DNA of 64,000 nucleotides, taken from the NCBI GenBank assembly GCA_902565895.1, contig CACFGV010000004.1, positions 1 through 64,000 on the forward strand, given 5' to 3'. Below the pieces are notes generated by a model. The model had not been told where the DNA came from. It was given only the letters and a program-made list of their open reading frames with translations, and did not search any database. This document shows, piece by piece, positions 1 through 64,000 of the stretch (position 1 is its first letter; every line of letters begins with the position of its first letter). Position numbers and translations under genes: made by a program. Source of the DNA: K189A clade bacterium (GTDB lineage: Bacteria > Pseudomonadota > Gammaproteobacteria > Pseudomonadales > Azotimanducaceae).

Positions 1-355
1 CCCTCAGTAGCTTCGGCAAATGGAAGCACTCGAATAAAGATAGCTTAGTGATCCTTCGCAAAAGCAGGTCCGCTGGCCCAGGCTCTCGACACAGCAACCC
101 CCGTTCAGTCAGTTCAGTTAATGCTCGATCGGTAGAGTCGATCTCAGAATATTCTAGACCAGCACGCAAAAAGTACGGCCCTTTACGCGTGAGTAATCGA
201 GCTAACAGGCGCTGGCCATCCCCGCTCGCAGCGAGGTACTCATCTAAACTCAAAGCATAACTTGCCGGCAAAGTCGCTCTGTAGCGCTGCAGCACAAAGC
301 GGAATGCGACAATTAAATTGTTTTGATAGTAGCCTGCCGGTGCAGGCTGCCCCAT
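1..355 (-). CDS. VRR-NUC (FAN1-like) nuclease, N-terminal part; gene runs off the left edge
   Basis: Reading the minus strand from ATG at 355 gives a continuous frame to the window edge. It starts MGQPAPAGYYQNNL and contains LLARLLTRKGPYFLRAGLEYSEI. The YY-x-NN start, the R-L-L-x-R-K-G-P-x-F segment and the following YSEI are typical of the N-terminal helical part of bacterial VRR-NUC proteins related to FAN1, structure-specific nucleases acting on branched or crosslinked DNA. The nuclease domain itself would lie beyond base 1, so activity cannot be judged. An in-frame stop lies just upstream of 355. A TTG about 27 bases further upstream is a possible alternative start. It follows rmuC on the same strand with an 84-base gap, so the two recombination/repair-type genes may be cotranscribed. 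Confidence 0.75.
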   Translation of the reverse strand, partial: MGQPAPAGYYQNNLIVAFRFVLQRYRATLPASYALSLDEYLAASGDGQRLLARLLTRKGPYFLRAGLEYSEIDSTDRALTELTERGLLCREPGPADLLLRRITKLSLFECFHLPKLLR

Positions 356-439
356 TCTTAATGCCGGTTCAGAGCTCAATTGCTACTGCGCTCCATCAAC
401 AAAGCGGCGACCGCAGCAGCAACGTAAACGTCGTCTTTT

Positions 440-1849
440 TCATTCATTGTCGCTGGCGTTTTCGATCATCGACGGCGCGATGGCTTTCTTCGCGTTTGCA
501 CCCAAACTACGCACGGTCTCAACCTGCCGAACCAGATTGCCCTTGCCCGAAGCCAACCGCGAATACACATTGTCATATGTGCCCTGTACGGTAGCAAGTT
601 GCTTACCGAGCCGATCAACCTCCTCAACAACACCGGCTAATTTGTCGTACATCGCGCCGGCGCGTTGGGCAATTTCCTGAGCGTTTTTATTTTGTTTTTC
701 TACCCGCCAGAGGTTGTTAATGATACGCAGCGCAAGCATGAGCGTAGTAGGACTTACCAACATAATGCGTTGCTCAAAAGCTGCAGTGAACATGGTTGGA
801 TCCATTTCCATGGCCAAAGTAAATGCAGACTCAATGGGCACAAACAGCAGTACAAAATCTAGCGATCGCACATCGGGCAGGTGATCATAATCTTGGTCGC
901 TTAACCGCTTTATTTGATTACGTAAATCCATCAGGTGCTGACGTAGCAGCGCCTCGCGCTGTTGGTCGTCCTCGCTGGCTAGCGCTTGTTCGTAAGCAAT
1001 TAGAGTAACCTTTGCGTCAATAATGACGTCCTTGCCTTCCGGCAACCTAATCAGTACGTCAGGGCGCTTGAGCTGCCCAGCTTCGTCGCGACTGGAGAAC
1101 TGTAAGAAGTACTCGTGGTCCTTGCGCAAACCCGACTCTTCAAGCACACGCTCCAACACCAACTCGCCCCAGTTGCCCTGAAGTTTTTTGTCACCCTTTA
1201 ACGCCTTAGTAAGATTTTCTGCCTCGGTGTTGATCCGCTCGCTGGCTTTCTGCAGGTTCTGCATTTCAGTCAGCAGCGACGCTCGTTCTTTAACGTCGTT
1301 TTTATGCACTTCCTCAATCCGCTGTTTAAAGTCACCGATCTGTTCGCGAAAAGGTTTCAACATAAGTTGCAAGGATTGTTGGTGCTTGGACTCCTGTTGA
1401 TCGAGCACCTGCTTGGCTAACAGTTCGAACTCCTGTTTCAGCATGGCGCTGTTTTTCGCGAAGACTTCTTCTTTTTCCGCAAAGCCCCGCTGCATTTCTT
1501 GCATCCGCGCTTGGCTCCCAGCGAGGTCGAACCTACTCCTTGCCAGCAGCTGGTTAACGTTTTGCAACTCTTGTCCCTGCTCTTGAAGCTGCTTTGATTG
1601 CATCTCTACTTGAGCCAGCAAAGCTGCATTATTCTGAGCCATCTGTGATTGCTGCTCTGCGAGTTCTTGCTCCCGCACCAGGGCTTTGTCGGCGCTTTCA
1701 GCTGCGCCCTCATCACGAGCTTGTTGCATTCGAAGCGCCCAGCTGCGCGCGCGTAAAACGTGCTGCAATGCCGCTCCCAAAGCACAACCGATTGTTGCCG
1801 CAAGCAAAACCCAGGGGAGTAAATTCGACGTGGTAAGCAGTTCCGTCAT
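440..1849 (-). CDS. rmuC: DNA recombination protein RmuC
   Basis: The 469-residue product has the RmuC layout: one N-terminal membrane segment (about residues 9-29), a long coiled coil rich in Q, E and K (about 35-200), and the conserved C-terminal RmuC core with LQGNWGELVLERVLEESGL and IDAKVTLIAYEQAL. RmuC proteins are related to PD-(D/E)xK nucleases and limit rearrangements at inverted repeats. The D-x-K pair in VIIDAKV fits the nuclease-like core. Length is normal for the family. The VRR-NUC gene follows downstream on the same strand. No obvious terminator is seen between them. Confidence 0.93.
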   Translation of the reverse strand: MTELLTTSNLLPWVLLAATIGCALGAALQHVLRARSWALRMQQARDEGAAESADKALVREQELAEQQSQMAQNNAALLAQVEMQSKQLQEQGQELQNVNQLLARSRFDLAGSQARMQEMQRGFAEKEEVFAKNSAMLKQEFELLAKQVLDQQESKHQQSLQLMLKPFREQIGDFKQRIEEVHKNDVKERASLLTEMQNLQKASERINTEAENLTKALKGDKKLQGNWGELVLERVLEESGLRKDHEYFLQFSSRDEAGQLKRPDVLIRLPEGKDVIIDAKVTLIAYEQALASEDDQQREALLRQHLMDLRNQIKRLSDQDYDHLPDVRSLDFVLLFVPIESAFTLAMEMDPTMFTAAFEQRIMLVSPTTLMLALRIINNLWRVEKQNKNAQEIAQRAGAMYDKLAGVVEEVDRLGKQLATVQGTYDNVYSRLASGKGNLVRQVETVRSLGANAKKAIAPSMIENASDNE

Positions 1850-1991
1850 AGCCAGAGTGCATTCAGTGATGAAGCTATAAGCCTAACCTTTGCTGTTAAG
1901 AATTCCGAGGCGCACGGGCGTTATTCAGCATTGCGATGACAGGCTGTGGCCACCATGCAAGAATGTTTTTAAATTGGAGCAAGGAATTCAC

Positions 1992-3041
1992 GTGGAGAAG
2001 AAGATAGGCATTCAACTGCCCCGCCAAGCCAACCCAGAGGCGGTAAAAATTCGTTATGCCCTGGAACTCGAGGCACTGGAGGGGTTGGCCGAAATTATTG
2101 AGATCGATGCTGCAACGCCAGAAGAGTTCGCCGAAGGCGTTAAGGATATGGACGCTATCATTACCTCATGGGGCTTTCGTATCGATGCCACATTGATCAG
2201 TAAGCTCAACAAGTGTGTGGTGATCGGCGTTGGCAGTGTTGGGGTCGATATGGTCGATATCGAGGCGGCTACCGAAGCCGGAATTGTCGTCACCAACGTT
2301 CCTGATGTCTTCATTGAAGAGGTGGCTGATCACGCCATGATGCTGTTATTGGCCTGTGGCCGACGCATGAAGACCATGGCCCAAATGGCTGCGGATGGCC
2401 GTTGGTGGTCTGGCCGACCGTTACTTAACCACGTACCTCGCTTGATGGGCCAAACTCTGGGTTTGTATGCTTTCGGCAATGTCGCTCGCTGCACAGCCAG
2501 ACGCGCCAAGGCATTTGGGATGCGAGTCATTGCCTATGATCCCTACGTCAGCGAACTCACGGTATCTGAGGCAGGTGTCGAACCCGTCAGCCCTCAAGAG
2601 TTGTTCCAGCAATCTGACTATCTGTCTTTACACGCACCACATAATGCTGAGACCCATCACGCTGTAAACGCTGACACCTTGGCAATGATGCAACCTCATG
2701 CGGTCATCATTAACACCGCACGCGGCCCCCTGATCGATGAAGACGCACTGGTTAAAGCTCTGAATAATCAACAAATTGCGGCTGCTGGCTTAGACGTGCT
2801 CGAACAAGAACCGCCCGCCAAAGATAACCCATTGCTGGCGATGGATAACGTACTGATCAGTCCTCATGTTGCCTCAGCAACAACTCGAATGCGCCCAGAG
2901 ACTAGGCGTCGCGTTGGCAGAGAGGTTGCTCTGGTATTGAGAAACAAATGGCCCATGAGTTGTGTAAACCCGACTGTTTTACCCAGAGCGCCATTAGAGC
3001 GTTGGCAACCCTATCCAATGAACCGGGGGCCAAATCGCTAA
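1992..3041 (+). CDS. D-isomer-specific 2-hydroxyacid dehydrogenase (CtBP-like)
   Basis: NAD-dependent dehydrogenase of the D-2-hydroxyacid family. The catalytic Arg (NTARGPLIDEDAL), Glu (LDVLEQEPP) and His (ISPHVAS) are all present, and a Rossmann segment runs around GLYAFGNVARCTARRA. The glycine-rich loop has YAFGN where VGFGN is usual, so the first glycine position is changed. An ATG at 1890 opens the frame, but I prefer GTG at 1992: it follows a good AAGGA and gives the family's normal start (about 349 residues). The closest type is the CtBP-like subgroup of phosphoglycerate/hydroxypyruvate dehydrogenases. The substrate cannot be told. The MFS gene follows by 38 bases on the same strand, so a transported hydroxyacid is possible but unproven. 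Confidence 0.85.
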   Translation: MEKKIGIQLPRQANPEAVKIRYALELEALEGLAEIIEIDAATPEEFAEGVKDMDAIITSWGFRIDATLISKLNKCVVIGVGSVGVDMVDIEAATEAGIVVTNVPDVFIEEVADHAMMLLLACGRRMKTMAQMAADGRWWSGRPLLNHVPRLMGQTLGLYAFGNVARCTARRAKAFGMRVIAYDPYVSELTVSEAGVEPVSPQELFQQSDYLSLHAPHNAETHHAVNADTLAMMQPHAVIINTARGPLIDEDALVKALNNQQIAAAGLDVLEQEPPAKDNPLLAMDNVLISPHVASATTRMRPETRRRVGREVALVLRNKWPMSCVNPTVLPRAPLERWQPYPMNRGPNR

Positions 3042-3079
3042 TCGCCTAACCTACGGCTGTTCATTCAGGATCGGGTGCG

Positions 3080-4369
3080 ATGGGTTGGTTTGATTTAGAT
3101 CTTAGCGATTCGGTGCGCGCGAGTTTTCGGGCCGAAAAATTAACGGAATGTACCCTACCGATTACTCTGGTTCTCTTAGAGGGCGGCGTGGTGGGCGTCA
3201 TCGCAGCTAAGGTTTATCAAGTGAGCCCGCTCGTACTGGCGGTAATTACTGCAGCTCCGATGTTCGCCAATCTCTCTAGCTTTGCTTGGAATCGAATGGC
3301 GGCCGGTCGAGCAAAAGTGCAACTAGCCTGCCTGTTGCAAGCTGCCGTATTGCTGTGCGTACTCGCGGTCGCACTGGCTCCGATCAATGAAGTTGGTGCC
3401 TTGATCCTGGTAGCGAGTATGGTGATTTCTAGGGTCTTAGTCGCCGGGCTAATAACCATTCGTAGCGTTATCTGGAGCCTCAACTACGCACGCAGTAACC
3501 GCGCCCAGGCCACTGGACAACTGCAAATGATCGCCAGTCTGGTGACGGTGGTCGTTGCCTCAGCGGTCGGCCCATTCCTTGACCAATATCCTGACGGCTT
3601 GTCATTGCTTTACGCTGTTGGCACGGCAGTCGGCTTGTTGGGAATTGTCTTTTTCCGCCGCGTTAGCGTAATCGGCGAAAACGATCATCTTCTACAAGAG
3701 CGGGAGGCACTGAACCAACAGCGGCAATCCGTAGGCTTCCTTACCATTTTACGCAATGACCAAAAGTTCACTCGTTACCAAATATCTATGTTTGCCGCGG
3801 GTTTCGGCAATATGCTTATCGAAGCGCCGCTGATCTTTCTCATCACACGAGAACTTTCCGCTTCCTATGCCACATCTATCGGTTTGACCATGGTGATCCC
3901 ATTCGCCATCAGTCTGTTGTCGTTACCGCTCTGGGCGCGCTATCTAGATCGGGTTCACGTCGCACAGTTTCGTGCCCGGCAAAGTGTTCTGTGGGTATTG
4001 GCCCAGGTACTCACGTTAGTAGGAGCGCTACTTGGGTCCATTGCCTGGCTCGCAATCAGCCGAGTTGTTATGGGGGTAGCACGTGGCGGTGGCAGCCTGG
4101 CCTGGCAGCTTGGTCACAACGACTTTGCGCGTGCTGACCAGTTGTCTGCCTATATGGGCGTTCATGTCACTCTCACCGGGGTTAGAGGTGCTATCGCTCC
4201 TATGCTCGGTATGTTTCTCTATACACAGCTCGGTGGTGCCAGTAATAACGGCGCGTGGGTGTTTGCCGTTGCAGCGTTCGTTAGCGGCCTATCAGGGATC
4301 GGGTTTAATCGCTTATATCGGCAAATGAAAGCTGATGGCAGTATCGCCCTCAAGCCGAAGCAAGATTAG
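3080..4369 (+). CDS. MFS-type transporter
   Basis: A 429-residue integral membrane protein with about 12 hydrophobic segments and a charged central loop (around residues 200-225, LLQEREALNQQRQ), the usual 6+6 arrangement of the major facilitator superfamily. No substrate-specific motif is recognised. It lies 38 bases after the hydroxyacid dehydrogenase and is probably in the same transcript. A strong hairpin terminator follows directly. Confidence 0.8.
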   Translation: MGWFDLDLSDSVRASFRAEKLTECTLPITLVLLEGGVVGVIAAKVYQVSPLVLAVITAAPMFANLSSFAWNRMAAGRAKVQLACLLQAAVLLCVLAVALAPINEVGALILVASMVISRVLVAGLITIRSVIWSLNYARSNRAQATGQLQMIASLVTVVVASAVGPFLDQYPDGLSLLYAVGTAVGLLGIVFFRRVSVIGENDHLLQEREALNQQRQSVGFLTILRNDQKFTRYQISMFAAGFGNMLIEAPLIFLITRELSASYATSIGLTMVIPFAISLLSLPLWARYLDRVHVAQFRARQSVLWVLAQVLTLVGALLGSIAWLAISRVVMGVARGGGSLAWQLGHNDFARADQLSAYMGVHVTLTGVRGAIAPMLGMFLYTQLGGASNNGAWVFAVAAFVSGLSGIGFNRLYRQMKADGSIALKPKQD

Positions 4370-4378
4370 CAGCGCGAA

Positions 4379-4404
4379 AAAAAGCCGGGGCTACCCGGCT
4401 TTTT
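4379..4404. terminator. Bidirectional Rho-independent terminator
   Basis: A perfect 11-bp stem, AAAAAGCCGGG / CCCGGCTTTTT, with a 4-base loop. It has A-runs on the left and T-runs on the right, so it can work in both directions. It separates the MFS gene (+) from the convergent secreted-protein operon (-). Confidence 0.9.
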
Positions 4405-4428
4405 CGTTCTTGCTATTGATAAGGTTGG

Positions 4429-4896
4429 CTACTGCTCTGTTGGATCTCGCCCATCACGCGGAGCACCGGTTCCAGAGGAGCCCATGAAGACCTTGCGCCC
4501 ATCCGCCAAGGTAACGTCACGACCGTTTGCTCTCTTGGAACGATCCTTGGACTGATAGCCGTCCACAATAATGTAGGTCCCTGGTGTCAACGAACGCTTA
4601 TTCAAACCTCGCCGTAGTAGCGTATTTGGCGTGCCACCCTCAACCATCCAAATCTCTTTTTCACCCTCTTCGGTCGTGTGCTCAAGGTGTATCCAAGCGT
4701 GCGGATTCACCCACTCCACCTTGGTCACTGGCCCTCGAAGGATAAGCGGTCGGTTTGGGTCAAATTCAGCACCAAATGCATGATGGGCTGATACCTTATG
4801 AGTTGCGATGGATCCAACTATGGCTGCTACTGCGGCCACGCCAACGGCCACCTTACCTAATTTTCCGAAACTGCCGTGTTGCATAGAAAATTGCAT
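4429..4896 (-). CDS. Secreted DUF6152 family protein
   Basis: 155 residues with an N-terminal hydrophobic segment ending in VSA, followed at once by HHAFGAEFDPNRP, the hallmark of DUF6152. The conserved core TKVEWVNPHAWIHLE and the NGRDVTLADGRKVFMG segment are also present. If signal peptidase cuts after VSA, the mature protein begins His-His. No biochemical role is established that I know of. It is the last gene of a three-gene minus-strand operon, 80 bases after the 355-residue protein, and ends at the strong terminator at 4379-4404. Confidence 0.8.
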   Translation of the reverse strand: MQFSMQHGSFGKLGKVAVGVAAVAAIVGSIATHKVSAHHAFGAEFDPNRPLILRGPVTKVEWVNPHAWIHLEHTTEEGEKEIWMVEGGTPNTLLRRGLNKRSLTPGTYIIVDGYQSKDRSKRANGRDVTLADGRKVFMGSSGTGAPRDGRDPTEQ

Positions 4897-4976
4897 AAAA
4901 TTTCTCCTGTCTGCTTAACTACTGTTCCCGCCCCAGAGTTGGCGAAGATGATACCCCATCTCATGACGTTTATGCA

Positions 4977-6044
4977 TTAGCGGGCTTTATTGGCATTGGC
5001 TTGTAATGCCTCTGCCTCTAACAAACGGGCTCCACGCATGATGTTGCCCAGTGCATAGTTACCCTCATGGCACGCGTATTCATATACTTTAGCTGTAGTC
5101 GCGGGCCATGGATATTCTCCACCCCAAGGCTCACTCCAAACGGTGGGGTTATCAACGACAAAGCTGTAACTCAACGTTGCATCGTCAACCCGCCTAAAAC
5201 GCTCAGTTACCTGCAGGTTCTCGTCCGCGCCATAAAGACCAGGGCGCGGAGTGAAATTCTTGGTTTTCACCACCAGCGTGTCGCCTTCCCAATGACCTAC
5301 CGAATCACCTAGCCACGTGCGCATATGATCGGGCCGGTGGGCGCTATTGAGTCGGACAATACGCGCATCGTGCACCATCTCAGCCAGTATCATGATGCTA
5401 TCTTTTGTCTGAACAATTCTCTTTAAGTTATTGTAAAGTGTTGGAAATATTGGCGGACCGGCTGTCGGGCCAAAGCCTAAAATACAGCGCTCGGCGAGCG
5501 GTCGCAGTTCCATATCATCGTAAGGCCCAGCCCCTTTGCCTTGTTCATCTTGCCACCAAGCGGTGCCCGAGTTGCCGCGTCGACTGCGACGCGATTGGGC
5601 GAATTTAGTCTTTGCCGCAGCCGTTAGCTCAGGCCGCCTGCCGTTCTCAGGCTGGGTCAAAATGGACGTCCGGAACTTTCCGTCTAGCTCGAACGCAGCG
5701 TTGCCATTGTCGATCCAAAAAGTGTTGTAGCCCCCAACGTTGCCTGCTGCCCCAGATGAACCGTCACCGCCAGCCGGTGGCGCACCGCGATTAGGGTCGC
5801 TGTTATTGTTTCGCGCAGCTTTTAATGCCGCATCATCACGGCTAATTCTTGCAGCCTCTTCGCGCGTCAAAAATTGCTTGTTGCCAAACATTTTTGGACG
5901 CTCCAATGGGGTCAGCGTTGCAACATCATAGGTTCCGGTGAGATCAACCGGGGCCTCGGCCACGACTCCTGAACAGCTCATTCCAACCATTGTTGCTAAC
6001 GCCAGCCTGACGGCTAAACCCACGCTTTTCTTCCCCTTACCCAT
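4977..6044 (-). CDS. Secreted protein of unknown function, paralogue of its upstream neighbour
   Basis: 355 residues with a signal peptide (charged MGKGKK, then a hydrophobic stretch to about residue 29). The C-terminal half shares the pattern W-x-GDS-x-G-HWEGDTLVV-x-T and a later TVWSEPW with the neighbouring 278-residue protein, so both belong to one periplasmic family. This type is common in marine Gammaproteobacteria but I know of no assigned function. The N-terminal region has a low-complexity Gly/Asn/Pro stretch (about 75-105, GGDGSSGAAGNVGG). It lies 17 bases after the upstream gene and 80 before the DUF6152 gene, which indicates joint expression. Confidence 0.7.
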   Translation of the reverse strand: MGKGKKSVGLAVRLALATMVGMSCSGVVAEAPVDLTGTYDVATLTPLERPKMFGNKQFLTREEAARISRDDAALKAARNNNSDPNRGAPPAGGDGSSGAAGNVGGYNTFWIDNGNAAFELDGKFRTSILTQPENGRRPELTAAAKTKFAQSRRSRRGNSGTAWWQDEQGKGAGPYDDMELRPLAERCILGFGPTAGPPIFPTLYNNLKRIVQTKDSIMILAEMVHDARIVRLNSAHRPDHMRTWLGDSVGHWEGDTLVVKTKNFTPRPGLYGADENLQVTERFRRVDDATLSYSFVVDNPTVWSEPWGGEYPWPATTAKVYEYACHEGNYALGNIMRGARLLEAEALQANANKAR

Positions 6045-6061
6045 TTAACTAGCTTTAGGCC

Positions 6062-6898
6062 CTATCGCGGCAACGGATTTCTGCGCCATTCGCCGTACAT
6101 GAGCTCTTCTACAAATTCTACACAGCGGAACTCCATCAATTGGGCATTGTCTTCCATACGACGATACAACGGCATGCTAATCGTCCAAGGCTCGGTGAAA
6201 GTAAGGGGATCTTCGATTGTTGCTTCGTAATGCAGATGGTAAGGACTCATCGGCGTATACCGCTCTGTCACCTTCATTTGATCACTATGGTGATTCCCGG
6301 CGCGATCGAACCAAGTCGAGTCGTACTGACCCGTCACCTCAACCACTAAGGTATCGCCTTCCCAACGGCCCGCTGACCAACCCATCCAACTGTCTACTGG
6401 TGCCTCGCCTGGATCTTCCATGTACACCTCTCGAACCGCACCAGCATACTGATAAGCCATGAATACAGAGTCTGCACTTTGGAAAATCTGAAACGGCTGA
6501 GGCATGTATGTTGCTCGAGGAATTCCTGGCAGAAAACACTTCACTTCTGGATCCCGATCAATCCAATTGGCTTTGTTCTCTTGTTTTTTCGCCAAAGCTT
6601 CTGGCCGATAAGGAATCTTCCCGCCTTCAACAACGCCCAAACCGGGAGGCACGGCTCCAACAGCTCCTAAGTAGAGCGTCTTAACCGCAGGCAGGGGTCC
6701 ATGTGGCCCTTCTCGAAGTTGCATGGAGTGGCTCGCTGTGTGCATTTCAATGTCATAGTTAGCAGTGTTTAAGGCCTGCCAGATACCATTCAAATCCGGA
6801 TGAACGCCGCCTGGCCCTCGCGGAGCTTTGTAATCAGCTGCGTGAATTGAAAGGCTGAAAAACACGAGTGTCGCAACAATTGTTTTGAAAAAAGCCAT
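6062..6898 (-). CDS. Secreted protein of unknown function, first gene of the DUF6152 operon
   Basis: 278 residues with a clear signal peptide (MAFFKTIVATLVFFSLSIHA). The mature part opens with PDLNGIWQALNTANYD, a form common to this family. It contains WSAGRWEGDTLVVEVTGQYDSTWFD and the late DPLTFTEPW, which match the family signature also seen in the downstream 355-residue protein. Function unknown. The start ATG at 6898 follows a GGAG-like site. It heads the minus-strand operon that ends with DUF6152. The gap to the divergent acyl-CoA dehydrogenase is about 160 bases and must hold both promoters. Confidence 0.7.
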   Translation of the reverse strand: MAFFKTIVATLVFFSLSIHAADYKAPRGPGGVHPDLNGIWQALNTANYDIEMHTASHSMQLREGPHGPLPAVKTLYLGAVGAVPPGLGVVEGGKIPYRPEALAKKQENKANWIDRDPEVKCFLPGIPRATYMPQPFQIFQSADSVFMAYQYAGAVREVYMEDPGEAPVDSWMGWSAGRWEGDTLVVEVTGQYDSTWFDRAGNHHSDQMKVTERYTPMSPYHLHYEATIEDPLTFTEPWTISMPLYRRMEDNAQLMEFRCVEFVEELMYGEWRRNPLPR

Positions 6899-7060
6899 AA
6901 AACTCTCCTACCCAGAAAAGCAGCGATCCTCCCATTAGGATTGAGGCAGGTCAAGAAGTCTCCGGGCGCCTCTTACGAATACGTAACACATAGACAGCGC
7001 CAAGCCTTTTGCGCATTCTTAATGACGGGTTGATCGAGAATGAACTGCACAGGGGAAGGT

Positions 7061-8230
7061 ATGGCAAGCCATCAACAAACAGACAACGACATCGCAGAAA
7101 TCAGAGCAGCGGTCCGACAACTTTGCGACAAGTTCGGCGAGGACTATTGGCTGCAAATGGAGCGCGAGGACGGTTATCCCGCCGAATTCGTGTCCGAACT
7201 TACCAGCTCTGGCTATCTCGGCGTGCTTATCCCAGAACAATTCGGCGGAGCTGGTCTTGGGGTGCTCGAAGCCTCGGCTGTGATGGAGGAGATCTGTCGC
7301 TCTGGCGCCCACGCGGGGGTCTGCCACGCACAAATGTACGTTATGGGTTCGGTGTTACGACACGGAAGTGATGAACAAAAAAGCCGTTACTTACCAAAAA
7401 TAGCCAGTGGCGAATTGCGTTTGCAGAGCTTTGGTGTGACAGAACCTACAACCGGCACAGACACCACAAGCCTGAAGACAACGGCAAAAAAAGTCGGCGA
7501 TCAGTACATCATCAACGGGCAGAAGGTCTGGATTAGTCGGATTCAACACTCGGATCTCATGCTATTGCTGGCACGAACAACCGATAAAAGCGAGGTCGCG
7601 AAAAAAACCGACGGGCTGTCAACTTTCATAATCGACGTAAAAGCCGCCGAGGGAAATGGGTTAACCATTCGCCCCATCGAATCAATGATTAACCATCATT
7701 CCTGCGAATTATTTTTTGATGATTTAGCAATACCCGCAGAAAATCTGCTGGGCCAAGAGGGTAAGGGCTTTAAAGTAATTCTAGATGGCATGAACGCAGA
7801 GCGTATTCTTATCGCGGCAGAATGTGTCGGCGATGGACGATATTTCATAGACAAAGCTTCTGCTTACGCCTCAGACCGAGTCGTCTTCGATCGCCCAATC
7901 GGCGCCAACCAGGGTGTGCAGTTCCCAATAGCCAGGGCCTATACGCAAGTAGAGGCCGCAGGGTTAATGGTCGAAAAAGCAGCGAAAATGTTTGACGCAG
8001 GACTGCCCTGCGGTGCAGAGGCCAACATGGCAAAAATGTTAGCCTCTGAAGCCTCCTGGAGCGCCGGCGATGTATGTATGCAAACTCACGGAGGCTTTGC
8101 ATTCGCAAAGGAATACCATATTGAGCGCAAATTTCGCGAAACCCGGCTGTATCAAATAGCGCCAGTATCAACCAACCTTATTTTGAGCTATGTCGCTGAG
8201 CATGTCCTCGACATGCCTCGGTCATACTGA
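7061..8230 (+). CDS. Acyl-CoA dehydrogenase
   Basis: FAD enzyme that introduces the alpha-beta double bond of acyl-CoA. Family features are LIPEQFGGAGLGVLEASAV in the N-terminal domain, FGVTEPTTGTDTTSLKT in the FAD/substrate region and GGFAFAKEYHIERKFRETRLYQIAPVS near the C-terminus. The position of the usual catalytic Glu (as in YEGT) reads YQIAP here, so the base may lie elsewhere, as in isovaleryl-type enzymes. An in-frame ATG at 7040 exists. The ATG at 7061 is preferred because AGGGGAAGG stands directly before it. The SDR gene follows by 28 bases and probably acts on the same pathway. Confidence 0.88.
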   Translation: MASHQQTDNDIAEIRAAVRQLCDKFGEDYWLQMEREDGYPAEFVSELTSSGYLGVLIPEQFGGAGLGVLEASAVMEEICRSGAHAGVCHAQMYVMGSVLRHGSDEQKSRYLPKIASGELRLQSFGVTEPTTGTDTTSLKTTAKKVGDQYIINGQKVWISRIQHSDLMLLLARTTDKSEVAKKTDGLSTFIIDVKAAEGNGLTIRPIESMINHHSCELFFDDLAIPAENLLGQEGKGFKVILDGMNAERILIAAECVGDGRYFIDKASAYASDRVVFDRPIGANQGVQFPIARAYTQVEAAGLMVEKAAKMFDAGLPCGAEANMAKMLASEASWSAGDVCMQTHGGFAFAKEYHIERKFRETRLYQIAPVSTNLILSYVAEHVLDMPRSY

Positions 8231-8258
8231 TTCATTTGTCTAATCAAGGAGAGAAACA

Positions 8259-9140
8259 TTGGGAAGTTTGGACAACAAAGTAGCAATCGTAACAGGCGCA
8301 GGTGGCGGGCTAGGACGCGCCCACGCTTTGCTTTTAGCCCGCGAAGGGGCTGCGGTCGTGGTTAATGATCTCGGTGGCGCACGTGATGGCACCGGCAGTG
8401 GCCAGAGTATGGCAGACGGCGTGGTCGACGAAATCGTCGCCGCAGGCGGTAAGGCTGTCGCCAATTACGGTTCGGTGACCGACGACACCTCTGCCCAAGC
8501 CATGGTGACCACCGCGAAAGACGCATTCGGCCGCGTTGATATTCTCATTAACAATGCAGGCATCCTGCGCGATCGATCGTTCAAGAACATGACCGATGCC
8601 GAATGGGATGCAGTGATTGATGTGCACTTGCGCGGTGCCTATCTGGCAACCAAGCATTTCTGGGCTGCATTACTGGAACAGGGCGAAGGTGGCCGCATTG
8701 TTATGACCAGCTCTACTTCAGGGCTGATTGGAAATTTTGGCCAAACGAACTACGGGGCCGCCAAAGCCGGACTCGCAGGCTTTATGCGCGTATTAGCGCT
8801 TGAGGGCATGAAATACGGCATCACAGTCAACGTGTTGGCTCCAGCGGCATTGTCGCGTATGACTGAGGACCTGATGCCCGATACACCAGAACTTGCCGAG
8901 GCTATGGCGCCGGAGAAAGTATCGCCAACCGTGGCCTGGCTATGTACGGACGAAGCAAGCTCAGTGACGGGAAGACAATTTTGCGTCAGCGGCAATAGAA
9001 CAACATTATTGTCTTGGCAAACTGACGTAATCGCCGAGAAAGACGCAATGGCAGACCCGTGGTCGGTAGACGAAATCGGCGAAAAAATCCTGCAATCTAT
9101 GCCCCAATGGCCACGGTTGTTAAAACCCAATGAGGTTTGA
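8259..9140 (+). CDS. SDR-family oxidoreductase, probable 3-hydroxyacyl-CoA dehydrogenase type
   Basis: Short-chain dehydrogenase with TGAGGGLGRAHALLLAREG (NAD binding), NNAG, catalytic Ser (SSTSG) and YxxxK (YGAAKAG). The inserted VNDLGGARDGTGSG after the second strand is typical of the dehydrogenase domain of bifunctional peroxisomal-type beta-oxidation enzymes. It has an extra C-terminal segment of about 50 residues. The start is TTG, preceded by AAGGAGAG at good spacing; no ATG fits the N-terminus. It follows the acyl-CoA dehydrogenase closely, which suggests a short beta-oxidation operon. Confidence 0.85.
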   Translation: MGSLDNKVAIVTGAGGGLGRAHALLLAREGAAVVVNDLGGARDGTGSGQSMADGVVDEIVAAGGKAVANYGSVTDDTSAQAMVTTAKDAFGRVDILINNAGILRDRSFKNMTDAEWDAVIDVHLRGAYLATKHFWAALLEQGEGGRIVMTSSTSGLIGNFGQTNYGAAKAGLAGFMRVLALEGMKYGITVNVLAPAALSRMTEDLMPDTPELAEAMAPEKVSPTVAWLCTDEASSVTGRQFCVSGNRTTLLSWQTDVIAEKDAMADPWSVDEIGEKILQSMPQWPRLLKPNEV

Positions 9141-9187
9141 TCATAGCCTTCTTGACCGGAACGAAGTAAGGCAACGCAGGTTAAAAA

Positions 9188-10270
9188 ATGAAGCTAACTG
9201 ACATTGAGCCGTTCAAGCAGATTAAAAAACGGTTTAACAGACGAAATTTCAAAAAAAGACTCGTTAAACTAGAGTTGTTTACAGAGGTTATTCCAGACGG
9301 CGTCGTCCTGCTGGACGAGCGTTACTTGATCGTTGCAGCTAACGATTCCGCCCAGCGATTACTAGGTCTACCCGATAGCGCCATAGGCGAGCCATTCGAG
9401 GACCATGTGAAAGTTCCACGTTTGCGAAATTATATGCGCGGCGAGGCCGCGAATAAGGAGCCTTTGGAGTTCACATCGCCGATACAAAAAGACTCTGTCT
9501 TAGAGTCTCGGGTCTTCGATGTCGATCAAAAATCCAGAGCGATGATCATACGCGACATAACAACTTTAAATCGGCTACTTACGATGAGGCAGAGCTTTGT
9601 AGCTAACGTATCACATGAACTGAGAACGCCTCTTACTGTAGTGAAGGGCTACCTCGAGGCAATGACCGATCCAGAATCGAGTGATGATTTACGACTTGGG
9701 TTAATAGAAAAATTGGTCGCACCCGTTGCCCGAATGGAATCGCTGGTTCAGGATTTGCTTTTGCTAACCCGGCTAGAATCTAACCCTGTTCCGCCGGATA
9801 TGCACGAAGTAGATATGGCCTCTTTGATCCGGAATTCAAACCACGAGGTTCAGGGACTTTTGCGCAAAAAAGATACACTCACGATTGATTGCAAAACAGA
9901 CAAAAAAATCCTCGGGCTGCCCAAAGAGCTTCATTCCGTGTGTGTAAATCTAATTAGTAATGCTATTCGATACAGTCCAGACGGGGCAGAAATCGTAGTC
10001 TCATGGGAAGACGCGGGGGACGATAAAGCACGCTTATCCGTCAAAGATCATGGTTTGGGAATAGCGAAGGAGCATCTTGATAGAATCACGGAGCGATTCT
10101 ATAGAGTCGATATGCAAGAGTCTCGCGGGCGAGGAGGCACAGGGCTTGGGCTGGCTATCGTGAAACACGTATTGCGAAGGCACAATTCAGAACTAAAAGT
10201 AGAGAGTGAAATAAATCAGGGAAGTCTGTTTTTTTGCGAGTTCGAAACCGTTGAGCGAAGCTTACGCTGA
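9188..10270 (+). CDS. PhoR-like sensor histidine kinase without membrane segments
   Basis: 360 residues. A PAS-like domain (about 35-110, VIPDGVVLLDERYLIVAAND) is followed by a HisKA dimerisation domain with phospho-acceptor His in FVANVSHELRTPLTVVKGYLE, then an HATPase domain with the N box (NLISNAIRYSP), DHGLGI and GGTGLGLAIVKH. The linker and H-box are strongly PhoR-like. The two N-terminal membrane helices normal for PhoR are missing: the first 35 residues are basic and hydrophilic. It should therefore be cytosolic. The stop codon overlaps the start of the next gene (TGATG), so the receiver protein is its likely partner. Confidence 0.85.
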   Translation: MKLTDIEPFKQIKKRFNRRNFKKRLVKLELFTEVIPDGVVLLDERYLIVAANDSAQRLLGLPDSAIGEPFEDHVKVPRLRNYMRGEAANKEPLEFTSPIQKDSVLESRVFDVDQKSRAMIIRDITTLNRLLTMRQSFVANVSHELRTPLTVVKGYLEAMTDPESSDDLRLGLIEKLVAPVARMESLVQDLLLLTRLESNPVPPDMHEVDMASLIRNSNHEVQGLLRKKDTLTIDCKTDKKILGLPKELHSVCVNLISNAIRYSPDGAEIVVSWEDAGDDKARLSVKDHGLGIAKEHLDRITERFYRVDMQESRGRGGTGLGLAIVKHVLRRHNSELKVESEINQGSLFFCEFETVERSLR

Positions 10271-10662
10271 TGACAAAAGCAACCGAACAAATAGAAGCAA
10301 AAAAAACCAGAATAGTCTTGATTGAGGATGAAGAAGACATAAAAGATCTAATCATTTTCTCAGTCGAAAAGCTTCATTGCGCCGTCTTTCATTTTGAAAG
10401 TGCCGAAGCAGCCTTCATCCATATCGAGAAAGAAAGACCCAACCTGATCATTGTTGATTGGATGCTCCCAGGGATGGATGGTATAGATCTAACGAAGAGT
10501 ATAAGGAACCTAAAATCACACCAAAAAACTCCTATTATTATGCTTACAGCGAGAGACGAACAAGCAGATCGAGAACGAGCCTTCGAAGCAGGAGTAGATC
10601 GTTATATCACTAAGCCCTTCTCTCCCAAGCAACTACGCGAGGAGATAAACGCCTTAATTTAG
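10270..10662 (+). CDS. PhoB-like stand-alone receiver protein (no output domain)
   Basis: 130 residues covering only a CheY-like receiver: acidic pair in LIEDEEDI, phospho-acceptor Asp in IIVDWMLPGMDGIDL, Thr in IIMLTARDE and Lys in YITKPFSPKQL. The DWMLPGxxGI motif is the PhoB type. The frame stops right after the receiver (EEINALI), and no winged-helix DNA-binding sequence is found in any frame up to the next gene. It is translationally coupled to the kinase. It may act by protein-protein contact or as a phosphate sink, or it may be a PhoB that lost its output domain. Confidence 0.82.
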   Translation: MTKATEQIEAKKTRIVLIEDEEDIKDLIIFSVEKLHCAVFHFESAEAAFIHIEKERPNLIIVDWMLPGMDGIDLTKSIRNLKSHQKTPIIMLTARDEQADRERAFEAGVDRYITKPFSPKQLREEINALI

Positions 10663-10755
10663 CAGCGCGCCTAGATATTGAAATGAGGAATGCTATTTAC
10701 GATATCAGGCCGTGAAGCTCGTACACGGGTGAGTATTGTTCCAGACTTGTTAGGT

Positions 10756-11703
10756 TCATTGAACGGAAATCGAAAGGATTGCAAGCGCAATGCTAACAAT
10801 TAATCCAAGCCCAGCTTTGGCAGCATCCACACCAACGAGCCTGAGAGTACTAGCAAGCCCTGTCGAGTTCCGAAGCACAGTGAATGCTAATTCTCTGCCG
10901 GCAAGCAAACCCAAAAATACCCACGTAGTGCTCATAGGCATATTGCTCCATTCTTTGAAAACTAAGTAAATGGTCCCAAGCAGAATGTCGATCATAGTCG
11001 CAGCCTTTGCATTTGCGACACTTTGTTTGCTCGTGAGGATCTTTTGGATCGCTCCCCCGCGCTCATAGAACGTATAACCCTGCATCAATACGAGAACCAT
11101 CGCACCAAACAGCATCCACTGGAAATCCAAATCTCTTGGAAGAAACACAAAGATGTTTGCCAAATCCTGAATAAGCCATTGGCTCCAAAGATAGGCTGTC
11201 GATAACCACTGAATTACAATCCAGTAGGAGGCTGCGTCTTGATTTTCTGGAGATCCCGAATTTCGGCTTTCAATAACACGTAAGGTAATGAAAAAGATGC
11301 CAAAAGTTACAAAAAACGCCACCAAATAACCGACGACCGATTTTTCTAACATTGCAACAATGTTTCCAGGAGCAAACACACTCAGCACCAGAAAAGTCGT
11401 GCTAACAGGAATCCCAAAGCGCGTGAGCACAAGCAACGCGAATGGAGCGGCTACGTGGATCCAACTTACGCCATTCTCGGGTACCGGAAACTTCTCTAGG
11501 CGCCCATAGGCTGGATCACCGTTATTCATAAACCAGCTATACATGAGGACAGCGACGAGAATTGATGAAGTATAAGCCCACAACAGCCACCATTTACGCT
11601 TGCTGTTAGCCGCAAGAAATGTGCCTAGGGTTTGAATAGAGTCGTTTGAAACTACGGCGTAAGCTGCAAGCGAAAAACCTGCGACCATTAAAAATTCATT
11701 CAT
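10756..11703 (-). CDS. PiT-like (inorganic phosphate transporter family) membrane protein, divergent
   Basis: 315 residues with about 8-9 membrane segments. Two internal repeat motifs, IPVSTTFLVLSVFA (about residue 100) and MPMSTTWVFLGLLAG (about 255), correspond to the paired P-x-STT signature of PiT phosphate permeases. The N-terminal VSNDSIQTLGTFLAAN resembles the GANDVANAFGT repeat. Overall it is shorter and more divergent than PitA, so its substrate is not certain. It lies convergent to the PhoR-like/receiver pair and divergent from the broken phoU, a context that supports phosphate. Confidence 0.7.
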   Translation of the reverse strand: MNEFLMVAGFSLAAYAVVSNDSIQTLGTFLAANSKRKWWLLWAYTSSILVAVLMYSWFMNNGDPAYGRLEKFPVPENGVSWIHVAAPFALLVLTRFGIPVSTTFLVLSVFAPGNIVAMLEKSVVGYLVAFFVTFGIFFITLRVIESRNSGSPENQDAASYWIVIQWLSTAYLWSQWLIQDLANIFVFLPRDLDFQWMLFGAMVLVLMQGYTFYERGGAIQKILTSKQSVANAKAATMIDILLGTIYLVFKEWSNMPMSTTWVFLGLLAGRELAFTVLRNSTGLASTLRLVGVDAAKAGLGLIVSIALAILSISVQ

Positions 11704-11937
11704 TTACGTCAATGCTCCCGCACGCGGGTGACCCGCACCAAATTTCAATTTAAAGGCCGATCATGGCTCTAGCTCGCTACATTAACATGACGCAGCCCAT
11801 CGAATGCTAAAGGCTGAAATATCTAGCAAAGCGATGTACTGCCACCCTCCGCGACTTCTGCGCGCAAAATGCCTTTATAAGAATGCCAGCTGTTAACTTT
11901 TCGCCAGCGAGTAATCCTTTAAGTAAAAAACAACTGG

Positions 11938-12426
11938 GCAAGCATCGCTAAACGCCAACCAACTGCACGCGATCTGCGCACGGTAGTAAGCGTAATGAAG
12001 ATTATTACAGACCTTGAGCGCATTGGTGACGAAGCCGATCGCATCGCACGCATGGCGCTTGACCTCGCCAACTCCAAAATACCTACCGATCACTACGCAG
12101 ATTTCCGTAGTTAGCATACTAACACCGTGAAGATGCTGAAACGCGCATTGGACGCTTTCGCTCTACTTGATATAGAAATGGCTTTGCGTGTCATCGAAGA
12201 CGATGAACTCATAGGCAACGGCTATGACCGTATATTAAGGCTATGTAGTGAGCAAATGCAGAGTAACCCCACAGATGTTGAGCGTTTGTTGCGTCTCATG
12301 TGGCCTGCGCGGGCTGTAGAGCGCATCGGAGATCATGCAAAACACATTGGTGAGTACGTGATCTACCTGGTCAAAGGGCGAGATGTTCGACACACACCGT
12401 TGTCCGATGCGGATATTTTGGCGTAG
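11938..12426 (+). pseudogene. phoU: phoU pseudogene (5' part lost, in-frame stop)
   Basis: In one frame the sequence reads [20 protein letters not shown] and [17 protein letters not shown], the central PhoU helix, then meets a TAG at 12112. It continues in the same frame from about 12121 as LKRALDAFALLDIEMALRVI and ERIGDHAKHIGEYVIYLVKG, the second PhoU repeat, to a normal end. The first 60-70 residues of PhoU are not found upstream, where the frame is closed by a stop at about 11920. PhoU normally restrains PhoR through the Pst transporter. With the start missing and a nonsense codon, this copy cannot make an intact protein. A GTG at 12127 could still start a 99-residue C-terminal piece. Confidence 0.85.
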
Positions 12427-12453
12427 AAATACCCCAACAATTGCTAATCACAG

Positions 12454-12482
12454 TTGCCGCAACGTCGGTGCGGTCGTACTAT
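12454..12482 (+). promoter_or_regulatory. Sigma-70 promoter of tRNA-Leu(UAG)
   Basis: TTGCCG (12454-12459) and TACTAT (12477-12482) with a 17-base spacer, followed by a GC-rich discriminator GCGCCCC typical of stable-RNA promoters. Transcription would start a few bases before the tRNA. Confidence 0.6.
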
Positions 12483-12491
12483 GCGCCCCTT

Positions 12492-12577
12492 GCCCAGGTG
12501 ATGGAATTGGTAGACATGCTAGATTTAGGTTCTAGTGCCTTCGCGGCGTGAGAGTTCGAGTCTCTCTCTGGGCACCA
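12492..12577 (+). tRNA. tRNA-Leu (UAG)
   Basis: Cloverleaf of the long-variable-arm class. The acceptor stem GCCCAGG pairs with the 3' CTGGGC, followed by A and an encoded CCA. D-arm GATGGAATTGGTAGAC, anticodon stem CTAGA/TCTAG with loop TTTAGGT, so anticodon TAG at 12526-12528. T-arm GAGTTCGAGTCTC. The downstream sequence, together with a copy of the 3' half of this tRNA, recurs at about 14.23-14.5 kb. Confidence 0.96.
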
Positions 12578-12626
12578 TCTAACCCGCTGTTTTTATTAGA
12601 CTTTATTTCTTAAAAGGTCGTCTGTT

Positions 12627-12780
12627 TCACATTGCGCTTTCATAGCTCCAAATAGTCGGGCTAGTTTTGTCGTCGCAAACGTCTAAGTGGATGAATCTGT
12701 GGGCATTTGGATTGACGCGAGTACGCTTTACTCCCGCAGCCACGGCAAGCTAAATTGTGTAAAGCGTCCCTTTCCTGTTT
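12627..12780 (-). pseudogene. Peptidase M15 remnant, copy 1 (next to tRNA-Leu)
   Basis: On the minus strand the end of an M15-type (phage D-Ala-D-Ala carboxypeptidase/endolysin-like) protein can be read: VAAGVKRTRVNPNAHRFIHL, then DVCDDKTSPTIWSYESAM and a stop at 12627. HRFIHLDV holds the family's zinc-binding His. An in-frame TAG and small indels interrupt the frame just upstream (about 12760), so this is a decayed fragment. A second, better kept copy lies at 14370-14553 at nearly the same distance from a tRNA-Leu fragment. The rest of the 12578-12938 gap shows no convincing gene. Confidence 0.65.
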
Positions 12781-12938
12781 GCTGCAATTCATTAACCACG
12801 AATTTGCTAAGCTGATGCTTAGTTTCTTGAGGCGCAGCTCCAATAACGCTGCAAAGGAACAGTCTTTGGACTATGCGACGCTGCTCATATTAAGTCCCTA
12901 GAAGTCGATCAATAAATTTCAAATCATCGAGGAAGAAA

Positions 12939-13352
12939 ATGAACGCAGTGCTCGACACTCTAATTCTTGGATTACCTGTTTTCCTCGGCCACTTCGGTAC
13001 GGCTTTGTTGATGCTCATAGCGGGCATTGCGCTGTATCTGTTTGTCACACCGATAAACGAATATCGTTTAATAAAAGACGGAAACTTGTCGGCGGCCCTG
13101 ACTCTCGGCGCAGCCACTTTAGGCATAGCCTTACCGCTTGGGGCGGCTTTAGGCAGCAGCATAAATGTGTGGGATATCGTTTTATGGGGTTCCATAGCCA
13201 TAATTCTGCAGATATCTGTCTTTTTTTCTGTCGACATGATCCTTAGCAACCTATCCGCAAGGATAAAGCGAAATGAACTAAGTGCGGCGGTGGTAGTCAG
13301 CGCGACTAAGCTATCCATAGCAGCACTCAATGCTGCCGCGATAAGTTACTAA
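12939..13352 (+). CDS. DUF350 family membrane protein
   Basis: 137 residues with four hydrophobic helices. The glycine- and alanine-rich segment ALTLGAATLGIALPLGAALG after INEYRLIKDGN matches the DUF350 (YjfL-type) family, small inner-membrane proteins often found in stress-linked operons. The start ATG follows GAGGAAGAAA. A trypsin-like secreted protease begins 9 bases after its stop, which suggests cotranscription. Both genes lie between tRNA-Leu(UAG) and a decayed copy of the tRNA end. Confidence 0.8.
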   Translation: MNAVLDTLILGLPVFLGHFGTALLMLIAGIALYLFVTPINEYRLIKDGNLSAALTLGAATLGIALPLGAALGSSINVWDIVLWGSIAIILQISVFFSVDMILSNLSARIKRNELSAAVVVSATKLSIAALNAAAISY

Positions 13353-13361
13353 ACCTCCATA

Positions 13362-14135
13362 ATGGGTGATCCCAAATTATTCTTCCGTCAAGCCAAAAGC
13401 TTAGGGCTGATAGTGCTGCTTGCTACGTCGCAATCAAACGTGGCAATCGGGCTGGAGAGCACCCGCCAAACTAAACTGCAAACGGGTCAAGGCACCGCGT
13501 TCAAAATTGCAGATGGAGTGTGGATGACCGCAAAACACGTCTCGAATGGTTGTACCTCAACTCTAGTTGAATTCGGCGCAGACACTCTTCAGGTCAACAA
13601 GGAGATAGCCCACGACTCTGCAGACATGTCTATCTTGATCACGGAGGAGCCAGACTTTGCTTCGTCGCTCGAGATTGTCAAGGCGCTGCCCTCCGAGGGG
13701 GATTTCGGCTTCCTATATGGATATACTGACAACCAAGCGGTTAACATAAAACAAAGCTTTTTGGGCACAAAGACTCTAACGATTCCCATAGGCCGAAGGA
13801 CTTTAGCGACTCAAGAGGTAGCATTTTGGGTCGAGGTAACACGCAGACCTGGCGTTGGGACAGGATCGCCACGTCTGGCAGGCGCGAGCGGATCGCCAAT
13901 TCTTAACTCACAAGGAGGGGTTGTTGGATTGCATATCGCAAGCATTCCGCGGAGAGGCAGAACTTTTAGTATTGCGCCTGCCTCCATAAATGACTTTATT
14001 CAAAGCAAGGACATCAACGCTGATGGGATATTTGCAGAAACGCTTCCTGCGAATGATTCTGCCGCCGCGTGGTTAATTAACAGCGGTCTACTCAGAGATC
14101 AGCTTTCTGTTACCCGGGTCTTCTGCTCACGCTAA
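13362..14135 (+). CDS. Secreted trypsin-like serine protease
   Basis: 257 residues, with a hydrophobic signal segment at about 14-30 and then a chymotrypsin-fold domain. The catalytic triad is visible: His in WMTAKHVSNGC, Asp in AHDSADMSIL and Ser in LAGASGSPIL, with the oxyanion-hole GxSGSP and the following GGVVGLHIAS. There is no PDZ domain. The C-terminal 50 residues are of unknown type. It follows the DUF350 gene by 9 bases. The pair suggests an envelope-acting protease working with a membrane partner; the target is unknown. Codon use is like its neighbours. Confidence 0.82.
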   Translation: MGDPKLFFRQAKSLGLIVLLATSQSNVAIGLESTRQTKLQTGQGTAFKIADGVWMTAKHVSNGCTSTLVEFGADTLQVNKEIAHDSADMSILITEEPDFASSLEIVKALPSEGDFGFLYGYTDNQAVNIKQSFLGTKTLTIPIGRRTLATQEVAFWVEVTRRPGVGTGSPRLAGASGSPILNSQGGVVGLHIASIPRRGRTFSIAPASINDFIQSKDINADGIFAETLPANDSAAAWLINSGLLRDQLSVTRVFCSR

Positions 14136-14228
14136 ACAAACGTTATCAATTAGTTCCGTTTGTTCCACATTGGGCCGCAAGATGGCGCAAGCTCAGGCAC
14201 CCCATTCCCCGCAAACGCCCACTCCTAT

Positions 14229-14297
14229 CAGCGTTTAGGTGCGTCAGCCTGCGTGAGCGGGAGCCGTTTTTGTATTCGAGTCTCTCTCTGGGAACCA
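14229..14297 (+). repeat. Decayed copy of the tRNA-Leu(UAG) 3' part (att-like)
   Basis: TTCGAGTCTCTCTCTGGGAACCA at 14275-14297 matches the T-arm, acceptor and CCA of the tRNA at 12492-12577, with one change in the last seven bases. Weaker similarity (GTTTAGGT...GCGTGAGCGGGAG) reaches back to the anticodon region near 14232. The 70 bases after it, up to the M15 remnant, also resemble the sequence after the true tRNA. This is a direct repeat about 1.7 kb from the original. Confidence 0.8.
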
Positions 14298-14369
14298 CCC
14301 AACCCATTGATTTTATAATATTTTTTGCTCTAAAACCTTGTTTGGTCCGCTGGTGGTCCGCATTGCGTT

Positions 14370-14553
14370 TTAATAGCTCCAAATAGTTGGGCTGGTTTTG
14401 TCGTCGCAAACGTCCAAATGAACAAATCTGTGCGCACCTTTCTGGTTGACGTCGATACGCTTAACACCCGCAGCAAGGGCAAGTTCAATCACCTTTAACG
14501 CCCTTTCACCACTGACGGCGATGTCTAAGGCCAGATCTTAAAGAAAGTCATGC
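14370..14553 (-). pseudogene. Peptidase M15 remnant, copy 2
   Basis: Minus-strand reading gives EHDFL, a stop, then DLALDIAVSGERALKVIELA and LAAGVKRIDVNQKGAHRFVH followed by LDVCDDKTSPTIWSY and a stop at 14370. LDIAVSG and FVHLDV hold the Asp and His zinc ligands of phage-type M15 peptidases, and the terminal P-x-IWSY fits that family. The in-frame TAA and the missing N-terminal half make it a pseudogene. It is homologous to copy 1 at 12627-12780. Confidence 0.7.
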
Positions 14554-14711
14554 TCAAAGGTATTAATGAAAGCGTTGTGTGTTTGCCAATCCATGACGCT
14601 GTAGCCGTACCAAAGAGACATCAGCTATGGGCAGTTAAGAAGATGATTAGAACTTGGACTGAAGTTGTGGGTTGTGATGTAAAGCCAAGGGTTCAGGTAG
14701 ATGTTGCTTAA
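14550..14711 (+). pseudogene. Short 53-codon reading frame, probable 3' remnant of a mobile-element gene
   Basis: The frame MLKGINESVVCLPIHDAVAV continues to DVKPRVQVDVA and a stop at 14711. The P-I-H-D-A-V-x-V-P pattern near a C-terminus resembles the end of phage/plasmid replication-type proteins that carry P-x-HDS-x-IVP. This is only a resemblance. The N-terminal part is absent and the upstream neighbour is a decayed M15 peptidase, so it is most likely a scrap of an integrated element. The inverted-repeat copy at 14712-14778 starts directly after its stop. Confidence 0.45.
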
Positions 14712-14778
14712 GGCAGGTCGCCATCACCCTAGGTGGATATATGTAGGCATGGTCGGACATTTTGAGGGCTTTTGAGGT
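14712..14778 (-). repeat. Long inverted repeat, left copy
   Basis: About 67 bases, roughly 90% identical to the reverse complement of 24116-24184; the shared core is CCCTCAAAATGTCCGACCAT on the minus strand. Relative to the adjacent genes, both copies lie just after the stop codon (here the minus-strand gene at 14791-15522), in the same orientation to that gene. Confidence 0.9.
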
Positions 14779-14790
14779 TGTGACTACGTT

Positions 14791-15522
14791 CTATGATCGT
14801 GGAAGTTCGTAATCAAAACCGCCAACAGCCTCTGCCACTCTTTCCAAGTAGTGATAGAAGACCTGGTGCTCTCTAAATAGCGGTGCCAACCAGTTGTCTA
14901 TCCTCCAAAGTAGAATGGAAGCGATATGCGCTGCTACCGTGAAGTCGTAGATGGTAAGACTGTTGGCAGCTATAAAGTTCTTCTTAGAAAATTGCGCGGC
15001 TAGCGTTTGAATGTCTTTCAACGCTTCCTCGCGTATTTCATCGTCGGTAAGGCCACCTATAGACGTATTTGCGAGTCGACCTTTCCACACTAACCGTTGC
15101 ATCAGCTTCGTAAACAACCCTGCCGGAAACCATAAGTAAGGAAACATCTCTGCCCACATTATTTTGGTTCTCTCTGGATCCGCATGCTTTGACTTACAAA
15201 TGATTTGGTACAAATGATCTTCAACGAGCCTAACAATAGCTACACCAATGACTTGGTCTTCATCATCAGGATGAGGATAGGTACGAGGGGTCGTGTGCAT
15301 CTCAAGTGCTTTCAAAATTCGCTCTGATTCAACAAACGGCTCACCATCGATGAGAAGGTGAGGAACTTTTCCTGAAGGTGATGTAAAAAAGGTGCGCGGC
15401 ATTTGAGGTTGTACGAGCGAGTAATCTAGCCCGAGGTAACGTATTGCAAGTTCAACCTTCATGACCCACGGGCTTGGTGACCTTAACCCGGCGCAGCTGG
15501 GCAATCCGTAAAGTGTGAGCAT
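14791..15522 (-). CDS. GST-like protein, failed-axon-connections/metaxin type
   Basis: 243 residues. The N-terminal thioredoxin-like domain opens LTLYGLPSCAGLRSPSPWVM with KVELAIRYLGLDY and the cis-Pro region SPSGKVPHLLI. The C-terminal helical domain ends with LTIYDFTVAAHIASILLWRI. The ordering and the SPxVxKVE motif fit the FAX/metaxin-like GST branch rather than classical GSTs. A paralogue sits at 27176-27943. Substrate unknown. It stands alone on the minus strand and is followed by the inverted-repeat copy at 14712-14778. Confidence 0.75.
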   Translation of the reverse strand: MLTLYGLPSCAGLRSPSPWVMKVELAIRYLGLDYSLVQPQMPRTFFTSPSGKVPHLLIDGEPFVESERILKALEMHTTPRTYPHPDDEDQVIGVAIVRLVEDHLYQIICKSKHADPERTKIMWAEMFPYLWFPAGLFTKLMQRLVWKGRLANTSIGGLTDDEIREEALKDIQTLAAQFSKKNFIAANSLTIYDFTVAAHIASILLWRIDNWLAPLFREHQVFYHYLERVAEAVGGFDYELPRS

Positions 15523-15643
15523 GTGGTTTTTGTTTTTGTTGGGAGTAGATAATGTCTAAAAAAAATGAGTTTGCCGCAAGCACTTCCGCGATCTTGACAA
15601 GCCTCCCAGTGCGTTGTGTGGGGTGTTTGGGTATCGTTTAGCC

Positions 15644-15808
15644 ATGCCCCAGCTACAACACATCCTAATTGCAGTCTTAGCCCTCTATTGTTGCTTTATG
15701 GTCTTCAAGGCCAGTGCAAACGCAGGGTTCTTTTTGCTGCCTTTGCTGTTTGTACTGCCACCTTTGGTGTTTAAGAGCAGGAAGAAGGAATCTGGGGAAG
15801 AAGAATGA
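15644..15808 (+). CDS. Small membrane protein, unknown function
   Basis: 54 residues from ATG at 15644 (MPQLQHILIAVLALYCCFMV): two hydrophobic segments separated by a short loop (ASANAG) and a charged tail (KSRKKESGEEE). An in-frame ATG 30 bases upstream is possible but poorly placed. I do not recognise a family. It may be real because the hydrophobic/charged layout is coherent, but it is short. Confidence 0.45.
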   Translation: MPQLQHILIAVLALYCCFMVFKASANAGFFLLPLLFVLPPLVFKSRKKESGEEE

Positions 15809-15908
15809 AACAGCGCAGCGCGCTCAGGAAATTTGGCTAAGTCGTTTTGTTTGGTACCGACAGCACTGATTGGGGACATTCACGATTGCCATAGAAGGAT
15901 CTAAAACG

Positions 15909-16640
15909 ATGGAGAGTGCGGCGAAACCCAACTATTCAAGAGACTCATGGACTATTCAATCTGTCTTGAGTTCCTCATGGGAAAAACAAAAAGGCGCCAA
16001 AGGGATAATTCTTTTGGCCTGTTTGATCTATATGGTCATTACCACGATCGTGGAATTAAGCTACGGAGCTTTGTTGATTTCACTGGATGTAATTGAGTAC
16101 GGAGATCAATGGGATAATGTTACTTGGTCGGTGCAGCTGGTCGGTTTTTTCGTAAATGTTCTGGAGTCGCCACTCCTATATGGACTTTTGCTTTTGGGTA
16201 TTCAGCGTTCTGCTGGAATTCCAATCCACGTCAAGACGATCTTTCAGCCTTTCCGGTTCTTTTTCCTTTTGGTTGGCTTAACACTTTTGTCTTCTTTGTT
16301 TACGGTAGCTGGATTCCTGCTACTAGTTTTGCCCGGAATATACTTGGCACTTGCATACGTATTTTCACCGTACCTCATGATTAAGAAAAATATGGGCATC
16401 TGGGAGTCAATGGAAACTTCCAGAAAAACCGTAACAGAATACTGGTGGAGATATTTTGGGCTTATGCTATTGCTAGTTCTCTTAAATATTGTTGCTGCGG
16501 TCGCATTGCTTGTTCCCCTTGTTTGGACGATACCCATGACTTTCATAGCTATAGGGGAGGTTTATAACGCTTCGTTTGAGAAAAACAATGAAGGATCTGT
16601 TACCAATTCCAACCCAGCCTATGCAGCACCCAAGCTATAA
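15909..16640 (+). CDS. Integral membrane protein with six predicted helices
   Basis: 243 residues from ATG at 15909, which is preceded by AAGGA at suitable spacing (a longer frame opens at 15870). A short polar N-terminus containing SVLSSSWEKQKGAK is followed by about six helices. The segment GFLLLVLPGIYLALAYVFSPYLM resembles the GxxxxxPGIYLxxR/Y core of bacterial membrane families related to DUF975 or the GDPD membrane domain. The polar loop then has IKKNMGIWESMETSRKTV, as in those families. Role unknown. The secreted DUF2059-like gene follows by 18 bases and is likely cotranscribed. Confidence 0.65.
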   Translation: MESAAKPNYSRDSWTIQSVLSSSWEKQKGAKGIILLACLIYMVITTIVELSYGALLISLDVIEYGDQWDNVTWSVQLVGFFVNVLESPLLYGLLLLGIQRSAGIPIHVKTIFQPFRFFFLLVGLTLLSSLFTVAGFLLLVLPGIYLALAYVFSPYLMIKKNMGIWESMETSRKTVTEYWWRYFGLMLLLVLLNIVAAVALLVPLVWTIPMTFIAIGEVYNASFEKNNEGSVTNSNPAYAAPKL

Positions 16641-16658
16641 CGAGGTGGGAGCAAAGTT

Positions 16659-17483
16659 GTGCATCAAACAATGAAACACCTCACGCTACTCACACTGTTG
16701 GTCTTCGCTGCTCCTTTTGGTTGGGGTGAATCAGATGAGCGTTATGACTTAGCTGTCCAAGTCGTAGCCGCCTCTAGATTAGCAGCGGTCTATGAAAACA
16801 GTAATGAAGTTCTTGTAGTGAGCTTAAAGAGTGGCTGGTCTGAGGCTAACGTTGACCCTTATTGGATTGAGGTGGCCAGTGAGTCCCTTTTGCGTCATTT
16901 AGCCCAGATTGACCTTAGTGACGAAATAACTCTCTCACTAAGTGAAGAGTTGAGCGCAAAAGAACTGAAAAAGACACTTAAATTCTATCAATCTAAAGCA
17001 GGGAGAGAGGTTGTCGCATGGCGCACCGGTGAGGTCAGTCCGGAGGAAATAGCAGAAAGGTTTGCGCGCTTAGCAGGTGTTGAAGAAATTAAGCACAAGC
17101 GGGCCTTTTATTTCCGCAAGATATTTAGGGAGATGGATTGGGTGTCTTCTGGCATGCGAAGATACTTAATGAGCAGTTACTTGCAGCACTATTTAGAGGC
17201 GCTCACTGCTAGTAGGGAACCGCTATCATTCCCTGAATATAAAGACGAGTGGGATGACGACGCAGCTCTGCACGGTGTGGTTTTCGGTTTTTTGATGCTT
17301 GGTATGATTGCAGTGGAACACTACGAAACGCCGGATAAAAATTTGAACGTGTACACTAAATTTTTGTCCAAAAAGCATTCCAAGAAATTCTTTGATGTAG
17401 TTAACAGGTTTGAGGTTCTTAGATTTAGGCAAGCAATGAACAGGACATTCCGCGACATTCAGAAAGCTGTGCCCAATGTTTGA
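16659..17483 (+). CDS. Secreted DUF2059-like protein
   Basis: About 274 residues. The start is GTG at 16659, or ATG at 16671, with GAGGTGGGA upstream. A signal peptide (MKHLTLLTLLVFAAPFGWG) is followed by a mostly helical protein. The segment LSAKELKKTLKFYQSKAGRE matches the DUF2059 core (LSxEELxxLxxFYxSPxG). Beyond it there is a large C-terminal extension with a hydrophobic patch (VVFGFLMLGMIAVEHY). No enzymatic motif is seen. It is probably periplasmic and cotranscribed with the membrane protein upstream. Confidence 0.65.
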   Translation: MHQTMKHLTLLTLLVFAAPFGWGESDERYDLAVQVVAASRLAAVYENSNEVLVVSLKSGWSEANVDPYWIEVASESLLRHLAQIDLSDEITLSLSEELSAKELKKTLKFYQSKAGREVVAWRTGEVSPEEIAERFARLAGVEEIKHKRAFYFRKIFREMDWVSSGMRRYLMSSYLQHYLEALTASREPLSFPEYKDEWDDDAALHGVVFGFLMLGMIAVEHYETPDKNLNVYTKFLSKKHSKKFFDVVNRFEVLRFRQAMNRTFRDIQKAVPNV

Positions 17484-17502
17484 GCTTCCTTACCAGTACC
17501 AG

Positions 17503-17517
17503 GTGGGTAAAACCCAC
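17503..17517 (+). terminator. Short hairpin after the DUF2059-like gene
   Basis: Perfect GTGGGT / ACCCAC stem with an AAA loop, 20 bases after the stop codon at 17483. It lacks a T-run, so it is at best a weak or Rho-assisted end or a 3'-end stabiliser. Confidence 0.3.
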
Positions 17518-17518
17518 T

Positions 17519-17601
17519 CTCAAGTACCCCACCAGAACCAATAACAACTAGACAACCCAGGCTGCTCCCCCCGGCTCCAATTGAAGCGCCCCACCCCCAG
17601 G
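17519..17601. repeat. Direct repeat, left copy (flanks tcyP and the methyltransferase gene)
   Basis: About 83 bases, roughly 80% identical to 20288-20370. Shared cores are CCAGAACCAATAACAAC, GACAACCCAG and GCCCCACCCC. Both copies are in the same orientation, about 2.77 kb apart. Read on the minus strand, both give a similar peptide (WGASIGAGGSSLG here, WGTSIGAGGSCLG there), faintly like a hexapeptide-repeat acyltransferase. Confidence 0.8.
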
Positions 17602-17736
17602 ACACCCCCGCCAGCAATCCTGAGTTAGGCTAGGCCTTTGCTTACAACTAAAAGTGGCGCGTGTTAACGCATTTATTCCCTTCGCACCGGCCTAGGCTGG
17701 TGCTAGGGTTCACCGATTTGGGAAGGGAGATCACCT

Positions 17737-19086
17737 ATGTCCTTTGCAGCCATTGCCAACTTGGTGGTGTTTGCCCTCCTTGCGGGGGTGCTATTCAATT
17801 TCCGCAAACCGCGCTTATCCCTTGGCCGGCAAATCCTTCTGGGCTTGCTCCTAGGGGCAGGCTACGGCCTTGCCCTGCAGTTCCTCTACGGCAGCGGCGA
17901 TGCCGCCGTGAAAGAAACCCTCACCTGGACCAACGTGGTAGCCTCGGGCTACATAAGCTTGCTGAAGATGGTCATCATGCCGCTCGTACTGGTGATGATG
18001 ATTGCCGCCGTTGTGCGCATGCGCGAGGTGGCGGATCTTGGACTCATCGGCAGCAGCGTGGTGGGCATCCTCGTGGGCACCACTGCCGTGGCCGCGCTCG
18101 TCGGCATCTTCGTAAGCAATTTCTTCGGCCTCAGCGCCGACGCGATCACCCAGGGTGCACGGGAGCTTGAGCGGGCGGCATCCCTCACATCTCGCTATGA
18201 AAACGTGGCCAATTTGGGCCTGGCCGACACGCTGGTGCGCTTCATTCCTAGCAATATTTTCTCGGACCTCACCGGCGCCCGCCCCACCTCCATCATCGCC
18301 GTGGTGATCTTCGGCATCCTCTTTGGCCTCGCTGCCCTAAGGGTGGCCAAGGAAGATCCAGCCCGGGGGGAGAAGCTTCGGGAAGCGGTGCTAACCCTGC
18401 AGGCCATCATCATGCGGCTGGTGCAAATGATAATGGCCCTGACCCCCTACGGAATCCTCGCCCTCATGACCCGGGTGGTCGCAGGCTCTAATGCCCAGGA
18501 CATATGGAACCTCGTGGAATTCGTGGGCGCCTCCTACGTGGCTATCGCAATCATGTTTGCCATTCACGCCGTCCTGCTGAGGCTCGCTGGCGTCAACGTG
18601 CGTTCTTATTTCAAAACGGTCTGGCCCGTATTGACCTTTGCCTTCACGTCCCGGAGCTCCGCCGCCACCATTCCCCTGAACGTGGAGACACAGGTTGACG
18701 GGCTCAAGGTGCCGGAACCCATCGCCAACCTGTCAGCCACCTTCGGCGCCACCATCGGGCAAAACGGCTGCGCCGGCATTTACCCTGCCATGCTCGCGGT
18801 AATGATCGCCCCCTCCATGAGCATCGATCCCTTGAGCTTCAGTTTCATCGTGCCCCTCGTTGCCATCGTCGCCATCAGTTCCTTCGGTATTGCTGGGGTA
18901 GGGGGCGGCGCGACGTTTGCAGCGCTGGTGGTTCTCCCAGCCATGGGCTTTCCCGTCACCGTGGCGGCGGTGTTGATTTCCGTGGAACCGCTCATCGATA
19001 TGGCGCGCACGGCCCTCAACGTAAACGGCGCTATGACCGCCGGCGTGCTCACGGGGCGCTGGCTGCGGAAGGGCGCAAAGGCTTAA
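17737..19086 (+). CDS. tcyP: L-cystine / dicarboxylate-amino acid:cation symporter, TcyP type
   Basis: 449 residues of the DAACS family, with about eight membrane helices and re-entrant loops. TFAFTSRSSAATIPLNVE is the serine-rich hairpin, and ATIGQNGCAGIYPAMLAVMI with GIAGVGGGATFAALVVLPAM and SVEPLIDMARTALNVNG matches the cystine importer TcyP/YdjN rather than GltP. A good GGAAGGGAG site precedes the ATG. The gene is clearly more GC-rich than its neighbours, with runs of C/G third positions, and is bounded by a direct-repeat pair (17519, 20288), so recent acquisition is likely. Confidence 0.85.
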   Translation: MSFAAIANLVVFALLAGVLFNFRKPRLSLGRQILLGLLLGAGYGLALQFLYGSGDAAVKETLTWTNVVASGYISLLKMVIMPLVLVMMIAAVVRMREVADLGLIGSSVVGILVGTTAVAALVGIFVSNFFGLSADAITQGARELERAASLTSRYENVANLGLADTLVRFIPSNIFSDLTGARPTSIIAVVIFGILFGLAALRVAKEDPARGEKLREAVLTLQAIIMRLVQMIMALTPYGILALMTRVVAGSNAQDIWNLVEFVGASYVAIAIMFAIHAVLLRLAGVNVRSYFKTVWPVLTFAFTSRSSAATIPLNVETQVDGLKVPEPIANLSATFGATIGQNGCAGIYPAMLAVMIAPSMSIDPLSFSFIVPLVAIVAISSFGIAGVGGGATFAALVVLPAMGFPVTVAAVLISVEPLIDMARTALNVNGAMTAGVLTGRWLRKGAKA

Positions 19087-19303
19087 GTAAGGCCTGAGGG
19101 ACTAGGGGCCCGGCCGGCTGCCTTCCGACAGGTACTGTTCGCATGGATTGGACAACACCTGATATTGCCAAGTAGCGTGAAATCTAAGAGTTGTATGATA
19201 AGTGCTTGGTGTTGTGGGTTGTCATTTGAAGCCCCATTAAAATAACTATTGATGGTATTTGCGTCCGCAATAGCAATGTATCGTTAAAACGTGCAATGGA
19301 GGC

Positions 19304-20254
19304 ATGGGAGCGATGAGCAATTCAATTTTTGGAAAAGACGGCACGGCTCAGGGAGTGGCCAAACAGCGTTTGATAGAAACACTGGCTAAATCCGACAAAC
19401 GCGTCATAAACGATCCTTACGCAGACAGATTTGTGATGGGCGCTGGATTTATCAAGCTGATGGGTCATAAGTTTAGCGCCTGGTTTGGTAAAAAATTGGC
19501 ACCCGGCTTACACGAACATCTCATTGCACGCACTCGCTTCATCGATGATCTGATCGAAAAGGCCGCTAATAGTGGAGCCGAGCAGTACGTGATTCTGGGC
19601 GCGGGATACGACTTGCGGGCGCACCGACTTGATCTTCCGTCTTCACTGAGAATTTTTGAGGTAGATCAGGCTGAGGTGCAGGCTAGAAAGCGCTCTAAGT
19701 TGCCAGAAAACATTACCAACGCAGCAAATGTTACTTATGTGACTGTAGATTTCACTCACCAGTCGTTAGCCGAACAACTTACAGCTGCAGGTTTTGATAA
19801 AAGCAAACCCACTATTTTCACTCTCGAGGGTGTGTCCCAGTACATCACTAAAGAGGCTGTCAGTTCGACAATCGAAGAACTGGCAACGCTTATTCAAACA
19901 ACCTCCGCAACCTTTTTCATATCTTATGTTGATGAATTGCTCAATAAAGATCCTGAAGCATGCTTCGGCACGGGTTACCCAAACGCAGCACGACGCGCGG
20001 AAACGATAAAAATCTTATCAGCAAAGGTAGGCGAGCCCTGGATTTCATTTTACACGGCTGAAGAAATTGCCAGCCTACTCTCACGAAATGGATTTTCGGT
20101 AACGGAAAACGTTACCGTAGAGGATCTCAATTCCTTGTATTTCACCCCAGTGAGCAGAACTCTCCGGGAAAACCAAATGTTCAAGCTTGAGCATTTCGTG
20201 GTCGCAAAATCGCAAAATAACCAGGCTTTCACACAGCCAATGGCGACAGAGTGA
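19304..20254 (+). CDS. Class I SAM-dependent methyltransferase (leucine carboxyl methyltransferase-like, TIGR00027 type)
   Basis: 316 residues. The N-terminal ARTRFIDDLIEKAANSGAEQ and the SAM-binding YVILGAGYDLRAHRL are the signature of the Ppm/TIGR00027 family. FEVDQAEVQARKRSKL provides the acidic ribose contact, and FTLEGVSQYI is the third motif. The substrate is unknown; relatives act on small acids or in polyketide-type pathways. ATG at 19304 or, three codons later, 19313. It stands alone, separated by 217 bases from tcyP, and its composition differs visibly from tcyP. Confidence 0.82.
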   Translation: MGAMSNSIFGKDGTAQGVAKQRLIETLAKSDKRVINDPYADRFVMGAGFIKLMGHKFSAWFGKKLAPGLHEHLIARTRFIDDLIEKAANSGAEQYVILGAGYDLRAHRLDLPSSLRIFEVDQAEVQARKRSKLPENITNAANVTYVTVDFTHQSLAEQLTAAGFDKSKPTIFTLEGVSQYITKEAVSSTIEELATLIQTTSATFFISYVDELLNKDPEACFGTGYPNAARRAETIKILSAKVGEPWISFYTAEEIASLLSRNGFSVTENVTVEDLNSLYFTPVSRTLRENQMFKLEHFVVAKSQNNQAFTQPMATE

Positions 20255-20287
20255 TTTACCGCTGCAGACCTCACTAAATTCCTTGCA

Positions 20288-20370
20288 CTCAAGTATCTCT
20301 CCAGAACCAATAACAACCGGACAACCCAGACAGCTACCCCCGGCCCCTATTGAAGTGCCCCACCCCAGAC
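20288..20370. repeat. Direct repeat, right copy
   Basis: Partner of 17519-17601 in the same orientation. It begins 33 bases after the methyltransferase stop, much as the left copy begins 35 bases after the DUF2059-like gene stop. Confidence 0.8.
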
Positions 20371-20483
20371 TAAAAGCCAGCATTTGCACGCTGCGCAGTG
20401 TTTTTGTCAAGAATCTTGTCAATAATCTGATATAGACTGCCTGTAGACGCAGCTATAGCAACGATTCCATAAGGGCTTAACCT

Positions 20484-20510
20484 AGTTCAGGTGCCCTCTC
20501 TGGACACCAT
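20484..20510 (+). repeat. Degenerate tRNA-Leu 3' end
   Basis: GTTCAGGTGCCCTCTCTGGACACCAT resembles the T-arm to CCA of tRNA-Leu(UAG): CTCTCTGGaCACCAT differs by one base over the last 15. No upstream tRNA body is recognisable. It is the third tRNA-Leu-like end in the accessory region that is not part of an intact tRNA. Confidence 0.55.
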
Positions 20511-20876
20511 TTGACCTCTCAACTTATCTTGACTGCCACAAACTCAGGCGACCCAAAACTCGACAATCTCTTGCTTGATCGTCAAGTTATTGCGCGTTGT
20601 TCAAGCTCATTGCAGTGGGTGATGTATGACCCGGGAAGTTCGAGAAACCTGGTCGCGCGACGAGCTGTGACCATCGACATTCCAACAGGTTCTCTTCAAA
20701 AGAACCGATCTTTCGCACCATGAAGCGTGTTTGATAACAGCACATGGTTGCCGAATTGCCGGTCGTTCGGCGCAGGGTCGTGGGCCGACGGTACTTGGAG
20801 TCGTGATCAGCTGCCGAAAGGTTCTACAGCCGCAGACAACAACGACCCTGCGGATTCTTTTTTCCAAACGCCAACA
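20511..20876. other. Gap without a secure gene; possible decayed coding scrap
   Basis: No convincing full gene is seen. A plus-strand frame from GTG at 20727 to a stop at 20882 reads SFGAGSWADGTWSRDQLPKG and on to DPADSFFQTPTL, which looks coding in character but has no start region or recognised family. A similar ETWSRDEL can be read near 20646 in another frame, hinting at a duplicated, frameshifted gene. An inverted repeat CCGCAG/CTGCGG followed by ATTCTTTTTT (20830-20863) could be a terminator but overlaps this frame. Confidence 0.3.
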
Positions 20877-21119
20877 CTATGAGGAAGGCACGGAGTTGAT
20901 CGTTTGCCGATGGTTTGCCGTTGCCCAACGCTTACACGCAGCCCAGGTCGGCCCTGATCCAATCACGTAACGGTGATCTGCGTGATGGTTGTAGCAGGCT
21001 AACGCGCGCTCACGAATCTCTTGTTGCCAAAGCGCGTCGATACCCGATCCTTGGGTTGCGCACCCAACGTTGAGACTAAGCAACAAAAGAGAGGCGGCTA
21101 TTTTATAGATGGATTTCAT
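20877..21119 (-). CDS. Small lipoprotein, unknown function
   Basis: 80 residues with a bacterial lipoprotein signal: MKSIYKIAASLLLLSLNVGC, the lipobox Cys being residue 20. The mature part is short, with three more Cys or aromatic-rich spots (ACYNHHADHRYV, WAACKRWA). No family is recognised. The signal is clear enough to call it a real gene. It lies divergent from the DUF4149 gene. Confidence 0.6.
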   Translation of the reverse strand: MKSIYKIAASLLLLSLNVGCATQGSGIDALWQQEIRERALACYNHHADHRYVIGSGPTWAACKRWATANHRQTINSVPSS

Positions 21120-21285
21120 CCGGGGTCCTTATTTTACGTTGCGAGTGTCAGACCACTCTCCCCGGCTGACGTGGCTACTATGTTTTAAGGTCAGTGATGA
21201 TTTGGTCAACTCTAGGATCACTGACATTGACAAAAAATTGATGAATTTAATCTCAGTCTTCGCCTAAAGATTTTGGCGCTGAACG

Positions 21286-21762
21286 ATGTACCACCTCACC
21301 GAAGCCTACTTAATGATCTCGTTACTGACGCTGCTCAGCGCCTTTCTTGGTGCTTTGATATTCTCAGCAGCCTTTGTTGCCCAGGCTGCTGTACGGTTAC
21401 TCTCCGCCGAAGATGCCGCACTGCTACTTCGTAGCTTTTGGGCGACTTATCACCGCTTTGCCGTAATCGGCGCCCTAACCCTGACCGCGATAGGCACATT
21501 GGCAGCTCCGTTCTCGGCGCTACCGGCGATATATGTGGTGTTGCTGACTTCGCTTGGTGCGTTGATGACACTTTGTTTTTTTTCAGGACTGCTATTAATC
21601 CCAAGAATTAACCACGCATCAGATCATCAGGACGCAGCGCGCTTCCAAACCTTGCATCGACTGGACATCGCTTTGGTGGCAGCAGGGATGGTGATCGGAT
21701 TGCTGCTCATTGTTGCCTTAGCTTATGTACTCCCTGGACACTTCACGTTTTGGCAACACTGA
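21286..21762 (+). CDS. DUF4149-like four-helix membrane protein
   Basis: 158 residues with four hydrophobic helices. ALIFSAAFVAQAAVRLLSAEDAALLLRSFWATYHRFAVIGA follows the pattern of DUF4149 proteins, in which a helix is followed by a charged loop and a Y-x-RF motif. The last polar loop, RINHASDHQDAARFQTLHRLD, also fits. Role unknown. It lies 110 bases upstream of tRNA-Leu(UAA). Confidence 0.65.
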   Translation: MYHLTEAYLMISLLTLLSAFLGALIFSAAFVAQAAVRLLSAEDAALLLRSFWATYHRFAVIGALTLTAIGTLAAPFSALPAIYVVLLTSLGALMTLCFFSGLLLIPRINHASDHQDAARFQTLHRLDIALVAAGMVIGLLLIVALAYVLPGHFTFWQH

Positions 21763-21813
21763 TCGCGAGTAGTTGAATCTTTACAACACATTATTGCCCG
21801 CTAGGAAACTTGC

Positions 21814-21819
21814 TATACT
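21814..21819 (+). promoter_or_regulatory. Extended -10 element of tRNA-Leu(UAA)
   Basis: TGCTATACT gives an extended -10 (TATACT at 21814-21819) with a GC-rich discriminator after it. A -35-like TATTGC lies 16 bases upstream. The tRNA starts at 21872. Confidence 0.5.
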
Positions 21820-21871
21820 CGCCCGCGCTGAATACAACACCCAATGTGAACTGGTTCGCGCTTCAAAACCT

Positions 21872-21958
21872 GCCCGGGTGGTGAAATTGGTAGACACAAG
21901 GGACTTAAAATCCCTCGGCAGCAATGCCGTGCCGGTTCGAGTCCGGCTCCGGGCACCA
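21872..21958 (+). tRNA. tRNA-Leu (UAA)
   Basis: Acceptor GCCCGGG pairs with CTCCGGGC, then A and CCA. D-arm GGTGAAATTGGTAGAC, anticodon stem AGGGA/TCCCT with loop CTTAAAA, so anticodon TAA at 21906-21908. Long variable arm, T-arm CCGGTTCGAGTCCGG. Two degraded copies of its 3' part lie downstream, at 23460-23506 and 25041-25087. Confidence 0.96.
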
Positions 21959-22128
21959 CATTATCTCGCTAGGTTCTGTGCATTCCATTAGTCCCCAGCA
22001 ATACCACCCTACAAAGTGGATCGTTCCTTCATTGATGTTCGGCCAATTCTGGGCCAAAGTTGAAACCGTTCGGCCACAGCTCTCGCTGCCATAAAGTCAA
22101 CAAGAAACAAGCAAAGCGTTCTAAATCC

Positions 22129-23259
22129 ATGAGGATACTTCAGCGGACTATCATCGCACTTTTAATGTTAGTCACGTCATACGGCGGTCTTGCTGCGATG
22201 GCCAGTGGGGACATCGCGAAATTTAATGAAGATTACGCAGAGATACAGGAACTGATATCTAATGGTCAGCTACGCGAAGCCAGTGAAGGCGCATTAGCAG
22301 CGGTGCCTTTGGCCGAGGTCGTTTTTGATTCAGACCTGGAAAATCTAGCTAATTATTATTACCTAGTTGCGCAGCTCCAAGCCGCCCAGCCCTGGTCAGG
22401 AAATATGCTTGAAGTCTTACCCATTGCCGAAAAAGCAGTAGCAATCGCCTCAAACTTGTATGGAAGCAACAGCGAAAAGGCGTTGCGAGCTCGAGGCTTT
22501 ACGATACGAATACTGTCCTACGCTGTAACGAGAACCTCAGCACCGAAGGAACGCCAGCGCTTATTGTCATTACTAGGCGATCAAGAGAAGGATGCTCTAG
22601 AAGAAATCCGAAAAGTCGAAACCGCAGCCGCTGCAGACCTTTATCTTTCTCTGAGCGTTTCTGCTCGAACAATACGTAACGCAAAAAAATACTCAGACGC
22701 GGCGTCTCAGATTTTCGCATCTATTTTCGGAGCCAAGAGCAAAGAAGCCATACAAACAAGAGTAGCTGGCACTAGGTTCCTAAGCAGGAATAAGCAAATT
22801 GAGGAACTTTTGTCGATATTAGATTCCATCGGTCAGGAGCCGAATGTTTTGCTTTTAAAAGCTGGTATCCATCAAAAACTAGCAGTCTTATACCTAAAAG
22901 GCGGTGATGAGGACGCATCGATGCAGCACAATATCGCCGCTAGTGAAGCCTTCGACTTTCTTGGGCAAGCTAAAGCAGTTATTGCTTCAGAGTATTTGCC
23001 GGTGTTGAAACCAAATCCAAAATACCCTCGAAGAGCTCAAAAACGTGGCATAGAGGGCTATGTACTGCTCGAATACGTGGTGGACAAGACCGGCAGAGTT
23101 GTTAACCCTAGAGTAATCAAAGCTAAACCACCCGGAACCTTCAACAAAGCCGCTATAGAGGCAACACGGCTATACCGATACCTTCCGGCGATTAAAGAAG
23201 GGCGGCCAATCGCAGTAAGCGGCGTAAAGACACGCATAACATTTGAAATGGCGGATTGA
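22129..23259 (+). CDS. Secreted protein with C-terminal TonB domain
   Basis: 376 residues from ATG at 22129 (the open frame starts at 22060, but MRILQRTIIALLMLVTSYGG is a good signal peptide). The middle is helical and TPR-like in character (about 40-290). The last 90 residues are a TonB C-terminal domain: NPKYPRRAQKRGIEGYVLLE, with a family ending in GVKTRITFEMAD. The TonB protein at 45611-46210 has almost the same C-terminal domain, including the identical last 12 residues. There is no proline-rich linker or N-terminal anchor as in true TonB, so it may bind a TonB-dependent receptor or partner from the periplasm. It is the cargo of the first tRNA-Leu(UAA)-bounded unit. Confidence 0.78.
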   Translation: MRILQRTIIALLMLVTSYGGLAAMASGDIAKFNEDYAEIQELISNGQLREASEGALAAVPLAEVVFDSDLENLANYYYLVAQLQAAQPWSGNMLEVLPIAEKAVAIASNLYGSNSEKALRARGFTIRILSYAVTRTSAPKERQRLLSLLGDQEKDALEEIRKVETAAAADLYLSLSVSARTIRNAKKYSDAASQIFASIFGAKSKEAIQTRVAGTRFLSRNKQIEELLSILDSIGQEPNVLLLKAGIHQKLAVLYLKGGDEDASMQHNIAASEAFDFLGQAKAVIASEYLPVLKPNPKYPRRAQKRGIEGYVLLEYVVDKTGRVVNPRVIKAKPPGTFNKAAIEATRLYRYLPAIKEGRPIAVSGVKTRITFEMAD

Positions 23260-23459
23260 CTTTCGACTCCAAAATCCAGCGCAGATAACCACTTTCGCCC
23301 TAAAGGCCTAAATGGTTTGGGCCAATTTTGAACCACAGATCCTAGTTAACCCGGATTTCATCTAGCACGTAACGAACTTATCAGACGCAAAAACCCAGTG
23401 TTTTGGGCTATCGTTGCTAGATGTGTTTTAGGTCCACTGCTCAAACCTTTGCTTAGCGC

Positions 23460-23506
23460 CCCTCGGCAGCATTGCTGGGCCAATTCGAGTCCGGCTCCGG
23501 GCACCA
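23460..23506 (+). repeat. Decayed tRNA-Leu(UAA) 3' copy 1 (att-like)
   Basis: CCTCGGCAGCATTGCTGGGC then CAATTCGAGTCCGGCTCCGG and GCACCA match the variable arm, T-arm, acceptor and CCA of the tRNA at 21872-21958 with a few changes. It ends 1548 bases after the true tRNA end. A gene fragment in frame begins directly after the CCA. Confidence 0.88.
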
Positions 23507-23507
23507 C

Positions 23508-23624
23508 TTTCGTTACAACGAACAGGATGAAGTAATAGGCAGGGCGCAGGCGATCTACTTTTTAAATAACGATGAAGGCCGTTGGAGATTCTTCTACATG
23601 CAGTTCTTCATGCTTGAGTCTTAG
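23508..23624 (+). pseudogene. Gene 3' fragment abutting the tRNA copy
   Basis: Open frame FRYNEQDEVIGRAQAIYFLN followed by NDEGRWRFFYMQFFMLES and a stop at 23624. It has no start codon; the frame runs straight out of the tRNA-like CCA at 23506. The pattern (I-x-x-A-x-x-x-Y-F-L-x-x-x-x-G-x-W) resembles the end of SnoaL-like/NTF2-fold proteins and the neighbouring secreted protein (STSKVFYTLSMTDEGWKLVG). It looks like a gene cut by recombination exactly at the tRNA-like site. Confidence 0.6.
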
Positions 23625-23659
23625 GTAAGATTAAACCTACAAATCAACAGGATCTCGTA

Positions 23660-24112
23660 ATGAAAATAAAGGCTGTGCTTCTAACTGGGTTGGCTTTCTT
23701 CTCTTCTGCTGCTTTTGCAGGTCATCATGAAAAATCATCTGTTGAAGGCTTCATAGCAGATTACTTTGAAACCTTTAACTCTATGACATTGGAAACTAAC
23801 CCAGAGCAAAGCATCAAATTCCCTGTTGTCTTCATAAACGACGGACAAGTAAGGGTCATAGAAGATGCAACTGAAAAGGTCTTTGACTACAAAGTCATCA
23901 AGGCGACAGGTTGGGCCTACTCAAAGATGATCAAAACTACCGTCCTTGATGAAGGTGAGAACTCTGCAGTGGTGCTTGTAGATTTCACTCGCCATAAAGC
24001 AGATGACTCAATTATCAGTACTTCGAAGGTCTTCTACACCTTGAGCATGACTGACGAAGGTTGGAAGCTTGTAGGTGCTTCTATTCCTGGCGGAATCACT
24101 TTGGTGGAGTAG
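23660..24112 (+). CDS. Secreted SnoaL/NTF2-like protein of unknown function
   Basis: 150 residues with a signal peptide (MKIKAVLLTGLAFFSSAAFA). The mature N-terminus would be GHHEKSSVEGF. The body has an NTF2-like rhythm: an N-terminal helix FIADYFETFNSM, then strands with VVLVDFTRHKADDS and VFYTLSMTDEGWKLVGASIP. No catalytic residues are recognised. The same GHHEK start follows the signal peptide of the fasciclin protein at 25699. A long inverted repeat copy begins 4 bases after its stop. Confidence 0.65.
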   Translation: MKIKAVLLTGLAFFSSAAFAGHHEKSSVEGFIADYFETFNSMTLETNPEQSIKFPVVFINDGQVRVIEDATEKVFDYKVIKATGWAYSKMIKTTVLDEGENSAVVLVDFTRHKADDSIISTSKVFYTLSMTDEGWKLVGASIPGGITLVE

Positions 24113-24115
24113 ACA

Positions 24116-24184
24116 GCCTCAAAAGCCCTCAAAATGTCCGACCATCCCTATATATATCCACCTAGGGGGGTATGGTGACCTGCC
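24116..24184 (+). repeat. Long inverted repeat, right copy
   Basis: About 69 bases matching the reverse complement of 14712-14778. Within the copy, ACCATCCCTA and TAGGGGGGTATGGT can pair imperfectly, so a hairpin is possible. There is no T-run after it. Confidence 0.9.
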
Positions 24185-24235
24185 CCGCTCCTTTTGATCT
24201 CCTATACTCAATTCATCTTATACAGGAGAAGGATT

Positions 24236-24724
24236 ATGAATTGGGACGCATTGGGCGCGCTTGCTGAGCTGCTAGGAGCCATAGCGGTATTTCTTACACT
24301 GGCTTACCTGACTGTACAGGTTAGGCAGAATTCAAAGGCTTTGGAGCTTCAGAACAAGTTTTCTGCAGCACAAATCATGCAAGCGAGGACTGATACCGTA
24401 ATGGGCTTTATCAGCGTCTTACTCTCATCAGAGGAAAACGTAAAAGCGCAGATGGTTGCCTCAAGTGTTTCCGACGTAAGCGCTATGAACGAACAGGATC
24501 CTTCTATTCGTGTAAGAGCTAATTCAATACTTAGCGGTTCTCGTTCACTCTACGAAAAAGTGTTTTTTCAATACAAGGAAGGTTTTTTAACAGACGATTT
24601 CTATACGGGCCTAGAGCCAAATATAGCGGTTTACGCTGAAAGCTGGTTAAAACTAGGAACTGCGATGTCTTCCGAATTTAAAGCAGAAGTAGTGCGTATC
24701 CATGAAAAGACAAAAGCAGCCTAG
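24236..24724 (+). CDS. Single-pass membrane protein, unknown family
   Basis: 162 residues from ATG at 24236, chosen because CAGGAGAAGGATT stands directly before it. The N-terminus MNWDALGALAELLGAIAVFL then TLAYLTVQVRQNSKALE is one membrane helix followed by a polar helical cytoplasmic part. This start (MNWxAxGAxxExxGAIAVxxTLxYLxxQxRQN) recurs in many short proteins of marine bacteria, but I know of no function. It stands in the second tRNA-bounded unit. Confidence 0.65.
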   Translation: MNWDALGALAELLGAIAVFLTLAYLTVQVRQNSKALELQNKFSAAQIMQARTDTVMGFISVLLSSEENVKAQMVASSVSDVSAMNEQDPSIRVRANSILSGSRSLYEKVFFQYKEGFLTDDFYTGLEPNIAVYAESWLKLGTAMSSEFKAEVVRIHEKTKAA

Positions 24725-24775
24725 CTTGATCTCCACCATCAAGCCTGACAATCAGTCACTGATTCAAAATATTGG

Positions 24776-24844
24776 GCAAAAGAAGGGCGGCCAATTGCAT
24801 TGAACGGGGTAAAAACCCGTATAACGTTTGAACTTGCAGATTGA
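24776..24844 (+). pseudogene. Remnant of a second TonB C-terminal-domain gene
   Basis: The frame reads AKEGRPIALNGVKTRITFEL then AD and a stop at 24844. This is nearly the same as the end of the gene at 22129-23259 (KEGRPIAVSGVKTRITFEMAD). The sequence after the stop (TTGACGTTCG, then a diverged stretch to the next tRNA copy) also parallels the sequence after 23259. The upstream part of the gene is missing. Confidence 0.85.
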
Positions 24845-25040
24845 CGTTCGCGTCCAAAACCTCGCATTGATGATTACTATTGCCTTAAGCGCCCAGATAG
24901 TTTGAGCCAATCTTGGACTAATATTCTTGTTATCCCGCATGCAGTCGGAACGTAGAGCCCTTGTTGGACGGCGACCGCATGTGTTTTAGGGTTTTTGTCC
25001 TGTGTATCGAGGGTGTATCGCTCAAAACTTCAATTAATGC

Positions 25041-25087
25041 GCCTTGGCAAAACTGTCATACCGCTTCGAGCCGGACTCCGGGCGCTA
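25041..25087 (+). repeat. Decayed tRNA-Leu(UAA) 3' copy 2 (att-like)
   Basis: GCCTTGGCAAAACTGTCATACC then GCTTCGAGCCGGACTCCGGGCG aligns with the variable arm, T-arm and acceptor of tRNA-Leu(UAA) and with copy 1, with more changes; CACCA has become CGCTA. It ends 1581 bases after copy 1. Confidence 0.75.
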
Positions 25088-25698
25088 CTCTAACAGATTA
25101 ATTCTTATCTAATGAAACTTACTACTTAGAAAAGGTGTTAGATTTTTGGAGCTCTTCGTTGGGTTGATGTTGGATTAACTCAGGAGGTTGTTGTCGGGCA
25201 ATGCTTACGCCTACTGGGGACAACGGATCTTCTTATCATCAAGAAAATCGGACACTTAGGGCAAGTACTCTTTCTGAAATACGCTCACTAACCCAGAATA
25301 CCATCACCAATAACATCAACGTTTCGGAACTAAGGATGACTTAGCACACAGCCAAAAAATAAACTGAAAGAGGCGAATGCGGGGCGAAAGTGCACAGTTG
25401 CATGAGACCTAGCAATTGGCTTGTCAGTGAAGAAATAACCAGAAGCGTTCGTACAACTATCCATATGTCCGCCTGAGCAGTAGGGATCTGTGATTTGCAT
25501 TTTGCTGCTACCGGTGGCTATGCCGTCATAAACGCGATTTATTCAGACCGAATTCCGCCAGTTTATGTGGTCGCTAATAGAAGCGAACAAATCTTGTCGA
25601 AGTTCTAAAGATTTTGATGACCTAATGCATGCATCCTTTCAATGAAGCTTTGACTTATCACGCAGCAACCTGGCGCTGTACTAATTTGGATAACACTC
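25088..25698. other. Gap of about 600 bases without a convincing gene
   Basis: No intact gene is seen. A 47-codon plus-strand frame (ATG at 25201, QENRTLRASTLSEIRSL) and a minus-strand stretch around 25360-25550 (KMQITDPYCSGGHMDSC) have coding-like composition but no start, family or neighbour to support them. Most likely decayed DNA after the last tRNA-Leu copy. Confidence 0.4.
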
Positions 25699-26202
25699 AT
25701 GAATAAGATCAAAATATTACTGGTTTCCCTTTTAACAGTGTCTTCAGCGTTCCTTGCTAGCTCAGCATTAGCCGGCCATCACGAAAAAGGCGAGATGAAG
25801 CCAGCAACCGTCGTAGAACTAGCAGTAGGGGCTGAGGAAACTTCCACGCTAGTCGCAGCAGTGAAGGCCGCCGGTTTAGTAGAAACGTTGTCAGGTGCGG
25901 GCCCGTTCACTGTTTTGGCTCCTACCAATGATGCCTTCGCGAAGCTCCCCGAAGGTGTTTTGGAAGGTCTGTTAGCTGATCCTGAGGCGCTGGCTGGGGT
26001 TTTGAAAGCTCATGTTGTTGCCGCCAATGCAAAGGCAGAGACAGTAGTAACTTTGAATCAGGTTGAAACTTTGAATGGCACCTATCCTGTGACAGTAGCG
26101 GATGGCGTTGTCTCCATTGGAGGCGCGACGGTACTCGCTACCGATCTCGTGGCCGGGAATGGTGTAGTTCATCTTATCGACACGGTCATTCTTCCAGAAT
26201 AG
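25699..26202 (+). CDS. Secreted fasciclin (FAS1) domain protein
   Basis: 167 residues: a signal peptide (to about residue 25, SALA) and then one FAS1 domain. The H1 motif PFTVLAPTNDAFAKLP and the later AHVV and GNGVVHLIDTVILPE are standard. FAS1 domains mediate adhesion or matrix interactions. The mature N-terminus, GHHEKGEM, is the same kind as that of the protein at 23660. The gene is alone, with no partner on either side. Confidence 0.9.
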   Translation: MNKIKILLVSLLTVSSAFLASSALAGHHEKGEMKPATVVELAVGAEETSTLVAAVKAAGLVETLSGAGPFTVLAPTNDAFAKLPEGVLEGLLADPEALAGVLKAHVVAANAKAETVVTLNQVETLNGTYPVTVADGVVSIGGATVLATDLVAGNGVVHLIDTVILPE

Positions 26203-26356
26203 GAGATCCTAGTCCTCTTTGACAGGTGCCCCTTTTGAGTCAATCAATTGGGGCGATCCTCGACCAATCAGTACAGTTATGGCGAAAGGCGCGAGTCAGA
26301 TCCAACGCTTAATCTCCAGCCCCTTTCTTTTACGAGCTAGACGAAAACTGCCCGCC

Positions 26357-26836
26357 TTAGACATCTTTGTCGTTGCCGGATTCCTTTAACTTCATAAGGC
26401 TGTGACGGTCTTTCAAAGACATAAGATACGCAGCACAGCTTAGGACAAGAATCGCTGACGCTTCCGCCACCAAGACTAAAGCCTCACTCTCTTTACTCTG
26501 CATCACTATAAGGCGGCAAAGAGCGGTTATGGCAATTATGATAGGGAGCGTGACGGGTATCCTGCTGGTCGAGTAAAAGGCACCTATCATTCCTATTATC
26601 TCAACGTAGATAAATAGTAGGAACAAATCTGGTAAACCCACTTTTCCAGCTAGATACATGTCGTTAAGAGCTTGGAAGGTAGCGACTAGGGTCAACAAAC
26701 CTATCAGCGCCAAGAGAGCCTTTTCGCTAGCTATCGTCGTCCAATGCAACCTACGATTTAAAGAGTTTCGCTCCAGTAGGTTCTCTAACAGATTCCCTGA
26801 CTTATTCGTCTTCTCGTGACTGTCTTTCTTCTCCAT
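26357..26836 (-). CDS. psiE: Phosphate-starvation-inducible PsiE family protein
   Basis: 159 residues from ATG at 26836 (GGGGTCGAT precedes it; a longer frame starts at 26854). After a polar N-terminus come four helices. LFLLFIYVEIIGMIGAFY and RIPVTLPIIIAITALCRLIV are the PsiE signature. In E. coli the gene is under PhoB and cAMP-CRP control; its function is unknown. The presence of psiE 15 kb from the Pho-like cluster fits a phosphate theme, but I see no clear Pho box upstream. Confidence 0.8.
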   Translation of the reverse strand: MEKKDSHEKTNKSGNLLENLLERNSLNRRLHWTTIASEKALLALIGLLTLVATFQALNDMYLAGKVGLPDLFLLFIYVEIIGMIGAFYSTSRIPVTLPIIIAITALCRLIVMQSKESEALVLVAEASAILVLSCAAYLMSLKDRHSLMKLKESGNDKDV

Positions 26837-26854
26837 ATCGACCCCATTCCACAA

Positions 26855-27175
26855 GTCCGTAGTGATGCTACGACCTTACCCCAAAAACTGAGCCATGAGT
26901 GGAATGGGATTCCCCGATAAGGTAGCCCCAAGATCGGTGCCCATTGAAGGGAAAACGATTTATCGGCGAACAGCATTTACGAAGACTTACAGCCGGGAAT
27001 TCCAATCCGAACAGACGATCAGCTACGAGCATACTTTGTTGGTTTGAGTGAAAAACCCATTCGGCAACAACCGTCGTGCGGGCCCTAAAATAACAACAGC
27101 AACATTAATGCTCTGGAAAGACACAGCCAGGTTAAGGTAAGCGGTAAAGAAGCCCTTTATCCAATATTAGTGGAG
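26855..27175. other. Gap of about 320 bases, nothing recognised
   Basis: The stretch between psiE and the GST-like gene contains no reading frame with a family match on either strand, and no clear promoter or hairpin. Confidence 0.4.
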
Positions 27176-27943
27176 CTAATCTTGGACTCCTGATACAACC
27201 TCCGTAAAGGGGAATCCCCCTAAACGATCGCTCACTCTGTTTAGATAAGCGGGAAAGACAGGATAGCCCTGTGCAAGATCCGCAAGCCATGTTTGCGGAA
27301 CATGAAAGAGAATTGAGGCAAGCATCGAAGCGACAGAGAAGTCATAAACAGTGATGTTTTGACCTAACAAAAAGTCACCTTTCTCAAGCTGATTAGCAAG
27401 GGTTAACAAATCCGTCGACGCTTCAGCATCTCTATCCGCTGGGCTTAGGCTACCTACGCCGTGGAATTTCGACAAAGAAGTTTGCTTCGACACCGCGTAT
27501 ATAGATGCCAGCTGTTTAATGAACTTAGGCCAGCGCGGGAGGAAACAATCGATAATCTCCTCTCTTGATTCAGGTGTCATCCACTTAGACCAGACCATGT
27601 ACCAGTAGAGGTTTTTTTCAGTGAGTCGTTTTAGCGCCGTCCCAAGGATCAGTTCATCGGGGCTCAAACCCTCCAACAAGTCACTTTTATGCATTCTAAT
27701 GAGATGCTCGATAATGATGTCCGATTCACCTAATTCAAAATCGTCGATCTTAATCCATGGGACCTTGCCACTCGGGGATGACTTGCTGATCTTAAGAGGC
27801 ATGATGAATTCTCTTTTATATTCAGCATTAAGGTATTTGAGAGCCATCTCTACTTTGACCACAAACGGGCTCAGTTGTCTCAATCCACCTGCCGGGGGCA
27901 TTCCGTAAAGCGTGATCACAGCGCTGTTGTTTTCCTTGATCAT
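27176..27943 (-). CDS. GST-like protein, paralogue of the gene at 14791
   Basis: 255 residues. The N-terminal domain is VITLYGMPPAGGLRQLSPFV with KVEMALKYLNAEY and SPSGKVPWIKI. The C-terminal domain ends ITVYDFSVASMLASILFHVP. The two motifs and the spacing match the 243-residue protein at 14791-15522, so both belong to the FAX/metaxin-like GST branch, but they are clearly diverged. Substrate unknown. It stands alone near the right edge of the accessory region. Confidence 0.75.
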   Translation of the reverse strand: MIKENNSAVITLYGMPPAGGLRQLSPFVVKVEMALKYLNAEYKREFIMPLKISKSSPSGKVPWIKIDDFELGESDIIIEHLIRMHKSDLLEGLSPDELILGTALKRLTEKNLYWYMVWSKWMTPESREEIIDCFLPRWPKFIKQLASIYAVSKQTSLSKFHGVGSLSPADRDAEASTDLLTLANQLEKGDFLLGQNITVYDFSVASMLASILFHVPQTWLADLAQGYPVFPAYLNRVSDRLGGFPFTEVVSGVQD

Positions 27944-28115
27944 AAATCGGCAACCTACCCTCTATTTTCAACTGACTTCTACGGCAAACTCCGGTCGTAG
28001 AGGCGAGTATTGCGACCGGCCTGGGTAGCCGATTCCAGTGCCGGTCACCAAAGTCACTCGTAGCTATAAATCATAGGCTGTTACAGTCCAAACAACTTAT
28101 CTCTGTCACTAGCGT

Positions 28116-29708
28116 CTATTTCACATGTGCTGTTAAGAAGTCTGCGTTCTTTTCAGCAACCATGATCGTTGCTGCATTGGTATTGCCGGAAACAACATAC
28201 GGCATTACCGACGCATCCACGACGGAAAGTCCTTCTAGGCCTTTAACTAATAAATTTTCGTCTACAACTTTGCCAATGCTGCAGGTGCTGGTTGGGTGGT
28301 AAACAGTACCTGCCTCCTCGCGTATGTAATCAAGCAACGCATCGTCACTCAAATTACCTTTCTCCTCTGCCGGAGAGAGCCGTGAGGTAATGCTGTCTGC
28401 TAAAGCTTCGCTCTCGAAAACTCGCAGAAGTAGTTTCATGCCATCAATCATCGTGCGGCGGTCGAGTTCAGTGCTCAGATAATTGGCCCTTATCTCCGGA
28501 TGGTCGCGGTGATTAGAAGTGGTAATGTGAATTGAGCCCCGAGATTCGGGGCGGCTTTGATTAACGACAGCGCTCATCGCTGGCTGAGCCATTGCGCGAA
28601 TTTTGCCGGCGTTGTTGTACAGAGTCGCACCCGACGCAAAATGGACCTGAATGTCAGGCGCTTCCAGACCGTCCCTGGTGTACCAGAATGCACCGATTGG
28701 CGCGGACCCGGTGGTGAGCGGTCCTTTACGCGCGAAAAACCACTTTAGCGCTGCCGGGATGAGTCGTGCGCCGCTGACTTCACGATTGATCGACAGATCG
28801 GCACGGGTGCCATATACGACCTTGCACAAGAGATGATCTTGGAGATGTTCGCCGACGTCAGGTAAGTGGTGATGTACCTGAATACCGAGCGCACTCAATC
28901 GGTCGGCGTCGCCAACACCTGAGAGCTCCAGCAGCTGCGGCGACCCGATCGCGCCGCAACTAAGAATCACATGTCGCGCCCTGATTGTTTCAGATCGACC
29001 CGCCCTGTCTGTTTCAACTCCAACTGCTTTATTCTGCTCGAAAATAATGCGCTTTGTCTGAACCTTGACTCTTACCTCAAGATTACTGCGGCCACGAGCG
29101 GGCTTTAGATAGGCACTGGACGTACTCCATCTGCGTCCGTTTTTCTGCGTAAATTGATAATGGCCACAACCCGCCTGATCGACTCCATTGAAATCAGCAG
29201 TTCTAGGGATGCCCTGCTCCTCCATAGCGTCAAGAAAGGTTTCCTGAATTGGCCGTTTGTCGACAACGTCCTGCACATATAACGGTCCGTCCGCACCATG
29301 AGACTCGTTAACGTGAGTTTGCTGTCGCTCAGCCTTAATAAAGTAAGGCAGAACCTCTTCCCACGACCAGCCCTTTGCGCCTGCTTGCTCCCAAGCCGCA
29401 AAATCAAGCGGCACCCCGCGAATGTAAATCATGCCGTTTATCGCACTGGAGCCTCCGAGGCCCTTGCCACGTGGCCAATAGATTCGGCGATTATTGAGTT
29501 CAGCTTCTGGTTCGGTCTCGTAAGACCAATCAAATTTCTTGTTCTTGAACGTCGCGGCCCAGCCTGCGGGCACATGCAATAATGGTGACTTATCGCCGCC
29601 GCCGGCCTCCAAAAGACAAACTCGGGTGTGCGGATTCGCACTCAGGCGATTTGCTAAGACGCAACCTGCCGAGCCTGCGCCAACAATAACGTAGTCGTAT
29701 TCTTGCAT
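28116..29708 (-). CDS. GMC-family FAD oxidoreductase (choline/alcohol dehydrogenase type)
   Basis: 530 residues. The N-terminal FAD-binding motif is YVIVGAGSAGCVLANRLS, followed by GMC signature 1 (RGKGLGGSSAINGMIYIRG) and signature 2 (GAIGSPQLLELSGVG). The C-terminal catalytic His is in YHPTSTCSIG and the closing motif is VSGNTNAATIMVAEKNAD. Such enzymes oxidise alcohols to aldehydes; substrates range from choline to long-chain or sugar alcohols, and nothing here selects one. BetB or BetT is not adjacent, so choline is not supported. Confidence 0.88.
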   Translation of the reverse strand: MQEYDYVIVGAGSAGCVLANRLSANPHTRVCLLEAGGGDKSPLLHVPAGWAATFKNKKFDWSYETEPEAELNNRRIYWPRGKGLGGSSAINGMIYIRGVPLDFAAWEQAGAKGWSWEEVLPYFIKAERQQTHVNESHGADGPLYVQDVVDKRPIQETFLDAMEEQGIPRTADFNGVDQAGCGHYQFTQKNGRRWSTSSAYLKPARGRSNLEVRVKVQTKRIIFEQNKAVGVETDRAGRSETIRARHVILSCGAIGSPQLLELSGVGDADRLSALGIQVHHHLPDVGEHLQDHLLCKVVYGTRADLSINREVSGARLIPAALKWFFARKGPLTTGSAPIGAFWYTRDGLEAPDIQVHFASGATLYNNAGKIRAMAQPAMSAVVNQSRPESRGSIHITTSNHRDHPEIRANYLSTELDRRTMIDGMKLLLRVFESEALADSITSRLSPAEEKGNLSDDALLDYIREEAGTVYHPTSTCSIGKVVDENLLVKGLEGLSVVDASVMPYVVSGNTNAATIMVAEKNADFLTAHVK

Positions 29709-29943
29709 GACTTATTCCTGTTAATAAGCAACCCAACATCCGACGCTGGTATCTGTTTTCACAAATACAGCACCATCAAATACGATATTCACACTGGCGA
29801 GCGACAGCAAGTCTTCGCTCAATAAGATTTATGAGCCTGCATAAAGCACGATATTGCTTGTCATACTTTCCAGAACTAGCTGTTCCATTCCCCGCAAATC
29901 CAGCGCACTGGCGTGCCGCGCCATCGCGCCTGTGAGGGCTAGA

Positions 29944-33051
<3,108 letters not shown>

Positions 33052-33106
33052 TTAACCTAGATCAACGGCGCGAGTCGCCAAATAATAGTTATGCGAGAAT
33101 ATTAAA

Positions 33107-33874
33107 ATGGGTGTTTCGGCACATTATCCGAGTTTAGCAGGGCGGCTGGTATTTATTACTGGCGGCGCCACAGGCATTGGCGCGGCACTGGTAGAGGCTT
33201 TCACAAAACAAAATGCTCGGGTCGCCTTTATCGATGTACAGGCCCAGGCTGCCGATAGCTTGCTCGCAAGCCTTAGTAACCAGGGGTTCGAGCCACCCTG
33301 GTTTCGATCAGTGGATGTAACCAAGGTTGAAGATCTGCAGCGAGCGATTCACGATGCCGCCGAAGAACTGGGGCCATTGCAGGTGCTAGTGAACAACGCA
33401 GCAAATGATCAACGCCATGCCCCAAAAGACCTAACCCCTGAGACGTGGCGTCAGTGCATGGCCATTAACTTAGATGCGACCTTCTTCGCCGCGCAAGCCG
33501 CTACCGCTGTGATGGCCCCTAAACGACACGGTGCCATTATCAACTTCGGTTCGATTAACGCGTTGCTTGGGCCCCCGAATATGCCTGGTTACGTGACTGC
33601 GAAGGCAGGCATCATGGGGCTGACTAAATCTCTGGCGAAAGCCTATGGCGAACACAACCTTCGCGTGAACGCCATATTGCCGGGATGGGTGGCCACAGAG
33701 CGCCAGTTACAAACCTGGCTAACACCTGAAGCAGAGAGTGAGTGGATGCAGCAGGTAGCGCTGCAATCACGATTGATGCCACAGGATGTCGCCAACCTCG
33801 CTCTTTTCTTGGCCTCTGATGACAGCAACATGATCAGCGGCCAAAGCTTTGTCATTGATGGCGGACGCACCTAA
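33107..33874 (+). CDS. SDR-family dehydrogenase, possibly sugar-acting
   Basis: 255 residues, classical SDR: TGGATGIGAALVEAFTKQ (cofactor), VLVNNAAND, Ser in FGSINALLG, YVTAKAG (Tyr-x-x-x-Lys) and INPGG-like end SGQSFVIDGGRT. The IDVQAQ after the second strand, with Asp, favours NAD. It is divergent from the beta-galactosidase gene across 95 bases, so an SDR acting on galactose or another released sugar (as in oxidative galactose routes) is a reasonable guess, not a demonstrated role. Confidence 0.8.
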   Translation: MGVSAHYPSLAGRLVFITGGATGIGAALVEAFTKQNARVAFIDVQAQAADSLLASLSNQGFEPPWFRSVDVTKVEDLQRAIHDAAEELGPLQVLVNNAANDQRHAPKDLTPETWRQCMAINLDATFFAAQAATAVMAPKRHGAIINFGSINALLGPPNMPGYVTAKAGIMGLTKSLAKAYGEHNLRVNAILPGWVATERQLQTWLTPEAESEWMQQVALQSRLMPQDVANLALFLASDDSNMISGQSFVIDGGRT

Positions 33875-33928
33875 CGTTTGGCGCCCGCGCCGAATTCGCT
33901 AGCTCAGGCTTCAGGCAGAACAGCGCCG

Positions 33929-34540
33929 CTAGCTCAACTCAATGGCATACTTAAATGCTGGCCGCCCCTCAATATTGGCCACGTAGCGCTTTAAATGTTC
34001 CATGTCATCTGTAACACAGCCAAGCCTATTGCTCATAAAAACCGCGTGGCCAAGCATAATATCCGCAGCTGAAAACTCGCCAATTAAATAGTCCTTGCCC
34101 GTAAGCGCTTCGTTCACTGGCGCTAAAGCTTTCGACAAGAGTCTTTGCGCTTGAGCTAACGCTGTCTCGTCACGTCGATCCGGTGGCAATAGCACTGTCT
34201 GCACAACAATGGTATTCACCGGTGGCATTACCATGCCTTCACAGTAGTGAAACCATTGTAGGTACTCAGGATACAACGATGATTCTGCGGCCGGTTTTAA
34301 ACCACCATTCTTGTGCCGCTCAAGCACGTATTCACAAATCGCACCGGACTCAAAAATGCTGATCTCGCCGTCTTCAAGTACTGGAACTCGGCCCAGGGGA
34401 TGACGCGCCCGATGTTCATCAGACTTTAGATCTTTCGGATGAAACGCCATCTTATTGATCTCGTACTCGAGGCCCAGCTCCTCTAGTAACCAAACTATGC
34501 GGCCGGCTCTGGAGTTTGGAGCAAAGTGTAGCTTCAACAT
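33929..34540 (-). CDS. Glutathione S-transferase
   Basis: 203 residues from ATG at 34540, preceded by GAGGGG (the frame opens at 34612 but that part is unlike GST). The thioredoxin-like domain reads LKLHFAPNSRAGRIVWLLEE and HPLGRVPVLEDGEISIFESG (cis-Pro, then E-S glutathione contacts). The C-terminal helical domain has YLIGEFSAADIMLGH. This is a classical cytosolic GST, substrate unknown. Confidence 0.87.
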   Translation of the reverse strand: MLKLHFAPNSRAGRIVWLLEELGLEYEINKMAFHPKDLKSDEHRARHPLGRVPVLEDGEISIFESGAICEYVLERHKNGGLKPAAESSLYPEYLQWFHYCEGMVMPPVNTIVVQTVLLPPDRRDETALAQAQRLLSKALAPVNEALTGKDYLIGEFSAADIMLGHAVFMSNRLGCVTDDMEHLKRYVANIEGRPAFKYAIELS

Positions 34541-34659
34541 GAATCCCCTCTCTATATTTCTGTGGCGACTTAAACTAGCGACGCGAGTGCGACTTTTCAA
34601 CTCTCCCCGCATTTAGCGTTCTAGTTGACAGCGCGTGTCGGAAACACGATAACCCTATT

Positions 34660-35358
34660 ATGCGAGTGGTTTCTTGGAACATGCAAAAGAACGCTGCTGC
34701 CTGGCCCTATTTGGCTGGCTTCCTGCGCGCCGACTTCGCGTTCGTACAGAATCCTCCACCATTGCCGGATAGCGTCAACGGTTTACTGATCCACTCCGCC
34801 CAACATGTCGGAAAACGAAGCGTGTTGTACGCCAGCGGTTCCAACGGATATCGCTTGCGTTCGACTATGTCGCTGAGTTCTGGCGGTGTGGTCGCAACCT
34901 TCTGCAAGCCAGGTCAGGAGGACTTACACCTGTTGGACGTGAATCCATGGACTTCCGTAACTCTGGAGTCGGCGACGCAGATGGTTCGAGAGCTGGGTCG
35001 AGCCAATAGTTTTTTTGCGAAGAAACTGCCCAAAAGAGTGATCTTTGCCGGCCACTTAGTAGACAACAGCCCGGCCTCACAAAAACGCCAGCGCGGCTTT
35101 ATTCGTAGTTGGAGTCGACCGTCTGAGGACGAGTTCAAACCTTTGGCAAAGGTCGGTCTGCGCGATTGCGCGACCAAATTCGCAACGCCACTGCTCCCCA
35201 CAGCAAGGGGCAATAACGGCGACACAGTGGACGACAAGCCATTTTTTTGGGCGAGCAAAGACGCTTATGACAATTTGCGCCAGCTCAATGTTTTTTTAGA
35301 CGACCAAATCTTGGCCTTCGGTCACTGCAATCCGATCGTAGCGGACTACAATTTCTAG
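34660..35358 (+). CDS. Degenerate endonuclease/exonuclease/phosphatase-fold protein
   Basis: 232 residues. MRVVSWNMQKN and ADFAFVQN follow the start of the EEP fold, but the metal-binding Glu of the usual VQE is Asn. The end GHCNPIVADYNF resembles S-DH-x-P-V-x-ADF with the Asp-His pair altered. Other family blocks are hard to see. It is probably catalytically impaired or a diverged relative. No operon partner is apparent. Confidence 0.5.
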   Translation: MRVVSWNMQKNAAAWPYLAGFLRADFAFVQNPPPLPDSVNGLLIHSAQHVGKRSVLYASGSNGYRLRSTMSLSSGGVVATFCKPGQEDLHLLDVNPWTSVTLESATQMVRELGRANSFFAKKLPKRVIFAGHLVDNSPASQKRQRGFIRSWSRPSEDEFKPLAKVGLRDCATKFATPLLPTARGNNGDTVDDKPFFWASKDAYDNLRQLNVFLDDQILAFGHCNPIVADYNF

Positions 35359-35397
35359 CGACCGCTTACAGGAAGGGAGCACTTGTTGGCCAGAATC

Positions 35398-35619
35398 TTA
35401 TTGTCCAGGTGGTGCCCGCTTTTTCTTTTGCGACAGCAGCCATTTGATCACCCGAGCTACGCCGTAAAGATAAGCAAGAAACAAAGGCCAAAATAGATAC
35501 GGATCACGACTGGGTGGCAACATCCAACTGAACAGCAAAAAACCACCAACGAACCCCAAAACGCTGCCAAAGAAAATTGCCAGGTCCATAATCAACGCGG
35601 AGAATGTATTTTTGCTCAC
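35398..35619 (-). CDS. Small two-helix membrane protein
   Basis: 73 residues: helix 1 (about 9-31, DLAIFFGSVLGFVGGFLLFSW), helix 2 (about 42-62, YLFWPLFLAYLYGVARVIKW) and a basic tail (KKKRAPPGQ), giving an inside-out-inside layout. No family is recognised. It is divergent from yaiI. Confidence 0.5.
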   Translation of the reverse strand: MSKNTFSALIMDLAIFFGSVLGFVGGFLLFSWMLPPSRDPYLFWPLFLAYLYGVARVIKWLLSQKKKRAPPGQ

Positions 35620-35676
35620 TCCGTCAGCCTAAGCGAGACAGGATCAAAACGGCGTGGATGTAACTTGGAGTAGTTC

Positions 35677-36120
35677 ATGGCAATTTGGGTGGATGCTGAT
35701 GCCTGTCCAAAGGCTATTAAAGCGATCATATGCAAAGCTGCTGAGCGCAAGAAGATAACGACAGTATTCGTCGCCAATCACTTTATACAAATGCCACCAT
35801 CCAAAGTGATTTCCAGCCTACACGTCGCTCAAGGCTATGATGTCGCAGACAGCACTATTCTTAAACGCATGCGAATAGGTGACTTAGTGATCACCGCCGA
35901 TGTTCCATTGGCTGCCGAGGTCATTGCCAACCAAGGCGTTGCGCTTAATCCGCGAGGTACTTTGTACACTCAAGAGAATATCAAGGGCTTGTTGCAACTA
36001 CGTAACAACGCAGAGCAGCTGCGCGATTTGGGACAACTGCGAGGCGGTCCCTCGACGTTGGATAAACGTAACATTCAAGAATTTGCTAATGCGCTAGACC
36101 GCTTTCTAGCCAAAACCTAG
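35677..36120 (+). CDS. yaiI: YaiI/YqxD (DUF188) family protein
   Basis: 147 residues, starting IWVDADACPKAIKAIICKAA with the conserved DADACP. Further family blocks are GYDVADSTILKRMRIGDLVI and TADVPLAAEVI, then ALNPRGTLYTQENI. DUF188 is a PIN-like fold; no enzymatic role is established. Length is normal. Confidence 0.92.
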   Translation: MAIWVDADACPKAIKAIICKAAERKKITTVFVANHFIQMPPSKVISSLHVAQGYDVADSTILKRMRIGDLVITADVPLAAEVIANQGVALNPRGTLYTQENIKGLLQLRNNAEQLRDLGQLRGGPSTLDKRNIQEFANALDRFLAKT

Positions 36121-36137
36121 TCGTCCCTCGCGCTTCT

Positions 36138-36566
36138 TTACGCGCTGCGCATCGCATAAAGCACCCTTCCGCGCGCGCACAAAACACCCTCATCGTTAGT
36201 CACACTGACTTCCACGCTACACAATTGGCGACCACGTTTGATGACAACAGCCTCAGCATCAATCCAAAATCCGTGAGCTTGGCGCAGGTAAGTCACCGCT
36301 AAATCCGCGGTGCCTGCAGGGACGGTCGTATCCGACAACTCACTGAACACAGCAACGATGGTCGCCATATCAATCATAGTGGCAATCACGCCACCGTTGA
36401 CGCTACCGCCAATGCCCGTAGGCGTTGACTCAGTTCGCTGCAAGCGCAGTCGCCCAAAGTCTTTTCGCTGTTCCGCCACTGTTAGACCGAGGTAACGATG
36501 AAATGGATTGCTGTTAAAGTCGTTAATAAAGTCCTGCGGGTTGGCCTTTGCGTCCGTTCGCAACAT
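36138..36566 (-). CDS. PaaI-type hotdog thioesterase
   Basis: 142 residues from ATG at 36566, which follows a strong GGAGGG site (the frame itself opens at 36674 inside the tRNA-Cys promoter). Hotdog-fold core: NPFHRYLGL, then GGSVNGGVIATMIDMATIVA and DLAVTYLRQA. Likely hydrolyses acyl-CoA thioesters; substrate unknown. Confidence 0.82.
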   Translation of the reverse strand: MLRTDAKANPQDFINDFNSNPFHRYLGLTVAEQRKDFGRLRLQRTESTPTGIGGSVNGGVIATMIDMATIVAVFSELSDTTVPAGTADLAVTYLRQAHGFWIDAEAVVIKRGRQLCSVEVSVTNDEGVLCARGRVLYAMRSA

Positions 36567-36658
36567 CGTCGAGCCCTCCAAATTTTTGTTAATGCAGCAG
36601 CGTTTCACGGCGATAAAGAAAACGCCATACGGCGATGGTATTCGAACTATGCCGTCGT

Positions 36659-36664
36659 TAGAAT
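36659..36664 (+). promoter_or_regulatory. Probable -10 box for tRNA-Cys
   Basis: TAGAAT followed by the GC-rich GCGCCC, 13 bases before the tRNA. A weak TGGTAT stands 17 bases upstream as the only -35 candidate. Confidence 0.35.
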
Positions 36665-36677
36665 GCGCCCTCACGAA

Positions 36678-36751
36678 GGCTGGGTGGCAGAGTGGCTATG
36701 CAGCGGACTGCAACTCCGTTAACGCCGGTTCGATTCCGGCCTCAGCCTCCA
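36678..36751 (+). tRNA. tRNA-Cys (GCA)
   Basis: Acceptor GGCTGGG pairs with CTCAGCC (one G-T), followed by T and CCA. D-arm GGCAGAGTGGCTATGC, anticodon loop CTGCAAC with anticodon GCA at 36710-36712, T-arm GCCGGTTCGATTCCGGC. It sits beside pgsA-uvrC, the usual neighbourhood in Gammaproteobacteria, but on the opposite strand. Confidence 0.96.
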
Positions 36752-36770
36752 TCTATTCCTGGAACTAAAT

Positions 36771-37343
36771 CTATTTGTCTTGAGCAGACTCCAACCCCTT
36801 CTTGAGCGTTGGCCATGCCGCTTGCAAATAGACACTCATTGACCACAACGTCATGAGAGCAGCCAAATACAACAGCGCGTAGGCCGCAAGCATAAACGGC
36901 GACTCCGAACTCGGCGGCACTGCCAACAAGACGGTGATCGCGATCATCTGCAAAGACGTTTTTATTTTGCCCAAATAGCTCACTGCTACAGTGACCGAGC
37001 TGTTCATTTCAGCCATCCATTCACGTAACGCACTGATCACGATTTCGCGGCCAACAATGACTAAACCTGGCAAGGTCAACCAAATACTCGCGTGCTCAGC
37101 TAAAAGTACGACTAAGGCGCTAACCACAATGAGTTTGTCAGCTACCGGGTCCAAGAATGCGCCAAATGGTGTGGTTTGGTTTAGGCGCCTGGCTAGGTAT
37201 CCGTCTAACCAGTCTGTAGCTGCAGCCAGTGCGAACAGTGTAGCTGCAACGATGTAGGTGGAGGCGCCCGGCGATAAATACACAATCACGAAGACTGGAA
37301 CCAATAATATGCGGGCAACAGTAATGATGTTTGGTAAGTTCAC
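36771..37343 (-). CDS. pgsA: CDP-diacylglycerol-glycerol-3-phosphate 3-phosphatidyltransferase
   Basis: 190 residues with the CDP-alcohol phosphotransferase signature DWLDGYLARRLNQTTPFGAF followed by LDPVADK (D-G-x2-A-R-x8-G-x3-D-x3-D). Several membrane helices follow. It makes phosphatidylglycerophosphate in the inner membrane. It follows uvrC by 12 bases on the same strand. Confidence 0.95.
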   Translation of the reverse strand: MNLPNIITVARILLVPVFVIVYLSPGASTYIVAATLFALAAATDWLDGYLARRLNQTTPFGAFLDPVADKLIVVSALVVLLAEHASIWLTLPGLVIVGREIVISALREWMAEMNSSVTVAVSYLGKIKTSLQMIAITVLLAVPPSSESPFMLAAYALLYLAALMTLWSMSVYLQAAWPTLKKGLESAQDK

Positions 37344-37355
37344 CGTCTCGCTGTC

Positions 37356-39167
37356 TCAGTGGAAGTGCTTATAGATGTCTGCTGCGATTGCTTTACTGAT
37401 CCCCTGGACCTTACTCAACTCTTCAATGCTCGCACCTTTAATCGCGCTAATACTGCCAAAGTGCAGTAGCAATTGCCGACGTTTTTTTGCACCGACACCC
37501 GCTATGCCCTCAAGCAGTGACTGGTTTCTCGCTTTGGCACGCCGTTGTCGGTGCCCAGTGATCGCGAAGCGATGCGCCTCGTCTCGAATGTGTTGCAACA
37601 GATGCGCCGCAGGAGAATGCCCATCAATGTGCACCGCTACCGACCCTAAAAAGAAACGCTCTAAGCCGGCTTTTCGGTCAGGACCTTTGGCAATTCCCAA
37701 AACACCTACTTCATGATCCAGTTGCAAAGCACCCAATACCTGCAACGCCCGGTTCACTTGCCCTAAGCCGCCGTCAATGACCAGCAAATCAGGTAACTGC
37801 CCTTCTCCATCCTTTAACCTCTTATATCTGCGGGTCAGCGCTTGCTCCATGGCCGCATAATCGTCCCCACCCACAATATCCGTCACATTGAAACGGCGAT
37901 AATCTGAACTGAGCGGGCCGCTTTCATCAAAAACCACACACGAGGCCACCGTGGCCTCTCCCATAGTATGGCTGATATCAAAGCACTCGAGTCGCCTCGG
38001 CGGTGATGCTAGGGACAGAGCGCTCTGCAGATCCGCAAAGCGCGTATTCATTTGACTGCGCGCAGCACCGCGAGCCTGTAAGTTCACCGCAGCGTTATCC
38101 GCTGCCAAACCCACCCAACGCGCTCGCTGGCCACGAAATGCCTTTGATAGATGAATTTTCCGGTCTGCACGTTCCTCTAGAGCACGTTGCAAAACCCCAA
38201 AGTCGTCGTTGTAGTCGGATACCAGCACGGTGTTTGGCGGATCGAAATGGTCTCCCGTCAGGTAGTATTGAGACAGAAAAGCGTGCAAAAGGGCCGCACG
38301 ATCGATGGCGAGTTCATTGCTGACGTAATGGCTCTTTTGGCCCAAAACCTGACCATTGCGAACAAAAAGTGCCTGCACACAACAACGACCCGAGTCTTCT
38401 GCAAGTGCAAAAACATCGACATCACCCTTAGCGCCGTGCACGTATTGACGCTCTTGGATTCGCCGCAAATGGCTGATCTGGTCCCGATAACGTGCGGCTT
38501 TCTCGAACTCAAGCGCCTCCGCCGCTTTCTCCATCTTATCTTGGAACACCTTAAGAACATTAGCGCTCTTGCCTTGCAAAAACAGCGTCGCAAGTTGCAC
38601 ATCCTGTTGATATTCATCCGCAGTAATGTGCCCGACACATGGAGCACTGCATCGCTGAATTTGGTATTGCAAACAGGGGCGCGAACGATTGCGGAAGAAA
38701 TTGTCATCACACTGCCTCACAAGAAACAACTTCTGCAATAGATTTAAGCTGTCACGAACCGAGGCTGCCGAGGGGTACGGTCCAAAGTATTCTCCGGTCT
38801 TGCCCTTACTGCCCCGGTGGAACCGCAACTGGGGAAACTCTGGATGACCTGTAATGTGTACAAACGGATACGACTTATCATCGCGCAATGAGATATTGTA
38901 CGGCGGCCGCTGTGCTTTGATTAGATTTTGTTCCAGCAGCAGTGCTTCCATTTCGCTGGCGGTAACGGTGATTTCGATGTCGGCGATCTTTGCGACCATA
39001 GCCATTGTTTTGGTCTGGAGGCCTTTAGCTCTAAAGTAACTCGTTACTCGGCTACGTAGATTCTTCGCCTTACCGACATATAGCGTCTGCCCTTTACTAT
39101 CGAACATGCGGTACACACCCGACTTTGTGGTTAGGCTTTTTAGAAAATTTTCAGAGTCGAAGGCCAT
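37356..39167 (-). CDS. uvrC: Excinuclease ABC subunit C
   Basis: 603 residues. Layout: N-terminal GIY-YIG nuclease (KSGVYRMFDSKGQTLYVGKA), UvrB-interacting domain (KMEKAAEALEFEKAARYRDQ), RNase H-like endonuclease domain (ECFDISHTMGEATVASCVVF; LLVIDGGLGQVNRAL) and C-terminal helix-hairpin-helix (SLLEGIAGVGAKKRRQLLLHFGS). It cuts both sides of DNA lesions in nucleotide excision repair. The start is clear. gacA normally precedes it; here that gene is broken. Confidence 0.96.
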   Translation of the reverse strand: MAFDSENFLKSLTTKSGVYRMFDSKGQTLYVGKAKNLRSRVTSYFRAKGLQTKTMAMVAKIADIEITVTASEMEALLLEQNLIKAQRPPYNISLRDDKSYPFVHITGHPEFPQLRFHRGSKGKTGEYFGPYPSAASVRDSLNLLQKLFLVRQCDDNFFRNRSRPCLQYQIQRCSAPCVGHITADEYQQDVQLATLFLQGKSANVLKVFQDKMEKAAEALEFEKAARYRDQISHLRRIQERQYVHGAKGDVDVFALAEDSGRCCVQALFVRNGQVLGQKSHYVSNELAIDRAALLHAFLSQYYLTGDHFDPPNTVLVSDYNDDFGVLQRALEERADRKIHLSKAFRGQRARWVGLAADNAAVNLQARGAARSQMNTRFADLQSALSLASPPRRLECFDISHTMGEATVASCVVFDESGPLSSDYRRFNVTDIVGGDDYAAMEQALTRRYKRLKDGEGQLPDLLVIDGGLGQVNRALQVLGALQLDHEVGVLGIAKGPDRKAGLERFFLGSVAVHIDGHSPAAHLLQHIRDEAHRFAITGHRQRRAKARNQSLLEGIAGVGAKKRRQLLLHFGSISAIKGASIEELSKVQGISKAIAADIYKHFH

Positions 39168-39377
39168 GCTGCAAGAGTATACAGAGCGAACGTCAAGGTT
39201 ATCTCAACTGAGCAGGACTTTCCTTGCATGTCCCCCAAAAGAGGTTATGCACCCAGTCCATTAACCTACATTGCATCCTCACGAGTAATTTAAGGACTCA
39301 GGAACAGGATTGACATCGTTGTTAAATTGCATACGCCTCCCAACCGAGCCATCAATTTGGGCGCATTATTTGAACAT

Positions 39378-40108
39378 TCAGTTCGAGTCGTCTTTCGAGA
39401 AAAAGGCGCCGTCTTCCGCGACCACACTGGGGACTTCACCATCCTCCACCGCGCCTGCAGCGTCAGGACTCAAACGACGTGTGGGGATGCCGTTTTTAAT
39501 GGCAAACAGGCCATTTCCACATTACCGCTGACATCAAGTTTGTCGAATATCCGATACCTGTAACTGTTTACGGTTTTCGGCGACAAGTGCAGCGCTTTAG
39601 CAATTTGATTAACCCGCAAGCAATCCAAAAGCATAACCATGACTTGGAATTCACGCCGCGTAAGCCTGCTGATGCGGCTTTGCTCGTTATATCCGAGCGA
39701 TGCATTCAGTAACCGCTGGGCAATGAACTCGGAAACATAGCGCTGGCCCGCGAAGACTTTACGTATTGCATGGCTCAACTCATCAGTAGACACACTTTTC
39801 GTGAGGAAAGCATAAGCGCCTGCTTGCAGCATTTGCGTAGGCATCACGGCTTTCGAGACATTACCCAAAATGATAACCCGTGATTTTAGGTGCGCAGATT
39901 CAATACGTTGTAGCACCTCTAGTCCGCCAAAACCCGGTATCAACATGTCCATTACCAGAACATTTGGTTCATGTTCTTTAAGTTTTTAGACAGCTTCTTC
40001 CCCAGTGGCGCACGTTCCAACCACTTTACAGTCGGGTAGCCCCGTCACCAGCTTCGCCAAACCCTCACGTACTAGTCTTTGTCCCTCAGCAATCAGTACT
40101 CTTTTCAT
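39378..40108 (-). pseudogene. gacA: gacA/uvrY response-regulator pseudogene (nonsense codon plus frameshift)
   Basis: From ATG at 40108 the frame reads MKRVLIAEGQRLVREGLAKL to TGEEAV, then a TAA at 39986-39988, then KLKEHEPNVLVMDMLIPGFG and a normal receiver. The LuxR-type HTH follows: LTRREFQVMVMLLDCLRVNQ, IAKALHLSPKTVNSYRYRIF. Near 39510 a one-base deletion shifts VEMALFAIKNGIPTRRLSP out of frame; without it the frame runs to a stop at 39378. The expected acidic pair of the receiver is also changed (AEG instead of DDH), while the phospho-acceptor Asp and the Lys (FLTKS) remain. Position next to uvrC-pgsA supports GacA. An internal ATG at 39952 could only give a truncated protein. Confidence 0.88.
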
Positions 40109-40233
40109 GTCCTTCCCTTGTTGTATTAACAAGACAAACGGTAGGCCTAATTTTCGCCTAGAACAACCCGTTAGGACAAAGTCTTACCGAAATTTCAGAA
40201 CTTTCTTACAGAAATGTCGACTAGTTCCGTTTT

Positions 40234-41418
40234 TTAGACCGAAAAAGCCTGAATACCAGTTTGCGCCCTACCCAATATCAAGGCGTGGACGTCATGAGTT
40301 CCCTCGTAGGTGTTCACCGTTTCCATGTTCATTAAATGGCGCATCACCGGATATTCGTCAGAAATTCCATTTCCGCCGTGCATATCTCGTGCGACTCGGG
40401 CGATATCTAACGCCTTGCCGCAGTTGTTGCGTTTCATCAACGAAATGTTTTCTATCGGCAGGGTCCCCTCATCAAACATCCTGCCCATACGAATACAGCC
40501 CTGCAGACCCAAAGAGATTTCTGTTTGCATATCCGCAAGCTTCTTCTGCACCAACTGATTTGCCGCAAGTGGGCGCCCAAATTGCAACCGATCAAGCGTA
40601 TAGGTTCGTGCCGCATGCCAGCAGGCTTCTGCTGCACCCATAGCGCCCCAGGCAATGCCATACCGAGCTCGATTGAGACAACCGAAGGGGCCAGCCAAGC
40701 CTCGCACATTGGGCAACAGATTTTCGGTCGGCACAAACACATCCTCGAGGACAATCTGTCCAGTCACCGAGGCTCGAAGGCTCAGCTTCCCTTCGATTTT
40801 AGGTGTGCTGAACCCAGCAAACGAGCGTTCCACGATGAAGCCCCGAATGTCTCCCTCGAGTTTGGCCCAAACAACGGCTAGATCAGCAATTGGCGAATTG
40901 GTGATCCACATTTTTGCGCCGTTAAGGACAAATCCACCGTCTACAGGCTTCGCATTGGTCACCATACTGCTCGGGTCAGAACCATGGTCGGGCTCGGTAA
41001 GGCCGAAACAGCCGACCCACTCTCCAGTGGCCAGTTTTGGCAAATAGCGTTCTCGCTGGGCTTCATCTCCAAAAGCGTTAATAGGGTGCATGACCAGTGA
41101 GGACTGCACGCTCATAGCAGATCGGTACCCTGAGTCAACTCGTTCAACTTCACGAGCCATAAGGCCATAGGCGACATAGTTGGTATTAGCACAGCCATAC
41201 TTCTCAGGCAGCGTAGCGCCCAGCATGCCTAATGCTCCAAACTCATTCATGATCTCGCGATCAAAGGTTTCCTCTCGAAACGCCCTTTGCACTCGCGGCA
41301 GCAACTTGTCCTGGGCATAGTCTCGGGCACTGTCGAGAATCAAGCGTTCCTCTTCCGATAACTGCGCGCGCAATAAGAATGGGTCTTCCCAGGAAAAAGG
41401 CGCCTTGTCATTGCTCAT
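40234..41418 (-). CDS. gcdH: Glutaryl-CoA dehydrogenase
   Basis: 394 residues from ATG at 41418 ([16 protein letters not shown]). Acyl-CoA dehydrogenase fold: [31 protein letters not shown] and the catalytic Glu in [17 protein letters not shown], a C-terminus typical of Gcd[19 protein letters not shown] is also a GcdH block. It oxidatively decarboxylates glutaryl-CoA to crotonyl-CoA in lysine/tryptophan and aromatic breakdown. Divergent from the other acyl-CoA dehydrogenase gene (gap 130 bases). The usual LysR regulator and CoA transferase are not adjacent. Confidence 0.92.
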
Positions 41419-41547
41419 AGCTACATCTCTGTTATCAAAGCGCGACAGGCTAAATGAGCCCGGGTCTAACTGCAATGCAAGAACAAACTAGGGCTAGTTG
41501 GGTCGCGCTTACGTATAATACTTAACATTGTTTTTTGGACAGACAGC

Positions 41548-42738
41548 ATGACCGTAGCAGCAGCCTTGAACACTGTGCACTCCCTAGATGAGGACACGCT
41601 AAACCAACTCATTTTCACTGTTCGAAAATTCGTAGACGAGCGCTTAATCCCTCTTGAGGCCAAAGTTTCGGAAGAGGACAAGATTCCCACCGAAGTCATA
41701 CAAGAAATGCGCGAGCTTGGACTATTTGGCCTGACCATCCCACAACAATACGGTGGTATAGGTCTTAACACCTATGAGGAGTGTAAGGTCGTAATGGAAC
41801 TGGGCCGCACATCACCAGCTTTTCGTTCGATCTTTGGCACCAACAACGGCATCGGGTCCCAAGGCATTGTTATGGATGGCACAGAGGAGCAGCGAGCCTA
41901 CTACCTACCTAAGCTTGCAAGCGGCGAAATTATCGGCTCCTTCGCTCTCACCGAACCAAATGCCGGCTCAGATGCCGGTGCGCTACAAACCAAGGCAGTT
42001 AAAAGCGGCGATGACTACATTATAAGTGGCACAAAACGATACATAACCAACGCCCCGCACGCTCAGTTATTCACCGTTTTTGCGCGCACCGATCCCAATC
42101 AATCCGGCGCAAAAGGTGTTAGCGCGTTTTTGGTGGACGCTGATACTCCTGGCATCACCCTCAGCCAGCCATACCGCAAAATGGGCCAACAAGGTGCTCA
42201 CGTATGCGACGTCATTTTCGAAGATTGCCGCGTGCCCGCCTCACAGATGGTGGGTGGTGTAAACAACTTGCACAAAGGGTTTCAAACCGCGATGAAGACG
42301 TTGGATAGAGGACGCATTCACATCAGCGCACTTTCAGTAGGTTGTGCAAATCGGCTGATTGATCTGTGTTTGAGCTACGGGCAAGAGCGCAGTCAGTTCG
42401 GCCAACCCATCGGCGAGTTTCAACTGCTGCAAGGCATGATTGCGGACAGTAAGGCGGAAAGTTATGCCGCAGAATGCATGATCTTTGACACCGCAAAGCG
42501 CCGCGACAACGGCGAAAATGTGAATACCTTGGCTTCGTGCTGCAAGTTGTTTGCGACTGAAATGGTCGGCCGCGTCGCTGATCGGGCCGTTCAGTATCAC
42601 GGTGGTGCGGGTTATATCGAAGAGTACGCTGTGGCACGCTTTTATCGCGACGTGCGGTTGTTTCGAATCTACGAAGGCACCAGCCAAATTCAACAGGGGA
42701 TTATCGCGCGCAACCTAATGAGGGCGGCAAAAACTTAA
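41548..42738 (+). CDS. Acyl-CoA dehydrogenase
   Basis: 396 residues. ELGLFGLTIPQQYGGIGLNT, FALTEPNAGSDAGALQTKAV, QYHGGAGYIEEYAVARFYRD and the catalytic Glu in FRIYEGTSQIQQGIIARNLM are all standard. Similar to medium/short-chain type enzymes; chain length unknown. It starts 130 bases from gcdH on the opposite strand, so a shared regulatory region is likely. Confidence 0.9.
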   Translation: MTVAAALNTVHSLDEDTLNQLIFTVRKFVDERLIPLEAKVSEEDKIPTEVIQEMRELGLFGLTIPQQYGGIGLNTYEECKVVMELGRTSPAFRSIFGTNNGIGSQGIVMDGTEEQRAYYLPKLASGEIIGSFALTEPNAGSDAGALQTKAVKSGDDYIISGTKRYITNAPHAQLFTVFARTDPNQSGAKGVSAFLVDADTPGITLSQPYRKMGQQGAHVCDVIFEDCRVPASQMVGGVNNLHKGFQTAMKTLDRGRIHISALSVGCANRLIDLCLSYGQERSQFGQPIGEFQLLQGMIADSKAESYAAECMIFDTAKRRDNGENVNTLASCCKLFATEMVGRVADRAVQYHGGAGYIEEYAVARFYRDVRLFRIYEGTSQIQQGIIARNLMRAAKT

Positions 42739-42760
42739 TATTTCTTTTCTAGTAATGCCT

Positions 42761-42779
42761 CAGATAATTGATTTATCTG
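42761..42779 (+). terminator. AT-rich hairpin terminator between convergent genes
   Basis: CAGATAA / TTATCTG stem (7 bp, 5-base loop TTGAT) followed by TATTTATTTATTTC. It begins 22 bases after the acyl-CoA dehydrogenase stop and overlaps the end of pyrF. Confidence 0.45.
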
Positions 42780-43585
42780 TATTTATTTATTTCTTCCATT
42801 GTGCTGCGAGCCGCTGCCGCAGCCGCTTCACCAAAACCCACCCCTGAATCGGCAAAGAGGATTGCTCGCGAACTCGAGATCACGAGGCCCTCGCCTTGAG
42901 CGTCTTGACCGTGATGCAGTACCTCTTGAACGCTCCCACCCTGAGCACCTACACCTGGCACCAATAGCGGCATAGCGCCTACAACCTCCCGCACACGCGC
43001 CAGTTCCTCTGGATAGGTTGCGCCGGTCACCAACATGCACTGCCCATGGCTGTCCCATTCATTTACTTGCTTAGCGATCTTCAAATAGATCGGAGTAGTT
43101 TGATCCCCACTGTTCTGCAACCAGTCACTGCCGGGATTACTTGTGCGACACAAGACGATAATCCCGCGCTCTGAGTATTCGAAATAAGGTTCTAAGCTGT
43201 CTTTCCCTAAATAGGGGCTCACTGTGACGGCGTCCGCGTTATAGCGTTCAAACGCCTCTTTTGCATAGAGCTTGGCGGTGCTGCCTACATCCCCCCGTTT
43301 GGCGTCCAGAATGACCTGTAAATCTGGGTAATGCTCTTTTACGTAAGCTATGAGGAGCGCTAATTCATCCTCGCGAGCCGCAGCAGCAAAGTGCGCCGCT
43401 TGGGGTTTAAACGCGCAGACATACGCAGCGGTTGCATCTACTATCGCCTTGCCGAATTCGAAATACGGTTTGTCGCATTCAAATAAGTGTTTCGGCAAGC
43501 GTTTATGATCAGGGTCGATACCCACACAGAGTAAAGAATCATTCTTGCGCCAACTGGACGCGAGCTTCTGATGAAAGGTCGGCAT
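42773..43585 (-). CDS. pyrF: Orotidine-5'-phosphate decarboxylase (type 2)
   Basis: 270 residues, the long type-2 form. LLCVGIDPDHKRLPKHLFEC, FKPQAAHFAA, catalytic Lys-Asp pair in VILDAKRGDVGSTAKLYAKE, and LVPGVGAQGG. It makes UMP from OMP. It starts 3 bases after ribE and is probably cotranscribed with it. Confidence 0.95.
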   Translation of the reverse strand: MPTFHQKLASSWRKNDSLLCVGIDPDHKRLPKHLFECDKPYFEFGKAIVDATAAYVCAFKPQAAHFAAAAREDELALLIAYVKEHYPDLQVILDAKRGDVGSTAKLYAKEAFERYNADAVTVSPYLGKDSLEPYFEYSERGIIVLCRTSNPGSDWLQNSGDQTTPIYLKIAKQVNEWDSHGQCMLVTGATYPEELARVREVVGAMPLLVPGVGAQGGSVQEVLHHGQDAQGEGLVISSSRAILFADSGVGFGEAAAAAARSTMEEINKYR

Positions 43586-43588
43586 CCC

Positions 43589-44221
43589 TTAGCGGCCGGC
43601 GTTGAGCGGATGCTCTCGCTCGGCCAAAACGCGTTCGACTGTGTCAACAATGGCTTGGGTTTGGCTGTCAACCTCGACGTTAACCAGGCCACCGACTTGG
43701 ATCGATCCAAGTGTCGTGCGATCAATTGTTTCTGGTATGAGGCTGACACTGAACGTACTGGCTTCGCGGTCAACACCGGATACGGTCAAACTCGCACCGT
43801 CTAAAGCCACGTAACCTTTATGGAAGATGTAATTTTGCCACCTTGGAGCAATAGCAAAGGTCAACTCTCGGTCGTTGCCCTCTTTACGCAGCCTGGCTAA
43901 TTCAGCGGTCGTAGAGACATGTCCAGAAACCACATGCCCACCTACTTCATCGCCTACCTTAAACGAACGCTCCACATTTACTGGCGTTACGACCTTGAGG
44001 TGTTTCAAGTTAGTGGTAACAAGGGTTTCTTTGATGATATCGAAGTGTGTCTGCCCGCTTTCGTGGGCGGTTACGGTTAAGCATGTACCATTCACCGCAA
44101 CCGAAGCGCCAAGTTGCAACCCCTCGCCTAACTCACCGAGTTCGAGAGTGAGTCGGCTTAAATCGTCGCCATGGTCAATGGCCCTGACGCTGACCAAAGC
44201 CTGCACAATTCCAGTGAACAT
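43589..44221 (-). CDS. ribE: Riboflavin synthase alpha chain
   Basis: 210 residues made of two similar lumazine-binding halves: MFTGIVQALVSVRAIDHGDD with LGASVAVNGTCLTVT, then VGGHVVSGHVSTTAELARLR with VALDGASLTVSG. It joins two lumazine molecules to give riboflavin. Located 30 bases after the TPR gene and 3 before pyrF on the minus strand. The other rib genes are not here. Confidence 0.95.
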   Translation of the reverse strand: MFTGIVQALVSVRAIDHGDDLSRLTLELGELGEGLQLGASVAVNGTCLTVTAHESGQTHFDIIKETLVTTNLKHLKVVTPVNVERSFKVGDEVGGHVVSGHVSTTAELARLRKEGNDRELTFAIAPRWQNYIFHKGYVALDGASLTVSGVDREASTFSVSLIPETIDRTTLGSIQVGGLVNVEVDSQTQAIVDTVERVLAEREHPLNAGR

Positions 44222-44251
44222 GACTTTTAAAAGTACCCTTGAGAGCCTAGG

Positions 44252-45598
44252 TTATTCTCCGGACGCTGCTGCAAGCTGGGCTTGTCTTTTACTTTCGCGA
44301 TCGATGAAAGTGATCCACTGTCCACAGATTCGCTGGTTGGCGGTGTCTTTGTCCTGCCGGGCGACACGTCGACATGAGACAAATGCAGTTCTTGCGGGTG
44401 TTAGCTTGTTCTGATTAAACAGACACATTCCCTTGACGATATAGACGCTTTGGTCCTTCCTTAAACCACCCTTATCGAGTGCACCGGTCGCAGAATCCAC
44501 GCATTTGTCGTATTGGTCAGATTCTAGATAAAGGTACGAAAGTCGCTCATAAATTTTACCGTCATCGGCTAAACCTGCTGCTTCTTCAAAGACGGGGATA
44601 GCCTTATCCACTTCTTGGGCTAATTGCCAGGCCTGACCCAAGGACTGTAAGTTCTTGGCGTCTCGCTCTACAGCTTTGCGATTGAGTCCATCCTCCAGGA
44701 CTTTAGCTGCTCTGTACGGAACTTCCTCTTGCATCAGCAAACCAGCGAGATTGGTGAAATCGGTTTGCTTTTCTAAAAAATCGGCAGTGTAGGCCGCTTC
44801 CAACGTATAGAGCTGCTCTTTTTCAAAGCCTTCCTGACCATATACACCTGCAAGCCTGATCCAATGCTCTCGCTTAGGAAATTCTTCAACCAAAATTTTC
44901 AGAACCCGAATGACGTTAGTCCAATCTTCTTTCTCAAAATAAAGAAAGGTAAGCAGGCTCCAGTTCTGCTCGGTAATCGTGGTGTTTCGCTCCTGGGCGA
45001 TTTGCACCCCAAGTTCCATTTGCTCGACCGCTTTGTCGTAGTCCTTCATTTGGTAATAAACAGTCGCAAGGAAAAAGCGTGGTGCCGATGAAGGATTCGT
45101 GGCCTTGGTGATCCAGACTTCCATGTAGTACAGCGCATCATCGTAGTTCTCTTGCACATAACTGAGCTGCGCAAGGGTGTAGAGCGTTGTAACTTCTAGT
45201 CCTTCTGGAATTTTTTCGCCCTGGTTTACGACGATCTTGTATTCGCGTATCGCTCCGTTGTAATCATCTTTGAGGTAATAGATATAGCCCAGCATATTGT
45301 GCAGGTTGGCTATTTCGTTCTCGTTGTAGCGTCGAGACCGATCCAAAGCGCCCTGAATAATTTCTTGGGCTAGGTTATAATCCTTAGCGTCAATGGCTTC
45401 CTGCCCTTCCCCAAGCTTTTTGTAAACCGATTCGCTCAAAGAAGGCACACGGCGGGTTTTTTGTTTCTTTTCAGACTTTTCCTCTGCCGCATAAACGGGC
45501 GAAAGTCCGAATTGACCCTCCTCGTTGATAGGAGCTACTAGCGCAAACATCAATACAAGTAGAACCAGAGCACTGGATTTCACTGCACAATTCTTCAC
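44252..45598 (-). CDS. Periplasmic TPR protein of the TonB operon
   Basis: 448 residues: a signal peptide (MKNCAVKSSALVLLVLMFAL), a charged linker (AAEEKSEKKQKTRR), then about eight TPR-like helical pairs (NLHNMLGYIYYLKDDYNGAI, TLYTLAQLSYVQENYDDALY, and so on) to the C-terminus. TPR proteins regularly close TtpC-ExbB-ExbD-TonB operons of marine Gammaproteobacteria and probably scaffold the energised complex; no enzymatic role. Gap to tonB is 12 bases. Confidence 0.85.
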   Translation of the reverse strand: MKNCAVKSSALVLLVLMFALVAPINEEGQFGLSPVYAAEEKSEKKQKTRRVPSLSESVYKKLGEGQEAIDAKDYNLAQEIIQGALDRSRRYNENEIANLHNMLGYIYYLKDDYNGAIREYKIVVNQGEKIPEGLEVTTLYTLAQLSYVQENYDDALYYMEVWITKATNPSSAPRFFLATVYYQMKDYDKAVEQMELGVQIAQERNTTITEQNWSLLTFLYFEKEDWTNVIRVLKILVEEFPKREHWIRLAGVYGQEGFEKEQLYTLEAAYTADFLEKQTDFTNLAGLLMQEEVPYRAAKVLEDGLNRKAVERDAKNLQSLGQAWQLAQEVDKAIPVFEEAAGLADDGKIYERLSYLYLESDQYDKCVDSATGALDKGGLRKDQSVYIVKGMCLFNQNKLTPARTAFVSCRRVARQDKDTANQRICGQWITFIDRESKRQAQLAAASGE

Positions 45599-45610
45599 TG
45601 CTTCTCCTCG

Positions 45611-46210
45611 TTAGTCGGCCATCTCGAACGTAATGCGTGTCTTAACGCCTGCCACATCAATAGGCTCGCCGTTCACGACCTTCGGCTTGTACTTGTACTT
45701 CAGCGCCGCGTTGATCGCCGCGCGATTAAATATTCCTGGTGGTTTTGCCTCAATAACAACTGGATCGCGCACAGCTCCAGTCTTTGTCACGATATATTCC
45801 AGCAACACATATCCTTCGATGCCTCGAGTTTGGGCGCGCCTCGGATACTGGGGATTAACCTTAACAATCGGCAAATACTCACCGTCCGAGCTGAAGCCCC
45901 CCCCTTCAACATTTAGATTTACGTTGACGTCTACGGCGCCTACGTCCACACCTTGAGAGATGTCTGACGATTCAAACTCGGGCTTCGGCATATCCGGTGG
46001 CGGCTCGTCCGGCGGGGGCGGTGGCTTGGGCTTGCGCTGCTTCGTTTGCAGTTCTTGATCTTCCTCTAAACGAACGAAGTCCAATAGCTTTCCTTTTGCA
46101 CCCTCATCCAGCCGAGCTTCATCGGTAGCGATCACCGCTTGCATCAAAAAGAACAGCAAAAATGTAACGACTGATCCTAGTCCTACACCGAATAAGTAAC
46201 GTGTCGCCAT
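45611..46210 (-). CDS. tonB: TonB family energy transducer
   Basis: 199 residues: an N-terminal membrane anchor (YLFGVGLGSVVTFLLFFLMQ), a proline-rich linker (KPKPPPPPDEPPPDMPKP) and a C-terminal TonB domain (NPQYPRRAQTRGIEGYVLLE; end VAGVKTRITFEMAD). It spans the periplasm to drive outer-membrane receptors. The secreted protein at 22129-23259 carries a very similar C-terminal domain. It is 12 bases downstream of exbD. Confidence 0.95.
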   Translation of the reverse strand: MATRYLFGVGLGSVVTFLLFFLMQAVIATDEARLDEGAKGKLLDFVRLEEDQELQTKQRKPKPPPPPDEPPPDMPKPEFESSDISQGVDVGAVDVNVNLNVEGGGFSSDGEYLPIVKVNPQYPRRAQTRGIEGYVLLEYIVTKTGAVRDPVVIEAKPPGIFNRAAINAALKYKYKPKVVNGEPIDVAGVKTRITFEMAD

Positions 46211-46222
46211 TATTCCCCTCGC

Positions 46223-46636
46223 CTATTGTTCCGTGGATATCGCGACTTCGCGCATACCTGCGGCACGCGCAGCGTTTAACACAGCCATCAATTTTTCATT
46301 GGTCGATTTTCGGTCTGCCTGCACTACCAAGCCGCCTTTGGGGTTTTCGGCGTGTAATCTTTCGATATGCGCGCGCACTGAGTTAGGATCAACACGCTTT
46401 TTATCGATCCATATTTCCCCAGTAGGTCCGACTGCGATGAGAATAGCCACCGTTGGCTTTTGCTCAGCGGTGAGGGCGTCAGGACGCAAAACGTCGATTC
46501 CCGCTTGCTTGATAAAGGTTGCTGTGACAATAAAGAAAATAAGCATGATAAACACGACGTCCAACATGGGCGTGAGTGAATCATTGATATTTACATCGTC
46601 GTTGCTTCTAACGAGCCCTTGTCCGCGTCTAGCCAT
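46223..46636 (-). CDS. exbD: ExbD biopolymer transport protein
   Basis: 137 residues: a short cytoplasmic N-terminus, one membrane helix with the conserved Asp (SLTPMLDVVFIMLIFFIVTA), and a periplasmic domain ending in VVQADRKSTNEKLMAVLNAA. It forms the proton-driven motor with ExbB. A single ExbD serves two ExbB-like proteins in this operon. Confidence 0.95.
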   Translation of the reverse strand: MARRGQGLVRSNDDVNINDSLTPMLDVVFIMLIFFIVTATFIKQAGIDVLRPDALTAEQKPTVAILIAVGPTGEIWIDKKRVDPNSVRAHIERLHAENPKGGLVVQADRKSTNEKLMAVLNAARAAGMREVAISTEQ

Positions 46637-46684
46637 TTATTCCACCTCTAAGTGACAGCCTCAGCTTTATTCCATGATTCCAAA

Positions 46685-47203
46685 TCAGTGATCTAGCAGC
46701 AAACTGTCCTCAAAACGCCGGGTCTCAAACTCGACCTTACGCTTCAGATAGGTTGTGCCTACCATTCCGGATAATGATGCAATCATGCCGGACATGGTGG
46801 GTATGGTTGCCATTGACACCCCTGCCGCCATTGAACGAGCGTTACCGCCCTGCACCGCCATAGCATTAAAGACCTCAATCATTCCGGTCACCGTTCCAAG
46901 CAGTCCAAATAACGGACAAAGTGCGACACAGGTTTCGATGATCGAGAGACTGCCGGCAATTTTGCCAGCACCCTCAGATATAATCCCTTCCCGAATCTGA
47001 TGCGCACTCCAAGAACTACGCTCCGTACGGTTTTCCCAGGTGCTTGTTGCTTCAAACAACAATTTCTTGTGTTCGGCACGGAAATACCAAATTCGCTCGA
47101 AGATCAGTGTCCACATGAAACACGTTAATGCCGCGATGTACCACAAGACGTTTCCGCCCATTTCCATGTAGCGGATGATGTCCAGGTAAGCTTCACTAAA
47201 CAT
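46685..47203 (-). CDS. exbB: ExbB proton channel protein (short form)
   Basis: 172 residues with three membrane helices. PLFGLLGTVTGMIEVFNAMA and ARSMAAGVSMATIPTMSGMI are the MotA/TolQ/ExbB core; the Thr and Pro positions of the channel are present. It lies 48 bases upstream of exbD and 22 bases downstream of the TtpC-like gene. Confidence 0.94.
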   Translation of the reverse strand: MFSEAYLDIIRYMEMGGNVLWYIAALTCFMWTLIFERIWYFRAEHKKLLFEATSTWENRTERSSWSAHQIREGIISEGAGKIAGSLSIIETCVALCPLFGLLGTVTGMIEVFNAMAVQGGNARSMAAGVSMATIPTMSGMIASLSGMVGTTYLKRKVEFETRRFEDSLLLDH

Positions 47204-47225
47204 AGATGCCTTCCAGTGTGCTCGA

Positions 47226-48704
47226 TCAGCCTAAGGCCTGACCTGATTTTTCTGCATGATCAGCTATGATGCCGGCGCTTTGTTCTTCAATAATGTGCAG
47301 CAAGTCCTTTGACGCCGATTGCACGAATTGGTGCAATAACGTGGTCGGAATCGCTACAGTAATTCCAAGTACCGTGGTCATCAACGCAGTAGAAATACCA
47401 CCTGCCATGGTCTTTGGATCACCGGTACCAAACAATGTGATCGCCTGGAAGGTTTCGATCATACCGATCACCGTACCCAAAAGCCCTGCCAGCGGCGCTA
47501 CAACAGAAATCACCTGGATCAGACTGATGCGTTTGGTTAGATCGGGCGTCTCGCCTAAGATCGCTTCGCCCATCTTCAGCTCTAGGGTTTCTACATCAAC
47601 GTCCTTGTTCTCTTCATAGACGCTCAATACACGGCCCAAGGGATTATCCCGGCTAACTGTGGAGCTGTTGCGCTGAGCTTTGACCTTTCCGCCGACTACA
47701 AAAGTGAGGGTAATCAACCGCTCGATCGCGATAATTAACGCCGCGATGCCGACTAGAATTATGATCGCACCAATCACACCGCCCTGGCCGTCACAGAATG
47801 GTAAATAGCACTCACTGAGCCCACCCAGTGGGGAGCCAATCCTCTCGCCAAAGGTTGCCGATTGAATTAACAGCGCCAAAAGCGAGCCGCGAGTTGGATC
47901 AACAGAGAATTCTACGATCTCACCGGGTTGCGCGTCCTGCATTTCTTCGGCTGTGCTGGTATGGCGACCCGTCGGCTGTCGCGCAATTTCGGTTATGGTC
48001 TGTGTGTCTACATTCCATTGCAGATACTCGCCGTCGCCGAGCAGCGCGAATGAACCTACACGAACAATATCAGTGTTGTCTTTATCACCAGACAAGCGAG
48101 TAATAGTTCCGGGATAACGGGAGATCTTGCCTGACTCGGTCATTTCCCGCTGCAGCTCGAACCACAGCGATTCCATTTCATCAATACTGGCCAGCTGACT
48201 GGACGTGCCCATCTTTTTAGCGAGATTGCCTAAGAACTCGCCGCGATTTGGGTATTGGCTGGAGATTAAAGAACCCTCAAACAATCCGCGAGTATCGCCA
48301 GCGACTTGCTGCAGAACACCAAACAGCTCGCGTAAACTTCCCAACCGCTTGTCTAGCTGCTCTTGCAGATCGCCAATGCGAATTTCGTTCTCTTCAAAAG
48401 TTGTTTCAAGACGATCTGAACGTCGTTGTTCACGGGTACGTTCATTCTTTGCGTCTTGCAGCATTTTCGCCTGATTCGCTTTCTCCTGTGCGAATCGGCG
48501 CTCACGGGACGAGTGTTCTTGAGATTCAACAACCCGCCGCTGCTCAACATTGTCTAGCAGCTCATCGAGGCTGCTCGCTTTGACCACTTCAAGATCACCC
48601 GCAGCAGGTGCGGCATCTTCCGCGACGCTTACATGCGCCATCATCATCAACGCAGTCAGAGCTGCGCCAAAGGCAAATTTAATTTTCATAAGAGTTGTTC
48701 TCAT
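47226..48704 (-). CDS. TtpC-like MotA/TolQ/ExbB family protein with long periplasmic coiled coil
   Basis: 492 residues. A signal peptide (to about residue 29) is followed by a long coiled coil (about 50-125, SSRERRFAQEKANQAKMLQD) and a beta-rich part, then three helices. The last two form the channel core: PLAGLLGTVIGMIETFQAIT and MAGGISTALMTTVLGITVAI. This is the TtpC layout known from Vibrio TonB2 systems, where it is needed for transport. The start codon overlaps the stop of the DUF3450 gene (ATGA); a second ATG five codons later is also plausible. Confidence 0.9.
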   Translation of the reverse strand: MRTTLMKIKFAFGAALTALMMMAHVSVAEDAAPAAGDLEVVKASSLDELLDNVEQRRVVESQEHSSRERRFAQEKANQAKMLQDAKNERTREQRRSDRLETTFEENEIRIGDLQEQLDKRLGSLRELFGVLQQVAGDTRGLFEGSLISSQYPNRGEFLGNLAKKMGTSSQLASIDEMESLWFELQREMTESGKISRYPGTITRLSGDKDNTDIVRVGSFALLGDGEYLQWNVDTQTITEIARQPTGRHTSTAEEMQDAQPGEIVEFSVDPTRGSLLALLIQSATFGERIGSPLGGLSECYLPFCDGQGGVIGAIIILVGIAALIIAIERLITLTFVVGGKVKAQRNSSTVSRDNPLGRVLSVYEENKDVDVETLELKMGEAILGETPDLTKRISLIQVISVVAPLAGLLGTVIGMIETFQAITLFGTGDPKTMAGGISTALMTTVLGITVAIPTTLLHQFVQSASKDLLHIIEEQSAGIIADHAEKSGQALG

Positions 48705-49480
48705 TGGGCTGCCTCCGCGCCTCGAATAGGTAAGCTAAGCATGTCAATAGACGCTTGCTGTCGCGCCATGCGGATACCCTGCCGAACTGATCCTTCATAG
48801 CTACTGTCAACGGCTTGGTACGCGCCTGCGTCGGCATTCCACATGCCGGTCTCTTCGCCGTCAGGAGTCTGGTACACCAAAGCAATACGACCGACTTTGA
48901 GCATATCCACTTGCCGTTCTACGCCATCTAACATGATGGTTGTGCCGTAGGTCTCCATCGTCCGGCCATATTCGTTCTCGATCTGAAACGCCCTAAGCAC
49001 CTGGGAAAATTTTTCTGAGACGGCTACATCAGCACGATCCATGATTTCTCGTAGACGCTCAATGCGGTCACGACGCTCCTCCTCCAAAAACGGTATATCC
49101 AGTTCCACAAACTGTTCAAGACTGTCGATCATGCGCAGCATCAAGGGTGTTATCTGCCGCTCTATAACGGTCACCTCATCGATGGAGGACGACAATTGCG
49201 CCATCTCTTTTTCTTGATTGGAAATTTGTTTTTCCAGTTGGCGGTTGTAGACCCGTAGCCCCTCGATCTCTTTCAGAACGATTTTGTAATCGCTCAGCAG
49301 TCGACGCGTGTCTTCATTCAGAGCGTCGATTTTAGCTTGAGACTTTTTGGCATTCACATTCATGCGTTCCGCCACCTGAAAAATGTCATTCAGGGTCGTT
49401 GCATAAACTGAGGCACCCAACATGGCCGCCGCTACGGCCAGCACCATTGTTGACAGCCTTCGTATATGTTTTTTCATCAC
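48701..49480 (-). CDS. DUF3450 family periplasmic coiled-coil protein, first gene of the TonB operon
   Basis: 259 residues: a signal peptide (MMKKHIRRLSTMVLAVAAAM), an N-terminal coiled coil (IDALNEDTRRLLSDYKIVLK) and the DUF3450 core (PLMLRMIDSLEQFVELDIPF; EERRDRIERLREIMDRADVA). DUF3450 proteins regularly head TtpC-type TonB operons. They overlap ttpC by 4 bases here, so translation is coupled. Confidence 0.92.
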   Translation of the reverse strand: MMKKHIRRLSTMVLAVAAAMLGASVYATTLNDIFQVAERMNVNAKKSQAKIDALNEDTRRLLSDYKIVLKEIEGLRVYNRQLEKQISNQEKEMAQLSSSIDEVTVIERQITPLMLRMIDSLEQFVELDIPFLEEERRDRIERLREIMDRADVAVSEKFSQVLRAFQIENEYGRTMETYGTTIMLDGVERQVDMLKVGRIALVYQTPDGEETGMWNADAGAYQAVDSSYEGSVRQGIRMARQQASIDMLSLPIRGAEAAQ

Positions 49481-49890
49481 AACTTCCTACTGGAAAATCT
49501 ATGGAATTTGCTACGGCGGGCTAGAGTAGCTTGCAACGCTACGGATCGAAAAACTGGTTTTCGATCTTTAACCACTCGAACAAATAGTTTTAAGCAGCCT
49601 CTGCGCAACAGAACTGTCTGTCGGTTAAAAGCTGTTTGGGGGTGATCTCTTGGAACTAAGGCCCTTTCGGTTTAGTGCGTCCCTCAACGCTGACAGCCCC
49701 CCGCACTGAAGCGTGGGCCGAAGCATCAACAAACGCCCAAAGGATGTCAATAGTGCACCCTAAGCATATTTATCGCAGTGGTAGTGCACCCCCCTAGAGC
49801 AGCCTAAAAGTATAAATAATGACCGCTTCAAACCGGCATATCCCTTGCTCATCATTAGTTCGTTATCTATTCACTGCCGATGGCGTTTGG
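49481..49890. other. Intergenic region upstream of the TonB operon
   Basis: No gene is seen. It must hold the operon promoter. A 10-base direct repeat TAGTGCACCC occurs at about 49751 and 49783, a possible regulator site. I see no clear Fur box. A second weak repeat, TGACAGCCCC-like, lies around 49690. Confidence 0.35.
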
Positions 49891-50565
49891 CTACTCTTCA
49901 ACAAGATGGCTTGCAAAGAACTCCAAGGTCCTGTTTTGAGCCAGATCTGCCGCATCAGCATCGTAGCTGCCCCGCTGATCGCAATTAAAACCGTGATCGG
50001 CGGCGTAAACGTGAATGGGTAGCTTTGGGTTCGCAGCGATAACCTTGTCTACGTCGGTCATAGGTATGTGCGCATCAAGCTCGCCAAAGTGAAGCATCGT
50101 GGGACACTGGGGGTTTTTATCAAGTTGACCAGCAATGCCACCGCCGTAGTAACCAACAACTGCAGATAAACCGGAAATCTGCGCTGCGCTCAGCCAGGAC
50201 ACCAAGCCGCCAAAACAAAACCCCACCAGACCGACTCTGCCGTCGTTCGCCGCCTGGTTGACTGTCGCCTGCACATCTTCAAGTACCAACCCAAGATCCA
50301 GCTGGTTAAACGCAAGATCAATGCCCTTATCCATGTCAGCCTCTTCATATCCCAGTTCAATACCGCGACCTACTCGGTCAAACAGCATCGGCGCGTAGGC
50401 GTTGTAGCCATTGTGCGCGTAGCGATCTGCAACATCTCGAATATGCGAGTTGACACCAAAAATTTCTTGGATCACGACTACCGCACCTTTAGCGCTGCCC
50501 TCAGGAGTTGCGCAGTAACAGCCCAACTCAAAACCATCCGATGACTTAATAGAAATATTTGTCAT
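49891..50565 (-). CDS. Dienelactone hydrolase family protein
   Basis: 224 residues with an alpha/beta-hydrolase fold. The nucleophile Cys is in VGLVGFCFGGLVSW, Asp in FGELDAHIP and His in YAADHGFNCDQ. The Glu usual before the elbow is in VVIQEIFGVN. It opens lactone rings such as dienelactone; the actual substrate is unknown. Alone on the minus strand, divergent from the HAD gene. Confidence 0.9.
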   Translation of the reverse strand: MTNISIKSSDGFELGCYCATPEGSAKGAVVVIQEIFGVNSHIRDVADRYAHNGYNAYAPMLFDRVGRGIELGYEEADMDKGIDLAFNQLDLGLVLEDVQATVNQAANDGRVGLVGFCFGGLVSWLSAAQISGLSAVVGYYGGGIAGQLDKNPQCPTMLHFGELDAHIPMTDVDKVIAANPKLPIHVYAADHGFNCDQRGSYDADAADLAQNRTLEFFASHLVEE

Positions 50566-50715
50566 AGCTCCACCTCAAGAGATCCACTGTTAAGAGGCCA
50601 CACGATATAAGTGGTTCAAAAATCTTACAAACAGATTCTGCGTGTATATGCCACATTGTCTACGGACGAATTACGCTTATGATCCAGTGCCTACTTTTAA
50701 AACCGGGGATTCTCT

Positions 50716-51378
50716 GTGCCAACTTTCGACAATAAAGACATAAGAGCCATTCTTTGGGACTTCGGCGGTGTCTTTACCAGCAGTCCGTTCGATGCGTTCA
50801 ATATTTTAGAAAAGCAACTCGGGGCACCCTTGGATTTCATAAGGGGTGTGAATGCAGTAAATCCAACTGAAAACGCATGGGCGAAATTCGAATCCAGTGC
50901 TGTTTCGCTTGAAGAATTTGACGAGTTATTTGCCGCCGAGAGCGAGCAGATGGGACACCGGATTAATGGCAAAGACGTGGTCGCAGTGTTGAGCGGTAAC
51001 CTGCGCCCTCGTATGGTAGAGACACTTAAGCGTTGCAAGGCACACTACAGAGTTGCCTGCATCACCAACAACGTTAAGGCCGGCCACGGCCCCAGTATGA
51101 CTCGCGACCCCGCTAAAGCCAATGCGGTAGCTGAAGTGATGCAACTGTTTGATCAGGTAATCGAGTCCAGCATAGAGGGGATTCGAAAGCCCAATCCAAA
51201 GATCTATCTCATCGCTTGTGAACGATTGGGTGTCCAGCCCGAAAACGCAATTTTTCTTGATGACTTGGGCATTAACTTAAAGCCGGCACGCGAACTGGGT
51301 ATGCTAACAATCAAAGTGCTATCTGAAGCTCAAGCCATAGAGGATCTCGGCAAATTAACCGGCCTGGATTTCGATTAA
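50716..51378 (+). CDS. HAD-superfamily hydrolase, epoxide-hydrolase N-terminal type
   Basis: 220 residues from GTG at 50716. HAD motifs: AILWDFGGVFT (first Asp; the second is replaced by Gly), ACITNN, KPNPKIYLIACERL and IFLDDLGINLKPARELGM. The WDFGGV pattern without the second Asp of DxD fits the dehalogenase/epoxide-hydrolase-N-like subgroup. Substrate unknown. Its end meets the pfkB gene end within 2 bases. Confidence 0.82.
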   Translation: MPTFDNKDIRAILWDFGGVFTSSPFDAFNILEKQLGAPLDFIRGVNAVNPTENAWAKFESSAVSLEEFDELFAAESEQMGHRINGKDVVAVLSGNLRPRMVETLKRCKAHYRVACITNNVKAGHGPSMTRDPAKANAVAEVMQLFDQVIESSIEGIRKPNPKIYLIACERLGVQPENAIFLDDLGINLKPARELGMLTIKVLSEAQAIEDLGKLTGLDFD

Positions 51379-51379
51379 C

Positions 51380-52303
51380 TTAAGCAATCGTACGCCAATT
51401 TAACTGCTCTTTAGCCACCAGTGTCTCGACCTGATCACGCGTAGGTATAGACGTGGAAGCTCCGGATCGAGTGACGGCGAGCGCTCCTGCGGCGCTGGCT
51501 GCTTCGAGGGCAACCGGTAACGGTTGGCCCGCGAGCATCGCCGCCATCAAATAGCCAATAAAAGAGTCACCAGCAGCTGTCTCATCCACTGCCGACACCG
51601 AGTGGGCATTTAACATGATAACGTCTTTGGTCTCCGCTCTAGCGCACCAGAGTCCTTGATGTCCAAGCGTTAAGACCAAGTCTGTACTGGTAAAGCGCTC
51701 TCTTAAGACTATCCATGCCTCGTTCAAATCAGAGCTTTTGGCCAAAGCCATCGCTTCAACTTCGTTTACGATAAGAAGCTGAGCCAACTCCAGTGGGTAA
51801 TCGTGAATGCGATCGTCCGCCGGCGCCAAATTAATCGCTGCATTTACTTTCTTTGCGGCTGCCTGCGTGAGCATTTCCGCAACATCGCTCGTTTCGTTTT
51901 GCAGTAGTAACCAATCTCCAGGCAATAAAGCGTGGAGTGCTTGCTTTCTCACCTGAGCCGGAATAAGCCGATTAGCCCCTGGAAATATTACAATGGCGTT
52001 TTGCCCCGATGGGTCGACTTGAATCACCGCGTGCCCAGACGCAGTGTCAATCCGAGCCACCCCATCACTGCGCACACCCACCTCATCTAGGACCGCAACT
52101 AAAGACTCACCGTCTTCGCCAACGGCACCGAAATGCAGGACCTCGGCACCGGCCCGAGCGGCAGCGAATGATTGGTTAAGTCCCTTGCCACCAGCATGTA
52201 CCGTTCTACCAGTACTGGTAAGGGTCTCTCCAGAACCAACAAGACTTGGTACCTGATATACCCAATCAATACACAACGAACCAAAGTTAACCAGCTTGGG
52301 CAA
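51380..52303 (-). CDS. PfkB-family sugar kinase (ribokinase-like)
   Basis: 307 residues. GGKGLNQSFAAARAGAEVLH is the ribokinase N-terminal signature. DETAAGDSFIGYLMAAMLAG is the C-terminal PfkB signature with Ala where the catalytic-loop Gly of GAGD is usual. The start is TTG at 52303, with AAGGAT at good distance; no ATG fits. Phosphorylates a sugar, possibly ribose or another pentose. It follows the molybdo-hydroxylase genes by 33 bases on the same strand, so nucleoside breakdown is a possible theme. Confidence 0.87.
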   Translation of the reverse strand: MPKLVNFGSLCIDWVYQVPSLVGSGETLTSTGRTVHAGGKGLNQSFAAARAGAEVLHFGAVGEDGESLVAVLDEVGVRSDGVARIDTASGHAVIQVDPSGQNAIVIFPGANRLIPAQVRKQALHALLPGDWLLLQNETSDVAEMLTQAAAKKVNAAINLAPADDRIHDYPLELAQLLIVNEVEAMALAKSSDLNEAWIVLRERFTSTDLVLTLGHQGLWCARAETKDVIMLNAHSVSAVDETAAGDSFIGYLMAAMLAGQPLPVALEAASAAGALAVTRSGASTSIPTRDQVETLVAKEQLNWRTIA

Positions 52304-52336
52304 GGCTACATCCTTATACGATTACGCAGGTGCGCG

Positions 52337-52816
52337 TTAGGCCGGGTGGGACATCTCAGCTGCTGCATCTTGCACTGCGCGGACAATCTTGTCGTAGCCC
52401 GTACACCGACAGAGATTGCCAGCCAACCAATAACGAATGGTGGCTTCGTCAGGGTTCGGATGTTTTTCGAGCAATGCTTTCGACGCCATAATGAATCCAG
52501 GTGTGCAGATTCCACATTGGAGTGCTGCGTGCTCGAGGAATTTAGTTTGCAGGGGGTGTAACCCAGCGTCACCAGCCACACCTTCAATGGTTTCTATGTC
52601 GGCGTCTTGAGCCTCTGCACCGAGCATAAGGCAGGCACAAACCAGCCTGCCGTCCACTAGAATGGAGCAAGCGCCGCAATCTCCGGTTCCGCACCCTTCC
52701 TTGGTTCCTGTGAGACCCAACTCGTGGCGCAAAACATCCAACATCGACTGATTCGGCTCGCATAGATATTCACGTGGTTCGTTATTAATGCTGGTAGTGA
52801 TGTGTAATTTACTCAT
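52337..52816 (-). CDS. [2Fe-2S] subunit of a molybdenum hydroxylase (CoxS/XdhC-small type)
   Basis: 159 residues from ATG at 52816. Both iron-sulphur motifs are complete: GCGTGDCGACSILVDGRLVC (plant-type cluster) and CGICTPG with CRCTGY (helical cluster). It relays electrons from the Mo centre to FAD. It lies directly after the FAD subunit. The Mo-binding large subunit is missing here. Confidence 0.92.
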   Translation of the reverse strand: MSKLHITTSINNEPREYLCEPNQSMLDVLRHELGLTGTKEGCGTGDCGACSILVDGRLVCACLMLGAEAQDADIETIEGVAGDAGLHPLQTKFLEHAALQCGICTPGFIMASKALLEKHPNPDEATIRYWLAGNLCRCTGYDKIVRAVQDAAAEMSHPA

Positions 52817-52817
52817 G

Positions 52818-53693
52818 CTATCGCTCAATTGCCCTTGCACCTGCCACTTGCACCGCCCGACGACACAAGACAGCTACTATTTTCTTTCGATACGCTGCTG
52901 AACCACGTTTATCTGAAATCGGTTGTGCCGCCGCCTGACAAGCATTGCCAGCCGCCTGCAATGCATCATCATCTAAGGTACTGCCAATCAGAGCCTTGGC
53001 CGCATCAGGCACCAACAACGCTGTGGTCGCTACTGCGCCAATAGCAACCCTGGCTGCACTACAAATACCATCTTGCACCGTTACAGAAACGCCGACTCCT
53101 GCAACTGCAATGTCCATTTCAGTACGTGGGGTAAACCGCAAATACGCGTCCTTGGTTCCAACACCGGGTCGCGGCAGCTTTACCCCCAACAGAAACTCTC
53201 CATCCGCCAGCGCATTTCGTCCAACTCCAACTACAAATCTTTCAACCGCCATCTCGCGAGCGCCGCTCTGGGTGGCGATATCGCAAACCGCACCAGCGGC
53301 AATTAACGCCGGAATGCTATCGCCTGCAGGAGACGCATTACACAAATTGCCGCAAATTGTGGCACGGCCCTGCACCTGGGTTGAACCGATCAGATCTGCC
53401 GCTTCGAGCAATCCAGGATACAAAGCTTTCAATTCGGAATTTTCCTGCATACGCGCACTCGGCACAGCAGAACCTATATAAATTTGATCTTGACTGACCT
53501 CGAGGCGATTGGTTTCTTGCAAACGCTTTATATCCACGATTGTGCGAGGCGCGCGTCGAGAGCTGCGCATTTGCACCAACACATCAGTGCCCCCAGCTAG
53601 TATCTGAGTAGGCCTACCATCATTTGCGTGCTCTTGAAGCAGCGCGGTCACCTCGGCAATAGAACTGGGTGCCGCATAGGCATAGGCTTCCAT
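52818..53693 (-). CDS. FAD subunit of a molybdenum hydroxylase (CoxM type)
   Basis: 291 residues. FAD-binding segments ILAGGTDVLVQMRSSRRAP and TICGNLCNASPAGDSIPALI are complete. The C-terminal CoxM domain ends KRGSAAYRKKIVAVLCRRAV. Transfers electrons to NAD or another acceptor. Followed within a base or two by the [2Fe-2S] subunit gene. The divergent prolidase gene starts 150 bases away. Confidence 0.92.
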   Translation of the reverse strand: MEAYAYAAPSSIAEVTALLQEHANDGRPTQILAGGTDVLVQMRSSRRAPRTIVDIKRLQETNRLEVSQDQIYIGSAVPSARMQENSELKALYPGLLEAADLIGSTQVQGRATICGNLCNASPAGDSIPALIAAGAVCDIATQSGAREMAVERFVVGVGRNALADGEFLLGVKLPRPGVGTKDAYLRFTPRTEMDIAVAGVGVSVTVQDGICSAARVAIGAVATTALLVPDAAKALIGSTLDDDALQAAGNACQAAAQPISDKRGSAAYRKKIVAVLCRRAVQVAGARAIER

Positions 53694-53842
53694 AACGTCT
53701 CCAAACCGTATTTTCGATCAATCTAACATGAGTCGCATATAACGCGCAGTACCACTAGGTTGATTAGCTATAAATTGATCAGCTTGAGTCGACGCTCACT
53801 GCTATGATTATCGCTTCTGAACAGCACGACTAAACACCCGAT

Positions 53843-55255
53843 ATGGACGGCACTGAACGTTATTCGTATTTACCGATTGATACTCCCGAACTGTTGCAAG
53901 AGCACTACACCGAGATTCAAAAGACTTGGTGGCAAACGGTAACGGACGCCAAATTTGATCTCGTTGTCGTGCACGCTGGACAAGCTCAATTATTCTTTGA
54001 AGATGATCATGGCCCAACCTTCAAAGCCAACCCTCATTTTCTGCAATGGATCCCCCCTGAATACGCCGTCGCCGAAAGTTGCCTAGTGATCTGTCCAGGC
54101 AAAACAACCAGGCTACTGTTTTTCCAACCTAGCGATTATTGGCATGCGGTGCCAATGCCACCCGATCACTTGAGTGGACATTTGGAGATAAGGACGTTTA
54201 CGACAGTTGCCGATCTGCATCAGCACTGCACTGAACAAGTAGAGCAGTTAACCAAGGCACCCGAGCGCGTCGCCTTTGTTGGTGAGCCTAGTTGCAAAAC
54301 CCTGTTGGGCAAAGACTGGCAACAGAATCCGTCGAGCCTTATTCACAGACTAAATTTTGCCCGCGCTGCCAAGACCAATTACGAACTCGCTGCGATGCGC
54401 AACGCATCGATCATGGGCGCACTGGGTCACCGAGCAGCGGCCAACTGTTTTAGCGAAGGTGGCAGCGAATTCGATGTGCACATGGCTTTTTTAGATGCCA
54501 GCGAGCAGAACGAACCAGAGCTGCCCTACGGCAACATCGTCGCTCAGAACCATCATGCCGCTTTTCTGCACTATCAATTCCAAGACCGGCACACACCAAC
54601 AGAACTGAACAGTCTGCTGATAGATGCTGGCGGAAGTTACCGCGGTTACGCCAGTGATATCACAAGAACCTACGTAACAGCGCAATCTAACGCAGCACAT
54701 GAGGCCCACGCGGCTTTTACGAGCTTGCTTGCCGAGATGCGAAACCATCAGGACCGACTGGTGAATGCGGTTGCGCCTGGCGGCAGCTACGTAGAACTGC
54801 AACAACTCATGCACGAACAACTTGCTGAGATCTTGACGACTCACCACATTCTTAAATGCTCAGCTCAAGAAGCCTTTGCACACGGACTCACAGAAGCCTT
54901 CTGCCCTCATGGCCTTGGCCACTTGTTGGGATTGCAAGTGCATGATGTGGGTGGGCAACAAATCGCCGAATCAGGTGAACTGCGTCCGCCACCAGAGAAC
55001 TATCCTGCGCTGCGTTTCACCCGACCGATCAGCGAGAATATGGTACTGACAGTTGAACCAGGGTTGTATTTCATTCCAGTGCTTCTGGAGCCCTATCGAA
55101 ACAATCACGCCTCATTCAACTGGCACTTAATCGACGCACTTTGCCCATTCGGCGGGATTCGCATCGAAGATAACGTGCGCGTGCTGCCCACAGGAATAGA
55201 AAACCTGACACGCGATGCTTTTACGACTATTGGATATACGGGTGCCCATCCATGA
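53843..55255 (+). CDS. pepQ: Xaa-Pro dipeptidase (PepQ type)
   Basis: 470 residues with the M24 fold. Metal ligands: two Asp in LLIDAGGSYRGYASDITRTY, His in HGLGHLLGLQVHD, Glu in LTVEPGLYF and Glu in GGIRIEDNVRVLP. It cleaves X-Pro dipeptides in the cytoplasm. It overlaps the start of the DPP gene by 4 bases (ATGA), so the two are translated together, giving a proline-peptide operon. Confidence 0.93.
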   Translation: MDGTERYSYLPIDTPELLQEHYTEIQKTWWQTVTDAKFDLVVVHAGQAQLFFEDDHGPTFKANPHFLQWIPPEYAVAESCLVICPGKTTRLLFFQPSDYWHAVPMPPDHLSGHLEIRTFTTVADLHQHCTEQVEQLTKAPERVAFVGEPSCKTLLGKDWQQNPSSLIHRLNFARAAKTNYELAAMRNASIMGALGHRAAANCFSEGGSEFDVHMAFLDASEQNEPELPYGNIVAQNHHAAFLHYQFQDRHTPTELNSLLIDAGGSYRGYASDITRTYVTAQSNAAHEAHAAFTSLLAEMRNHQDRLVNAVAPGGSYVELQQLMHEQLAEILTTHHILKCSAQEAFAHGLTEAFCPHGLGHLLGLQVHDVGGQQIAESGELRPPPENYPALRFTRPISENMVLTVEPGLYFIPVLLEPYRNNHASFNWHLIDALCPFGGIRIEDNVRVLPTGIENLTRDAFTTIGYTGAHP

Positions 55256-57414
55256 ATAACAAGCTCACCCCAGAGCGCCTTTTTTCCGAACCCGCTTTAC
55301 GACTTGAACAACCTTCCCAATACAAAATTTCACCCTGCGCCAATTACGTTAGCTTTTTGCGAGCAAACGCCCAGCGCAGTCGGCAACTGGACCTATGGCT
55401 GTTAGATAGAGCATCACAACAGGAGCGTTGCTTGTTGAACGCCGCTGCTGTGACCGATGAGCGCGACGACGATGTAACCAAACTGTCGCCGGCGGAGCGT
55501 GCGGAAAGAGAACGCCGTCGGCAGTTTACTCAAGGCGTCACCGAGTATTTCTGGTGTCCGCACGCTAACGCGCTGGTCGCCTGCATAGACGGTCAGGCTT
55601 ATTATGTGTCTGTAGATCTGAGTGAAATAACTCGCCTAACCGACGCCGATAAACGTCAAAGCGCCTTTACCATCAGTTCCAACGGCTCGTACATCAGCTA
55701 TGTGCGCAATGGCGAGCTGTATTTTCGCCGGTTGAGTCCCGAGACGGCACCAGAGACCCGAGTCAGTTTTGACGCGACCGCAACCGTAACGAACGGCCTA
55801 GCGGACTTTTTGGCCGCTGAAGAAATGCACCGATTTAATGGTCATTGGTGGTCACCTGATGAATCGCTGTTGTTTTTCTGCAAGGTCGACGAAACACCCG
55901 TTGCCATAAGCAATCGTACAGAAGTAGACGCTCGCGGCAGCCACACCATTGAGCAACGTTACCCCTTCGCAGGAGCCACAAATCCATCAGTGGCCTTGTG
56001 GCAATACCACGTTAACTCTGGCGAGCAGCAGCAAATATGGCAAGACAGCACTGAGTATGCATATCTGGCTCGGGTAAATGCCTTTAGCGACGGCCTGTAC
56101 ATCCAATGCCAGGATCGGCTTCAGCAGACGCTCACAATTTTGTACAAAGACTATGCTCAACCAGCCTGGACGAGCTTTTTCGTAGAGCGTTCAGCTACTT
56201 GGGTCAATTTGACCGATGATCTGACAGAAGCCAGTAACGGCAGGATTATTTTTACCTCAGAGGCCAACGGTCCTCGTCAGGCCATAGTGCTGAGCAAACA
56301 AAAAGAACCGAAATCTCTGCACGGCCCCAGCCACATCAACCAAGTGCTGGCAGTCGATCAACTCAATCTCTTCGTTTGCGGTTGGGATGAAACACCCACC
56401 GAGAATCATCTCTTTGCCCTGTCTCTAGAAGGTGATAAGTGTGAAAAGCTGACCAAAGACAAGGGCTGGCACGATCTAATAATCAACCCAGAGCACTCAG
56501 TGCTGTTGGACCGCTTTACCAGCGACCGCACTCCTTTGAGGGTGACGCTGCAACCAGTGCGGGGTAGTCATTCCGGCAACAGTTTTGACTTATTCGAAGA
56601 AGTGATTGATGCGCAACACCCCTATCATCCGTTCATCAATAGCCACGTCAACAGCCAGTTCGACTACTTGCCTGGTCCTGATAAGCATCCCTTACACTAC
56701 CGACTTACACCGCCTCTAAATCCAACCGGCAAACATCCAGTAATCGTCTATGTTTATGGTGGCCCTGGCGCACAAAAAGTACGTCGCGAATGGAGTCCCC
56801 TGTTACTGCAGTTGTTCGCACATCACGGATTTGGCGTGTTAGAACTAGACAACCGTGGCTCGACCAATAGAGGCCGTGACTTTGAAGCGCCGATCTACCG
56901 CGCGATGGGTAGCGCGGAGGTGGACGATCAGTTGCTTGGCATCGCGATGCTGAAAGACGTTGCTTGGGCCGACCTAGGTAACCTAGGAATTTTTGGCCAC
57001 AGTTATGGCGGCTATATGACCCTAATGTCGTTGTGTAAAGCGCCCAACGTTTTTAAAGCAGGAGTTGCTGTAGCACCCGTGAGCGATTGGCGGCTTTATG
57101 ACAGTCATTACACTGAACGATACATGGGCCTGCCTGAAGAGAATGCTGAGGCCTACCAACAAAGCAGCGTCATCGCACACCTCGCTGAGCTGTCCAATCC
57201 GCTGTTACTGATGCATGGAATGGCCGACGACAATGTACTTTTCAGTCACAGCACTCTGATCATGTCAGAATTACAAAAACTTGGGAAAACGTTCGATTTA
57301 ATGACTTATCCTGGCGCGAAACACTCCATGCAAGAGCGCCACGTCTCGATTCACAGATTTACCACGATCTTAGAATTTTTTACCCGCCATCTGCAGACAG
57401 GAACAAACGTCTAA
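55252..57414 (+). CDS. S9 family prolyl oligopeptidase (DPP-IV type)
   Basis: 720 residues: an N-terminal beta-propeller (about 1-460) and a C-terminal alpha/beta-hydrolase. Catalytic Ser in IFGHSYGGYMTLMSL, Asp in LLMHGMADDNVLF and His in YPGAKHSM. The EEMHRFNGHWWSPDESLL region has the Glu pair that binds the substrate N-terminus in DPP-IV enzymes. No signal peptide is seen, so cytoplasmic. It is translationally coupled to pepQ. Its 3' end overlaps the convergent tatD gene by 35 bases. Confidence 0.9.
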   Translation: MNNKLTPERLFSEPALRLEQPSQYKISPCANYVSFLRANAQRSRQLDLWLLDRASQQERCLLNAAAVTDERDDDVTKLSPAERAERERRRQFTQGVTEYFWCPHANALVACIDGQAYYVSVDLSEITRLTDADKRQSAFTISSNGSYISYVRNGELYFRRLSPETAPETRVSFDATATVTNGLADFLAAEEMHRFNGHWWSPDESLLFFCKVDETPVAISNRTEVDARGSHTIEQRYPFAGATNPSVALWQYHVNSGEQQQIWQDSTEYAYLARVNAFSDGLYIQCQDRLQQTLTILYKDYAQPAWTSFFVERSATWVNLTDDLTEASNGRIIFTSEANGPRQAIVLSKQKEPKSLHGPSHINQVLAVDQLNLFVCGWDETPTENHLFALSLEGDKCEKLTKDKGWHDLIINPEHSVLLDRFTSDRTPLRVTLQPVRGSHSGNSFDLFEEVIDAQHPYHPFINSHVNSQFDYLPGPDKHPLHYRLTPPLNPTGKHPVIVYVYGGPGAQKVRREWSPLLLQLFAHHGFGVLELDNRGSTNRGRDFEAPIYRAMGSAEVDDQLLGIAMLKDVAWADLGNLGIFGHSYGGYMTLMSLCKAPNVFKAGVAVAPVSDWRLYDSHYTERYMGLPEENAEAYQQSSVIAHLAELSNPLLLMHGMADDNVLFSHSTLIMSELQKLGKTFDLMTYPGAKHSMQERHVSIHRFTTILEFFTRHLQTGTNV

Positions 57415-58135
57415 AGTTGTCACCCGTACGCTCGGCTAATTCATCAACATGTTCATCTCGCAACCGCGCAAGATACTTTGCCGTCTCAGCAACGAAGGCC
57501 GGTTCGTTTTCTTTACCTCTGTATGGAACGGGTGCCAACCAAGGCGCATCGGTTTCAATAAGCAGTCTATCCGCCGGAACTTGGCGGGCCACTTCCCGAA
57601 CGTTTTCAGCATTAGCAAAAGTCACAATGCCGGAGATGGAAATGTAGTACCCCATGGACAGAGCTTGTTCAGCCATTTCCCATGACTCAGTAAAACAATG
57701 CAAAACTCCGACAACATCCGGGTACCGTTTGAGTATGCCCAGAGTGTCTCGCTCTGCGTCGCGAGTGTGAATAACGACCGGCAATCCGTACTTCTGGGCT
57801 AAGCTCATTTGATGCTCGAAAGCGGCAAGTTGCCTTTGTCTTTCGTCTACATCTGAGGCAGTTTTATAGTCCAAACCAGTTTCGCCGACTGCCACAACAC
57901 TCGAAGCGCTAAGCTTAGTTTCTATCCACCCGAAATCTTGCCCAGCGCTCTGGGGATGCAACCCCACGCTCGCCCAAACGTCATCATTGGCATTTGCAAC
58001 CGCCAAAACATCATCTATACCGACTTCGTCTACACCAATGCATAAAACACCATCGACGCCACTGGAACGCGCACGCTCCAACGCGCCCGACGACGACTTG
58101 AGGTAATTTAAATGACAGTGAGAATCGACATACAT
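57380..58135 (-). CDS. TatD-family deoxyribonuclease (YcfH type)
   Basis: 251 residues. Metal-binding motifs: MYVDSHCHL, VAVGETGLDY, VVIHTRDAERDT, VLHCFTESWE and LLIETDAPWLAP. Next to holB-tmk-mltG it corresponds to YcfH, the tatD relative in that conserved cluster. It starts 5 bases after holB on the same strand. PilZ often sits between the two and is absent. Confidence 0.92.
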   Translation of the reverse strand: MYVDSHCHLNYLKSSSGALERARSSGVDGVLCIGVDEVGIDDVLAVANANDDVWASVGLHPQSAGQDFGWIETKLSASSVVAVGETGLDYKTASDVDERQRQLAAFEHQMSLAQKYGLPVVIHTRDAERDTLGILKRYPDVVGVLHCFTESWEMAEQALSMGYYISISGIVTFANAENVREVARQVPADRLLIETDAPWLAPVPYRGKENEPAFVAETAKYLARLRDEHVDELAERTGDNFRRLFLSADGG

Positions 58136-58140
58136 TTCTT

Positions 58141-59016
58141 TTAAGCACCTGCTTGTAACTTTTGTTTACTGCGCTTGGACGCCGAAATCGCCTGCCACTG
58201 CGCGAGCAACCTTTCGACCAGCAATTGCGGATTCGCCGAATTAGAACTCTGCAGCGCTATTCGCACCTGATTTACCTCATCGATAAATGCCAACGTCTGT
58301 CGATCAGCAGACTGCCATTGACGTGACACCAACAAGCGCGACCATCGCGCCAGCACCTCAACAACGTCGGCTTTTAGCAGTATCGCAGCGCATGCGCTTG
58401 GCTCGTGACTGTGCTCAAGGTCATCCAACCATTGGCGTAAATCAAAACCCTGAGCGTTTAACAGAGCCAATGGTGCGCCATTGGTCTCTAATAAGTCCTC
58501 TGCTTGCGGCGCAACACCCTGTTCAATTAGCCATTTCACCGACGATTCGCGATCTCGCTCGAGTTCATACCGCTGACAACGGCTTCTGATGGTCGGCAAA
58601 AGCCGACCCCAGTATGGCGTAACGAGTATGATGTGGGTATTGGGAGGTGGTTCTTCTAAGATTTTCAGCAATGCATTAGCGGCGTTCTTATTCATTAAGT
58701 GCGCATCAACAATGCCTGCAACCTTACGAACACTTATCTGCGGCGTTTGCACCGCAAATTGGTTCAACCGCCGAATCGCATCTATTTTGATTACAGCACC
58801 TTCCGGTTGCAGCCAGCAAAAGTCCGGATGTGCCACCTGGTCCACCGGCAGATCACTCTTAATCTGCAGCAATTCTGAGGCGCAACGTGACAGCAAATCC
58901 TCCCCACCCCAACCTTCTGCACAGGTCAGTGCAATAGCAGCGGGTAAACTCTGCCTTTCCGCCAAGTCAACAAGGCGCCCAACTAAGCCACCGTGCCAGG
59001 GATACAACTGAAACAT
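58141..59016 (-). CDS. holB: DNA polymerase III delta-prime subunit
   Basis: 291 residues, clamp-loader subunit of AAA+ type. ALTCAEGWGGEDLLSRCASE replaces the P-loop region with a non-canonical one, as is normal for delta-prime. VAGIVDAHLMNKNAANALLK and ILEEPPPNTHIILVTPYWGR, then LLPTIRSRCQRYEL, are strongly conserved. Follows tmk by 3 bases. Confidence 0.93.
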   Translation of the reverse strand: MFQLYPWHGGLVGRLVDLAERQSLPAAIALTCAEGWGGEDLLSRCASELLQIKSDLPVDQVAHPDFCWLQPEGAVIKIDAIRRLNQFAVQTPQISVRKVAGIVDAHLMNKNAANALLKILEEPPPNTHIILVTPYWGRLLPTIRSRCQRYELERDRESSVKWLIEQGVAPQAEDLLETNGAPLALLNAQGFDLRQWLDDLEHSHEPSACAAILLKADVVEVLARWSRLLVSRQWQSADRQTLAFIDEVNQVRIALQSSNSANPQLLVERLLAQWQAISASKRSKQKLQAGA

Positions 59017-59019
59017 GAA

Positions 59020-59661
59020 CTAGGGCCGCGTCTGCCAGTCAGAGATGCACGCGGTAAGCTGAACCTCGATGGCAGCGGCAACTGCGTCCATTGTCTGTCC
59101 TGCATCAATCACTTTGTAGCGCTCTGATGTCACAGCTCGGGCCAGATAACCCGAGCGCACGCGCTGATAAAATTCTAACTGCTCGGATTCCATACGATCC
59201 TTTGCTCTGGCACGCATACGCTGTTCCGCAAGGGTCGGGTCTAAGTCTAAGATCAGGGTCAAATCGGGCTGTAAACCGTCTTGCACCCACTCTTCAAGCA
59301 AGGCAATGCGCTCAAGCGCTAGACCCCGACCGTACCCCTGATAAGCATAAGATGCGTCGGTAAAGCGATCGCAAATGACCCATTCACCGCGAGCCAGGGC
59401 CGGCTTAATCAAATTTTCTAAGTGCTGCATACGCGCTGCAAACACAAGCAATAGCTCCGTCAAAGCATCAACTCGCTCAGCTCGCTGGGTAAGCATTGCA
59501 TCGCGTAAAGACTCAGCTAACGGGGTACCACCCGGTTCTCGGGTGCATACGAAAGGTATATCACGGGCCTCAAGAAGTTGGCTGATAACGCCTATATTCG
59601 TGGTTTTCCCAACCCCCTCGGAGCCTTCTAACGAAATAAATCTACCTATACGTTGAGGCAT
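59020..59661 (-). CDS. tmk: Thymidylate kinase
   Basis: 213 residues. P-loop LEGSEGVGKTTNIGVI, DR motif ICDRFTDASYAYQGYGRGL, the TREPGGTPLAESLRDAML block and the lid region RMRARAKDRME. Phosphorylates dTMP to dTDP. Ten bases after mltG on the same strand. Confidence 0.95.
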   Translation of the reverse strand: MPQRIGRFISLEGSEGVGKTTNIGVISQLLEARDIPFVCTREPGGTPLAESLRDAMLTQRAERVDALTELLLVFAARMQHLENLIKPALARGEWVICDRFTDASYAYQGYGRGLALERIALLEEWVQDGLQPDLTLILDLDPTLAEQRMRARAKDRMESEQLEFYQRVRSGYLARAVTSERYKVIDAGQTMDAVAAAIEVQLTACISDWQTRP

Positions 59662-59670
59662 TCCGGCGAC

Positions 59671-60735
59671 CTAATCTGCTCGTTTTAGTTGAAATTTTCG
59701 CACTGCGGCGTTGTGCTCTTGTAGTGTTTGCGAAAACTGCGAAGTGCCGTCACCGCGCGCGACGAAGTACAAATACTCTCCTTCGGAGGGCTGCGCTGCC
59801 GCAAGCATAGAGTCCAGGGAAGGCAGTGCGATGGGCGTGGGCGGTAACCCTCTCACTCGGTAGGTATTAAAGGGCGATTCCACTCGCAAGTCACGTGATC
59901 GGATGTCGCCATCGAAGGCATCGCCCAGCGCATAAATCACAGTTGGGTCGGTTTGCAGCCGCATGTTTAAGCGCAAGCGATTGTGAAATACCTGACTTAT
60001 AGTGCGACGGTCGCTTTCTTCCGCGCTCTCTTTCTCAATGATGGACGCAAGAATTAGCAGTTCCTCTGGAGAGGCTAGTTTTGCTGAAGGGCTTTTTTGT
60101 TGCCAAGCGTAGGCGAGTTTTTCTGCCATGGCTTTCTGTGACAACAGCAAAACATCGCTAACTTTAGTGCCTTTCACGACATGATAGGTGTCTGGAAAAA
60201 AATATCCCTCCGCAAAGGGTAAATCCAAGTTGAGGCGCGTGAGTAACCGCTGTAACTCGTTGTTAGCGAGTCCAATGCCAAGGTCGTCTATCAGCACTGT
60301 ATCACTGCGCAACCTCGCTAACGCGTCCTGCAATCTGAGACCTTCGGCAAGCTGCACAGAGTGCAGCACTACGTTGCCCGTAGCCATCAGCGTCAACAGC
60401 ATCTGGGGTGACACATGCCTTGGAATCTCATACTCGCCAGCTTGCAGAACGCTGTCCAGCCCTCGCAATCTCGCGTACAGAGAGAGCAGCGTAGTGTTTG
60501 TCACCGCGCGACGTTGCTGCAATTGGTTAGCAATGTCAGCAAACGACTGGCCGACTTGTACCTCAAAGCGAATGGGATCAGGTAAATCCCCAGGGCGTTC
60601 CGCCCAACCTAGGAGGCCGAAATAGGCCCCTAAAATGATCAATACAATACCGGAAACGCCAGCACCTACAGAGACTAGAGTGGGTTTACGCGGCGTATCT
60701 TGTGCTAGCAGCGGATCATTCAGTAAGTCAGACAC
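59671..60735 (-). CDS. mltG: Endolytic murein transglycosylase MltG
   Basis: 354 residues: one N-terminal membrane helix (LVSVGAGVSGIVLIILGAYF) and a periplasmic LysM-like and YceG domain. The catalytic Glu is in ILASIIEKESAEESDRRTIS, followed by FHNRLRLNMRLQTDPTVIYA and YLYFVARGDG. It terminates glycan strands. Its start overlaps the fabF end by 8 bases; pabC, which usually stands between them, is absent. Confidence 0.94.
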   Translation of the reverse strand: MSDLLNDPLLAQDTPRKPTLVSVGAGVSGIVLIILGAYFGLLGWAERPGDLPDPIRFEVQVGQSFADIANQLQQRRAVTNTTLLSLYARLRGLDSVLQAGEYEIPRHVSPQMLLTLMATGNVVLHSVQLAEGLRLQDALARLRSDTVLIDDLGIGLANNELQRLLTRLNLDLPFAEGYFFPDTYHVVKGTKVSDVLLLSQKAMAEKLAYAWQQKSPSAKLASPEELLILASIIEKESAEESDRRTISQVFHNRLRLNMRLQTDPTVIYALGDAFDGDIRSRDLRVESPFNTYRVRGLPPTPIALPSLDSMLAAAQPSEGEYLYFVARGDGTSQFSQTLQEHNAAVRKFQLKRAD

Positions 60736-61963
60736 GACTGAAGATTAAGGTGCCGTTTGTGCCGCCAAAGCCAAACGAATTGGTCGCAGCATGCTCCAAG
60801 CTAACTTGGCGGGCGTCGTTAGGCACATAGTCCAGATCACAGCCCTCACCTGGATTGTGGAGATTAATCGTAGGCGGCAATGCTTGATCGGTAATTGCCT
60901 TGATCGTGAATATTGCCTCCACAGAGCCCGCAGCACCTAAGAGGTGGCCAATCATTGATTTCGTGGAACTAATACAAAGTGATGTATCCGCACCAAAAAC
61001 GGATTTAATGCCTTGTGTCTCAGCGACATCACCTAGGGGAGTAGAGGTGCCATGGGCATTTAGGTATCCCACATCTTGAGGATTTAGCTGGGCGTCATTA
61101 AGCGCATTCTGCATCGCCGCTGCACCACCTTCCCCTGATTCTGCGGGACCAGTGATGTGGTAAGCGTCCGCACTCATGCCGAACCCAGTAACCTCGGCAT
61201 AGATAGCAGCACCACGCGCTTTGGCTCGATCATAATCTTCAAGAACGAGAACCCCCGCCCCTTCTCCAAGCACAAACCCATCACGTTCAGCATCCCAGGG
61301 CCTGCTGGCCCCTTGGGGATCATCATTACGAGTAGAGAGCGCTTTCATAGAATGGAATCCTGCCACAGTAATTGGCGAGGTTGCGGACTCGGAGCCGCCC
61401 ACGATCATCACGTCTGCTTCACCGTATTGAATCATACGAGCGCCGAAACCGATGTTGTGTGTACCGGTAGTGCAGGCCGTCACAACAGCGAAATTAGGTC
61501 CTTTGAAGCCCCATTCGATAGACACGTTACCTGAGATCATGTTGATAACGACGCCTGGGATGAAAAACGGCGATACCCTTCTAGGCCCGCTGTTTACTAA
61601 AGTTGCATGAGTGTTCTCTATGCTCTCAATGCCACCAATGCCTGAGCCTATAGCCACGCCAATGCGGTCAGCATCATCTGGGTTAGCACTTAGCCCCGCA
61701 TCGTTAATCGCCTGGGTAGCGGCGGCTATACCTAGTTGGATAAAAGAATCCATGCGCCGGGCTTCTTTTGGGTTCATATAGTCGCTGATGTCGAAATCAA
61801 CAACATTGCCACAGATCTTGACGCCGAAGGCTTCGGTGTCGAAGCCTTCGTTTTGGCGGATACCACTCTTTCCAGCCAGCGCAGCCTGCCATGACTCATC
61901 AACGTTGTGCCCAATAGGCGAGACCATGCCCATGCCAGTAACGACAACCCTACGTCTGCTCAT
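60728..61963 (-). CDS. fabF: 3-oxoacyl-ACP synthase II
   Basis: 411 residues from ATG at 61963 (MSRRRVVVTGMGMVSPIGHN; the frame opens 7 codons earlier). Catalytic Cys in VVTACTTGTHNIGFGA, His in NAHGTSTPLGD and His in SMIGHLLGAAGSVE. It elongates acyl-ACP. It lies downstream of acpP behind a terminator and overlaps mltG. Confidence 0.95.
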   Translation of the reverse strand: MSRRRVVVTGMGMVSPIGHNVDESWQAALAGKSGIRQNEGFDTEAFGVKICGNVVDFDISDYMNPKEARRMDSFIQLGIAAATQAINDAGLSANPDDADRIGVAIGSGIGGIESIENTHATLVNSGPRRVSPFFIPGVVINMISGNVSIEWGFKGPNFAVVTACTTGTHNIGFGARMIQYGEADVMIVGGSESATSPITVAGFHSMKALSTRNDDPQGASRPWDAERDGFVLGEGAGVLVLEDYDRAKARGAAIYAEVTGFGMSADAYHITGPAESGEGGAAAMQNALNDAQLNPQDVGYLNAHGTSTPLGDVAETQGIKSVFGADTSLCISSTKSMIGHLLGAAGSVEAIFTIKAITDQALPPTINLHNPGEGCDLDYVPNDARQVSLEHAATNSFGFGGTNGTLIFSRV

Positions 61964-62141
61964 AGCTACGCTCCAAGACCACAAATTGAATAACGAGCGC
62001 TTATCATAATAAATGCTCCATCGCTTGTATCATGTATTGTCCCTTACCGACTTGAATTCGGGCAATAAAATACCGCCAACAAACCGAATGGTTGATGGGG
62101 TCAATACGGAGTGGGTAGAGATCGGGCGACATGCCCTAACG

Positions 62142-62168
62142 AAAAAAGGCGCCAGCAATGCGAGCGCC
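62142..62168 (-). terminator. Terminator after acpP
   Basis: On the minus strand AGGCGC and GCGCCT enclose an 11-base loop, followed by TTTTTTCG. It starts 10 bases after the acpP stop. Partial read-through into fabF is likely, which would explain unequal acpP and fabF levels. Confidence 0.75.
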
Positions 62169-62177
62169 TCGAGTCAT

Positions 62178-62411
62178 CTATTGGTGAGCCAGTATGTAGT
62201 CTATGGCTTCTTTAACGGTGGTAATCTTTTCGGCCTCTTCGTCCGGAATTTCTGTTTCAAATTCTTCTTCGAGCGCCATGACCAATTCAACGGTATCCAA
62301 CGAATCAGCGCCCAGGTCTTCTACAAAAGAGGCATCGTTGCCCACTTCTTCTTCCTTAACGCCGAGTTGTTCACAGATAAGCTTTTTTACTCTTTCCTCA
62401 ACATTACTCAT
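62178..62411 (-). CDS. acpP: Acyl carrier protein
   Basis: 77 residues, acidic. The phosphopantetheine Ser is in [20 protein letters not shown]. It carries growing acyl chains. Cys13 ([10 protein letters not shown]) is not common in ACPs, though small differences at this helix are tolerated. A separate promoter upstream is suggested by the 119-base gap to fabG. Confidence 0.97.
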
Positions 62412-62455
62412 GCTAAAGACATCTCCTGATGGTTCCTAGGTTCGAGGCGCGGGAT

Positions 62456-62482
62456 TCTATAGATGCGGTTTTGGCAATTCAA
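62456..62482 (-). promoter_or_regulatory. Possible acpP promoter
   Basis: Minus-strand TTGAAT (62482-62477) and TATAGA (62461-62456) with a 15-base spacer, 45 bases before the acpP start. The spacing is short, so this is tentative. Confidence 0.3.
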
Positions 62483-62530
62483 TAATCAATTTCACTGAAA
62501 TCTGTGCATGCCTTGTCAACTTTTTGGCGA

Positions 62531-63262
62531 CTAGCTCAGGAACATTCCGCCGTTAATGTGAAGCGTTTGGCCGGTTATGTATGCGCCATCATCACTGCTC
62601 AAAAAAGCTGCGGCAGCGGCCACATCGTTCGCCTGACCCATTCGACCTAGTGGAATTCTGGTTAACATCGCATCGCGTTGTTCATTAGTCAGCTCTGCGG
62701 TCATATCCGTTTCAATTAGACCTGGCGCTAGCAGATTTACGGTGATACCTCTTGACGCAACTTCTAGCGCCAAGGATCGAGTGAATCCCTCCAATCCAGC
62801 TTTACTCGCTACATAATTTACTTGTCCGGGATTCCCAAGCCGACCGACCACCGATCCCACATTGATGATGCGACCCCATCGTGCCTTAACCATATTGCGC
62901 AACAGCGCCTTGGTCACGCGAAATGCTCCGCTGAGATTGGTATCGACTACGTCTTGCCATTCCTCTGCGGACATACGCAGCATTAGATTGTCTCTGGTTA
63001 TCGCCGCGTTGTTGACCAGTATCAAGGGGGACCCGACCTCCAAGGTCGCTAGTTCTTCAACCATGGCCTCAACAGAATGCTGGTCTTGTACTAACAATTT
63101 AAGACCACAGCCACGGTCGCCTAGGTCATTTGAAATCTGTTCCGCGCCGGCTGCTGTGGTGGCTGTACCTATAACGAAAAAACCCTGGTCTGCTAGCTTC
63201 TCCGCAATCGCCGATCCAATGCCGCGACTGGCACCTGTTACCAATGCACTTTTGGATTCCAT
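62531..63262 (-). CDS. fabG: 3-oxoacyl-ACP reductase
   Basis: 243 residues, SDR fold: ALVTGASRGIGSAIAEKLAD, VNNAAITRDNLMLRM, INVGSVVGRLGNPGQVNYVA (Ser and Tyr), then SKAGLEGFTRSLALEVASRG and the FabG end ITGQTLHINGGMFLS. Reduces 3-oxoacyl-ACP with NADPH. It starts 19 bases after fabD. Confidence 0.96.
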   Translation of the reverse strand: MESKSALVTGASRGIGSAIAEKLADQGFFVIGTATTAAGAEQISNDLGDRGCGLKLLVQDQHSVEAMVEELATLEVGSPLILVNNAAITRDNLMLRMSAEEWQDVVDTNLSGAFRVTKALLRNMVKARWGRIINVGSVVGRLGNPGQVNYVASKAGLEGFTRSLALEVASRGITVNLLAPGLIETDMTAELTNEQRDAMLTRIPLGRMGQANDVAAAAAFLSSDDGAYITGQTLHINGGMFLS

Positions 63263-63281
63263 GGTTCCCTCGTAGTCTTGG

Positions 63282-64000
63282 CTATAACGCTATTGCGTCG
63301 GTCAGCCCATCAGCGGAGGACAGCGCGATCGTCGGCGTACCCCGGGCGATACGTTTTACCAAGCCGCTAAGAACGTTACCCGGCCCGGCTTCGATAAATT
63401 GATCAACGCCCTCGGCAACCAGCTTTTCTATCGTTTCAGTCCAGCGCACCGGTGCTGATAGCTGTGCAATTAAATTAGTACGCAGTTCTTCCACACTAGC
63501 CGCTGGTTGTGCGTGCACATTTTGAATCACTGTTGTTTGTGGCATTACCACGTTCACATCGTTCAGCGCTGCGGAGAACTCTTCGGCTGCGGCAACCATC
63601 AAAGGAGAATGAAACGGGCCGCTGACATCGAGCGTTACCGCGCGTTTGGCCCCAGCTTCTTTACAGACCGAGATTGCAGCTTCAACCGCAGCGCTTTCTC
63701 CGGCAATGACTACCTGACCGGGCGCATTGTAATTGGCCGCAGTGACCACGCCGGGGATCGAATCGCAACAGTCACGCACAGTCGCGTCGTCAAGGCCTAA
63801 GACGGCTGCCATGCCACCCTGTCCAATGGGCACGGCCTGTTGCATCAATTCACCGCGCTTGCGGACCAGCCGTACAGCGTCCACAAAGTTAATCGCTCCC
63901 GCGCAAACGAGCGCTGAATACTCTCCCAGACTGTGGCCAGCCATGGCATCGGCTTGAACGGGCTGCGCACGCTCGCTTTGCAGCACATCCCACAACGCAA
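63282..64000 (-). CDS. fabD: Malonyl-CoA:ACP transacylase, 3' part (gene runs off the right edge)
   Basis: About 239 codons are present. Active-site Ser in AGHSLGEYSALVCAGAINFV, Arg/His region DVSGPFHSPLM, and the end FIEAGPGNVLSGLVKRIARG. The N-terminal GQGSQ motif lies beyond base 64000; the frame is still open at the window edge. It loads malonyl onto ACP, upstream of fabG in the fab cluster. Confidence 0.95.
   Translation of the reverse strand, partial: ALWDVLQSERAQPVQADAMAGHSLGEYSALVCAGAINFVDAVRLVRKRGELMQQAVPIGQGGMAAVLGLDDATVRDCCDSIPGVVTAANYNAPGQVVIAGESAAVEAAISVCKEAGAKRAVTLDVSGPFHSPLMVAAAEEFSAALNDVNVVMPQTTVIQNVHAQPAASVEELRTNLIAQLSAPVRWTETIEKLVAEGVDQFIEAGPGNVLSGLVKRIARGTPTIALSSADGLTDAIAL

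Follow-up and report, generated by a model that had tools for sequence, protein, structure and literature searches.

A decayed tandem array at the 3' end of tRNA-Leu(UAA), probably formed by successive integrations, in an uncultured marine bacterium

Introduction

Tycheposons of Prochlorococcus are tRNA-bounded elements of marine bacteria. As cited in PMC10872708, within the part of that article used here, they are 4-200 kb long and carry a tyrosine recombinase. The locus analysed here has nearer counterparts in the literature, namely CIMEs and additive flexible genomic islands. In Streptococcus salivarius, CIMEs and microCIMEs occur in tandem accretion at the 3' end of one gene; the cited account describes att-flanked elements of 1.2-13 kb with cargo and no integrase, as well as gene-free microCIMEs of 130-220 bp (PMC7563491). 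Additive islands of the Methylophilaceae, according to the sections cited, are made of cassettes of 330 bp to 42 kb at a tRNA, each closed by a 3'-end repeat, 20 nt in the case of tRNA-Lys (PMC10872708). A strain-specific island of Alteromonas closed by a 52-nt Leu-tRNA repeat (PMC4119200) and tRNA-repeat islands of aquatic bacteria in the Actinomarinales (PMC7771536) are described in the corresponding excerpts.

The window analysed here is a stretch of 64,000 nt from a K189A clade bacterium and contains two tandem units behind a tRNA-Leu(UAA) gene. Elements of this kind have already been described, and the array belongs to a known class of genome islands. This example is unusually small and recurs at several tRNA genes of one genome. 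Like the CIMEs in the cited description, the UAA units have att sites on both sides, lack a recombination module and lie one behind the other at the 3' end of a single gene. However, the S. salivarius CIMEs belong to another phylum and derive from an ICE or IME, whereas for the UAA units no parent element that has both its ends was found, and no helper element is seen in tandem with them. Tandem tRNA cassettes, tRNA-end repeats and varying content are shared with additive flexible genomic islands, with the relatives compared here being members of one genus and not strains of one species. Unlike those islands as portrayed in the sections cited, the units here are decayed and small and have a homologous right end. 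The tRNA boundary, the marine host and the tyrosine recombinases at tRNA genes of relatives recall tycheposons, but the UAA units, at ~1.5 kb and without a recombinase, lie outside the size and gene content cited for these elements. Compared with integrative elements at tRNA 3' ends in general, the closing repeat and the varying site are present, whereas the UAA units have no integrase gene.

Results and Discussion

The intact tRNA-Leu(UAA) that serves as attachment gene (21872-21958, + strand) was identified by ARAGORN and Rfam (RF00005, 55.6 bits). In the draft genome (69% complete, 87 contigs), no other full-length match reaches this identity, the next full-length one being tRNA-Leu(CAA) with 82%. 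Two copies of its last 47 nt follow, a tail copy at 23460-23506 (+, 42/47 identical) and a decayed one at 25041-25087 (+, 33/47 identical), and alignment confirmed the ends (21958, 23506 and 25087) and the steps of 1548 and then 1581 bp given in the first-pass annotation. Over 51 nt, the identities to the tRNA 3' part are 88% and 69%, respectively. The 5 and 14 differences within the last 47 nt include none in common. The alignments of both copies cover only the 3' part of the tRNA and start at about the same tRNA position, and the inserts are closed by this same-strand direct repeat. The nearer copy is found with an E value of ~1e-12. The farther copy is weak by BLAST alone (E 0.10); in local alignment it scores 40, whereas 1000 dinucleotide shuffles did not exceed 30. 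Of its last 25 bases, 19 match; when a 24-kb stretch was plainly shuffled 20 times, 15-17 did. No further UAA tail copy rose above shuffles in 25095-28116, 12578-21871 or 28116-36677, and Rfam at gathering cut-offs found nothing but three tRNAs in 12-37 kb.

Unit 1 (21959-23506, +), the proximal one, contains a TonB_C gene, the right end and the tRNA 3' copy; unit 2 (23507-25087, +), the distal one, contains two other cargo genes, a remnant right end and the more decayed tRNA copy. The TonB_C gene (22129-23259, +), which had been annotated as full, encodes 376 aa with a TonB C-terminal domain at residues 295-373 (Pfam E 2.8e-19). The remnant of a TonB_C gene in unit 2 comprises the last 22 codons with the stop (24779-24844, +); its alignment begins at 24779 and not at 24776 as first proposed. 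The right end of unit 1, the TonB_C gene end plus a ~200-nt spacer (23194-23459, +), is homologous to that of unit 2, in which the spacer (24845-25040, +) corresponds to 23260-23459. With the tRNA tails included, 23194-23508 and 24779-25089 align colinearly over 315 nt with 66% identity, and the common right end consists of the last 22 TonB_C codons, the spacer and the tRNA tail. The similarity of the units thus remains significant without the tRNA ends. Taken alone, the spacers reach a score of 84, whereas the best of 1000 shuffles scored 30. The tRNA-side half of the spacers is much weaker, with a score of 31 against a shuffle maximum of 30 (0/1000). The spacer pairing suggested earlier holds for GCTCAAA, but TGTGTTTTAGG of unit 2 aligns with the neighbouring GTGTTTTGGGC of unit 1. 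No likeness was found between the left ends of the two units, and the scores of the unit 1 left end against the spacers were reached by 37/500 and 317/500 shuffles.

The cargo genes of unit 2 encode a DUF6841 (NTF2-like) protein of 150 aa (23660-24112, +; Pfam E 2.8e-6, 28.3 bits, cut-off 27) and a protein of 162 aa (24236-24724, +) without a Pfam, PADLOC or PHROGs match at the thresholds used. Only the former matched in PADLOC among the three UAA cargo proteins (PDC-M43A, E 0.0016). The few ORFs of the units have family matches unrelated to conjugation or none. A profile search for the tyrosine integrase family PF00589 (E ≤ 0.001) gave no match on the 90-kb contig C4, in agreement with the earlier description of an array without an integrase; the five matches of the genome at this threshold sit on contigs C5, C8, C20 and C33. 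Cargo families common to the array and a tRNA-Pro(GGG) integrase island of the same genome were also considered and set aside, as only the TonB_C domain (41%) was shared, and the protein encoded at 24236-24724 had no meaningful BLASTP similarity in that island.

A second array of the same kind follows tRNA-Leu(UAG) (12492-12577, +). The left end of its first unit (12578-12774, +) is homologous to that of a second unit (14298-14507, +), the two being 75% identical across an alignment of 236 positions that takes in the tRNA tail. Between them lie an ORF of 137 aa (12939-13352), a gene for a trypsin-like peptidase (13362-14135, +) and a copy of the last 23 nt of the tRNA (14275-14297, +; 22/23). 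The right end of the second unit was not found. A possible third copy at ~20484-20510 was rejected: it scored 29 against 27 in 100 plain shuffles, but its 16/25 gapless matches fell within the shuffle range of 15-17. The trypsin-like protein also matches RT-Protease and further defence models of PADLOC (best E 6.6e-8), which was taken as domain similarity. The two tRNA-Leu genes are 14-153 bp apart in seven relatives and 9.3 kb apart here, and the array shows the gene-by-gene opening of a tRNA cluster in an uncultured marine lineage.

The UAA region is probably a decayed tandem array that arose as elements integrated site-specifically, one after the other, at the tRNA-Leu(UAA) 3' end, and its two cassettes are most likely the remains of mobile DNA inserted twice at one spot. 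A tyrosine recombinase would have mediated a crossover between a circular element and the 3' half of the tRNA. With each insertion, an intact tRNA would have been restored at the left while the previous 3' end moved rightwards; the newest unit would therefore adjoin the tRNA, and the oldest copy would lie farthest away. The lesser decay of the proximal copy (5/47 changed, against 14/47 in the distal one), with no common change, favours this scenario. The two elements would be related, with a common right end including the TonB_C gene and different cargo. What we infer in this scenario is that a crossover took place, in which order the events followed and which integrase was responsible. Since no integrase is left, the units now resemble cis-mobilizable (CIME-like) or additive-island cassettes.

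Alternatively, after a single integration, recombination between the flanking tRNA repeats could have duplicated the unit in place, with other genes later taking over the left portion of the second copy. Unequal crossing over could take place between two direct repeats of 47 nt. The near-equal sizes of the units (1548 and 1581 bp) and their same right end would also fit, and the tRNA-Leu(CAA) units of this genome do look like a duplication in place. However, as the left ends are unrelated, this reading requires that unit 2 was replaced for the most part. Moreover, the 12 changes in the TonB_C remnant compared to unit 1 are mostly silent (pS 0.55, pN 0.07), which fits two related elements, not a fragment decaying in place from the start. 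The UAA tails have no change in common, and the UAG array shares left ends instead, which better suits different elements with conserved ends. We therefore regard such duplication as improbable, and the related proposal of the first-pass annotation, a unit duplicated and then refilled, as less likely than successive entry.

Comparison with relatives and with other tRNA genes of the same genome supports successive entry of elements with a shared right end, as had been suggested: a relative without units, integrases adjoining tRNA genes and recurrence at other tRNA genes were all observed. In G015, the upstream gene (63%) and tRNA-Leu(UAA) are followed by a GST-like ORF, which begins 325 bp after the tRNA and stands alone before downstream genes conserved with the window (a GMC oxidoreductase (88%), a beta-galactosidase, an SDR and a GST). 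The site is filled with other ORFs in G004 and other relatives, and the block was syntenic in none of the relative loci read. The first ORFs of at least 80 aa after the tRNA, compared at 19 loci (one of which had no such ORF), had no counterpart elsewhere except for the tyrosine integrases of G034 and G021 (Phage_integrase plus DUF6538), which begin 34 nt after tRNA-Leu(UAA). Matches to this integrase family occur in 14 of 40 genus genomes and merge to 20 loci. Fourteen of these loci (12 measured, two from listed positions) begin 30-35 nt after a tRNA 3' end (Leu UAA, UAG, CAA and CAG; Phe; Thr), and the other six were not placed at this distance. The window's own genome had no match to the family at E ≤ 1e-10, and neither the integrase nor the TonB protein had a relative on viral contigs. 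The integrase-first islands of the genus (in G034, G021, G016, G004 and others) use the same attachment tRNAs, Leu(UAA) and Leu(UAG), but in them an integrase, or a remnant of one, stands ~34 nt behind the tRNA; the units here have none, and the left ends differ by eye.

The search for a recombinase in relatives with the same right end, as proposed earlier, yielded integrases at the same tRNA, whereas in 57 relatives the matches to the right end itself were confined to the tRNA and to the ends of TonB genes. For the TonB_C gene, matches extending well past the TonB domain were seen, among these relatives and 32 loci, only in G034 (34% in the alignment), which has them at two sites, one of which is truncated where a contig stops. 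Several findings weigh against successive entry. No complete integrase element with both ends was found at tRNA-Leu(UAA), where the contigs of G034 and G021 stop 1.9 and 1.0 kb after the tRNA. In ten genus relatives whose sequence extends 2 kb or more past the tRNA, no UAA tail copy was detected (nine more had less than 2 kb), the above-shuffle matches there being tRNA-Cys genes, and ten integrase contigs contained no copy of their own tRNA tails. Among 52 tRNA genes checked in their own loci, only two further tail copies appeared, one of them upstream.

The units could also be deletion remnants of larger integrase-bearing elements, a variant of successive integration that differs only in the state at entry. 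The integrases of the relatives' elements are often broken, with a stop inside the match in 13/20 loci, and CIMEs are defined as deletion derivatives in the cited text (PMC7563491). On the other hand, the UAA cargo genes are still open with ordinary spacing. In addition, a tRNA-Ser(GCU) cassette of this genome, 4.6 kb long with two long genes, is already without an integrase, and it is probably young because its 42-nt repeat is perfect. We give this variant a little less than an even chance.

In the window's genome, 3' tail copies were found at 5/21 tRNA genes (E ≤ 1e-3), and all six same-locus matches lie downstream on the same strand. Reversed tails gave no match, and 420 shuffled tails gave one, in another locus. 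These controls, the colinear right end and the restriction of both UAA copies to the tRNA 3' part from about the same position make chance, or an ancient tRNA gene duplication without mobility, very improbable, even though the weak BLAST match of the copy at 25041 and the weak tRNA half of the shared spacer would suit it. The weakest of the five is the tRNA-Val copy (E 7e-4). Two units at tRNA-Leu(CAA), ~108 bp apart, resemble the microCIMEs of the cited account. Their tail copies share changes, and at tRNA-Ser(GCU) a 13-nt tail match (E 0.36) lies closer to the tRNA than the perfect copy; both observations speak against a uniform age order. No tail copy was found within 9.9 kb at the tRNA-Pro(GGG) integrase island.

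A worn tRNA tail with a conserved cassette end is a recognisable scar of integrase-less cassettes, which integrase-based searches would miss. It is conceivable, though rather doubtful, that the lineage carries very small integrase-less cassettes (0.1-4.6 kb), which have conserved ends and travel from one tRNA 3' end to another by means of integrases acting in trans; such a population, if real, would be a tRNA-based counterpart of integron cassettes. A tentative candidate for such an integrase is the one next to tRNA-Ser(GGA), a tRNA that matches the repeat of the Ser(GCU) cassette exactly in its last 30 nt.

Two units with a common right end at tRNA-Leu(UAA)

The intact tRNA-Leu(UAA) gene (21872-21958) is followed by two copies of its 3' part starting at 23460 and 25041, which close unit 1 (21959-23506) and unit 2 (23507-25087), respectively. 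The first-pass annotation had reported these tail repeats in this order, and both were reproduced. Over 47 nt, the first copy departs from the tRNA at 5 positions and the second at 14, with no change in common. The right ends of the units proved homologous (23194-23508 versus 24779-25089; 315 nt, 66% identity) and comprise the last 22 codons of a TonB_C gene, followed by a ~200-nt spacer and then by the tail of the tRNA, confirming the similar spacer and TonB gene end that had been noted in each unit. The spacer match lay far beyond 1000 dinucleotide shuffles, and its tRNA-side half barely exceeded them (31 versus a maximum of 30). By alignment, the left ends of the two units did not match each other, and the unit alignments stopped short of the tRNA 5' half.

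The TonB_C gene is full-length in unit 1 (22129-23259) and a remnant in unit 2 (24779-24844). The two differ by 12 changes, mainly silent (pS of 0.55 and pN of 0.07), a small sample which suggests that the reading frame was maintained through most of the divergence and that truncation came late. Late truncation of this kind is more in line with two related elements than with a fragment that had been in decay since the outset. The most likely course would be that a first element was inserted by site-specific recombination at the tRNA 3' half and that a second, related element was then inserted at the same 3' half, each insertion leaving an intact tRNA ahead and the used tail behind. Decay is less advanced in the tail nearer the tRNA than in the distant one.

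A second array at tRNA-Leu(UAG)

The last 23 nt of tRNA-Leu(UAG) (12492-12577) occur again at 14275-14297 with one change, and homologous left ends of ~200 nt come after both the tail and its copy. The unit measures 1.7 kb and carries a 137-aa ORF, which matches a PHROG of unknown function (E value of 3.6e-19), and a trypsin-like peptidase. For the second UAG unit no right end was found, and in the 39 other genomes of the genus the UAG left end matched the tRNA tail only (3 nt or less past it). The UAA units thus have right ends in common and the UAG units left ends, a pattern of conserved ends around changing cargo.

The first-pass annotation had proposed a self-alignment of 21.8-25.2 kb; self-comparison of the whole window (E value of 1e-3 or less) yielded six repeat pairs. 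Three belonged to the tRNA arrays, namely the UAA right ends, the first tRNA-Leu(UAA) copy and the UAG repeat (12555-12774 versus 14275-14507, 75% identity). Of the other three, one paired the TonB_C gene with a TonB-like gene located near 45.7 kb, and two were short and lay outside the main ORFs. A repeat of ~72 nt (90% identity) is mutually inverted at 14712-14781 (minus strand) and 24113-24184 (plus strand); only these two copies were found in the draft genome, one per tRNA array region. A 79-nt direct repeat (86% identity) lies outside the main ORFs at 17519-17597 and 20288-20366.

Tail copies at other tRNA genes of the genome

The window covers positions 1-64000 of a 90-kb contig (C4) of a 2.02-Mb draft genome (87 contigs, 68.8% complete) whose organism is taken as a marine member of the Gammaproteobacteria, in or close to the K189A clade. 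ARAGORN, applied to the window and 15 stretches around Rfam tRNA matches, gave 21 tRNA genes, as did an Rfam search of the whole draft. When the last 50 nt of each tRNA were used as the query (E value of 1e-3 or less), the tail was found again within the locus at 5 of the 21 genes: Leu(UAA), Leu(UAG), Leu(CAA), Ser(GCU) and Val(GAC). All six matches (two for Leu(CAA)) had the orientation of the tRNA and were downstream of it. Reversed queries gave none, and 420 shuffled queries gave one, in another locus. The third UAA copy (25041) misses this threshold, and the searchable downstream sequence was unequal, with 0.5 kb at Leu(CAG) and 1.0 kb at Glu as the low end and more than 40 kb at the two Leu genes of the window as the high end.

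The clearest copy was that of Ser(GCU), where 42 nt recur unchanged 4.5 kb downstream and bound an integrase-less cassette of 4.6 kb (stretch L182 of contig C1, 8942-13618). Of its two large genes, one encodes 538 aa and the other 754 aa that include thrombospondin type 3 repeats. Another tail match, of 13 nt (E value of 0.36), lies 100 bp past this tRNA. At Leu(CAA), two tandem units ~108 bp apart (stretch L183 of contig C5, 9040-9247) each combine a decayed tail of the tRNA with a stretch resembling a hairpin; because the tails have changes in common, they look like one decayed unit that was duplicated.

CIMEs are described as tandem, integrase-less, att-flanked elements of 1.2 to 13 kb, and microCIMEs as gene-less and 130 to 220 bp long (PMC7563491). 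The Leu(CAA) units resemble microCIMEs. In aquatic bacteria, cassettes added at tRNA genes, each ending in a repeat of the tRNA end, are described under the name of additive flexible genomic islands or related terms (PMC10872708, PMC7771536, PMC4119200). As CIMEs and additive islands are already described, this kind of element is known; mildly unusual here are its small size and the fact that it recurs at several tRNA genes within a single genome.

The site in related genomes

Relatives with an empty site had been suggested as a comparison, and genome G015 indeed lacks the units: the upstream gene (63%), the tRNA and the downstream GMC oxidoreductase (88%), beta-galactosidase, SDR and GST genes are all kept, with only a GST-like ORF in between, starting 325 bp past tRNA-Leu(UAA). 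Genome G004, whose GMC oxidoreductase is nearest to that of the window (91%), has an identical tRNA-Leu(UAA) followed by a different ORF, the contig ending 405 bp past the tRNA; its GMC gene, on another contig, adjoins the same GST-like ORF as in G015 (77%). Three window genes at 25699-27943 had no tblastn match in the G015 and G004 stretches compared, so the difference from G015 reaches past unit 2.

No UAA tail copy was found in the 10 relatives of the genus with at least 2 kb past tRNA-Leu(UAA) (9 more had less room), and across 57 relatives the matches to the right end of the UAA units were limited to tRNA and TonB gene ends. The tandem tails thus characterize this genome more than the genus as sampled. 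The UAG and UAA tRNAs are 14 to 153 bp apart in seven genus members, 1.7 to 5.6 kb in four others and 9.3 kb here, with tRNA-Cys another 14.7 kb on. The three genes spread across 24 kb of the window (12492-36751); G019 has all three within 0.5 kb.

Some relatives showed other tail matches. In G008 (stretch L114 of contig C19, 10937-11110), tRNA-Cys has a 28-nt 3' copy (96%) 72 bp downstream, and in G059 (L115 of contig C1, 4616-4654) a 39-nt match (85%) to the tRNA-Leu(UAG) tail is located upstream of the tRNA. G060 has this tail at two contig ends (C55, 28297-28322; L202 of contig C6, 4129-4214), one with the full tRNA, explained either by overlap of the contigs or by a tail copy. G034 has two paralogues that are homologous to the unit-1 TonB_C protein (L061 and L062, of contigs C54 and C63), one cut by a contig end. 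An HGGxSTGPKT-type ORF comes after each; that in L061 was scanned and had PHROG matches, including a terminase small subunit (E value of 0.0068).

Integrases at the same tRNA genes

A tyrosine recombinase had been proposed as a search target in relatives with the same right end; G034 and G021 have integrases at tRNA-Leu(UAA) itself. The G034 protein (396 aa; Phage_integrase, 1.4e-15; DUF6538, 5.5e-15) starts 34 nt past the tRNA, as does its 69% relative in G021. This family had matches in 14 of 40 genus genomes, merged into 20 loci, 13 of them with a stop inside the match. At 14 loci the gene or remnant starts 30 to 35 nt past the 3' end of a tRNA (Leu UAA, UAG, CAA or CAG, Phe GAA, Thr CGU), a spacing measured directly at 12 and derived from tRNA positions at two (G024:C256 and G021:C49). 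One integrase lies 74 nt from tRNA-Arg (G025:C1, extrapolated) and four loci have no tRNA nearby, this reading covering 19 of the 20 loci (all except G025:C18). The ten integrase contigs compared contained no copy of their own tRNA tail, and hence yielded no complete parent element.

The draft genome of the window had no member of this family at an E value of 1e-10 or less. It has five Phage_integrase matches, one 176 nt past tRNA-Pro(GGG) and one adjoining tRNA-Ser(GGA). The last 30 nt of the latter tRNA match the repeat that bounds the Ser(GCU) cassette without a difference, so that help in trans for that cassette is conceivable. In G034, the contig end at 1-32 of stretch L063 (contig C51) is, by eye, an inverted repeat of ~1825-1860, where the integrase gene starts, and may be an amplification or assembly artefact.
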